Assembly: GCA_022824665.1 (NCBI GenBank)
Contig: JAJDZL010000159.1
Coordinates: forward strand, 1-46,105
Source of the DNA: Gammaproteobacteria bacterium
Lineage (GTDB): Bacteria; Pseudomonadota; Gammaproteobacteria; Arenicellales; JAJDZL01
Length of the DNA stretch: 46,105 bases
Direction: 5' to 3'
In this document: piece by piece, positions 1-46,105 of the stretch
Layout of the letters: every line of letters starts with the position of its first letter
How positions within the stretch are numbered: position 1 is the stretch's first letter
Made by a program: the position numbers and the translations under genes
Notes under the pieces: generated by a model
Seen by the model: the letters and a program-made list of their open reading frames with translations, nothing else
Database searches by the model: none
What the model was told of the DNA's origin: nothing

Positions 1-2
1 GG

Positions 3-944
3 CTCACACAGCTCACCTTTGCGCAAAAAGTGTATTTGTGCAACTCGGGAACCGAGGCGAACGAAGCGGCAATCAAGATTGCACGCCGCTACGGCTTTGA
101 TCAAAGCGATGGGTCAAAACACATTATTCTGACCTTTCAGGGCTCCTTTCACGGCCGCACTCTGGCTGCGGTTACCGCCACCGCACAGCCCAAGTACCAC
201 GAGGGTTTCGGTCCGCTGCCAGGCGGCTTTCGGTACTGTGAATTCAATGACATTGACCACCTCGAAGCGCAGTTTAGCGATGAGGTCTGTGCAGTGCTCA
301 TCGAACCGATTCAGGGGGAGGGCGGTGTGCGGCCGTTTTCCAGCCGCTTTATGCAACGCCTGTATCAGCTTTGCCAGGCGAACGATGCGCTGCTGATTGC
401 CGATGAGATTCAGTGTGGGATGGGGCGCACGGGCCGCTTGTTCGCCTACCAGTGGGCGCCCGGCGTGGTGCCGGATATTGTAACGGTCGCCAAAGCCTTC
501 GGTGCCGGGCTGCCAATTGGGGCTGCGCTGCTTGGCGACAAAACGGCTCAAACGCTGCGCCTCGGCAGTCACGGCTCAACGTTCGGCGGCAACCCGATCT
601 GTTGTGCAGTTGCCAATGCGGTGCTCGAGCAGCTGACTGAAACGGACTTGCTCGCCGAGATTTCGCGCAAAGCAAAGCTGCTGCATGCCGGTCTTGAACG
701 AATCAATCAGCACCTGCAGGCGTTTCGCGAGATTCGCGCCTGCGGACTGATGGTCGGCGCTGAGTTAACCGGACACTACGCCGGTCGGGCCGAGCAGGTC
801 GTGCTCAGGTGTCTCGAAGAAAAATTACTCGTACTCAAGGCCGGTGGCAACAATGTCATCCGCCTGCTGCCGGCCTATACGATCAGTGATACTGAAATTG
901 CGCAGGGCCTCGCGCTGTTTGAGCGTGCGCTCAAGCGCATTTAG
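3..944 (+). CDS. Class-III PLP aminotransferase (acetylornithine/succinylornithine or 4-aminobutyrate type), 5' truncated by window edge
   Basis: Frame open from base 3 (LTQLTFAQKVYLCNSGTEANEAAIKIAR...); motifs NSGTEANEAAIK, SFHGRTLAA, EPIQGEGG, DEIQCGMGRTG, AKAFGAGLPIGA, STFGGNP. Confidence 0.9.
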   Translation, partial: LTQLTFAQKVYLCNSGTEANEAAIKIARRYGFDQSDGSKHIILTFQGSFHGRTLAAVTATAQPKYHEGFGPLPGGFRYCEFNDIDHLEAQFSDEVCAVLIEPIQGEGGVRPFSSRFMQRLYQLCQANDALLIADEIQCGMGRTGRLFAYQWAPGVVPDIVTVAKAFGAGLPIGAALLGDKTAQTLRLGSHGSTFGGNPICCAVANAVLEQLTETDLLAEISRKAKLLHAGLERINQHLQAFREIRACGLMVGAELTGHYAGRAEQVVLRCLEEKLLVLKAGGNNVIRLLPAYTISDTEIAQGLALFERALKRI

Positions 945-982
945 CGACCTCATGGCCGCCTTGATTTGATGTGCCGGTTTGA

Positions 983-2077
983 TTAAACGAGCGAATCGAG
1001 CGCGCGGCAGTCCTCGCTTTGCCAGCCAACGCTAATCTTCTGGCCATACTCCAGGTTGACATGCCCGCTGGCGTTCGGAATCTTGATAATGAAGTCATTG
1101 TGTCCGCAAAGGCTGACGCGGGTTCGAACATGATCGCCCAAGTATATGACCTCCTCCACGCTGGCTTCAACCATGTTGGCGCAGCTGCCTGACTCCGGGT
1201 TAACCGTGACCCGCTCCGGGCGCAATGACAAAGTTGTCTGAGACCCGACGCCATCCACATTGACCGCTTTGGCTGTGACCTGTTCGCCGTTCGGAGTTTC
1301 AACCTCGCATGAGCCATTTTTGAGGCCCGTTACTTTGCCATGCAGCACGTTGTTCTCGCCGATGAACTGGGCGACAAAGGAGTTGTCAGGCTCTTCATAG
1401 AGTACGCCCGGTGCAGCCAACTGCTGAATAATGCCGTCATTGAATACCGCAATGCGGTTCGACATGGTTAGCGCTTCGCCCTGATCATGGGTGACATAAA
1501 TGACCGTCACGTTGAGATTTTCGTGAATATGCTTGATTTCGTACTGCATCTGCTCCCTGAGCTGCTTATCCAGTGCGCCGAGCGGTTCGTCCATGAGAAC
1601 CAGTTTGGGCTGAAAGACCAGCGCGCGCGCGACCGCAACGCGCTGCTGTTGGCCGCCGGACAGCTGGCCGGGCAGCCGGCTGCCGAATTCTCCGAGCTGC
1701 ACCATGCCGAGGGCCTGTTCGACGCGTTGGTCAACTTCGCTTGCAGGTAGTTTTCTGACACGCAACGGGAAGGCAAGATTCTCACTGACCGTCATGTGCG
1801 GGAACAGCGCATAGTTTTGAAACACCATGCCGATTTCGCGCTTGTGCGGTGAGACATTGTTAATGGGCGCGCCATCCAGGAATATTTCACCGTGTGTCGC
1901 AGTCTCAAAGCCGGCCAGCATCATCAGGCAGGTTGTTTTGCCGGAACCGGACGGTCCAAGAAGGGTGACAAACTCACCTTGTTCAACTGAAAGATTCAGG
2001 TTCTTTACAACCAATGATTCGCCATCGTAGCTCTTTTGTACGTCAGCAAACTGAACATATGAATTATTTCTTTCCAT
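983..2077 (-). CDS. ABC transporter ATP-binding protein, PotA/spermidine-putrescine family
   Basis: Walker A GPSGSGKTT, signature LSGGQQQRVAVARAL, Walker B LVLMDEPLGALD, TOBE-like C-terminus. Confidence 0.9.
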   Translation of the reverse strand: MERNNSYVQFADVQKSYDGESLVVKNLNLSVEQGEFVTLLGPSGSGKTTCLMMLAGFETATHGEIFLDGAPINNVSPHKREIGMVFQNYALFPHMTVSENLAFPLRVRKLPASEVDQRVEQALGMVQLGEFGSRLPGQLSGGQQQRVAVARALVFQPKLVLMDEPLGALDKQLREQMQYEIKHIHENLNVTVIYVTHDQGEALTMSNRIAVFNDGIIQQLAAPGVLYEEPDNSFVAQFIGENNVLHGKVTGLKNGSCEVETPNGEQVTAKAVNVDGVGSQTTLSLRPERVTVNPESGSCANMVEASVEEVIYLGDHVRTRVSLCGHNDFIIKIPNASGHVNLEYGQKISVGWQSEDCRALDSLV

Positions 2078-2138
2078 GGGTCAGATTTTTCCTAGGTTAG
2101 ATTCGATTTTTCTGCAAGTATAGGTGATTTGACAAGGG

Positions 2139-2738
2139 TCAAAGAAAAAATCTTTGCACCACTTCGTTACCGCCCTCCCAAATCATGGTTACCGCGACAA
2201 ACAAAATAATAATAATGCCAACATAGGCAATCCATTTGTGTTTGTTGAGTAAATTGGCAATCATCGTCGCGGCGACCAGCATCAGCACCACAGACAGCAG
2301 CAATCCAAACACCAGAATAAGCAGATGATCGCGGGCCACGCCTGCCACAGCCAGCACATTGTCAAGCGACATCGACACGTCGGCAGCCAGAATTTGAAAC
2401 AGTGCCTGGGTAAAGGTCAGATTCTGACCTTTTTGGCCGGCAGAGTGCGACTCGGCACTATGTGCGTTCGCACGGCGCATGTCGACCCACAGCCGCCAGC
2501 ACACCCAAAGCAGCAGTGCGCCACCGACCAGCAGCAGGCCGGGAATCTTTAACAGTTGCACGGTTGCCACTGCAAAAATGATCCGCAGTACGACCGCCAG
2601 CGCAATACCCAGCGCAATGACCTTTTTGCGCTGCTCCAGTGGTAGCCCGGCAGCGACCAATCCAACCGCGATTGCGTTATCACCGGCAAACAGCAAATCA
2701 ATCAGAATGACTTGTACGAGCGCGCTGAACTCGTCCAT
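2139..2738 (-). CDS. TerC/YjbE family integral membrane protein
   Basis: LLFAGDNAIAVGL and AADVSMSLDNVLAVAG motifs, multiple TM segments. Confidence 0.88.
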   Translation of the reverse strand: MDEFSALVQVILIDLLFAGDNAIAVGLVAAGLPLEQRKKVIALGIALAVVLRIIFAVATVQLLKIPGLLLVGGALLLWVCWRLWVDMRRANAHSAESHSAGQKGQNLTFTQALFQILAADVSMSLDNVLAVAGVARDHLLILVFGLLLSVVLMLVAATMIANLLNKHKWIAYVGIIIILFVAVTMIWEGGNEVVQRFFL

Positions 2739-2930
2739 TTAGAGGCGTCCTCCAGGGGGGGGGTAATTGGGTGATGTAAACGGGTAAGTATATCGTATGA
2801 AGTATACCTCGTTGGGCACCGCGTGCGCTGTTTCGCTGTTTACCAGGGCTGTGTCAAAACCCGAGTCTGCTGCAGCTCATAGCGCCAGTGCGGGGGTATT
2901 TTTTAACGCATCCGTGTCCATCGCCCGCAA

Positions 2931-3995
2931 TTAGAAGTCGACCTCCTTGAGCAAAATGCCACCGGTCTTTACGCAGCACTTGTATTCGGTCCAGTAGTTC
3001 CACAGGTAGCGCCCATCGGCAGCAATATCCCCGTGCGTCCAGTCACGCTGGCTGCCGAAGGTTGTGCACTGGCGGCTGTGGTGTGGCGTCAGCATCTGCC
3101 ACCGGTCGGTTTTTTCGTGTGCGGCACTACGCCACTGCTGCCAGGTCTGCTGCACACATCTGCCGGCCTCGTTAAGGCGCGGCAGCTCCTCCCAGCGCCC
3201 GCCGCTTTGTTTGCACGCGTCTCGCTCGGGAGCATTGGGGTCGCCGCGCGTGACCGCAAACTGTGTACCCGTCGCAAGGCGGTTCACCGAGTGCCCCTGG
3301 CTATCTCCCAGCACGATGTCAATCGCTCTTTGACTGACCACCGCGGCGGCTTTACCGGCATGGGCCTGTACCACAAACCCGACCCGCGGGTACACTGAGC
3401 CCCAGGTGAATGCCGGCCACTGACCGATTTCCCGAACGCCCGGCGTCAGCGCTTCCACTTGGTTGTCGGGCACTTTGGCACCGCGCCACGCGAGCGCATC
3501 AAGCAGCGAAACATAGTATGGAAACATTGGCCTCGCGGTGCTGCGACACAGGAACCGTCCGCTACCCGGCAAGTTGGCGGCCGGCCCGCCAATGACATCG
3601 ACTTCGTTGAATTGAAGCGCATCGGATAGCAAGCGGGCGGTGCCGAGCCCGCTTCGTGTGCCGCCTGAAAATCTGCGTGCAAGCGCGCTGGAGTCGTCAA
3701 TCAGGCCAGCTGTTCCGGCGGGCCAGGGCGAGTCTGCGGTCAGTGGATACGCCGCCACCACAAAGTCAGGCAGCCGGTGTGAAATTTTCGGCGTTGTTAC
3801 AATCCGGCAGCCGAATATCGAACACTTTAACCAGATGCAAATCCCCGAGACTTTCCACGCCAGGCACTCGGCGCTATAGGATCGCGCGATGACCTCCTGA
3901 GTCGACAGAATCTCCGTGCGGCTGTCGCTCGGCCAGACCGACAGCAAAAAGCATGCCGCGCTGATCACAAGCCTTACCACGATGAGGAACGCCAC
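2931..3995 (-). CDS. Integrating conjugative element protein, PFL_4710 family (TIGR03756; TraU-like)
   Basis: Recognisable family sequence (ECLAWKVSGICIWLKCSIFGC; FYVS-type Cys-rich secretory protein) and position next to the PFL_4709-type gene. Confidence 0.8.
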   Translation of the reverse strand: MAFLIVVRLVISAACFLLSVWPSDSRTEILSTQEVIARSYSAECLAWKVSGICIWLKCSIFGCRIVTTPKISHRLPDFVVAAYPLTADSPWPAGTAGLIDDSSALARRFSGGTRSGLGTARLLSDALQFNEVDVIGGPAANLPGSGRFLCRSTARPMFPYYVSLLDALAWRGAKVPDNQVEALTPGVREIGQWPAFTWGSVYPRVGFVVQAHAGKAAAVVSQRAIDIVLGDSQGHSVNRLATGTQFAVTRGDPNAPERDACKQSGGRWEELPRLNEAGRCVQQTWQQWRSAAHEKTDRWQMLTPHHSRQCTTFGSQRDWTHGDIAADGRYLWNYWTEYKCCVKTGGILLKEVDF

Positions 3996-4396
3996 CGGGT
4001 GATGATTGCATCGATGTCAAGCAGCCCGTAAACCACAACGGAATCATTGATGACCGCGGCCGGCAGCCGGACAATTCCGAAGCGCTCGAGCAGGGCGTAG
4101 ATTTCGATCTCGGTTTTGAGCGCGGCCTGAATTTTCGGCCAGTGGCGCGCAAGCTTGTCTTGCGCCTGCTGCAACGCGATCGATGGCTGTGGCGACAGCT
4201 GCGCGCTGAGTGCCTGCGCGGTTTTGCCGAGTGAGCCTGCGTTGTAGGTCCGCACGTCTATCGTGGCATGCTGAGTCGGTGAATATTCACGGTCTGTAAA
4301 TATTCGTATGCGCTCGGGGTCATCCGTTGCCCAGCTACAGTTTGCAACATATCCAAGCAAAAACAGTATCATACGAACTGAACATCGAACATGCAT
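3974..4396 (-). CDS. Integrating conjugative element protein, PFL_4709 family (TIGR03757, DUF1525; TrbC/thioredoxin-fold-like)
   Basis: Signal peptide, then IRIFTDREYSP...LPAAVINDSVVVYGLLDIDAIITRW; overlaps downstream gene start. Confidence 0.78.
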   Translation of the reverse strand: MHVRCSVRMILFLLGYVANCSWATDDPERIRIFTDREYSPTQHATIDVRTYNAGSLGKTAQALSAQLSPQPSIALQQAQDKLARHWPKIQAALKTEIEIYALLERFGIVRLPAAVINDSVVVYGLLDIDAIITRWRSSSW

Positions 4397-7236
4397 CAGT
4401 TCGTATCTCCGATTCTTTGCAGCCTGATGGACTCCGAGATGATGTATGCGGCTTCAATTTCAGAGATGTTTCTGTCCTTCATAAGCTTCGCGCGCGCGGC
4501 TTTTTCACTTTTTTCGGTTTGACTCAAGGCCAGTGCCAGTGCCGGCGGTACATTGCGAAACAGTGTGACAAGGCGCGCGGATATCAGTGTGCCTTCGGTG
4601 TACTGGCCAGGCGACTTGCGCGCCTGGGTCAACAGCTTGCGCTGTGGATTGGTCAGAGATTTGAAACGTTCAATTTGGGCGATTTCATCTTCGTCCATCG
4701 ACAGGCAGTACCACCATTCGGGCTGATTGAGCAGTTCTTTGGCATTGTCTGGAAACTGCCGTATGTTCTGCGTGGCGATCCATAACCAGGCGCCGAAGGT
4801 TCGCCACATCGCGCAAATTCGGTTGATGTATGGTGAAATGAGTGGGTTTTGCAACAGTACGTGAGCCTCGTCAATGACCACGATGGTCTGTCTGGCGCGG
4901 TACTGGTTGTGTTCAATTCGATTGTTGATCGAGGCAAAAAGCCCTGTCAGTGCAACTGCAAGCCGGTCTTCATATCCGCGTCTGGCCAGAAGATCAAGTT
5001 CAACGACAGTAACATCGCTATCCGGCCACAGGTCTCCTTCGCTGTCGAATAGCCGGCCATTGAGCCCGGTGCAGAAAATATTGCAGGCACCCGCCATCTG
5101 TGCAGCACGCTGACGCTGACGTTTGGAAAGCCGATGCTGGCCGGTCTCACCACTTGAAGATGCGTGGTACAGGGCATCAACCAAATCCGAGGTCAGGGTT
5201 TGCTGCCGTCCGGCCCGTTTTGACCGCGCAGCGGCCTCAAGCAGTGCGCTTCTGATGAGATCAAGATCATCGCGCCGCAGTTTCTTTTCCTCATTGGGCT
5301 GGCCGCCGGTTATCATCAGTCGTGCCTGAATTTCCATTTCGCCAAGCAGGTCCCGATAGTTTCCGGCAGGCTCGCCTTGTTCCCGCTGGTCCTGATTAAG
5401 CAGATCTTGCGCGTGCCTGAACGGTGGAACCGCCGAGTTGCGCTGACCGTCGACTCTAAAGTGGTGTACACTCAGACCGTGCCGCTTGCAGTGTTCGGCT
5501 AGCAGGCCAAACGTGGGGAGTGCCGATATCAGCACCACCCTTGGCCGATGGACTGCCAGGGCTTGCAGCAGCAGGTATACCACAAATGCAGTCTTGCCCG
5601 AGCCGGTCGGTCCCAATACCAGTGAATGAGCATTTTTTTCCCGATCAGCCGGGTTAAGCGGATCAAACATCAACGTCTCAGCACCGCGATTGAACAGGAC
5701 GCAGCCCGGGTAGCCACTGCCTCTTGAGCGCCCGAAAACAGGCACTACTTTGGCAATGTGGCTCGAGTACCACAGCCTGGCGCGGCGCGTGTAGGGTCGA
5801 TTGTCCTGATCCGGATCAAAGCCGAAGGGCAGGGCTCGCACATAGCTGTCGAGAGCAATCGGATCGTAACGCGGTGCGATAGGGCGCAGCCGATGAATCG
5901 ACAGCAGGCCCATCGTCTGTTCTGTACGTCGGTTGAGTTCAGCCAGGTTTGCACCAAAAACAAATGCGCCTGCAAATACCCGGTAAATGGGATTTCCCTT
6001 GACAATTTCCCCCAGCGCGTGATCAGCAAGGTTTCTTCGCTCTATCGCAGCCGGATCGTCACCGACTGAGTTTTCCTTAACCCTGGCAATTTTCTCTTCA
6101 ATTTGGTTCTGGGGAGTGTAGGTGACGCTCATCGACCAAATGACTCCCTCGGGCATTTGGTCCCAAAGCGTGGCAACCGCCTCACCAAATTGACGTTCGA
6201 CCGTCAGATGCCCGTTTTCGGGCTCACCGGTCAGCTCATCAATCGTAATAAATCGACTCGGTTGCCCCCGAAACCACCAAATACCCGGTTTTTTCCAACT
6301 CCAGGGTGCGGCACCATGTAATGCAGCCCGACTGATATCCGCCCCCGCAGAGCCCGAATACAGAGCCATTGCTCGTGATGACCGATCCTGTGGCCATGGA
6401 TGAGAATCGAGTAGCTCGAATGTGCTCTGACAACCGGTATGAGAATCCGGCACAGGTACAAACCAGTGCGTCAGCCACTCGTACAATTCCTTGGCACCCG
6501 TCGGCACTAGCATGACTTCCGCCTCAGCCAATGAGCGCTGTAGCTGCGTGCAAAGATGTTCTGTTTCGTGGTCAGCCGTCGCGCGTTGGTTGATCACCTT
6601 TTTCCAGATGCACAAACGTATCCGGCGCTCTTTACCGCGCCAGTGCATGGCAGGCGAACCGAGCTTGGGATACAGACCACCCGGGCGCGTCAGGTCTTCG
6701 AAGTGCTCCTCCATAGTGCGCAGCCAGTGCCGGGTGTAACGGGTTTGCAGCAAGGATTTCGGGGTGTTCTTTTCCATCTGTCTGGCAATGGTGCGGGTCA
6801 GACCTTCACTATTGTCCTGGATGAACCATTGCACGATCCATGGTTCAAACGCGTGTTCCGGAAAACTGCGTGCGATTGCCTGGTGTACTTGTTCTTGCAT
6901 GCGAATCATCGTGTCCTGGTTTCTTGCTTCGGTCGTGCTGCACACCACATCAAACATTCGACCGATACTGGTCAAATCCTGCAGCGCGATGTTGCCGCCG
7001 CCAAGGTCAATGCGCGGTGCCAGCAAATCAGCGAAAGAGCGCGTGTTTCTCACGATCTTTCGATATTTCGGATCCGGATGCACTTGTGGTTCCAGATATT
7101 CTTCGATGGTAAGCGGCGTGCATCCGGTACCATCCCATTCGACGCGCGGCAGCTCAATCGGCGCGGGTTTGACTGCGGCGCCCCGCCGCGGTTTACCGCT
7201 ACCGCGGACCGCCCAAAATTTCAAATTCGAAATCAT
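4396..7236 (-). CDS. Conjugative transfer ATPase, PFL_4706 family (TraC/VirB4-like)
   Basis: 946 aa; Walker A LVLGPTGSGKTAF, Walker B TIVVIDEAHVLL, ATQNIRQFPDNAKELLNQ. Confidence 0.88.
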   Translation of the reverse strand: MISNLKFWAVRGSGKPRRGAAVKPAPIELPRVEWDGTGCTPLTIEEYLEPQVHPDPKYRKIVRNTRSFADLLAPRIDLGGGNIALQDLTSIGRMFDVVCSTTEARNQDTMIRMQEQVHQAIARSFPEHAFEPWIVQWFIQDNSEGLTRTIARQMEKNTPKSLLQTRYTRHWLRTMEEHFEDLTRPGGLYPKLGSPAMHWRGKERRIRLCIWKKVINQRATADHETEHLCTQLQRSLAEAEVMLVPTGAKELYEWLTHWFVPVPDSHTGCQSTFELLDSHPWPQDRSSRAMALYSGSAGADISRAALHGAAPWSWKKPGIWWFRGQPSRFITIDELTGEPENGHLTVERQFGEAVATLWDQMPEGVIWSMSVTYTPQNQIEEKIARVKENSVGDDPAAIERRNLADHALGEIVKGNPIYRVFAGAFVFGANLAELNRRTEQTMGLLSIHRLRPIAPRYDPIALDSYVRALPFGFDPDQDNRPYTRRARLWYSSHIAKVVPVFGRSRGSGYPGCVLFNRGAETLMFDPLNPADREKNAHSLVLGPTGSGKTAFVVYLLLQALAVHRPRVVLISALPTFGLLAEHCKRHGLSVHHFRVDGQRNSAVPPFRHAQDLLNQDQREQGEPAGNYRDLLGEMEIQARLMITGGQPNEEKKLRRDDLDLIRSALLEAAARSKRAGRQQTLTSDLVDALYHASSSGETGQHRLSKRQRQRAAQMAGACNIFCTGLNGRLFDSEGDLWPDSDVTVVELDLLARRGYEDRLAVALTGLFASINNRIEHNQYRARQTIVVIDEAHVLLQNPLISPYINRICAMWRTFGAWLWIATQNIRQFPDNAKELLNQPEWWYCLSMDEDEIAQIERFKSLTNPQRKLLTQARKSPGQYTEGTLISARLVTLFRNVPPALALALSQTEKSEKAARAKLMKDRNISEIEAAYIISESIRLQRIGDTN

Positions 7237-7613
7237 TGCATCAACAGTTCCCCCGGCAATGCGTATTCAACTTTTTCATACATCTGAAACACTGTTGAAT
7301 ATCCCGGCACCGGATTACCTTCAAGCGACAGGTGGGGGAATACATAAAGAATGATTGTGGGGTTTGGCAGACGCGGAAAGTGAACAGAAAGTTCATTGTT
7401 GACCTGCCGTGTGTAACCCCAAAGTTCGGTATCGCTTGCAGGGGCAGGTGCAGGCTGTTGGAAAATCGGATTCGTATTTGCCTGATGCTGGTTGTAAATC
7501 TGTTCGATGGTATTTGCATTACCCGGAATGGGCGAATGCCCTTTGAAAGCGCCTGAGCAGGACACCAAGGAAAGGGCAGCACTAATCAGTCCCACCCGGA
7601 TAAGTGTGGACAT
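7233..7613 (-). CDS. Conjugative transfer region lipoprotein (TIGR03751 family)
   Basis: Lipobox LSLVSC; ORF 7233..7652 with likely start at internal ATG (MSTLIRVGL); syntenic position. Confidence 0.72.
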   Translation of the reverse strand: MSTLIRVGLISAALSLVSCSGAFKGHSPIPGNANTIEQIYNQHQANTNPIFQQPAPAPASDTELWGYTRQVNNELSVHFPRLPNPTIILYVFPHLSLEGNPVPGYSTVFQMYEKVEYALPGELLMQ

Positions 7614-8853
7614 ACGAATTTCCTCCATCAAAGTTTTGAACTTTACGCGCACGATCGTCTCGATCTATTTGAATTGACTCCTCAATATGAATGGCCAGTG
7701 TCTGGCCTGCAGGAACATAGATCGCGTCGAATGAATTTAGCTGGCGATCATTCAACCACTCGGCAACTGTTGACAGCGATTCTTTGGTCGCGTAGCCGGC
7801 AACGAAGTCGTCAATATTACCGACGACCGAAGTTGAGGTTTCCGTTGAGCCGGGCTGCGTGGTGGTTTCGGTCTGTGCATTGGCGATTGCTTCAGCGGCA
7901 GCCTTGCCTGTATTAATGAGCGTCGCTTGCGTCAGGTACTGCAGCGCATTGGATTTCAGCTCGCCTGCAATACAGGGATTGCCAAATTGATCTGATATCC
8001 AGCCAAGGCCGGTAAATGACGTCTCCGGGCTCGATTGTCTGCGGGCAGTTTGAATGGTGCCATCCCGAAAGATAAATGTGGCAGTATCGATATTGCCCGA
8101 GACACAGGACAGGGACAGGTCGCCGCGCGCAGTTCCTGCCAGCAGCATTCCGGCCAACTGTGGAATACGATGGCCATTGGATGCCAGATTCTCCGCGCCA
8201 ACGATTACTTTAAATCGCCACGGGTCCTGCAGTTGACCGCGTACCGGTATTCGCCCCACCAGTGCTGTCAGTGCGGTCGCGTTCAGCAAGGTTGTTGTGG
8301 CTGGAATAGTAATGTGGGGGTCCCCGCGAGAATCGAACGCGGGCAGCGATGACTGTTCTTCAAACCGGGCGAGGTCTGAATCAGTAAGGGTATTGTTCAA
8401 CGCTGCGTATGCCGTTGATGTCGCCTCGCCATCCACTGATGAGACCCAGATGAGGTGAGTGTGCTGCCGGTGTTCGCCGGATTCTCCCGGGGTGTCCCAG
8501 CGCTGTTCTTCCAGGATATTCATTCGGGACTCAAGTATGGCCATCGAATCGGCCACCTGTTCTAGTGAATCTCGTCCATCGGAGATATCGATTACATCCA
8601 GCATGCTGTTCAGTTCACCCACGATTTCGTCCTTAAGACGCTGTCTTTCTGCCTGATCGATGATTTTTTGATTCTCTAATGCCTGCTCAATGTTGGTAAT
8701 CTTGGTCGCAACTGCCCGCACCTCTTCTGCTGCATTGTCACGGTCTGACATTTGTGTATCGGATGTGCTGTCTGCCGACCGGGTCGGTTCTGAACGATTC
8801 AGCGAACTGTCCTGGTTGGTTACTGTCCACAGCACAGCCGCGCTCAACAGCAC
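7582..8853 (-). CDS. Integrating conjugative element protein, PFL_4705 family (TIGR03752; TraB/VirB10-like)
   Basis: N-terminal TM, coiled coil, DSRGDPHITIPATTTLLNATALTALVGRIPVRGQLQDPWRFKVIVG. Confidence 0.82.
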   Translation of the reverse strand: MLLSAAVLWTVTNQDSSLNRSEPTRSADSTSDTQMSDRDNAAEEVRAVATKITNIEQALENQKIIDQAERQRLKDEIVGELNSMLDVIDISDGRDSLEQVADSMAILESRMNILEEQRWDTPGESGEHRQHTHLIWVSSVDGEATSTAYAALNNTLTDSDLARFEEQSSLPAFDSRGDPHITIPATTTLLNATALTALVGRIPVRGQLQDPWRFKVIVGAENLASNGHRIPQLAGMLLAGTARGDLSLSCVSGNIDTATFIFRDGTIQTARRQSSPETSFTGLGWISDQFGNPCIAGELKSNALQYLTQATLINTGKAAAEAIANAQTETTTQPGSTETSTSVVGNIDDFVAGYATKESLSTVAEWLNDRQLNSFDAIYVPAGQTLAIHIEESIQIDRDDRARKVQNFDGGNSYVHTYPGGTD

Positions 8854-8897
8854 AGTGCCAAACCAAATTACAGGTTGAATTCTGATCGCTCTCAGCC

Positions 8898-9698
8898 TTA
8901 ACGAACAATGACGTCAAACGGGTAGTCAGAAATAAGCACCAGGACAGTGCTGTCGCCTGGTTGACCGCTGGCGCGCAACTTGGAATGAACAAATGCTGCG
9001 CTTCGCCAGGTTCCGTGCAGCTCTCTTGGGTCAAGAACGACCGGCTGCAACAAGGTGTTGGTGATTCTGACTGCGGTAACGAAATGCTGCGTTGTCTGCC
9101 AGCTTGCAATTGGTGCTGCTGAAACTGCACCGGCACATAAGGTCGGCATTCTCTTTGCGCATCGAAAAATGTTTTGTGACGATTGGTCAACCGGCAGACG
9201 CTGAATACCCGGCAAATCACGCAATAAACGCTTGGGAGCATAGAGCTGTTGAACGACCCACCGAGTCAGGGTGACATAACCGTAGTCAATTGCCGAAGAA
9301 TGACGCGGCGCTTCAGGCGTCGCCCGTTCAGACCGGATGACGATGGGTTGACTAAAACTCTCCCCGTGCTGAGCTCTGATTTGTAGAACGAGCCTTCCCA
9401 CCGGTTCTGCAATCAACACGACTCGTGTGGGCTGAATGTCCTCCTTGGCCAGCAGCCAAAGGTGGTTGCCAACAATCTGCACCGTTAGTTTTTGCCGAAC
9501 CTCCGGGGGAATCCCAAGTCGCAATACGTCCGCATCCGGAAACGTAATTCGCTGCTCGAACCCAACTGATAAATCGATTTCCAATGGCACTTGGGGCCAG
9601 TAGTAAGATATTGCCGAATCCCCACCGTAGCTTATTTGTGAATATAGGCAAACAACGCAAATCGCGATTCGTTGATTCGTGAACATTCGCTTTTTCAT
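8898..9698 (-). CDS. Integrating conjugative element protein, PFL_4704 family (TIGR03749; TraK/VirB9-like)
   Basis: Signal peptide, WPQVPLEIDLSVGFEQRITFP...; syntenic position. Confidence 0.78.
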   Translation of the reverse strand: MKKRMFTNQRIAICVVCLYSQISYGGDSAISYYWPQVPLEIDLSVGFEQRITFPDADVLRLGIPPEVRQKLTVQIVGNHLWLLAKEDIQPTRVVLIAEPVGRLVLQIRAQHGESFSQPIVIRSERATPEAPRHSSAIDYGYVTLTRWVVQQLYAPKRLLRDLPGIQRLPVDQSSQNIFRCAKRMPTLCAGAVSAAPIASWQTTQHFVTAVRITNTLLQPVVLDPRELHGTWRSAAFVHSKLRASGQPGDSTVLVLISDYPFDVIVR

Positions 9699-10312
9699 GA
9701 CTCATCAACAACGATTCGCTGCGGCAATTTCGGCATTAAGTCAAGTAGCAGACCCCAAGGGTTGAATTCCGGATCGATCGATTTGGAGACTACCCGCAGA
9801 AAATAACGGATCGTTACATTCTTTACCGAGACGCCGCCGATATCTTCTTTCAACTCGACATCTATCGTAACGTTCCAGTTGCCTGCCTCATCAAGGCTGA
9901 CCGCATCGCGGAAATTAGCGTTATCCAGCGGCAAAAGAAATCGTGTGCGGCCCAATAACTCGGCGGCGCGTTTTTCGCTGTCATGTTTTAACCACGCTTT
10001 AAATTCAGGCGTGAGAAATTCAGTCAGACGTTCGAGGTTTTCGGGGTAGTCCTTGAAACAGTCATGGGGGCAGCGATTCAACTGCTGCCAGATGTATCCG
10101 GCAAAGTTGTAGACTTCCCAGGGGTTGATTGTGTTCAGCGAAATTTGACTGCCGTACCGCAAGTCCGGAGGAATGCTGATGCGCTGGACCCGGGTTGAGT
10201 GATGCCATCCCAACAGGGCGGCAATCAGGCATACAGCCAGCACCACAGAAATTGCTCTTAAGGTAACAATATGACTGTATAAATTTGCATCAGCATGCAA
10301 ATAGCGTCTCAT
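9695..10312 (-). CDS. Integrating conjugative element protein, PFL_4703 family (TIGR03746; TraE/VirB8-like)
   Basis: Single N-terminal TM; ISIPPDLRYGSQISLNTINPWEVYNFAGYIWQQLNRCPHDCFKDYPENLERLTEFLTP. Confidence 0.82.
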   Translation of the reverse strand: MRRYLHADANLYSHIVTLRAISVVLAVCLIAALLGWHHSTRVQRISIPPDLRYGSQISLNTINPWEVYNFAGYIWQQLNRCPHDCFKDYPENLERLTEFLTPEFKAWLKHDSEKRAAELLGRTRFLLPLDNANFRDAVSLDEAGNWNVTIDVELKEDIGGVSVKNVTIRYFLRVVSKSIDPEFNPWGLLLDLMPKLPQRIVVDES

Positions 10313-10315
10313 GAT

Positions 10316-10663
10316 CTAGGACTCTCTGACTGTTGACCAATGCCCGGATTTGTAAACCAGGTGTTGGCATAGCAGTGGGTGAATTTCACAAAAAAACCAG
10401 CGCAGATGCCAGCCCTCAGGTTTGCCCAACTTGACGGTTTTCAGAACAGTTGCTATGGCCGCAACGAATATGAGCAATCCTGCGACAAACAAAGCAAAAC
10501 CCACGAACAGGCCATGCAGACCATCAAGTACAGTAAAGCCGATCACCAAAGCGATCGGCAACCACCCGCATCCAACACAAAGTGAGATCGAATAGAGCTC
10601 GCTGGCACTGCAGCCTTTATAAAGACGGGTTTCGTAATCCAGCAGGGCGCACGGACTGGGCAT
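10316..10663 (-). CDS. Conjugative transfer region protein TIGR03750 (DUF3487)
   Basis: Likely ATG at 10663 (MPSPCALLDYETRLYKGCSASEL), two TM segments; internal to ORF 10316..10774. Confidence 0.75.
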   Translation of the reverse strand: MPSPCALLDYETRLYKGCSASELYSISLCVGCGWLPIALVIGFTVLDGLHGLFVGFALFVAGLLIFVAAIATVLKTVKLGKPEGWHLRWFFCEIHPLLCQHLVYKSGHWSTVRES

Positions 10664-10665
10664 GA

Positions 10666-11061
10666 CTAGATGGAAAGCATGTCGCTGAGTCGTTCGGATC
10701 CCCACCAGGCTCCGAAAATTACAATAAGGATGACGAGCATGCCAGCGCCAAAATAAACGCTGAACCGGCCCCATTCTCCTTTTCTTCTTGCATCATTGAC
10801 CTCGGCAATCAGTCCGCTCGAAAAGCCGATTAGAGCAAATACAACGATAATCGTCAGGCCGAGAAAGATGATGTACCGGATGCTCGCAACGACATAAGCG
10901 ATCGGATCGTCGGAACTGAAGGTTTCGGTGCCTATTTTTGGTGGTTCAGGGAGAATATTTTGCGCTTCGCAAGTGAGGGCGATCAAGTAAATGACCACGC
11001 CCAGCAATACTGTCAGCAAGCGTGAGTTGATGTGCTTAGAGAAAATGTTTGAGTTATCCAT
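10666..11061 (-). CDS. Integrating conjugative element membrane protein TIGR03745 (DUF2976)
   Basis: Signal/TM; PEPPKIGTETFSSDDPIAYVVASIRYIIFLGLTIIVVFALIGFSSGLIAEVNDARRKGEWG. Confidence 0.82.
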   Translation of the reverse strand: MDNSNIFSKHINSRLLTVLLGVVIYLIALTCEAQNILPEPPKIGTETFSSDDPIAYVVASIRYIIFLGLTIIVVFALIGFSSGLIAEVNDARRKGEWGRFSVYFGAGMLVILIVIFGAWWGSERLSDMLSI

Positions 11062-11062
11062 A

Positions 11063-11284
11063 TTAGAAAAAAGCGATTAATGTCAAAATGATCAGTACAA
11101 CAAACAATGAGCGAAGACATTCGAATATCAGATCAATGAAATCAATCTGATGGCTGCGCAATTGTCCAAGTGAACAGTGCACCACCCAAATCCACCAGGC
11201 AATCGCCGTCGACGCCAGGCTGCTGGCGATGATGATGTTCAATACCTCGAAGTTGAATCCTGCGGAGAGGGCTAAAGTATTCAT
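11063..11284 (-). CDS. Small conjugative transfer membrane protein TIGR03758 (DUF3262)
   Basis: 73 aa, two TM segments, QIDFIDLIFECLRSLFVVLIILTLIAFF; syntenic position. Confidence 0.75.
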   Translation of the reverse strand: MNTLALSAGFNFEVLNIIIASSLASTAIAWWIWVVHCSLGQLRSHQIDFIDLIFECLRSLFVVLIILTLIAFF

Positions 11285-11287
11285 CGA

Positions 11288-11677
11288 CTAGCGTCCGTAA
11301 TTTCCTGCGATCGGATCGAGTGTTCTCGGTGTGTATACCGGTGTGCGGATATGGGCTTGAATGCCTTGCGAGATTGACAGAAAATCAGTCCGCAGCTGAT
11401 AGTAATCGAACCTCAGGCGCGCGTCCGGATCAGCACTCGATTCAGCTTCCCTGACCAGTGCTTCCAACTCCTCAATCATTGTGACCAGCCTGATCAACAC
11501 CTGAACTTCCGAAGAGTTGGTGCGAGTGACCAAAATCGGCTGCTGAACATAGTGAATGCTGTCCTGATTGGGCAAAGGTCCCGAGACCAGTTCGACGTTG
11601 GCGCTCTTGTGTGTCGTGCAGCCTGCCAAACCCACAACCGCGATCAGGACAAGGGCAACTTTTTTATAGCAATTCAT
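11288..11677 (-). CDS. RAQPRD-family ICE lipoprotein (TIGR01690-like)
   Basis: Start MNCYKKVALVLIAVVGLAGC (lipobox); EAESSADPDARLRFDYYQLRTDF...TPRTLDPIAGNYGR resembles the RAQPRD C-terminal signature. Confidence 0.7.
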   Translation of the reverse strand: MNCYKKVALVLIAVVGLAGCTTHKSANVELVSGPLPNQDSIHYVQQPILVTRTNSSEVQVLIRLVTMIEELEALVREAESSADPDARLRFDYYQLRTDFLSISQGIQAHIRTPVYTPRTLDPIAGNYGR

Positions 11678-11777
11678 AGTCAAGGTCCATATAGATCGTT
11701 CGTGAATGTTCACTGAAATGGGAATCGAGTATTCGATCGGGTGATTTTCGACAGGTGAATTGCACTGCATGACAAGT

Positions 11778-12434
11778 CTAGTTCGCGCGGTAAATTCCTG
11801 GTTTGACGTCGAGCATGCGTCCTTCGGCCTGTTTGATCGTGATCATCCCCGAACGCAACTCCTGCAGCGGAATTTGATTAACAATTGCCCAGGCGCGCAA
11901 GTCTGTCCTGGCAAGTCTGTCCTGAACATAAATGACCAGGGAGCCACCGTTCGCAACGTGTTCGATGGACTGTGCCAGCTGTCTGCTACAGCTTGAATCA
12001 CTGCATTCGGTGGATGTGATCAACAGTAATCGGTCATCTCGGTGAGATTTCAGCGATACCTGTGTTGCAAGGGTTTTCACTGCCTCCAAGTAAGCGCTTT
12101 CGAACTTCAGAATCGCTGAGTTCACTTCAATCTGCTGTCGGGCCAGGATTGTTGCGTAGTGATTTCTTTGTTCATCAGTGTGTGAAAAAATCCCCAACCA
12201 TTCAATCGGAGTTAAATTGGGTGACAGCAATCCCTGGTACCGTAATTGCAGGTCCTTCACCTGAGAGAACTCGTCATGAGTCAGGCTCCAGGCGGCGGCA
12301 GTTTGAATTTCGGATTCTGTTAATTCAGAGTCAACACGATCGCTTACCTGAACGGAATCCTGTGTGTTTCCTGGTACGGCTACCACGAAAAAAAGCACGA
12401 TCGCTTTCAATCTGAGTATGTATCTGAGGTTCAT
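11778..12434 (-). CDS. Integrating conjugative element protein, PFL_4693 family (TIGR03759)
   Basis: Signal peptide; AAAWSLTHDEFSQVKDLQLRYQGLLSPNLTPIEWLGIFSHTDEQRNHYATILARQQ. Confidence 0.8.
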   Translation of the reverse strand: MNLRYILRLKAIVLFFVVAVPGNTQDSVQVSDRVDSELTESEIQTAAAWSLTHDEFSQVKDLQLRYQGLLSPNLTPIEWLGIFSHTDEQRNHYATILARQQIEVNSAILKFESAYLEAVKTLATQVSLKSHRDDRLLLITSTECSDSSCSRQLAQSIEHVANGGSLVIYVQDRLARTDLRAWAIVNQIPLQELRSGMITIKQAEGRMLDVKPGIYRAN

Positions 12435-12527
12435 TTTGTGGCCGGAATTGCGTTGCTGGTCTTTGTTTAATCTGCGGCTTGGCATGGTCTCGATGCGTGC
12501 ACGGAAAATCGTAGAACGGTTTGGGGA

Positions 12528-13232
12528 CTACCCTGACACACGGAGCTGTACTTGTGTTCCTGACTCCGACTCAAAAACTGCCGAGCGGGCATCTGGATCG
12601 ACACGGATCAGTAGCCAGCCGGCACGCGACGCGTGCGGTTCGATCATAGCCATTTTGCCAGCAAGTTCTATGACTGCATTCCACTTGTTGTTCCAGCGGT
12701 CTATGGCAATCAAACGAAAAGGTGGCTGCCGTGTTTTCTGTACAGCATCTGCCTGCCTGCGTTCAGCAAGAGTCGCCGAGAGCTCGGCGAGCGTAATTTC
12801 CATGTTCTCAAATCGTTGTTCAATCAGGTTCACCACCGACCGCTGATGTGCGATGGATGATTCAAGCTTTGGCAGTAATTCGTGGAACGGTTGCAGCCGG
12901 TCATCGAAGTACAACAGTGCATCGTTTTGTTGTTTCAGGCCCAAACTGATTTGTTCCATTTGGGCAATTAACGCTGGATCGTTTGTCGCGACCGGTGAGG
13001 CAGGTTCCAAAGCGTCTGGCGCCATTGCAGCAACCGACTCAGGTACGAGTGAACCGGATGGTAATAATTGCGGTTCCGGCTGGAGTAATTCGGAATCTAC
13101 AAATTCTTCGATGGAAGTTGGAGCCACTTCGACTCGCGGTGTTTGCGCGTAAAAAAGCCATAGCGATCCAATGCCACTGCTAAGCGCTGCTGCAACCGCA
13201 ATAAGTAGTACCGGTTTACGGAGGAGTTTCAT
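12528..13232 (-). CDS. Single-TM protein in pilus cluster; C-terminal domain possibly PilP/TraP-like
   Basis: N-terminal TM, coiled-coil middle, C-terminal beta-rich module (WNNKWNAVIELAGKMAMIEPHASRAGWLLIRVDPDARSAVFESESGTQVQLRVSG). Confidence 0.55.
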   Translation of the reverse strand: MKLLRKPVLLIAVAAALSSGIGSLWLFYAQTPRVEVAPTSIEEFVDSELLQPEPQLLPSGSLVPESVAAMAPDALEPASPVATNDPALIAQMEQISLGLKQQNDALLYFDDRLQPFHELLPKLESSIAHQRSVVNLIEQRFENMEITLAELSATLAERRQADAVQKTRQPPFRLIAIDRWNNKWNAVIELAGKMAMIEPHASRAGWLLIRVDPDARSAVFESESGTQVQLRVSG

Positions 13233-13410
13233 CTATGCCTTACCAGTAAGGTCCGCTTTTGTCATTTTGTCGCCAGTAGCACACAACATCCTGACGATCT
13301 GAACAGGTGTTGGATTCATTTTTTCGTGAAACCAAAAAAAAATGCAAAAAAAACCGTAAATTCATCACAAGCAGTTTTTTGAGTGCCTCAAATATTGATT
13401 ATTTTCGCGC

Positions 13411-13872
13411 TCATTCAGCGACCATCAAATGAAGTTCTAAATGAACACAATTGACTATATGAATGACAAACGCGGTTAGCCCGAGACCAACGCCAAAAGG
13501 CTTTTCCAACCTGTGCGGGTAGCAGATCAGCATGATCAGCGCACCACCAACCAGTAAATGGGGAAGAAACTGAATTCCGAGCCAGGCACCAAGAGCACCC
13601 AGGTATTTGGCATCTCCATAGCCAATGCCTGAATATCCTCGGCAGCAAATTTGCATTTTCCGCAATGATTGAACACACAAATATCCGATTAGTGCGCCAA
13701 GCAAGGATGAATGGAAAGTGACGAAAATATCAAATAAGGCGATCAACAGCCCACCGATTGCGAGGGGGATGGTAATGCAGTCTGGCAGACGGTTATTCCG
13801 ATGATCTTCGGCAATGAGTAGCGCCACCGCCAGCGTGAACACCAAAAGCAGCAGTGCTTGCAAGACCATCAC
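13411..13872 (-). CDS. Type IV prepilin peptidase (A24 family), conjugative pilus
   Basis: DHRNNRLPDCIT and GIGYGDAKYLGALGAWLG (GXGD-type) motifs, multiple TM segments. Confidence 0.85.
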   Translation of the reverse strand: MMVLQALLLLVFTLAVALLIAEDHRNNRLPDCITIPLAIGGLLIALFDIFVTFHSSLLGALIGYLCVQSLRKMQICCRGYSGIGYGDAKYLGALGAWLGIQFLPHLLVGGALIMLICYPHRLEKPFGVGLGLTAFVIHIVNCVHLELHLMVAE

Positions 13873-14012
13873 CCAAACTCAATCTGCATCCAATTGCCAA
13901 TTTGTCAGCAACGGGCGCTCATCATTCGTTCTGTGCTTGAGAAAATTCAGGCAGTCAAGGGTCGGTTTGTGTCATTTTGAGAATTTGGCATTTGTTGTCA
14001 TTTGGTGATGCG

Positions 14013-14429
14013 CTATCGGCATTTATTCACACCATGTTCACAATAGCCGTCGCAATTTCCATTGCTCACAAAACAGCAATTCTGGTACAGCGTCACAGTA
14101 TGACTGTCGCACTTAAGGGTCGAAAGATTGCGCGTCTTGTAGCTAAATGTTTTTGAGTCATAGCTCCAACGACCGCAGAAATAACATGACCCTCCACAAC
14201 TTGTTTGGCCTGGATTTGCCCTCAGCACTTCAGCCCGTGAAGGCGTGCATGATTCAGGGATTGTAGGTTGACGAGAAATCGACCGAATATCTGACGTATT
14301 CTTCATAATTCTTACACGATTGTTAGCGATAGCAGTGACATTACTGTCTACTGTTCCTGTCACTCTAACCAAATCAGATGCGTTTTCTGATATATCGCCG
14401 CGTTGACTATGAAGCGCCCTTATATTGGT
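14013..14429 (-). other. In-frame open continuation of pilV after a TGA stop; Cys-rich C-terminal domain
   Basis: Same frame as 14430..15503; 138 sense codons from acc(14429) to the stop at 14013; 10 Cys in the last ~80 codons. Confidence 0.75.
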
Positions 14430-15452
14430 TCAGATATTTTGTTCATTGTCACGGACTCGTACAGTCAATTGTGTCACGTCATTATCGATCCGTATTACGT
14501 CAGGGGCTTGGTTAAGGCGTTCAAATCCTGCACCGGAAACTCCGTTTGGCACATCAACTTTAAGTTGATCAAACTCAGCCGATGAGACTTGCAGCGTGTT
14601 TGCGTCGATTCGTCCTGCTACTTTCAGGTCACCGGTGGTTGTTTGAACTTCTACATCGCCAGGGCCCTGTACGACAAGACCGGAGGCGTTCATGTTAACT
14701 TGCATGCCGTTTTGGAAATTCACTCCGCCCGTCATTTCATTACCGCCGTCCAGCCGCAGGAAAGGTGCATCGCCTGCTGCTAATGCGCCAATTCTTGCTT
14801 GCAGCCGGGCCAGGTCGTCAACTGCATCCTGATCGTAGTTCGGGTTGTTTACATTAACAATGACTACAGCCGGGTCCGGCTCAGCAAATTCCAATTGAAA
14901 GAACTCCAGCACGCCGGCACCGGTTTCTTCAGAAGCTGTCCGGAATGCCGCGGCGGCGAGGTCTGGCCGGGAATCAGGCAATCCGTCGCCGTTCGAGTCC
15001 GCACCGCTTCGGAAAACGCCGAAATCTATTGTACCGAGCGTGCCTGCAGAAGAGATTTGCACATCGATTTCGAGGTCGCCAAACGTTGTTGGTGTGTTCG
15101 AATTTAATTGGGCATAGGGAACAGTTGTTGCAGAACTGAAGCTGCACGGCAGAAATTGAACGCCAGCCGGATTGCTGCAATCCTGCAGGTTGGTAATGTT
15201 ATAGATTCCGTCCGTTGCAGGCGGACTCTCAGCGAGCCAGGTTGATGCGGCGCGGGCATATGCTGCAATTGCCCGCCCGGCATTGCGAGCGTTTTCGACT
15301 TCCAGTTGATTTAACCTCGTTTGTGCCCAAACAATCAGTATCGTGATCCCCACCGCGAGAACGATTAATGTCTCGACAAGGGTAATTGCACCTTTATCGC
15401 GAAGATCAGACCTGCGATCACAGCGTGTTTGTCGCCGATGAAATAGACGCAT
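14430..15452 (-). CDS. pilV: PilV-like minor pilin/adhesin shaft; ends at TGA that interrupts a longer frame
   Basis: Prepilin-like leader RDKGAITLVETLIVLAVGITILIVWAQ; beta-helix-like repeats; likely ATG at 15452, immediately after pilS stop. Confidence 0.78.
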   Translation of the reverse strand: MRLFHRRQTRCDRRSDLRDKGAITLVETLIVLAVGITILIVWAQTRLNQLEVENARNAGRAIAAYARAASTWLAESPPATDGIYNITNLQDCSNPAGVQFLPCSFSSATTVPYAQLNSNTPTTFGDLEIDVQISSAGTLGTIDFGVFRSGADSNGDGLPDSRPDLAAAAFRTASEETGAGVLEFFQLEFAEPDPAVVIVNVNNPNYDQDAVDDLARLQARIGALAAGDAPFLRLDGGNEMTGGVNFQNGMQVNMNASGLVVQGPGDVEVQTTTGDLKVAGRIDANTLQVSSAEFDQLKVDVPNGVSGAGFERLNQAPDVIRIDNDVTQLTVRVRDNEQNI

Positions 15453-15454
15453 GA

Positions 15455-16051
15455 CTAACCGCGAAATGTCCACGTGACATCGTTCGGCGGATTGTCTGCA
15501 CATAGCGTGGCGATATCCGCAGCGGCTGATTCGTCAGGACCGGTATTGGGATCATCCTGCGCAGTGATGTCAAGCGTTTTGCCGCCGATTTCGACTGATT
15601 CTGACATCTCCGCGGTCGTTGCGACCAGTGATGTGCAGGCCGCCTGTGGCATTTGCGAAAATTCGATTGTAAAGGATTGGCCAGCTCCATTGATCTCGAC
15701 ATCACCGCTCCAGGGATGTTGAGGTGAGGTTTGTCCTTGAATTAGAAAATGCTGCGGGAATCCCGCCAGATTACGAGCGAGTGCTGTATTCAGCCCGCCG
15801 AAGTTATTGCGGACACCGAACGTCATACGTACACTGGATACAATTTGAGTCAGGCCGCTCATGCCGGTTGATGCGTTGCGAGCCGCTACGAGTGCGGGAA
15901 TTCCCGCAAATACCACAGCCAGAACCGTTGCGCCGACTCCTAGTGCAATCAGTGTTTCAGCCACAGTAATTGCTCCTTTTTCTCTGTCGGAGGGGGATTT
16001 CCTTCGCCAGGCTCTATTGAGTAATTTAATCAGTAATTGAACAAATTTCAT
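15455..16051 (-). CDS. pilS: PilS-like type IV major prepilin
   Basis: MKFVQLLIKLLNRAWRRKSPSDREKGAITVAETLIALGVGATVLAVVFAGI prepilin leader and TM. Confidence 0.82.
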   Translation of the reverse strand: MKFVQLLIKLLNRAWRRKSPSDREKGAITVAETLIALGVGATVLAVVFAGIPALVAARNASTGMSGLTQIVSSVRMTFGVRNNFGGLNTALARNLAGFPQHFLIQGQTSPQHPWSGDVEINGAGQSFTIEFSQMPQAACTSLVATTAEMSESVEIGGKTLDITAQDDPNTGPDESAAADIATLCADNPPNDVTWTFRG

Positions 16052-16076
16052 GGTTTGACTCCTTGAATAAGTGTGG

Positions 16077-17120
16077 TTAAAAACTAGAGTTCTGGACGGT
16101 GAACACGACGCGTGCAATACCGATGTAAATCCACACAGCAATACCGCCAATGATCAGCAGTAGAACTGAGGATAGCGTCTTGGTCGCTCTGTTGAGTTTC
16201 TCAAGTGCGCGTTCCAGATCCTCATCAGCGATTCGCTCTGCATGAGACGTAAAGTCGCCCACGCGCTCATAGATTCGCAAAGTATCGAGTGTTTCTGCTG
16301 AAAACAGCCCGGTGTCGAGTGCCATATCAACACCATCGCCACGATAAAGGTTTGAACGCATGCTCCGTACGTGGTATGCCAGGTAGCTTGGCAGACCGCT
16401 TTCCAGCAGTCGAAGCGCCTTGATCCGTTGGACACCAGCTTGCATTAGCGCCAACAGGGCACACAGAACTTCAGGCCCCGAAAACCGTCTGTATAGAACA
16501 AACGGCGGATACCAGTCCAGTCTTTGACGAATTGGTCCCGACCAGCGCGGCGCAGCCCATATTGAAAGTGCGACTACAGCAAAAAATATGACACTGAGAG
16601 TGATGCCCCAGGTCGACAGGAATTCCGAAAATGCCAAAACACTGAGGGATACCTGTGGCCATCTGGATTTATCCAGGATATTGGTCATCACGGACAGTGC
16701 ATATCCTGGTACCAGTGCTACGACAAAACCACCGCCGAACAGCAGAATCATTGGGTAGGTTAAACCGGCGATTAGCGTCGACCTTAACTTGGATCTGACC
16801 ATCGCCATACGTGCCGCCTGTTCAAAGCCTTCTGCGATCCTGCCTTCCTGCGTGATTTGAAGAATTGCCAACTCTTCCTTTGGTGCCCAACCGGCCGCCC
16901 CGGTCGCAAACCCCTGTGACCGAATCGCCTTTCGTTGATGCGTAACGAAGTGTGAGCAAACCGATTCTTCCGCTTTACTCTCCCATATAAACTCGAGTGC
17001 GGCAGCAATGGGAATATCTGAATGGCTAAGTGATGCTAACCGTTGCCACAAACGAGCGCGTTTGGACGCTGCGATGCGAAATCGAAAACGGTGCAGCAGT
17101 TCGAACGCGTCTTTAAGCAT
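16077..17120 (-). CDS. pilR: PilR-like type II/IV secretion F-domain inner membrane protein
   Basis: MLKDAFELLHRFRF start internal to ORF; LASLSHSDIPIAAALEF, ALLALMQAGVQRIKALR, TM segments. Confidence 0.82.
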   Translation of the reverse strand: MLKDAFELLHRFRFRIAASKRARLWQRLASLSHSDIPIAAALEFIWESKAEESVCSHFVTHQRKAIRSQGFATGAAGWAPKEELAILQITQEGRIAEGFEQAARMAMVRSKLRSTLIAGLTYPMILLFGGGFVVALVPGYALSVMTNILDKSRWPQVSLSVLAFSEFLSTWGITLSVIFFAVVALSIWAAPRWSGPIRQRLDWYPPFVLYRRFSGPEVLCALLALMQAGVQRIKALRLLESGLPSYLAYHVRSMRSNLYRGDGVDMALDTGLFSAETLDTLRIYERVGDFTSHAERIADEDLERALEKLNRATKTLSSVLLLIIGGIAVWIYIGIARVVFTVQNSSF

Positions 17121-18762
17121 CGCTGGCGAAGATTTGTGTGTTTTCTTGGGCCATGAAATGATTTCCTGATGAGATGTGAGGGATCGACTGGTTACGACTT
17201 GCTGCTTCCATTGGCAAAGCACCGATTTGCCACTCTACATCGGACGGAGAAACCAAGCCCTTGGCAATCAGTTCAAGCCCATGCTCGTGTACCGGAGTAC
17301 CGTTGAGATTGTCCAGCCAATGGCGCCGGGCATTACTGTAATCGGCTTTACTTAGCCTGAATAACATCTCATCATCAGGCAGTACGATTTCGGCCATGAC
17401 TGTTCGTCCAATGACGCCACTGCCGCCACATCTTTCACATTGGCTATTGCCTCTGTAGAACACGCGATCGGTATCGAAGCCACTAGCTTTCAAGGCACTT
17501 TTTGTTCGATTGACGCTATCCCTGCGCCGGTCATCAGTACTTCGGCCAATTGCGCTCCAAGTATCCGCATCAACCCTGCACTCAAAGCACAGCTTTGGTA
17601 CGAGGGACTGATACATCAGCCCTTTTAGTACATCTGGCGTGCAAAGCAGATTGGCGTTAATGCCTAGTCCTGTAAGCCGTCCGACAATACCCAGGGCAGT
17701 AGAAGCATGTACTGTGGTGTAGACTCGATGCCCCGATTGAGCAAATTTAACCGTCAACAGTCCGGATTGAAGGTCGCGGATTTCACCGACCATCAGGGTA
17801 TCGGGATCGCATCTAAGGGCACCACGAATCGCAAAAGAAAAATCATCAGCACTGGAAGAACCTTTCTTTCGTACGACTGGAACTTGCGTGGCACCTGGAA
17901 TCACCCGTTCCGGAGGATCTTCTACGGTAATTATTCTGAGTCGAGACTGATGCATATCGAGCTCTTCGTTCAGCATTCCGACGATCGAGGTGCTCTTACC
18001 GCTGCCAACGCCGCCGGCCATGACTAACAGTCCCGACGGACGCCGTACCACAGCTTGAATTGCTTCAATTTGTTTGGCGGTGTAGCCCAATTCCTCAAGT
18101 CGCATAGTGTCCGCGCTGGCTGGCAAAACTCGCAGCACCATGTCGTAACCATCCGGAGACGCAGGAATCGTTCCGACCCTTACTCGAACGCGACGGCCGT
18201 TGGCCAGCACCGTGTCTGCTACTGCGTCCTGAGGTTCGTGTCGGTTCCACGTTACGGCTTGATCATGCCCCATCACTTCGTAGATGAATCTGCAGGTCTG
18301 GTCAGCAGCCTGTTCTGGCCATTCAGCGTATTGGGAAATTTGTCCATTGACCCGAAAACTGATTGAAGCGGTCATTCTGCGTCGCACGATATGTATGTCG
18401 GATGCATTCAGTGCAACTGCTTTTGCAAGCAGCATGCGCACCGTGTCCTGTCCTCTTTCAAAGTCAAGGTCTGTCGAATTTTGACTCGTCAGATTTTCGG
18501 CATCTGCATAGACGTTTTCCAATACAACTGGTGAAACTTCAATCTGATCAATAATCTGCACATTGCGTCGTTTCAGATTTTCGCGCAGTTGGGCTTTAAG
18601 TCTTGCTGGGTACTGCAAAGTTGTAAACAGGATGTATGCAGCCGTTGGAGGTTCATCTTCAGATACTGCTGCAAAGTACATTCTTTCGGTGCGCTCAATT
18701 GGCACCCATGCCCCTGGGCCGCCTGTGAGGACGAGTTTGTAAGCCGGCAGACGGTCGTTCAT
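17113..18762 (-). CDS. pilQ: PilQ-like type II/IV secretion ATPase (GspE/VirB11 superfamily)
   Basis: Walker A MAGGVGSGKSTSIVG, Asp box ITVEDPPE, Walker B PDTLMVGEIRD. Confidence 0.88.
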   Translation of the reverse strand: MNDRLPAYKLVLTGGPGAWVPIERTERMYFAAVSEDEPPTAAYILFTTLQYPARLKAQLRENLKRRNVQIIDQIEVSPVVLENVYADAENLTSQNSTDLDFERGQDTVRMLLAKAVALNASDIHIVRRRMTASISFRVNGQISQYAEWPEQAADQTCRFIYEVMGHDQAVTWNRHEPQDAVADTVLANGRRVRVRVGTIPASPDGYDMVLRVLPASADTMRLEELGYTAKQIEAIQAVVRRPSGLLVMAGGVGSGKSTSIVGMLNEELDMHQSRLRIITVEDPPERVIPGATQVPVVRKKGSSSADDFSFAIRGALRCDPDTLMVGEIRDLQSGLLTVKFAQSGHRVYTTVHASTALGIVGRLTGLGINANLLCTPDVLKGLMYQSLVPKLCFECRVDADTWSAIGRSTDDRRRDSVNRTKSALKASGFDTDRVFYRGNSQCERCGGSGVIGRTVMAEIVLPDDEMLFRLSKADYSNARRHWLDNLNGTPVHEHGLELIAKGLVSPSDVEWQIGALPMEAASRNQSIPHISSGNHFMAQENTQIFASDA

Positions 18763-19295
18763 TGCATTGCATTCTCTTCAATTTCAGGGTGTTGAAAACG
18801 GCCCGATAGTCCAATCGCAATGTCATGACCTGACACATGCAGAAGTACACCCCGGGCATGGACTTCGGCGACCTTCGCCAATCGAATCGTGTCGCCGGCC
18901 TGTAATCGATATTCCCGTCCATCAAGATATGCATATGCAGTCAGCGATTCCGGGGAGCCGACAATGGCATAAACCTCAAGGTTCTGATCGAACCAATTCA
19001 CGCGGTCCATGCCAGGTTCGGAATTAACCGGATTGTGTTGGACGGGCTCTGGGGGTGGCGGAGTGCTGTGTTGTGTTTGAATCTCAGTGATTTGTGTCGC
19101 CAATTGCTCGTATTCGAGGATGCGTCGCAATACGTCCTGCTGATTTTGTAAACAGTCAAGCAATGCGACAGTCCCTGAACTGTCGTCGCAAACGGGCGGA
19201 ATGTCCGGCGTTTGTTGCGCGCTGGCAGGCAGCGAAAACACCACGCCCAGATAGATGAAAAGTTTAATCAAGGCTTGCAAAATACTCTCCTTCAA
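18759..19295 (-). CDS. pilP: PilP-like pilus assembly protein
   Basis: Signal peptide, coiled coil, C-terminal VYAIVGSPESLTAYAYLDGREYRLQAGDTI; position between pilO and pilQ. Confidence 0.75.
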   Translation of the reverse strand: MKESILQALIKLFIYLGVVFSLPASAQQTPDIPPVCDDSSGTVALLDCLQNQQDVLRRILEYEQLATQITEIQTQHSTPPPPEPVQHNPVNSEPGMDRVNWFDQNLEVYAIVGSPESLTAYAYLDGREYRLQAGDTIRLAKVAEVHARGVLLHVSGHDIAIGLSGRFQHPEIEENAMQ

Positions 19296-20487
19296 GTTCC
19301 CAGCTGAATGTGTTACCCAAAGTGATTTTGATGCGAGTTACGTGCACTGGCTGCTCTTGTAAACCAATTGCCGCAGCAATGATTTCGTTGAGTCGATCGC
19401 TGGTTGCGCTTAAGTGCGAGCGCGAAGTTCGGTATTTTTTTCCGATTGATTGGGCGGGCTTCAAGACCCAGTCTCCGGGTAATGAAGCCAATTCATCCAA
19501 CAGCTGTACTCGTCTTGCCTGAGTGCCCAAACGTTTTTCAAAATTCTCGGGATCAGAATGTTCAGACGCCGGAAATGGGATTGTTTCGGTCAGGGTGTCA
19601 GAACGTTCTGTGAATTCAATTGTTTGTGTATTCAAGTGTTCCGTGATATCTGCAATGTTGCCATGCTGTCGGTGCCAGATTACCGATATTTGATCGTTTT
19701 CCCACTCATATGACTGCGCTTGCCAGCCTGCTGCCCGGAAAGGCCGATCATAAACTTTGTCAGCAAATGTTGCCAGTAGCGCAGCAGCATTTTGTTTCAG
19801 AGATTCTTGTATGTTGTGCTTTTCGCGTTGAAAATCTTGTTGTGCATCAAGCTCCTGCGTTTGCTTACTTGTGTCTTGGCCGAGCAGATGATCAGCAAAC
19901 TGCCATGTACCAATCAGGCTGCTGAGTACCACCAGCGCGGCAATTGCAGCCACGTAAGATTTGTTTAATTTCGAAAATTGAACGGGTTTTATCTCAATAT
20001 TGCTATTCGAGCTGGCGTCACCAATCAAATCAGCAAAATTCAATGCCATCGCATTCTCAATCTCAAAGGTTCCCGATTTTTCATAGATTGGAATACTGGT
20101 TCCTGCAATGTCAGAGGATATTTCCTTGAGCCGTGCTTCGATCAGGTCTTTAGAGCCGACTAAATCGCCCGCGGGAAATACTGCACCATCTTCGATCGCG
20201 CATAGCCAGTACCTGTCGTTTTCAAGGTGTTCAATGAGAACTGCTGACTGCTGGACTTGTACCAGCAAAGCGGCTGCGCTTTCCAACCCCAGGTCTTCGG
20301 GTTTAGAGCTCGCGCCGATTTGGCAGCCGCTTGGCGTTTCGAGTTCCACGTAACCGGCCGGACCAATCTTGAGCTCCATCAATTCACGGGTGATTCGTCG
20401 CTCGCGTCCTGCTGCTGGCCACTGAACCGGATCGAGCCAAGTAAGCTCAATGACCATCTCCTTATCACAAAATCGATGAATTGTCAT
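19264..20487 (-). CDS. pilO2: PilO2-like pilus assembly protein
   Basis: N-terminal domain WLDPVQWPAAGRERRITRELMELKIGPAGYVEL, mid TM AAIAALVVLSSLIGTW; position between pilN and pilP. Confidence 0.75.
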   Translation of the reverse strand: MTIHRFCDKEMVIELTWLDPVQWPAAGRERRITRELMELKIGPAGYVELETPSGCQIGASSKPEDLGLESAAALLVQVQQSAVLIEHLENDRYWLCAIEDGAVFPAGDLVGSKDLIEARLKEISSDIAGTSIPIYEKSGTFEIENAMALNFADLIGDASSNSNIEIKPVQFSKLNKSYVAAIAALVVLSSLIGTWQFADHLLGQDTSKQTQELDAQQDFQREKHNIQESLKQNAAALLATFADKVYDRPFRAAGWQAQSYEWENDQISVIWHRQHGNIADITEHLNTQTIEFTERSDTLTETIPFPASEHSDPENFEKRLGTQARRVQLLDELASLPGDWVLKPAQSIGKKYRTSRSHLSATSDRLNEIIAAAIGLQEQPVHVTRIKITLGNTFSWELEGEYFASLD

Positions 20488-22036
20488 TTTGAGGACTCCA
20501 CTGCTGTTGTCCGGAATATTCAAGTGCCGGACGAATGATGTACGGGGTGATGAGAAGCACCAGACTCGTGTGGTCGAGTTCTGCTGCAGAATTCTTTCTC
20601 AGGATTGATTTGGATTTAGTATCGTCGGTTCGAAAAGTATCAAGACCGGCGACGAACAACAATTCTCCCGAATTCAGGACGACTGGCAGCAGGATGGAGC
20701 GGGACTCCAAATTGGGCAGTTGAATAACAGGATCGTTGGGCCCTGCGTTTACAGGAAAGCGACTGATTTCCTTGATGCGTGTCGTCCGTACCGTCAGATT
20801 GAGCATCATTCTGTTGCTGTCAGGCAGGATTCTCGGCACCATATTGATTGCGATACCGTCTTGAACTTTACCGGGTACGAGGCGCACCGAGGTCGATCCC
20901 TCTGAGTTAACGACATCGCGCCGTTGCAGATATGAGGTTTCATCGCCAAAGAAAACCGGCACCGGCAGTCCATTCAATCCTCGAATCACCGTAGAGGTGA
21001 GTTTTGCCACTCGTTCGACGCCCTCCGACTTACGTAAAATCAACTCAATGTCGCTCGTGTCAGTCGTACCGCTGGGGTTGTGACTCAATTGAATTCCAAC
21101 AAATCCGCCAGCATCGTCGTCGTCGAACTGTACCGCTGCAGCACTCTTACCGAAGGCGTTCTGGATAATGCCTGCTAAATTGAATCCTGCAGATGCATCT
21201 TCTTTTCGATAGATCTCATAAAGGTCGAAATTCACGATCACCTGCGTCGTCAAATCCTGATTTTTGATTGCTACCCAATCAGCGATACGTCGCAGTGCGA
21301 CCGGCGTGTCAATAACAGTCAGTTCACCGGAATGCCGATTGATGTCTGCCTTACCGAACTCGGTCAGCAAGCTACTGACTGCTGCTTCAATTTCGTCCCA
21401 GAATATTGAAGTGTCTAAAGACAGTACCACTTGATCATGGGCCTGTAAGTCCGAACCACCAGAGCCACCCTGTATGGAACCAGACAGACCAACTGATGCC
21501 TGCCATTGTGCTTCGATTCCTGGAGCAAACAGAGTCCACATCCCAAGTTCGGTATGAAACACTTCAATCCCGTCTCGCCTGGTGCGCCAGCTATACCCCA
21601 GTCGACTGGTAATGTGATCAAGTGCATCTGCAGCTGGACCACTCCAGTTGATATTCGGCAACTCGGCAGTTTCAATGTCTGCTGAAACCAGTATCGGTAC
21701 CTCTATTGTGTCGGCAATTTGTCGGCTTAGCTCGACCAGAGAAGTAGATTCAACGAAATTGAGTTCAATGTGCCGGGTTAGAGATTCTGGTCGAGAGCTG
21801 GGTGAATTTACAACCTCGACCGGTGTATGAGGTCCAAGCCATACATCAGTGAAGCTCTGTACAACTGGCGGTGTGGAAGTGCTGAGTTCGGGCTGATCCG
21901 TCTGTGCTATCGTTTCCTCAACCCTGGTGACAAATTGCTCGCTCCGTTCAGTAATTCCGGACGGTAAGCGACAAGCCGGAGTCAGCGTTATTGAGCATAG
22001 AATCAGTAAAGTGGCGGCCAATTTGTCAATTCTCAT
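20465..22036 (-). CDS. pilN: PilN-like lipoprotein secretin
   Basis: Lipobox LTPAC; secretin-domain sequence VAKLTSTVIRGLNGLPVPVFFGDETSYLQRRDV... NSGELLFVAGLDTFRTDD ... TSLVLLITPYII. Confidence 0.85.
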   Translation of the reverse strand: MRIDKLAATLLILCSITLTPACRLPSGITERSEQFVTRVEETIAQTDQPELSTSTPPVVQSFTDVWLGPHTPVEVVNSPSSRPESLTRHIELNFVESTSLVELSRQIADTIEVPILVSADIETAELPNINWSGPAADALDHITSRLGYSWRTRRDGIEVFHTELGMWTLFAPGIEAQWQASVGLSGSIQGGSGGSDLQAHDQVVLSLDTSIFWDEIEAAVSSLLTEFGKADINRHSGELTVIDTPVALRRIADWVAIKNQDLTTQVIVNFDLYEIYRKEDASAGFNLAGIIQNAFGKSAAAVQFDDDDAGGFVGIQLSHNPSGTTDTSDIELILRKSEGVERVAKLTSTVIRGLNGLPVPVFFGDETSYLQRRDVVNSEGSTSVRLVPGKVQDGIAINMVPRILPDSNRMMLNLTVRTTRIKEISRFPVNAGPNDPVIQLPNLESRSILLPVVLNSGELLFVAGLDTFRTDDTKSKSILRKNSAAELDHTSLVLLITPYIIRPALEYSGQQQWSPQNDNSSIL

Positions 22037-22809
22037 TGGATTGCCTTGTGTCGCGTAAATCCCGCCTCAATTACCAGTACGGAATTGCCGTGATAGAAAC
22101 TTCCAGTTAATGGAACAGGGGCGTTCCGATAATGCGTCAAGACCGATTCGACAGCTTCTTCAAAAGTTCCGGGAAATTTTGCCGAGTGCCCGATTGCGTA
22201 ATCGTGCTGGCTGCGCCATTCCAATGACCAATCGACCGACTGTGCCCAGATCTCGAGGTTTTCTCTAAGTGAGCGGGACGCATACAGCTCCCAGACCATA
22301 GATGTTGGGGCGAAAGGCGATGGTCTGGTGATTTCAGGATCCATGTTCCCGGACGACTCAGGATTGGCATCCGGCGGTTGAAATACCTCGTTTGCATCGA
22401 TGCCAGCGCGCTGAAACCAAAGGATGCGCTTCTTGTTATCCTCATACAAATGCCAGGGCTGCCCGACAATCGTGCGTATCGCACTGCGGACATCAAGCGG
22501 ACCAATTGACCGATGCGCGTTAGGTAGCGGCAGATCGAGCGTCGGTAGAATTTCCTGTGTTGCAATGTGCCGGTAACCAGAGCGATGCAAAACGTAATCG
22601 AGCGCCGTTCCGACCGTTTCAACATAGGCGGGAAATTGAGTATCGATGACGACTGAAAGCAGGTCAATCTGGGCAGGGCCGGCGCTAAGTGTTTGCAATG
22701 AGTATCGGTCGACACGTTGAAGTTCGCTACCGTATACAGACTGCTCCGTCAGTGCCAGAGCCGGTCCAATGAGTGCCAAAGCAGTAAATTTAAGACAAAA
22801 TGATTTCAT
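22033..22809 (-). CDS. pilL: PilL, PFGI-1 class (TIGR03748-like; TcpQ-type C-terminus)
   Basis: RVDRYSLQTLSAGPAQIDLLSVVIDTQFPAYVETVGTALDYVLHRSGYRH signature; likely ATG at 22809 (MKSFCLKFTALALIG). Confidence 0.85.
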   Translation of the reverse strand: MKSFCLKFTALALIGPALALTEQSVYGSELQRVDRYSLQTLSAGPAQIDLLSVVIDTQFPAYVETVGTALDYVLHRSGYRHIATQEILPTLDLPLPNAHRSIGPLDVRSAIRTIVGQPWHLYEDNKKRILWFQRAGIDANEVFQPPDANPESSGNMDPEITRPSPFAPTSMVWELYASRSLRENLEIWAQSVDWSLEWRSQHDYAIGHSAKFPGTFEEAVESVLTHYRNAPVPLTGSFYHGNSVLVIEAGFTRHKAIQ

Positions 22810-22919
22810 ACTGCGAACTATGCATCTTGTCTTGCGAATATGGAACAATAAATTGAATATCCGTTCGGATGCATTTTTTGTATCTTGCGTATAACAATCC
22901 TGGTGCTGCATGTGGCAGC

Positions 22920-23825
22920 TCAATTAGCCACTTTGTTCATCAGGTAATTTCTGGCTTTCCATGCCTGTGCACTCGATGTAAATATGGCCTTAGGGTCGTC
23001 TTCGAGCAGTTTGACCCAGCTTAGGACATAGGACTCATGTCGGGTTTCTCCGGCAATTCGATAGTCAGCACACAAAAATGCAGAGCCAATTTCTGCAACC
23101 AGTTCTTCAAACGCGTAGCCTGCCGACTTATATGGATGCGAATCTACAATCCCCGTTCGGTTTAGCCTGGTTTTGTGGCCGGTCCAATGGGTCAGCTCAT
23201 GCATTAGCGTGCTGTAATATCCACCAGTCGAGGTGAACGCAGCTTTTGGAGGCATGCAAATAACGTCAGAGGCCGGAAGATAGGAAGCCGCTCTTCCCGA
23301 GTGTCGAACTCTTGCTCCGGAGAATTTGATCAGATCATCAGCTTTACGGTTTGATTCCCAGTTGTGTTCAAGGTTGAAATCCGGATGCGGACCGTTGGCA
23401 ATCCTGTCAGGCAGACCGGAACACTGTTCAACGTTGAACACTGTAAATGCGCGGGCAATCTTGTAGGCATAGTCAGATTGGTTCTCGTCTTCTGTGTCCG
23501 GTTCTGCTTGGCGGTCGATCTTGATATTTTTGAATAACACGACTGTGGTTCCCTTTTCTCCTTTACGAATGCGAGCGCCTATTTTTGCGGCTTGCCGAAA
23601 TGTTAACCAGCGGTCCAATTCATAGCCGCGAGCAAACGCAGCTGCCCACAAAATGGTTATGTTGATTCCGGTATAGCGGCGCTCCGTGCCAGCATTAACG
23701 GGAAATCCCGGTGCAAGTGAGGAGTGGGACCATGGTTTTCGCCACGGCGGCGCACCGGTTTTTAGCGCATCAATGAAGTGTGCGGTGACTTGTGAAAATA
23801 CGTTGCTGGTGCTTTTGTTTGACAT
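22920..23825 (-). CDS. ArdC-like antirestriction protein (ssDNA-binding N-terminus + zincin-like metallopeptidase)
   Basis: ALKTGAPPWRKPWS, GINITILWAAAFARGY, IRKGEKGTTVVLFK, HExxH in STLMHELTHWTGHKTRLNR. Confidence 0.88.
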   Translation of the reverse strand: MSNKSTSNVFSQVTAHFIDALKTGAPPWRKPWSHSSLAPGFPVNAGTERRYTGINITILWAAAFARGYELDRWLTFRQAAKIGARIRKGEKGTTVVLFKNIKIDRQAEPDTEDENQSDYAYKIARAFTVFNVEQCSGLPDRIANGPHPDFNLEHNWESNRKADDLIKFSGARVRHSGRAASYLPASDVICMPPKAAFTSTGGYYSTLMHELTHWTGHKTRLNRTGIVDSHPYKSAGYAFEELVAEIGSAFLCADYRIAGETRHESYVLSWVKLLEDDPKAIFTSSAQAWKARNYLMNKVAN

Positions 23826-23993
23826 CGTTCCATTGGGTTGGTGAAAATGGAACGAAACTTATTCGAATCTGCTAGCCAAAGGTGCGATTAATGGGATTTC
23901 AAAGCAGGGTGAGTTTTTTTTTGTGAACGGACCAAGCGTTCTCGAATTTTTGCAGCACGAATGAATCGCATTAGAGCGAAAATTCGCGCGACG

Positions 23994-25292
23994 TCAAAGT
24001 TCAGCATTGTCGGCAGCGCGTTTTCTTGATTGCAGGTTCATTGCCTCCTCAAGTGTTCGGCGACGATATCGTTCCCTGGTATCTTCATAGACTTTTTTCT
24101 GTTTAGCTCTTTCGGATCGCTGGATGCAGATTTGCTCGGCATTTTCGATTTGAAACTTGCCATCCTCACGCAGCCCAATGCCATGGTTAGCCAGCCGCTT
24201 GCAGTAAGTGGTCATTAATGAAACAGGATTCCAAACAGGCGTACACTTGTCCTGTAAGCCAGCCCTGATGCGACCATCCAATTCATCAAGGAGCAGCTGA
24301 TGCCAACAGTCCCATGGGGCAGGCGGGGGTGGCAGTGTTGTTGGCAGCCGGAGCAAAATGAGTTCAATCAAATGTTTCTGGTTTTCCGAAATATCCTGTG
24401 GAAATACCAGCTGGCTGTCCAGGTCACCATTCATTGCGTTTGTGGTTTTTTTGTAGTTGTATTTTTTTACTACTTCCTTACTACTACTACGTACTACGGA
24501 GTCGCGTCGAACTGAACATGCGCGATCGTCATTTGCATCGTGGGCTGTTGCACCGTAGTTCACGTCGTGAACTACGGTCGATGCCGCGTGCTGAATATGG
24601 TCCGGTTGCCGGGGCTTTTGTTTCGACCCTTCAGTTTCGTTCAGGTTTGGATAGGTGCCAAAGAAGCCTGCTTCATCCTCTCCCTCAATGGATTGCCACG
24701 CTTCAGCGCGCCTTTCAAAAGGATGTCTGTATTCGAGCAGATTCTGATCTTTATTTATTTCGTGTCGAAATGATCCGATGATGATTTGCGCAATTTTTCG
24801 CACGTCGTTGCTTCTATGCTTTGTGCTTTCGTGCACATAGGTCATATAGTTGGCATCAAGCTCAAGCGTGTCTGAAATCGCCAGTGGTTCACCGTGAACC
24901 ATGTATATGTTTCCGACCCTGGTAAACTGCCCCGATGCATTGCGCTCCTGGTCTCGACACAACAGGGTAAGCCACCGGGTCATTCTCAATTTGGCGATCG
25001 AACTTGATACCGTTCCGCGAGAGATGCTTAACAGCGACTGAATTTCGTCATAGCTCGGAAACGACGTCAAAGACATATCGGGAGTACAACGGGATCGAAT
25101 TGCAAGCCAGACCAGTTTGTCGTAAGGATTCAGAACCGGATCAAAAATGAGCAGTCTGGGATGTGAGTCGTACCAGTTATCCGTGAAAATCATGCCTGTT
25201 GATGCGTTATCTGCGTGGCGAAAGTTTTTCGCAGCCGATAGAATTCTAGACAGATTTTGTTTTATGGAACTTACGTTGGGTTGATTATTCAT
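23994..25292 (-). CDS. STY4528-family ICE/pathogenicity-island replication protein (HTH)
   Basis: VLNPYDKLVWLAIRSRC...SFPSYDEIQSLLSISRGTVSSSIAKLRMTRWLTL (wHTH). Confidence 0.75.
   Translation of the reverse strand: MNNQPNVSSIKQNLSRILSAAKNFRHADNASTGMIFTDNWYDSHPRLLIFDPVLNPYDKLVWLAIRSRCTPDMSLTSFPSYDEIQSLLSISRGTVSSSIAKLRMTRWLTLLCRDQERNASGQFTRVGNIYMVHGEPLAISDTLELDANYMTYVHESTKHRSNDVRKIAQIIIGSFRHEINKDQNLLEYRHPFERRAEAWQSIEGEDEAGFFGTYPNLNETEGSKQKPRQPDHIQHAASTVVHDVNYGATAHDANDDRACSVRRDSVVRSSSKEVVKKYNYKKTTNAMNGDLDSQLVFPQDISENQKHLIELILLRLPTTLPPPPAPWDCWHQLLLDELDGRIRAGLQDKCTPVWNPVSLMTTYCKRLANHGIGLREDGKFQIENAEQICIQRSERAKQKKVYEDTRERYRRRTLEEAMNLQSRKRAADNAEL
24552..24578. repeat. 27-nt palindrome inside STY4528-like replication gene
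   Basis: ACCGTAGTTCACG-T-CGTGAACTACGGT, 13-bp perfect arms with 1-nt centre. Confidence 0.95.
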
Positions 25293-25397
25293 GAATCTCG
25301 CACCGGGTTATGGAAATCAAAAAGTGTTCAATCGCAGCGATAGAAACAAATCAAATTCGATGGAACTCAATGCGAGATCCATAGAAAACGATATCAA

Positions 25398-25979
25398 CTA
25401 AATTTTTCTCAGTCGCTTTAATGAGCCGTCATTTTCCCAGGTATGGATCAGGTTCCAGATTACCCGCAGGGAAATTTGACGCTCTGTTGCATTAAAGATT
25501 TGCAGAAACTCATCTGGTCCAAAACTGTTTGATCGTTTGAATAACGCTTCTACCTGACTCCAAATAAATTGTTGAACCTCCTTTGTCGGTTGTGGCGGCC
25601 GTCCCGTAGGCTGGCTCTGAAGTCCGAACTGGTTGCGTCGCAGGTTAAATTGCTTAGTGCCCATTCCAGTGATCGCTCGCATCAGTTGCAGTGGTGCATC
25701 ACAGGAGATTAACTCATCAACTTTGGCATCCCGGCTCTTTTCCCGCAGGACATAGTCAATCATTCGCCAATATATTTTTCGATTCAAGCGAATAGACAGG
25801 AAATGAGATCGAGTAGAAGCCAGGCGCAACTCGTCTGCTGAACTCAGAGTATTTAGTGCGCGAATTTCATTCGGGCCGAACCCCATTTCCTGAAGCGCAG
25901 TGAAGTCTTCTTCTTCCTGGCAGCGGTGAAAGTAAACAAATACTGCATTGATTAATTCAGTTTCTTTGGTGATTGTCAT
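25398..25979 (-). CDS. DUF2857-like ICE protein
   Basis: Position between parB and STY4528-like gene; LQEMGFGPNEIRALNTLSSADELRLASTRSHFLSIRLN. Confidence 0.7.
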   Translation of the reverse strand: MTITKETELINAVFVYFHRCQEEEDFTALQEMGFGPNEIRALNTLSSADELRLASTRSHFLSIRLNRKIYWRMIDYVLREKSRDAKVDELISCDAPLQLMRAITGMGTKQFNLRRNQFGLQSQPTGRPPQPTKEVQQFIWSQVEALFKRSNSFGPDEFLQIFNATERQISLRVIWNLIHTWENDGSLKRLRKI

Positions 25980-25980
25980 G

Positions 25981-27666
25981 TCAATTTCCTCTTTGTTTCG
26001 GCAAACGAAACAAGTTAATGTTGTTATTGTTTGCCAGTTGCTGAATACTTCGATAAGTGTCTGTCAAACTGTCCAAGTCTTGCCAACTGTCGTCGCTGAG
26101 TCGTCGGTGACAGAGGCTAACCAGTCCCAGGTGGGGAAAGGTACATTGCATTTTGCTTTTTGCGTGCAAAATAATCGTTTTTGGGTCGCCTGTTTTTATG
26201 TAGTTCAATAGGTCAGTGTTACCGATAACTTTTGCGGTAAACGGACGTGCGCATTTGATCGCCCATTGCAGGTCCGAATATTCCAGGAGCAGCCACCAAA
26301 GCGCATCCCGATGCGCAACTTCGGTTGTACTCGCTCGTTCTGTAGCAGGCGGGTAGTCGATGACCAGGTAGCCAACTCCCCAGTCTTCAGTTTCAGCAAT
26401 AATGCTTCGTTTGGTTTTGGGGTTTACAAAAAAACCGTGTCGTTTTGCAATCCGCGAGGCGATTCGATAAGCGTGTTTTCTTAGTTCTTCAAGCTCGCGA
26501 TTTAACGCGGTAATTTGAACAGACTGCTGTTTGCTGCGGCTTACCGGGTTTTTGTCCCTAGGAGCGCCATTTACGTCAGATATTGACGGTAAATTCACTC
26601 CGAGGGTGAGTGGGACGAAACTCTCCGATGCACCATTTTGGTGCATCGTGTATTCCTTTTTTGAAGTGTTCGCCGGGCGAACACTCACTTCATGCACCAT
26701 TTTGGTGCATTCGATTTTGAATTTTTGCCGTTTCTCTTCTTTTTCTATATTGTCTTTTACTTTTTCGAAAGTTTCGTTGAGCGGCTTCGAAGACAGGTTC
26801 AAATATCCGTTCAAACGTAGCGAAACGTCCTGCACGGAAGTCGCTTTGTGTTCGGATAATTTTGCTTCCACCGAGCGTCTGAAAAGCCAATAATTCCATT
26901 GTGGCGCTGAGTAGTCCTGTAAGCCTTTTATGAAAAGATTTTTTGCCTGTTCATTTGACAGTTCAAACTCTTTACAGGCCTTGATAAATGCTTTTTGTAG
27001 TTTGCGCAGCTTTTCCATTGAGCGACGCCCCATTGAGACGCAGGCATCCGTTGCAAGGAACGGTTCAACAGTTTCTGCCGCGAAGAGCATGACAGATAAC
27101 GTGCTCAAAGGAATGCTGTAGCCTCTTGCGACGAGAATGGAGTGAATCGCGCGAATCGATAAATTCTTATTTTCTTTCGATTCCAGGTGCAAGTGCTCAA
27201 TGGCACATTTGATGCCATAGGCCTTATCAATGAAACACAGAGACTTGCGCATCTCGTTCTCTAGCAAGTGTCCGATGATTGCATCAGATTCATATCCGGA
27301 CCACGGAACAAAAGAGCATTCGATGAATCGGAATCTGAAATCTCCGGTCTCGGCAAACAATTCGGTGATTGCCCGCAGGCGGGTATTGCCGCCTTTATAG
27401 ACAATGAACTTGACATGCCCCGGTCGTTGGGTGACCACGAGCGGTTGATTCAGTCCGCTTTGAGCAATGGATTCTTTGATTTTGCTGAAATTGGGGTTCT
27501 CCACTCGACGAGGGTTCTTTTCATAGGGTTGAATCTCCGAGATTGGCAGGCAAAGCAGGGTTCGTTCGGTAAGCGAGGGTCTGGTTGGTTTCAATTCCGT
27601 CGCACTGGCTTGCTGGCTTGCGGGCGGTGTTTGAGATTTTTGTTTGGGCGATTTACGTTTTGACAT
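25981..27666 (-). CDS. parB: ParB-like partition protein, PFGI-1 ICE class (TIGR03764-like)
   Basis: LPISEIQPYEKNPRRVENPNFSKIKESIAQSGLNQPLVVTQRPG..VYKGGNTRLRAI. Confidence 0.82.
   Translation of the reverse strand: MSKRKSPKQKSQTPPASQQASATELKPTRPSLTERTLLCLPISEIQPYEKNPRRVENPNFSKIKESIAQSGLNQPLVVTQRPGHVKFIVYKGGNTRLRAITELFAETGDFRFRFIECSFVPWSGYESDAIIGHLLENEMRKSLCFIDKAYGIKCAIEHLHLESKENKNLSIRAIHSILVARGYSIPLSTLSVMLFAAETVEPFLATDACVSMGRRSMEKLRKLQKAFIKACKEFELSNEQAKNLFIKGLQDYSAPQWNYWLFRRSVEAKLSEHKATSVQDVSLRLNGYLNLSSKPLNETFEKVKDNIEKEEKRQKFKIECTKMVHEVSVRPANTSKKEYTMHQNGASESFVPLTLGVNLPSISDVNGAPRDKNPVSRSKQQSVQITALNRELEELRKHAYRIASRIAKRHGFFVNPKTKRSIIAETEDWGVGYLVIDYPPATERASTTEVAHRDALWWLLLEYSDLQWAIKCARPFTAKVIGNTDLLNYIKTGDPKTIILHAKSKMQCTFPHLGLVSLCHRRLSDDSWQDLDSLTDTYRSIQQLANNNNINLFRLPKQRGN
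26628..26710. repeat. Composite triple-hairpin repeat, copy A, inside parB
   Basis: atgcaccattttggtgcat (26628-26646) / gtgttcgccgggcgaacac (26666-26684) / atgcaccattttggtgcat (26692-26710). Confidence 0.9.
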
Positions 27667-28473
27667 GGTTATTTCCTTTGCTGGATGGATTGTGAAGGTG
27701 ATTGTCCTTTGCGCGATCCTTGGAGATTGTGCAAAGTCAACCGTGTTAATTGCGCTGGAGTAGCGGCCAATTCAGTTTTTTGCTGACATCCTGGGCAATT
27801 TGTCGGTGCGACGTTTGCATGGCAATTTAGGGCGTCAACAAGATTTGACAGGGCGTGTGTATTGCGTGTTTGAGGCCGTAAGCTTGCTGTAAATCGCCCG
27901 ATCCACGGCTTGTTCGCGTGTTCAGCAATTTTCGTGCTGCAACAGATCTCTATAAGATCCGTTGCAAAATTGTCATTAATTTGCCTTGATTTGTGATTGC
28001 AATGGTGCTTGCGGGTTGACTGAAACCCGTGTAAAGTGGATTTGATCGCAACCTTTCGGGTGGCAGAGTTGATGCTGCTCGCGAGCAAAATTTGAATTAC
28101 AGTTTCGAACATGCTGTTGTTCAATTCGTCATTTACAGGTAAAATTACTGTTAAGTAGTGTGACTTTGGAAGCAACTGAGTCTTAATCAGTTCTTCTGAA
28201 TTTTTGGTGCGAAAAATCGCTCAGTTCGCCCCAAAAAAATGCAAAATCACCTGCTACAATCCCCGCATCGCATTTACAATGTAGTTATCCGGAATCTCGT
28301 TTCGAAGTGGTCAAGTCGAGTTGAGCGTTGACCGAAATTAGCAGATTCTGGAAGCATCGGGGGTGATATCCCTGAATTAGCGTGAATTTGATTTTCAGCT
28401 TGCCGGCGCGCCAAACCAAGCGGCTAAAGCGAAACTTCGGTTGGTTTGTTTCGTGCCTGGCTAGGTATTTGAT

Positions 28474-29646
28474 ATGAAGAATATCCGGGACAAAACGAAG
28501 GCTGTCAGAGCTGGACAGATGCGAACAGCCGAAGCGGAGCATAGCGATCCGATATTCGCGACATCCAGTTTCGTATTCGACAGTGCTGAGCATGCAGCAC
28601 AAATGTTTAGCGAAGCGAAATCTGGCAACATTTATTCCAGATTTACCAATCCAACAACACGCGCGTTTGAGAAGCGACTCGCCAGTTTAGAGGACGCTCA
28701 ATTTTGCAGTGGCACAGCTTCGGGTATGTCTGCAATCCTGACGCTGTGTATGTGTGTATTGAAGTCGGGCGATCAAATTGCCGCATCAAGAGGGCTGTTT
28801 GGATCTACCGTGAGCCTTTTCGACAACATTCTTCGTCGGTTCGAAATCGAAACACGGTATTACTCTCCGGCTGAACTTGCCAGCGGTCAAATCAGTGCTG
28901 ATACCAGGATGATTTTTATCGAGACCCCTTCCAATCCGCTATGTGAGATTATCGATATCACCAGGCTAGCTCAAGTTACCAAGGGACTTAATGATTGCCT
29001 ATTGGTTGTCGATAATTGCGCCTGCACGCCAGTTTTGCAGCAACCATTGGCTCTTGGTGCAGATGTGGTTATTCACTCATCAACCAAGTTCCTGGACGGG
29101 CAGGGCAGAGCCGTTGGGGGTGCAGTTGTAACCAACGACGCCGACTTGGCCAAAGCGGTTGTGGGATTTTTGCGTACTGCAGGACCTTCAATGAGTCCAT
29201 TTAATGCGTGGATATTTCACAAAGGACTTGAGACACTTTTCGTACGCATGAAGGAGTGCTGTTCTAATGCCAATACGATCGCTCACTGGTTAACAGATCA
29301 ATCTTTAGTGGAAAAAGTTCACTATCCGGGCCTGAAATCTCACCCTGATCACGAACTCGCCACTCGCCAGCAAAGGGATTTTGGCGCACTATTGTCTTTT
29401 GAGGTTAAAGGAGGGCAGTCCGCAGCGTGGAAAGTGATCGACAGCGTTCAAATATTCTCGGTTACGGCAAATCTAGGTGATGCCAAGAGTACAATAACTC
29501 ATCCGACTTCGACGACACATGCCAGAGTGTCGGCATCCGACCGAAAACGCATGGCAATTCGTGATGGGCTAATTCGGATTTCAGTTGGTTTGGAAGATGT
29601 GCACGATCTGATCGAAGATCTTGAATGCGGGCTAAACTCAATCTAG
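28474..29646 (+). CDS. metZ: O-succinylhomoserine sulfhydrylase / trans-sulfuration enzyme (PLP, Cys/Met metabolism)
   Basis: TFP-type motifs YSRFTNPTTRAFEKRLASLE, VVDNCACTPVLQQPLALGADVVIHSSTKFLDGQGRAVGG. Confidence 0.9.
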   Translation: MKNIRDKTKAVRAGQMRTAEAEHSDPIFATSSFVFDSAEHAAQMFSEAKSGNIYSRFTNPTTRAFEKRLASLEDAQFCSGTASGMSAILTLCMCVLKSGDQIAASRGLFGSTVSLFDNILRRFEIETRYYSPAELASGQISADTRMIFIETPSNPLCEIIDITRLAQVTKGLNDCLLVVDNCACTPVLQQPLALGADVVIHSSTKFLDGQGRAVGGAVVTNDADLAKAVVGFLRTAGPSMSPFNAWIFHKGLETLFVRMKECCSNANTIAHWLTDQSLVEKVHYPGLKSHPDHELATRQQRDFGALLSFEVKGGQSAAWKVIDSVQIFSVTANLGDAKSTITHPTSTTHARVSASDRKRMAIRDGLIRISVGLEDVHDLIEDLECGLNSI

Positions 29647-29812
29647 AACACCTGTGTATTTTGTCGAGTCAGGGGTTCGAATCGTTTGTCAGAGGTAACA
29701 CCGCAGTTCATTCGGTGAACCATGGAATCAGACTAGCGGATTTTGCTAAGTGAGTGGTTCTCGGACTCGTGCTTGACATGATCCTTGGTTTCCGAATTTA
29801 CAGCATTGGTTG

Positions 29813-30112
29813 TCAATTTGGTTTGGTGTCATTATCAAAGACTTCAATTATTGAATTTGCATTTAGCACTTCGCCTATCCAAGTTTCCAACTGGCAAATC
29901 TGAGCTGATTCAATACGTTTCTCAAATGCTGGTGGCACATCGCCAAACCTTATAACCAGCAGGTATTGAAAAATTTCTCGAGTTCCATCTTCGAAACCTT
30001 TCTCGTGCCCTTCCGTACAACCCACCCTATGACCTTCATCATACCGTTCCTTTTTCCGGCCCTTAATCCACCGGTTTATGGACTTATGGTACTGTTTATA
30101 CATGTAATCCAA
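29813..30112 (-). CDS. Stand-alone Rpn C-terminal-domain ORF (fragment or RpnS-like small protein)
   Basis: MDYMYKQYHKSINRW...RFGDVPPAFEKRIESAQICQLETWIGEVLNANSIIEVFDND aligns by eye to the C-termini of both full-length Rpn ORFs. Confidence 0.65.
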   Translation of the reverse strand: MDYMYKQYHKSINRWIKGRKKERYDEGHRVGCTEGHEKGFEDGTREIFQYLLVIRFGDVPPAFEKRIESAQICQLETWIGEVLNANSIIEVFDNDTKPN

Positions 30113-30256
30113 TTTTCTGATCTCTACTAATCGAAAATAGCAGAAGCCTTGCTTGGCTTCATTGAGAAAATTCCTCGGACGGCTGTATTGGCATTTGGTG
30201 CTCTGCGAGTATTTCTATCATGCGCGAGTCAAAAAATGCACTCAAGTTGTCCAAAT

Positions 30257-30735
30257 TTAGTTGTTCAATACCTCTTCAAATTTGAAATAAGTCTCCACAA
30301 TCTCCACAGAGTTTGCCACGAAGACCCACTTGTACAAATGTTCAAATTGCTCAAAGTCAAAAGATTCAATACGCGAAATACATTCTGGCGATATAGAGCC
30401 AAATTTCTGCACCAGAAGGTTCTGTAAAATGCATCGAGTTGCTTTTTCAAAGCCTAGCGTATATCCGTCCGCACGACCTTGTCTCAAGCCTTTTATGAAA
30501 CCTGCCTCAATCAATGCCTGTTCCCAAGCCTCGTAAAACGTATCAAAGTTGTCCGATGACGGGTCATCCAGAAATGCCTTACGCGCTTCTTCCGCTAATT
30601 TTACAGATTGTTTGTACTTTTCGATGAATTGACTCATAAAAATTTTCAAACACCTGCTTTAGTTCCTGATTCTCCGGTTCACCCGACTGCCACCTTCTGG
30701 CTGTTCGCACGGTAGACCAGACCTTTTTGTGCGTG
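30257..30735 (-). pseudogene. Degenerate Rpn remnant (N-terminal nuclease domain missing, frameshift near 30648)
   Basis: ORF 30257..30649 has Rpn C-terminal domain; upstream bases in another frame encode VWSTVRTARRWQSGEPENQELKQVFENF, matching ALTAVQAARRWLSDAPEDRELKQAF of the intact copy. Confidence 0.7.
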
Positions 30736-30830
30736 GTACCAAAATTATACTGACAGTGCCAATTTAAGCGAACTACGATGTCTCAACAAAATTTATGGTA
30801 AATGCTGAAATCTGGAATTCTGGCAGATCC

Positions 30831-30903
30831 ATGCACCAAAATGGTGCGTTTTGAAAGTTTTCGCCCGGCGAACAGAACTGCTCAATGCACCATTTTGGTG
30901 CAT
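30831..30903. repeat. Composite triple-hairpin repeat, copy B
   Basis: atgcaccaaaatggtgcg (30831-30848) / ttcgcccggcgaa (30860-30872) / atgcaccattttggtgcat (30885-30903). Confidence 0.9.
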
Positions 30904-30922
30904 TACAGTCGCATCAGTAATA

Positions 30923-31939
30923 TCAGGATGAGTTCGAATTTCCAGAATTCGGTCTATCGATAGCGCCTTTACCGTTGAATACTTCTTCCAAAGAATTCGC
31001 ACCAATGATCCGGTTGATCCATTGATCAAGCTGCTCAAATTGAGCTGAATCAATACGTTTCAATTTGGCGGCTGGCACAGTGCCAAACTTTTGCGCTAAC
31101 AGATTCTGCAGGGTGCGTCGAATTCCTTCTTCCAGACCTTCCTGCTTCGTGTTTGCTTCCCAACTGTTTATGGACTTTATGAACTGCTTACTCATGTAAT
31201 CCATCTCTATTTCCTCCATCTCTATTTCCTCCATAATTTTGGCAAATTGTGGAAAATTTGTGCTGACGTGAATAATAAAAAGATCAGTAAACGCCTGCTT
31301 TAGCTCCCGGTCCTCCGGTGCATCCGATAGCCATCTTCGCGCTGCCTGCACGGCTGTCAAGGCCTGAGTGACTGTGCGACTGTAGATTATACCGAGTAGC
31401 GCCAGGTATAGCGAGCGCTGTGCGGGCAGCTGCTCCACCACCCGCTGCCGTTCCTCGACCAGCTGATAGCCGATTGACGGCAGGTGCGCCTGTAATTCAG
31501 CATCGTCAAGCTGGTCAAACATCCGGTGCACATTGCGCGGCACGTTCCAGCGCCGTTCACCGTGATAGCACACTGTGGCAAGTACAGGCGGCAGGTGGTC
31601 TTTTGTACGAAACTTGCGCTCTTTGGTCACGGATTCGAGTAGCAGTGCGCTATACACCAGGATGCGTAGTGGCATATTGGGGTCTGGCCGGCTCTGGAAC
31701 TCGAACGGGAAACAGATCAGATCAGTTGAGTCTTTGAGTGTGCACAGCCACACGCTGTCGGTATAGCGCACTTTGAAGTCTTTGGAGATGAGCTCGGCGG
31801 GTGCGCGTTTGAGGGTTGCGAAGTCGAGTTGACTGATGAGGTGTGGGTGGTTGTGGAAGATTTCCCGAAGTGCGTCTTCAACGAACTTTCGGTAGGAGAA
31901 GAAGTCCTTGTACTTGGGGTCTTTTCGATCAACACTCAT
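30923..31939 (-). CDS. Rpn family recombination-promoting nuclease/putative transposase (YhgA-like)
   Basis: DPKYKDFFSYRKFVEDALREIF, FPFEFQSRPDPNMPLRILVYSALL (ExQ-type PD-(D/E)XK), PPVLATVCYHGERRWNVP. Confidence 0.88.
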   Translation of the reverse strand: MSVDRKDPKYKDFFSYRKFVEDALREIFHNHPHLISQLDFATLKRAPAELISKDFKVRYTDSVWLCTLKDSTDLICFPFEFQSRPDPNMPLRILVYSALLLESVTKERKFRTKDHLPPVLATVCYHGERRWNVPRNVHRMFDQLDDAELQAHLPSIGYQLVEERQRVVEQLPAQRSLYLALLGIIYSRTVTQALTAVQAARRWLSDAPEDRELKQAFTDLFIIHVSTNFPQFAKIMEEIEMEEIEMDYMSKQFIKSINSWEANTKQEGLEEGIRRTLQNLLAQKFGTVPAAKLKRIDSAQFEQLDQWINRIIGANSLEEVFNGKGAIDRPNSGNSNSS

Positions 31940-32279
31940 CAGGTCACCGGCTAATGGATCAGGCATAAATGACTTTGGCGGCTGTACCTTGACCTGGTCA
32001 ACACAATTGCCTGACGAGGACTTGATACAGCGGCCCAGGTTATGATGAGCTATGAAGAATTAACGGGCAACGATTAATTCATTTTCCAATAGCAACAGTT
32101 TTTTCGAGGTGAGAAAATGGACATTCCGACTGCCACGATAGCAGTCTGAATAGGTGATATGGGAAGCAAGCGGCACAAGAAATTCAATCGCGCCGTTGAA
32201 TGCGATGACAATGAAATCCAGCTCAGCTCAGGTCAGGGGTGTGCGGTGTGGAACGCATCTATAGTTGGTGGGTGAAAGA

Positions 32280-33200
32280 CTATTGCTGATTCGAAAAACC
32301 CAAAGATGCACTTGCGACTCGCGAAGCCGGACCTCTTTTCAAGTAAGAGAATACGAATTCAGATACCTCAAGAAGTTCATTCAGATTTACGCCAGTGTTT
32401 ACGCCCATTCCATTGAGCATGTAAACAACATCCTCGGTTGCGACATTACCGCTCGCGCCACCAGCGTAAGGACAGCCGCCTAGTCCGCCAATTGAACTGT
32501 CAATAACTGAAATGCCGTGTTCCAGGGCTATCAGTATGTTTGGCAGAGCTTGTCCAAAAGTATCGTGAAAGTGAACGGCTATGGATGCAGGTTCGCATAT
32601 ACCACTTAATGCACGAAGCAGACTACGTGTCGAACTGATCGTTCCGACACCAATTGTGTCTCCAAGAGAGACTTCGTAGCAGCCTAACTCAAATAGATGT
32701 TCGACCACTGGCACCACCTGTTCGGGTGATACCTTCCCTTCGTAAGGACATCCAAGCACACAGGAAACGTATCCTCTTACAGGAACATTTAGCTGCCTGG
32801 ACTTTTCGATTACCGGTTTAAACCTCTCAAAAGACTGAGCGATGCTACAGTTTATGTTCTTTTGCGAAAATGACTCTGTAGCTGCCGAAAATATTGCGAT
32901 TTGATCGACATCCGCCGCGACTGCCGCATCAAGGCCGATCATATTGGGTACCAGTGCAACCAAGTCAACATCATCCCGACGGGTAACCTTGTCTAATACT
33001 TCATCGGTGCTGGCCATTTGCGGAACCCACTTCGGCGATACGAAGCTACCAACTTCCACAGTACTGAGCCCGCAATCGGACAGTTGATTGACAAGCTCAG
33101 CCCTGAACTCTGCGCTTGTGTGTTCCGGTTCATTCTGGAGTCCGTCGCGAGGCCCGACCTCGACCAGACGTACATCAACACCCTTTGTTGCTTTAATCAC
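32280..33200 (-). CDS. mvaB: Hydroxymethylglutaryl-CoA lyase
   Basis: VRLVEVGPRDGLQNE, RGYVSCVLGCPYEGKVSPEQV, GGLGGCPYAGGASGNVATEDVVYML; probable GTG start at 33200. Confidence 0.92.
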   Translation of the reverse strand: MIKATKGVDVRLVEVGPRDGLQNEPEHTSAEFRAELVNQLSDCGLSTVEVGSFVSPKWVPQMASTDEVLDKVTRRDDVDLVALVPNMIGLDAAVAADVDQIAIFSAATESFSQKNINCSIAQSFERFKPVIEKSRQLNVPVRGYVSCVLGCPYEGKVSPEQVVPVVEHLFELGCYEVSLGDTIGVGTISSTRSLLRALSGICEPASIAVHFHDTFGQALPNILIALEHGISVIDSSIGGLGGCPYAGGASGNVATEDVVYMLNGMGVNTGVNLNELLEVSEFVFSYLKRGPASRVASASLGFSNQQ

Positions 33201-33201
33201 G

Positions 33202-35226
33202 TCACTTGACCGAGGTGGGCTTGATCGGTTCGACGAGTGCACAACTTGCACCTTCTTCGACCAACTGGTTTTCTCGATATTCGATCGCCGACACAATCCC
33301 GTCTATGGGACTTGTGATTTGATGTTCCATTTTCATTGCTTCGATCACGATCAGGCATTGTCCTGCGGAGACGATTTCACCTTTTTTGACCATCACCCGG
33401 GCGACTCTGCCCGGCAGCGGTGCAATCAGTGAATCGGAATCTCCACTTCCAGCCCTCGCCGTCGACAACCTGTCCGACAAAGTGATTTCATACTGTTTGC
33501 AGTGCCGAAACAAGCAGATTTTGTCGTTAATCTGAACAACCGTTGCAAGCCAGTTGATTCCATCGATATTGGCCCCGGCAAAATCAGATTCCAACCGAAT
33601 ATCTTGGCAAACCAGTGTGCGCCCCTTATGCCGGACGACAACATGGTTCCGTCCAAACTGTCCGATAACGTTGTAGACTCTATCTTCGAATTCGAAACTG
33701 CATGCGAATTCTTTCTGTGAATTGACTCGCCAGCCATTCATCAGGCGCCACGGTGAGTAATAATCATGATTTTGAGTGCAGCCCGATGAATAGTTATTGA
33801 CGAGTTGTCTTTCTACGAATAGCATCGCAAGTGCAAGAAGTTCGTCGGGTAAGGTGCTGTCTTCCGAGACTAGTTCCGATAGATGCGATTCAACGAAAGT
33901 AACGTCAATTGAATGAGCCTGAAACGCTGAACTTTGAATCAGATTGGACACAAATTCAGTATTCGTCTGAACACCAACAACTTTCAGCCTATCCAATGCT
34001 TCGTACAAGCGCTTGATAGACTCATCTCGCTCTATGTCCCAGACGATAAGTTTCGCAATCAATGGATCATAGTGCAGGTCTACTAAATCGTCACTTTGCA
34101 CACCGGAATGAATTTGCAGCTTGTCCGATTGCGCTGGAAATTTGAGGTATTCGATACGGCCAGGAGAAGGCAAAAAATCTTTCGCTGGATTTTCCGCATA
34201 AATTCGAGCCTGAATCGAATGTCCAATGGGTGCGGTTGGCAACTCGAGTTCAGAAATTGACTCACCAGCAGCAATTTGCAGCTGCAACTCGACGAGGTCA
34301 GTGTGCGTTACCTGTTCCGTAACCGGATGTTCGACCTGTAGCCTAGTGTTCATTTCCATGAAATAGAAAGTATCGTTGGCATACAGAAACTCAACCGTAC
34401 CGACACTGTGGTAGTTCAGCATTCTTGCAAGGGACATAGCGGCATCGTACATTTGCTGTCGTGTCCTCTCGCTGATTCCGGGTGCAGGCGCCTCTTCTAC
34501 AATTTTCTGAAATCGACGTTGCGCGGTACAGTCTCTATCAAACAAATGAGTTACGTTGCCGTGCTTGTCTGCCGCGATTTGCACCTCTATATGTCTAGCC
34601 GGATTGAGGTACTTTTCGACAATTACAAGGTTATCGTTGAAAAACTCTTGTGCCTGCGCCCGTGCTGTATGTAATCCGCTCCAGAATTGTTCTTCTGATT
34701 CAACAATAACCATGCCTCGTCCGCCACCACCCAATGCCGCCTTGATCAAAACTGGAAATCCAATCTCGCGAACACGTTCAAGTGTGGTTTTGTCATCCAT
34801 TTCGGCTTCGCGATGTCCGGGCAATATCGGAACATCTGCACGTTCGGCGATTTTTGCAGCGTTCGCTTTCGAAGCCATCAGCCGAATTGCTTGTGCAGAT
34901 GGGCCGATAAACTCGATGCCTTCTTGCATGCAGGCTTCACTCAATTGGCTGTTTTCGGACAAAAATCCATACCCTGGGTGAATTGCATCAGCATTCATCT
35001 GTCGCGCTGCTTGCATAATTCGTTCAAGATTCAGATAGCTCTCAGCAGCACGAGAAGCACCTATATATACCGCCTGATCAGCCATCCGAACGTGCATGGC
35101 GTCGCGATCAGCGTCGGAATAGACTGCGACTGAAGGAATATTGAGGCGGCGCGCAGTTCGAATGATTCGACAGGCAATTTCTCCGCGGTTTGCGATTAGC
35201 AGTTTTTGAAACAACTGTTCAGTCAC
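33202..35226 (-). CDS. liuD: Methylcrotonyl-CoA carboxylase biotin-containing alpha subunit
   Basis: Biotin carboxylase N-terminus (LIANRGEIACRIIRTARRL), ATP-grasp GGGGRGMVIV, biotinyl domain VIEAMKMEHQI. Confidence 0.92.
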   Translation of the reverse strand: MTEQLFQKLLIANRGEIACRIIRTARRLNIPSVAVYSDADRDAMHVRMADQAVYIGASRAAESYLNLERIMQAARQMNADAIHPGYGFLSENSQLSEACMQEGIEFIGPSAQAIRLMASKANAAKIAERADVPILPGHREAEMDDKTTLERVREIGFPVLIKAALGGGGRGMVIVESEEQFWSGLHTARAQAQEFFNDNLVIVEKYLNPARHIEVQIAADKHGNVTHLFDRDCTAQRRFQKIVEEAPAPGISERTRQQMYDAAMSLARMLNYHSVGTVEFLYANDTFYFMEMNTRLQVEHPVTEQVTHTDLVELQLQIAAGESISELELPTAPIGHSIQARIYAENPAKDFLPSPGRIEYLKFPAQSDKLQIHSGVQSDDLVDLHYDPLIAKLIVWDIERDESIKRLYEALDRLKVVGVQTNTEFVSNLIQSSAFQAHSIDVTFVESHLSELVSEDSTLPDELLALAMLFVERQLVNNYSSGCTQNHDYYSPWRLMNGWRVNSQKEFACSFEFEDRVYNVIGQFGRNHVVVRHKGRTLVCQDIRLESDFAGANIDGINWLATVVQINDKICLFRHCKQYEITLSDRLSTARAGSGDSDSLIAPLPGRVARVMVKKGEIVSAGQCLIVIEAMKMEHQITSPIDGIVSAIEYRENQLVEEGASCALVEPIKPTSVK

Positions 35227-36028
35227 TTTCGGAAGTACGCCAATTTGGATGCCGTTTGGCTAAAAATGCCTCAACACCTTCCTGACCTTCTTGGCTCGCA
35301 CGAATTATTGAGATTAAACGCGCGGTGTACATCTGAAGCTCATCATCTATTTGCCGCGTTAGAAAATTCGAAATTAACGATTTTGCAGCAAATTGGGCAG
35401 CCGGGCCGCTACTGAGAAGCTCGTCCAAAATTCTTGACTCAATTTCTGGAATCGCTTGAGAATCGCCGCATTCGTGGACCAGCCCAGTCGATCGCGCAGT
35501 TGCCGCATCGAAGCGCTCTCCAGTCAGAAAGTAACGTTTCGCAACTCTCGGTCCGATCGCATTGACAACATAAGGACCAATCACTGATGGAATTAGTCCA
35601 AGTTTTACTTCTGACAGGCTGAATTTAGCCGACTGATCTGAAATGACGATGTCACAGCAGGCAACCAGACCAACCCCACCGCCAAAAACAGCACCATGCA
35701 CAGTCGCGACGGTGGGTCTTGGGAAGCTGTAAAGCGCATACATCATCTGCGCCATCTGCATTGCGTCGTGATAGTTTTCAGCGCTAGCATAGTGAGACGA
35801 GCGTTGCATCCAGTTGAGGTCGGCACCGGCGCAAAAGCTCCTGCCCGTACCTTTGACACAGAGTACGCGAATACTAGTATCTTCCTTTAATTGCTCAAGT
35901 GCGCTTGAAATCTCCTCAATCATGAGTTCATTGAATGCATTGTGAACTTCGGGACGGTTCAACCGCAATGTGTAAATTCCGGTGCGACTGGTTTCCAGTC
36001 GAATGGTGTTAAAATCCTTGCTCGACAT
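35219..36028 (-). CDS. liuC: Enoyl-CoA hydratase/isomerase family (methylglutaconyl-CoA hydratase)
   Basis: SFCAGADLNWM, GAVFGGGVGLVACCDIVIS; operon context. Confidence 0.9.
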   Translation of the reverse strand: MSSKDFNTIRLETSRTGIYTLRLNRPEVHNAFNELMIEEISSALEQLKEDTSIRVLCVKGTGRSFCAGADLNWMQRSSHYASAENYHDAMQMAQMMYALYSFPRPTVATVHGAVFGGGVGLVACCDIVISDQSAKFSLSEVKLGLIPSVIGPYVVNAIGPRVAKRYFLTGERFDAATARSTGLVHECGDSQAIPEIESRILDELLSSGPAAQFAAKSLISNFLTRQIDDELQMYTARLISIIRASQEGQEGVEAFLAKRHPNWRTSESD

Positions 36029-36036
36029 AGCGGCCG

Positions 36037-37638
36037 CTACATTCTGAAAATTCCAAATTTGGTCGGTAATGATGGTGCGTTATAAGCAGCAGACAATCCA
36101 AGCCCCAATACGGTGCGCGTATCGGCCGGGTCAATGATTCCGTCATCCCAGAGCCGTGCACTTGAATAGTACGGCTGCCCCTCGGATTCATACTGGTCGA
36201 GTATTTGCTGCTTGAATTGCAGCTGTTCGTGTTCGGGCCAGGACTCAGATTTCATACTGTCCAGCCGCACCTGGCTCAGTACGTTGCCGGCCTGTTCGCC
36301 ACCCATCACAGATATTCTGGCATTCGGCCACATCCACAAGAACCGGGGTGAATAGGCGCGCCCGCACATGGCATAGTTTCCCGCGCCAAAACTGCCACCA
36401 ATGATCACTGTGAATTTTGGTACCTTGGCGCACGCAACAGCAGTAACCATCTTTGCTCCGTCCTTTGCAATACCGCCCGATTCATACTTCTTGCCAACCA
36501 TAAAGCCGGCGATATTCTGCAGAAAAACCAGGGCAATATTTCTCTGGCAGCAAATTTCAATAAAGTGAGTCGCCTTCAATGCGGATTCGGAGTACAAAAT
36601 TCCATTGTTTGCAATGATGCCGACCGGGTAACCCATCAAATGGGCGAATCCACAAACGAGCGTATCGCCATATAGCTGCTTGAATTCATGAAATTCGCTG
36701 CCGTCAGTAATCCGAGCAATAATTTCGCGCACATCATAGGACTGACGAAGGTCAGTGGGGACTATGCCGTAAATTTCATTCGCTTCATAAAGTGGTTCAC
36801 GCGGTTTTCGCAATTCTATTGTGAGATGTTTTTTGCGATTTAGATTACCGACTATTTCTCGTATGATCGACAACGCATGTGGATCATCATCCGCGCGGTG
36901 GTCTGTTATTCCGGATTGTTTCGAGTGTACTTCAGCGCCACCAAGATCTTCTGCTGAGACGCGCTCACCGGTGGCTGCTTTGACCAGCGGCGGGCCACCC
37001 AGGAATATAGTGCCCTGACCTCGAACGATGACAGATTCATCGCACATTGAAGGTACATAAGCACCGCCGGCTGTGCACGAACCCATGACCGCTGCAATCT
37101 GGGGTATTCCGGCTGCAGACATATTGGCCTGATTGAAGAAAATCCTGCCGAAATGTTCCCGATCCGGAAAAACCTCATCCTGTCTGGGCAAGAAAGCACC
37201 GCCGGAGTCGACAAGGTAAATACAGGGCAGATTGTTCTGCGCAGCAATTTCCTGGGCCCGCAAGTGCTTCTTGACCGTAAGTGGGTAGTAAGTTCCACCT
37301 TTAACAGTCGCATCGTTTGCGAAAATCATGCATTCCCTGCCACTAATCGGACCGATACCGGTAATAATGCCTGCTGACGGCACTTCATTGCCATACATTT
37401 CGTAAGCGGCGTACGGTGCAATTTCAAGAAACGGTGCGCCGCGATCGAGTACAAGTGCAATCCTTTCGCGCGCCAGCAATTTGCCACGTGCTTGATGCTT
37501 TTGCCGGGCTCGCTCACTGCCGCCTAAGTGAATTGTGTTGAGCTTGTCTTTGAGGTCACCGACCAAGTCCGACATCACGCGGCTGCGTTCATTGAACTCA
37601 GGTGATTGTCTGTTGATATTTGAGTTGATGGCCGGCAT
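36037..37638 (-). CDS. liuB: Methylcrotonyl-CoA carboxylase carboxyltransferase beta subunit
   Basis: [79 protein letters not shown]. Confidence 0.93.
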
Positions 37639-37673
37639 GGTCGGGGCGCAATGCTGAATACAAAAAAGTCCGG

Positions 37674-38279
37674 CTACCAGCCACCGGATTTCACCCAGGC
37701 TTCAAGCACACTGAGTCGGTCATGCCCCCAAAACGGTTCTCCGTCAACGACAAAAAAGGGCGAGCCGAAAACCTGTTGTTCAATTGCTCGATCAGTCGCG
37801 GCGCGAACCTTGAGTTTGATGTCAGGATCTTGCAGCGCAGCGGCGACTTCATCTGCAACAAACTGTTGTTGTGTCGCAATCTCGACGATAAGCTCAGGTG
37901 TTGAGATATTCTGATTTTCGGCGAAATATGCACGAAAAATAGCCTGTGCGAGTCGTTTGGCTGGTATCGTTCCGTGGTTCTCGCTGGCCCAGTAGTATGC
38001 CCGACAGGCGGCGACAGTGGCAACCGGAAACACGCTTGGCAAGGCAAACTGAATGCCGTGGTAGCGGGCGACTCGCTTCAGGTCCAACTCACTATAGCTG
38101 TTGATCATGGGAATCTGCACCAGGGGCTTGCGCCCGGTTACCTTCATTACAGCGCCCATGAGATAGGGCCGCCAAATGACATTGCAATCGCAGCGCGTAG
38201 CAAAGTCATCAACAAGCTCGCTTGAAAAATAACCGTAAGGCGACGAAAAATCAAAGTAAAAATCGACGGTCTTGCTCAT
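37674..38279 (-). CDS. 2-hydroxychromene-2-carboxylate isomerase / DsbA-family oxidoreductase
   Basis: [59 protein letters not shown]. Confidence 0.88.
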
Positions 38280-38309
38280 TGCTTGAATCTCCTTCAGACT
38301 CCGGTTGCT

Positions 38310-39494
38310 TTAGGCGCGAACAACGCCGATCGCGGTCGCTTCTCCGCCACCGATGCACAGGGATGCAACGCCTCGCTTAAGGTCGTAGCGTTCCATTGCA
38401 GCAATCAGTGTGACGACTATACGAGTGCCTGATGCACCGACCGGATGGCCCAGCGCGCACGCGCCTCCGTGTACATTCACTCGATCATGCGGCAGTTTCA
38501 GAGCATGCATCGCAGCCATCGCGACAACTGCAAATGCTTCATTAATCTCAAACAAGTCGACGTCGTCAACTGACCAGTCAAGTTGCTTGAGGAGCTTATC
38601 AATCGCACCGATCGGTGCGGTCGGAAACATGCTGGGTTCAGCAGCGTAGCTGGCGTGTCCGACCAGTGTGGCATGAATGGGCTTGTCGCGTCGCTTTGCT
38701 TCGGATTCAGACATCAAAATGACCGTTGCGCCGCCGTCAGAAATCGAACTTGAGTTGGCAGCGGTTACTGTCCCGTTATTTCGAAAAGCCGGTTTCAAAA
38801 ATGGAATTTTTTCTGAATTGGTTGTGCCCGGTTGTTCGTCAGTCAATACATCATAGGTTTCTCGTTTTGTACTGACTGAAACTGGTGATATTTCACGCTC
38901 GAAAGTGCCATTTTGTGTTGCTTTTTGCGCTCTGGTCAGCGATTCAATCGCGAATTCGTCCTGCGCTTCACGACTAAACTGGTACGACTCGGCACAATCT
39001 TCAGCAAACTGGCCCATCAGTGCGCCTTTCTGATAGGCATCTTCCAGCCCATCGGTGAACATGTGATCCACGATCTGGCTGTGTCCCATACGGATTCCAC
39101 TGCGCGCCTTGGGGATGAGATAAGGTGCGTTGCTCATGCTCTCCAGGCCTCCTGTTGCGACCACCTGGTTGGTGCCGGCAACAATGGAGTCAAATCCAAG
39201 CATGACTGTTTTCATGCCGGAGCCGCACATTTTGTTGACCGTCGTACACCCGACAGACATCGGAATTCCTGCGCCGAGTGCAGCCTGCCGAGCTGGCGCC
39301 TGGCCCATTCCGGCGGGCAGTACACATCCCATCAATACCTCATCAACGTCTGCCCCGGTGATGTCAGAGTCCGCAAGTGCCGCGCGCAGCGACGCGGAGC
39401 CGAGCTCGGGCGCTGAAAGTGGGGATAGGCAGCCTTGAAATCCGCCTATTGGTGTGCGGGCAAGCCCTGTAATAACGACTGGGGGTGGTTGCAT
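38310..39494 (-). CDS. Acetyl-CoA C-acetyltransferase (thiolase)
   Basis: NKMCGSGMKTVMLG, NVHGGACALGHPVGASGTR, ASLCIGGGEATA; likely ATG at 39494. Confidence 0.92.
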   Translation of the reverse strand: MQPPPVVITGLARTPIGGFQGCLSPLSAPELGSASLRAALADSDITGADVDEVLMGCVLPAGMGQAPARQAALGAGIPMSVGCTTVNKMCGSGMKTVMLGFDSIVAGTNQVVATGGLESMSNAPYLIPKARSGIRMGHSQIVDHMFTDGLEDAYQKGALMGQFAEDCAESYQFSREAQDEFAIESLTRAQKATQNGTFEREISPVSVSTKRETYDVLTDEQPGTTNSEKIPFLKPAFRNNGTVTAANSSSISDGGATVILMSESEAKRRDKPIHATLVGHASYAAEPSMFPTAPIGAIDKLLKQLDWSVDDVDLFEINEAFAVVAMAAMHALKLPHDRVNVHGGACALGHPVGASGTRIVVTLIAAMERYDLKRGVASLCIGGGEATAIGVVRA

Positions 39495-39528
39495 GGTTTG
39501 AGTTCCTAACTGATTGGGTAATTTGAAG

Positions 39529-40698
39529 TCAGGTTGATTCCTGAAAAATTTCACGCCCGATGAGCATGCGGCGAATTTCGCTGGTTCCAGCACCTATTTC
39601 GTAAAGTTTAGCATCTCTTAACAGGCGCCCGGTCGGCATGTCGTTGATGTAGCCCATGGCACCAAGCGATTGAATGGCCTCTAAAGCGCACTGGGTTGCC
39701 TGCTCAGCGGTAAACAAAATTACGGCCGCAGCATCCTTTCGGGTCGTTTCACCCCGGTCGCACGCTTTTGCGACTGCATAGGCATATGCGCGAGACGCGT
39801 TCAAGTTCGCGTACATGTCTGCGAGTTTTCCCTGGATAAATTGAAATTCACCGATTCGTTTACCGAACTGTTTGCGGTCTCGAACATAGGGAATGACGAC
39901 ATCCAAACAGGCTTGCATGATTCCGATTGGACCGCCAGATAACACCACCCGCTCATAATCCAATCCACTCATCAGCACCTTGACTCCACCGCCGAGTTCA
40001 CCGAGCACATTTTCTGTGGGCACATGGCAGTCGCGAAATATCAACTCGCAGGTGTTGGACCCGCGCATGCCGAGTTTATCCAGTTTTTGTGCGGTTGAAA
40101 ATCCGTCAAACTTACGCTCGATGATAAACGCTGTGATCCCTCGTGTTCCGGCCCTCGGATCCGTCTTGGCATAGACGATCAGCACATCAGCATCAGGGCC
40201 ATTGGTAATCCACATTTTGCTGCCGTTCAGCACAAAATGATCGTCTTCAGCAATAGCCGCCAATTGCATACTTACCACATCGGAACCCGAATTGGGCTCG
40301 GTCATGGCCAGCGCTCCGACGTGCTCACCGCTAATGAGTTTAGGTAGATACTGGCGTTTTTGTTCGTCGCATCCATTTCTGTAAATCTGGTTGACTGCAA
40401 GATTTGAATGAGCGCCATAAGACAAACCCACCGCAGCAGATGCACGACTGATCTCTTCCATGGCCACAACGTGTTCAAGATAACCCATTCCGGTTCCGCC
40501 GTATTGTTCACTGACCGTGATGCCGAGTAGTCCCATTTGCCCGAATTTCTCCCAAAGATGTGCGGGAAACTCGTTGGTTTGATCAATTTCGGCAGCTAAG
40601 GGAGCAATTTCGCGCTCAGAAAACTCGCGGACGCTCGAACGAAGCAGGTCTGCTGTCTGTCCAAGGCAAAAATCAAGCGTTGAGTGCCGGGTGTTCAT
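39529..40698 (-). CDS. liuA: Isovaleryl-CoA dehydrogenase
   Basis: Acyl-CoA dehydrogenase; [49 protein letters not shown]; operon context. Confidence 0.9.
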
Positions 40699-40986
40699 TT
40701 TTTGAGTTTCTCTTGAATGCAGATTGCAGATAAACAGCAGCTATGCGCCTGCTATATCCGGCTAGTGGATGATTGTCCGTCAAGCGATATTTCTTTCAAT
40801 ACGTAAAACGACTAACTCACAACGATGCGGGCAAAAAACAATTTACTGTTGACCGACTCAGCGTGGTGTTAGTGCTCAAATTATACTGACTCGACAAATT
40901 TTCAAATTGAGTAGCCTGTTGCAGCAGGTGTCTGTCGAAAATCTCTGGCGGCAAAATACGTCTTGCCAATACAACTGCTCGGTGAC

Positions 40987-41028
40987 CAATTCTCCAAGCC
41001 GTGATATTCTTCACGGCTTGGAGAATTG
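40987..41028. repeat. 18-bp perfect inverted repeat, 6-nt loop
   Basis: CAATTCTCCAAGCCGTGA-tattct-TCACGGCTTGGAGAATTG. Confidence 0.95.
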
Positions 41029-41242
41029 ATTCCATTCAAGGTGCGAATGCCTTGAACACAGTATGCTAAAAATAATTCCCTCCAACCAATATTCAATTAA
41101 TTTCACATTTTTTGTTCCCCGACATTCATCATGCCCTGAACCGAGGCAATTGCAGCTGACGCCCGCTGGTCTTAAGTGGCTCAAGGTGCGGCTGTCAACG
41201 CCGGTATTGCGTTTATTCAACTATTGGTTCGTAGGAGACCTG

Positions 41243-42220
41243 ATGGCTGTGCTCAACAAAGACCCCAAGTACAAGGAGTTTTTCTCCTACCGGAAATTCA
41301 CCGAGGACGCCCTTAAGGAAGTCTTCCGCGATCACCCTCAGTTCATCGATCAGCTTGATCTGTCAACATTGCAACAGGCACCAACCGAGCTGATCTCCAA
41401 GGACTTCAAAGTGCGCTATGCCGATACTGTGTGGCTTTGCAAACACAAGCACTCAAAGCAACACGTGTATTTCCCGCTGGAATTTCAGACCAATCCAGAC
41501 CGCCGTATGCCGGTGCGGATACTGGTCTACAGCGCACTGTTAATCGAAACTTTCGCCAAAAAAGCGGGTCGTGGACAAAAGGACCGCCTGCCACCAGTGT
41601 TGGCGACCGTCTTTTATCATGGCAACCGGCGTTGGCGTATACCGCTAAATTTCAAGTGCATGTTTGACAAGCGTATGTTCGACCCTTTAGGAAATGCTGA
41701 GCTTACGGAGCAGCTTGCATCAGTTGGCTATCAGCTCGTAGAGGAACAGACCCGGGTGGTGGATCCGTTGCCCAAGGAGCGTTCGCTGTATCTGGCAATG
41801 CTGGGTATAATTTTCTGCAGCACGCCTTTACAGGCGTGCGATGCCGTACAGGCGGTGGAGAGGTGGCTGTCGGATGAGCCGGAGGATCAGGAACTGAAGC
41901 AGACGTTTGATGATTTATTTAACAGTGTAATGGAAAAAGAGTTTTCGGAGGATGAGACGATGGGCTACATGACAAAGCAGTTTAGGAAATCTATCAGAAG
42001 ATGGAAAGAAAAAGAGAGAAAAGAAGCACGCATGGAAGGACACATGGAAGGACGCATGGAAGGGCTTAAGGATACTTTGCAGAAACAGCTGATGCAAAAG
42101 TTCGGGGACATTCCCGCAGCGGACAAGAAGCGCATTGAAGCGGCGCCATTTGAGCAGGTTGAAATATGGATCAATCGGATTATCGGTGCAGATTCTCTGG
42201 AGGAATTGTTCGGTAATTGA
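41243..42220 (+). CDS. Rpn family recombination-promoting nuclease/putative transposase (YhgA-like)
   Basis: MAVLNKDPKYKEFFSYRKFTEDALKEVF, FPLEFQTNPDRRMPVRILVYSALL, VLATVFYHGNRRWRIP; start internal to ORF 41063..42220. Confidence 0.87.
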   Translation: MAVLNKDPKYKEFFSYRKFTEDALKEVFRDHPQFIDQLDLSTLQQAPTELISKDFKVRYADTVWLCKHKHSKQHVYFPLEFQTNPDRRMPVRILVYSALLIETFAKKAGRGQKDRLPPVLATVFYHGNRRWRIPLNFKCMFDKRMFDPLGNAELTEQLASVGYQLVEEQTRVVDPLPKERSLYLAMLGIIFCSTPLQACDAVQAVERWLSDEPEDQELKQTFDDLFNSVMEKEFSEDETMGYMTKQFRKSIRRWKEKERKEARMEGHMEGRMEGLKDTLQKQLMQKFGDIPAADKKRIEAAPFEQVEIWINRIIGADSLEELFGN

Positions 42221-42285
42221 GGGGGTATCGGGTCAATCGATTCAGCCCAATCGAATTCATTTCTACGACGTTGAATATGCGCCTA

Positions 42286-42356
42286 CGCACCAAAATGGTG
42301 CATGGCACATGACTGTTCGCCGGGCGAACACCTTCAAATGCACCATTTTGGTGCAT
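42286..42356. repeat. Composite triple-hairpin repeat, copy C
   Basis: cgcaccaaaatggtgcat / gttcgccgggcgaac (42315-42329) / atgcaccattttggtgcat (42338-42356). Confidence 0.9.
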
Positions 42357-42789
42357 GAATCTGCCAAATATTGGAATTTACAAGGTCACTCACAGAAATT
42401 CAATTTGCGTACAGCAGCTCAAACCCAATGCCTAAAATTGCCGTTCTCACCGCCGTCTTTCAAAAAACAAATTTCACTTTGACCCGTATACTCAATGTAG
42501 CTGGTACTCGTCATTGCTTGCAGCGAAACAGGAAAAGACTGCTCAACTCAGAGCACAATATTTCAGCTGAATAAGTTTCAATTCTCTACAGCTTGATTCA
42601 CGCAGCCTTACGAGTGTTCAATCGGGCGAAATTGAAAATAACCCGGGCTATCACAGTTTGGGGAAATGCTTACACTGCTCGGCAGGCGCACCTTCTCAGT
42701 ACAATGTGCACATCCGCTACCACCGACAATTCCTTGCATCAGGCGAATCAGGTGGATGCATTTCGTTCATAAAGCAACGGTTACAGTCT

Positions 42790-43335
42790 ATGGCAGGCAG
42801 AGGCAACAGGTACATCCAGTTCAAAAGAGGAATTAGCTTCGGTTTAGCCTTTATCGCTATGATTCCTTTGGCATATCCGGTAACTTATGATCACATAGGT
42901 CCGGATCCGATTCAATCTGAAAGCTGTATTACGATCACGCCTGGACGCGCGGTGATGTGTACAGGAAGCCAGATCAAGCCTGAAGCAAGTGTGCCCCCAA
43001 GCGTTACAATTAATTGCGGCCCGGGTATTCTTATGTTGATTTCACACCGGTCAGTACCCGCAGAGTCTTCGCTAAGGCAAGTGAGATTAATCTCAGAAGA
43101 TGGTGAATTTACCGATCAATGGCTGGCAATATCGGATACACAATCTGCGTATTTAGTGTTTTTCGAGGGGTCGCCAGCGGACGAATATGAGCGGATGATT
43201 CGATTGATCGGCCAGCTCATTTCACCTGAAAGCGGTTTGTTTGGTTATTCGTTTGACGAAGCGGGTATTGAGGGATTGTTTGAACTTGACTATTCTGATC
43301 GAATTATGCTCGAGCAAATTACTGCCAACTGCTAA
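42790..43335 (+). CDS. Hypothetical exported or membrane-anchored protein, no family recognised
   Basis: Internal ATG (MAGRGNRYIQFKRGISFGLAFIAMIPLAYP) in ORF 42658..43335; one hydrophobic segment near the N-terminus. Confidence 0.5.
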   Translation: MAGRGNRYIQFKRGISFGLAFIAMIPLAYPVTYDHIGPDPIQSESCITITPGRAVMCTGSQIKPEASVPPSVTINCGPGILMLISHRSVPAESSLRQVRLISEDGEFTDQWLAISDTQSAYLVFFEGSPADEYERMIRLIGQLISPESGLFGYSFDEAGIEGLFELDYSDRIMLEQITANC

Positions 43336-43388
43336 ATCAGGCAATCAAACTGGATGGCGCGGGCGAAGGCGTCGATCGGTTGGCAAAG

Positions 43389-43850
43389 CTACTTTTTGCT
43401 GGCGGGTATGCATATGGTGGTTTGCTGCACGACAGCGCAAAGGGTGGGCCTGGTGTCGTGCTGACAAAACACATTGATGGACGCAACGCTCAGCGTTTTG
43501 CCTGCCTTGATCACCGCAGCGTGCGCGCTCAGCATATCGCCGTTTGCTGGTGCGAGTAGATTGATCTTGAACTCGACCGTAAGGACGCGACTTTGCGGGG
43601 GCATCAATGAATAAGCGGCATAACCACCCGCTGAGTCGGCTATTGTGCTCGTTGCGCCAGCATGGAAAAATCCGTCCTGTTGCGTAAGCTCGTGATTGAA
43701 TGGCAGCTCGATTACACAATACCCCGGCGCAATCGAGCGCATGCTGGCACCGAGCAGGTGCATAATTCCCTGCTGCTCAAAACTTGCGCGTACGTCGTCT
43801 TCGTAGTGCTCGTTTAAGGGCTCAAACGATTGGTTTTCGAAGTTGTTCAT
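43389..43850 (-). CDS. PaaI-like hotdog-fold thioesterase
   Basis: QDGFFHAGATSTIADSAGGYAAYSLMPPQSRVLTVEFKINLLAPANGD. Confidence 0.85.
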   Translation of the reverse strand: MNNFENQSFEPLNEHYEDDVRASFEQQGIMHLLGASMRSIAPGYCVIELPFNHELTQQDGFFHAGATSTIADSAGGYAAYSLMPPQSRVLTVEFKINLLAPANGDMLSAHAAVIKAGKTLSVASINVFCQHDTRPTLCAVVQQTTICIPASKK

Positions 43851-43933
43851 GGTGGCCTCTTTACCTTGTGTGTCGTGATTGCGTTTTTGGGCAAGTCAAG
43901 GAATTGAATTCGCGGCCGATCTTCAGCCCGCAT

Positions 43934-45049
43934 TCATGGCAGCAATTGAAGTGCGCCTTGCCAAAGACCATTAACGATGTCAGCTGCAGGGCGATTTGCT
44001 GCCAGTTTTCCTGATTGCCCGGCCCATGCCTGCATTCTTGCCAAATCATTCCCGCGTCTCGCCTTGGCAGTCATTGCGCTCGTCAAGGAGCGCTGTACAG
44101 GGTAGGGTGCGCTTGCAGGCGCATCAGATGAATTGGCAGCCATGACATATTCTGTGGCAATAGAACGGCCGAGGCGGCCGGAAAAGGCCCGGGTCAGTTG
44201 TGTATTATCCGGGTCCGACTCGCCGATGGCATCAGACCAGGCCGACGGTAGTGCTGCCTCCGGAGTGCGTAGAAATCCTGTGCCGATCTGCACCGCCGAT
44301 GCACCAAGCATCAAGGCAGCCGCGACGCCGCGGCAATCTGCAATTGCACCGGTTGCTATGACTGGTATTGGTACCGAATCAACAATCGCCGGCAGCAGGG
44401 AGAAGAGCCCCGCGGCAGTTTCCTCAGCCTGCTCAGCCACAAAAGTTCCCCGGTGACCGCCGGCTTCAAACCCTTGTGCTACGATGGCATCTGCACCGGC
44501 CTCGTGTGCAATACGCGCCTCTTCAACCGTGGTAGCGGTAGCCAGCCACAAAATACCGGCCGCTTTCATTCGACTGACATAGTCCTCAGCATATATTCCC
44601 ATAATTGAAGAGATGGCGCGCGGTCTGGCTGCCAGCATCGCTTCGGCCTGAGATTCAAAATCGGGTGGGTCGGCCGGTACGCGCTCGGAATTAGTCTCCA
44701 GGTGCCAGCGTGCGATGAAGTTTTTGATCTCGGTTTCGTGTTTGGCGTTACGGACCGCAGGCGGATCCGGAATCCAGTTATTCATCTGAAACGCGCCATT
44801 GGACTGTGCTTTGAACTCGCTCGCCCATTTGGCGATGGCCGCCGGTTTCATCAGCAAAACCCCGCAAGCACCCAAGCCTCCCTGGTTGGCTACGGCACTT
44901 GACAGCAAAACAGGGCAGGCGCCCGCCATTGGTGCCAGGAGTATCGGCACCCTAATACCGAGTTTTGAACACAAATGATTGGATCTGGACTGCCATGACT
45001 GGTTCTGTGACATCAATGCGCACCTGAGAGCTTGATAAAGGTGGCTCAA
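43934..45049 (-). CDS. Nitronate monooxygenase / NPD family FMN enzyme
   Basis: VPILLAPMAGACPVLLSSAVANQGGLGACG, AHEAGADAIVAQGFEAGGHRGTF, VIATGAIADCRGVAAALMLGASAVQIGTGFL. Confidence 0.9.
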   Translation of the reverse strand: MSHLYQALRCALMSQNQSWQSRSNHLCSKLGIRVPILLAPMAGACPVLLSSAVANQGGLGACGVLLMKPAAIAKWASEFKAQSNGAFQMNNWIPDPPAVRNAKHETEIKNFIARWHLETNSERVPADPPDFESQAEAMLAARPRAISSIMGIYAEDYVSRMKAAGILWLATATTVEEARIAHEAGADAIVAQGFEAGGHRGTFVAEQAEETAAGLFSLLPAIVDSVPIPVIATGAIADCRGVAAALMLGASAVQIGTGFLRTPEAALPSAWSDAIGESDPDNTQLTRAFSGRLGRSIATEYVMAANSSDAPASAPYPVQRSLTSAMTAKARRGNDLARMQAWAGQSGKLAANRPAADIVNGLWQGALQLLP

Positions 45050-45253
45050 TTATCCAATTTTCCAAGTCGGCATGTAAGCCAACTGTGTACGCGAGCGCAA
45101 CCGATTAAGGCAGCTACGCTTGATGGCTGTCGGATTCAATGCTGAAAATTTCGAGCTCTACTCGAGTCTGGTAAAATAATTAGTCGGAATCTTCCGTATT
45201 TCCGTCGGGAATTCCGTAAAGTTTCAAATATTTTTTTAAGGCAGTCAGCAACG

Positions 45254-46105
45254 ATGGCAGTGGCCGCAGAAAAACTTCGTGTTGTTCAACATGAGGCTCC
45301 CAATGAGGCGCCGTTGCGGATTGTTACCGCAACAAGCCTTTTTGATGGGCATGACGCAGCAATCAATGTGATGCGTCGAATTCTGCAAAGCTCCGGTGTG
45401 GAGGTCATTCATCTTGGGCACAATCGATCGGTTCACGAAGTGGTCAACGCGGCGGTGCACGAAGATGCCGATGGCATAGCGCTCAGTTCCTACCAGGGTG
45501 GCCACATTGAATACTTCAAGTACACGCTGGATATGTTGGAGCAACTCGGGCGCAGCGATATTCGAGTGTTTGGCGGCGGTGGTGGTGTCATTGTTCAACA
45601 CGAGATTGATGAGCTGCATCGATACGGGGTGGCGAAGATTTTTTCTCCAGCCGATGGACAGCAGTTTGGCCTGCAGGGCATGATTGATCAAATCATTGAC
45701 ATTTGTCGCAGCAATGCGCTTTCAAGGCGTACGTTTTCAAGCAGCGAGATACGCAAGGACAGCCCGGTTGACCTGGGACTGCTGATCAGTGCAATTGAGT
45801 CAGGTTCCCAAAGTGCCCTCGATTTTGTGCGCAAAGATGTGGGCGCTAAACGCACCGTGCCGGTACTCGGAATTACCGGAACCGGTGGTTCCGGGAAGTC
45901 ATCCCTGACGGATGAGTTGATTCGCAGAATTCGAATTTATGGTTCCAGCGATACCCGCGTCGCTATTTTAGCGGTTGATCCGACTCGTAAAAAGACCGGT
46001 GGTGCGCTGCTCGGTGATCGGATCCGAATGAACGCAGCAGACAGTGAGCAAATATTTCTTCGCTCTATTGCCACCCGGGATGCTGCCGGGGGCATTCCTG
46101 CCTGC
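45254..46105 (+). CDS. icmF: Fused isobutyryl-CoA mutase (B12-binding domain + MeaB-like GTPase), 3' truncated by window edge
   Basis: ATG at 45254; MAVAAEKLRVVQHEAPNEAPLRIVTATSLFDGHDAAINVMRRILQSSGVEVIHLGHNRSVHEVV...; Walker A GITGTGGSGKSS; 284 codons open to window end (absent from the ORF track). Confidence 0.9.
   Translation, partial: MAVAAEKLRVVQHEAPNEAPLRIVTATSLFDGHDAAINVMRRILQSSGVEVIHLGHNRSVHEVVNAAVHEDADGIALSSYQGGHIEYFKYTLDMLEQLGRSDIRVFGGGGGVIVQHEIDELHRYGVAKIFSPADGQQFGLQGMIDQIIDICRSNALSRRTFSSSEIRKDSPVDLGLLISAIESGSQSALDFVRKDVGAKRTVPVLGITGTGGSGKSSLTDELIRRIRIYGSSDTRVAILAVDPTRKKTGGALLGDRIRMNAADSEQIFLRSIATRDAAGGIPAC

Follow-up and report, generated by a model that had tools for sequence, protein, structure and literature searches.

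According to Zhong et al. (PMC10327210), translation from within rpn genes yields RpnS, a protein that binds RpnL and blocks it. In the window, by which we mean the whole 46,105-nucleotide stretch of DNA that was analysed, a C-terminal domain (CTD) of this type is encoded by a separate open reading frame (ORF A). This raises the question whether ORF A is an antitoxin of the adjacent intact Rpn or a pseudogene fragment, the two options given in the original prediction. We lean towards reading ORF A as a non-cognate relic that most likely does not serve the adjacent intact Rpn as antitoxin. The features concerned are the following:

29813..30112, minus strand: copy A (ORF A), stand-alone Rpn CTD, 99 aa from TTG 30112 or 96 aa from ATG 30103
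30112..30126, minus strand: last few homologous codons ahead of the TTG (EIRK); the homology to full-length rpn stops approximately here
30923..31966, minus strand: copy C, intact full-length Rpn with PF04754 (E 7.8e-20) and CTD; D...E-x-Q nuclease motif readable
30923..31207, minus strand: predicted internal RpnS of copy C (GGAGG, 8 nt, ATG; MDYMSKQ), duplex -9.3 kcal/mol
41063..42220, plus strand: copy D, second intact full-length Rpn with PF04754; internal RpnS start with GGAGG and ATG (MGYMTKQ)

ORF A is present with both start codons as described, and a chance open frame is ruled out by homology to other Rpn copies in the same genome (E 9e-19 to a copy on contig C252, 1.6e-16 to copy D and 4.6e-12 to copy C). 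The alignments to the CTDs of full-length Rpns span 83-94 columns, the whole length of ORF A, with the Met-containing segments lining up as had been noted, and the CTD is 49% identical to that of copy C and 43% to that of copy D. The match to PF14261 (DUF4351; residues 38-88, E 2.3e-4, 21.6 bits) is below the curated cut-off of 25, and the scores of the intact neighbouring Rpns are even lower, 19.3 and 17.8 bits. The domain is nearly complete, with a conserved core of W, KRIESA and ANS..EVF. Judged from its sequence, ORF A is an RpnS-type, DUF4351-like CTD.

Upstream of these starts the frame stays open as far as 30214, and this extension has no further ATG, GTG or TTG. Homology sets in some five codons ahead of the TTG (EIRKLDYM vs EIEMDYM) and no earlier. 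In 30113..30256 the similarity to the N-terminal part of Rpn did not exceed that of shuffles (p about 0.4-0.5), and the PF04754/PD-(D/E)XK N-terminal domain is absent from ORF A. By homology ORF A is therefore a clean CTD module, in agreement with the earlier view that only this domain is covered. Five four-residue repeats (DEGH RVGC TEGH EKGF EDGT) lie within the predicted long N-terminal helices. They start at about residue 25, slightly later than in the published RpnS, where the first helix carries its four-residue repeats at 8-20 residues from the start (PMC10327210). The AlphaFold2 model is helical (pLDDT 71), with a long helix and a bundle of higher pLDDT (83-85); as reference fold we used the dimeric three-helix bundle of RpnS (PDB 7TH0). 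Sequence and fold searches of the PDB with ORF A gave no significant match.

A further rpn copy lies in the interval between ORF A and copy C:

30257..30649, minus strand: copy B, CTD-containing ORF, 130 aa from TTG 30649 or ATG 30637; DUF4351 24.6 bits
30618..30771, minus strand: copy B remnant ahead of the CTD, in another frame (WSTVRTARRWQSGEPENQELKQVFENFYESI); tblastn E 3e-6 to 3e-8

The CTD of copy B is 37% identical to that of copy C, and the remnant ahead of it is 66-68% identical in DNA, above shuffles (p 0.005). From these matches copy B (30257..c.30771) is a 5'-truncated and frameshifted rpn, the C-terminal ORF of which is still open. The array thus runs from rpnL (copy C) through a broken rpn (copy B) to the lone CTD (ORF A). 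That ORF A lies beside an intact rpn holds in so far as copy C is upstream; the two are, however, 811 bp apart, and the remnant between them had been missed. The presence of a lone RpnS-type domain in an rpn locus is supported, with the stand-alone rpnES/ypaA, which is made as a protein, as precedent.

Copy B also bears on one of the alternatives, namely that ORF A arose recently by deletion from a third full-length rpn paralog and is a young pseudogene that lost its 250 N-terminal codons. Copy B shows such a truncation, and the divergence of ORF A from copies C and D (49% and 43%) is nearly that between the CTDs of C and D (58%; the full-length proteins are 57% identical). However, in ORF A as in ypaA the homology extends little beyond the internal start, and no N-terminal trace was found upstream, and we regard this origin as improbable.

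Copies C, B and A fill a 2633-bp gap between the genes for HMG-CoA lyase and metZ. The same gap in a genome of the same genus (G005) is 398 bp and free of rpn, therefore the array was either gained here or lost there. No relative of ORF A was found in the five congeners examined, where rpn was present only in G005. With the full-length Rpn as query, no relative was found among GTDB genome contigs or in IMG/VR; among phage records there was no match, among plasmid records two weak ones. As the searches beyond its own genome yielded no usable relative, the conservation of ORF A could not be followed outside it. For methylcrotonyl-CoA carboxylase the best matches reach no more than 72% identity and are spread across the Proteobacteria.

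A module resembling an integrative/conjugative element (4396..27666) adjoins metZ and encodes a TraC_F_IV ATPase, DUF2895, DUF2857, a ParB-like protein, an ArdC anti-restriction protein and pilus-like genes. T4SS genes are also part of this module, which ends beside the rpn locus. The metZ-parB adjacency is retained in G005 and in the congener G002. In one further reading, ORF A would be kept as a non-cognate RpnS that acts in trans, as immunity against Rpn nucleases of incoming elements (compare the adjoining module with its ArdC and T4SS genes) or as a donor cassette for CTD exchange. We consider this very improbable. If ORF A were a non-cognate antitoxin, it would provide cross-protection, contrary to the published one-repeat specificity.

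A palindromic element is found 3' of copy C:

30832..30902, no strand assigned: triple-palindrome element, a TTCGCCGGGCGAA palindrome flanked by two palindromes of the TGCACCAWWWTGGTGCA type

In this element of about 75 bp, paired TGCACCAWWWTGGTGCA-type palindromes flank TGTTCGCCSGGCGAACA, and its single-strand fold has about -37 to -40 kcal/mol. The whole genome contains only four such triple sets (30832..30902, 42286..42355, 26629..26709 and C252:373..442). Three of the four are located directly 3' of rpn copies of this subfamily, one each for C, D and the C252 copy, and the fourth is in frame within the ParB-like ORF 25981..27666. The outer palindromes are similar to NtrC boxes. Beside the parB-metZ region of G002 there are two occurrences of a related central palindrome, TGTTCGCCGTGCGAACA (G002:C22:107527 and 107942; L193, L197), in a repeated 400-bp context. 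The element could be a 3' structure or a MITE-like repeat linked to rpn.

Stand-alone CTDs were also found elsewhere. In G005 a full-length rpn is followed after 195 bp by a stand-alone CTD (L017:2683..3093) with four extra repeats, which is 84% identical in aa to the CTD of its partner, repeat gap included. In G235 a full-length rpn is followed by two stand-alone CTDs (L156:4424..4870 and 4086..4427), the starts of which overlap the preceding stop by 4 nt (ATGA), and which are mostly 77-89% identical in aa to the CTD upstream. The whole G235 array (G235:C1:3793500-3803500) holds a full-length rpn and several lone CTDs with a varying number of GLQQ repeats, and some of its CTDs are fused to another N-terminus (ORFs of 456 and 288 aa). 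Contig C178 of the genome studied here has two tandem CTDs that are 96% identical in DNA. Of 369 genomes in the class, 30 contain DUF4351, with numerous short open frames among the occurrences.

We compared the initiation signals of these copies. At their internal starts, copies C and D and the copy on C252 all have GGAGG with ATG, the Shine-Dalgarno duplexes being -9.3 to -9.5 kcal/mol (C -9.3, D -9.5, both in the best 0.5% of random positions). The corresponding values are -8.7 kcal/mol for both rpnE and ypaA of E. coli and -8.3 for both the G005 rpn and its stand-alone copy. The strong Shine-Dalgarno with ATG is retained in the intact copies and in three of the younger stand-alone copies. 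ORF A has -2.9 kcal/mol at the TTG (32nd percentile of random positions) and -2.4 at the ATG, and no Shine-Dalgarno above random. The sites are weak, however, in most host genes checked and in several G235 stand-alone copies, and because most host genes checked share this weakness, the weak site of ORF A is not proof of silence. A scan for promoters and terminators gave signals no commoner than in shuffles.

ORF A has four repeats more than copy C and two more than copy D. In the published RpnC assay a difference of a single extra repeat abolished inhibition (PMC10327210). Such a mismatch is nevertheless common in stand-alone copies: that of G005 differs by four, and ypaA by our measurement has one repeat more than RpnE, with Shine-Dalgarno and ATG as in rpnE.

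Lineage-unique differences by codon position are 35/22/42% in ORF A versus 12/13/53% in D/E (Fisher p 0.0056), the minimum in ORF A still being at position 2. The codon pattern of ORF A looks relaxed. In a branch codon model its omega was 0.38-0.45, and neither omega = 1 nor constraint was rejected (2 delta lnL 1.7-3.0). In simulations with the whole branch neutral, the frame stayed open in about 5% of cases when indels were left out and hardly ever when they were allowed; therefore, a loss of function in ORF A cannot be old. The open frame and the near-complete domain argue that decay, if any, would be recent.

These observations bear on the proposal that ORF A is a working stand-alone RpnS antitoxin, which would bind a full-length Rpn through the helix bundle, be it the neighbour C, the second Rpn D or an Rpn whose gene lies outside the assembly. 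E. coli makes a stand-alone rpnS (ypaA), an rpnL followed by one or two lone CTDs recurs in G005 and G235, in the latter with 4-nt ATGA overlaps, and the frame of ORF A is open and its predicted fold conserved. Furthermore, the assembly is 87% complete and the relative on C252 is interrupted by the contig end, so a full-length partner of ORF A is possibly missing from it. Against this, ORF A starts with TTG and has lost the initiation signal, its codon pattern is relaxed, it carries two to four repeats too many for C and D, and no full-length gene of this 87%-complete assembly has a CTD matching it (the best are 43-49% identical). We hold a working antitoxin to be unlikely. A role for the neighbouring Rpn, as had been suggested, is doubtful on the sequence evidence, given the 49% identity, the four-repeat mismatch, the lost initiation signal and the internal start that copy C has of its own. 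PADLOC gave no match for any of the four Rpn-type proteins.

By analogy with the orphan modules of polymorphic toxins, ORF A might instead be an orphan C-terminal cassette that was retained, or simply remained, as a recombination donor for swapping the variable CTD of full-length rpn. The module boundary is clean at the domain start, lone CTDs recur behind full-length rpn, and CTDs are highly variable (PMC10327210). Compared with C, D or the C252 copy, however, ORF A showed no gene-conversion tract (p 0.22-0.64 for the longest shared runs), and a donor could do without an open frame, whereas that of ORF A is open. There is little probability in this explanation.

The pseudogene-fragment alternative fits better than the antitoxin. 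According to the relic reading, an acquired rpn array would have grown by partial tandem duplication, and ORF A would be an old stand-alone copy of the RpnS-type CTD left in it. If restraint works here as published for E. coli, the separately translated CTD would restrain the full-length nuclease through its dimerising first helix, the length of which, given by the number of four-residue repeats, would have to match between the partners. The intact Rpn genes here appear to keep their own internal start for an RpnS partner, so the extra copy would not be needed and would be free to drift. The reading is based directly on the homology, the domain boundary, the broken copy B, a congener that lacks the array, the repeat mismatch and the lost initiation signal; duplication as the origin and the loss of function are what we infer. 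In its favour we counted the lost start signal, the repeat mismatch, the relaxed codons, the frameshifted copy B, the absence of the array in G005, the congeners without the ORF and the closeness of younger lone copies to their partners (ypaA 75% aa, G005 84% aa, C178 96% DNA). Counted against it were the open frame, the conserved core, the predicted fold, the omega of 0.38-0.45, the weak Shine-Dalgarno sites of the host and the common repeat mismatch.

The examples assembled in this analysis (the window, G005, G235, C178 and E. coli) indicate that rpn arrays repeatedly shed CTD copies, often with a changed repeat number, which bears on the diversification and decay of Rpn toxin-antitoxin specificity.

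A lone CTD gene downstream of rpn is an already known layout, to which ORF A adds one more case. Separate RpnS genes have been published as ypaA downstream of rpnE, the protein of which (rpnES) is reported as made in E. coli, and as a second rpnCS downstream of rpnC (PMC10327210). The same paper gives tandem duplication as the origin of rpn arrays. Like ORF A, ypaA is a lone CTD that follows a full-length rpn on the same strand, with homology from the internal start and a repeat number unlike that of its partner. It is, however, 75% identical to the CTD of RpnE, whereas ORF A is 49% identical to copy C; it lies 12 bp from rpnE, whereas 811 bp and a broken copy separate ORF A from copy C; and it keeps an ATG and a Shine-Dalgarno of -8.7 kcal/mol, whereas ORF A has a TTG and none. 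With the intragenic RpnS of RpnL/RpnS toxin-antitoxin systems ORF A shares the Met segment, the repeat-bearing first helix and, as predicted, the C-terminal bundle, but it is located outside any full-length gene and is without a strong initiation signal. The lone CTDs of G005 and G235 have the same layout as ORF A, but these are young copies, much closer to their upstream partners.
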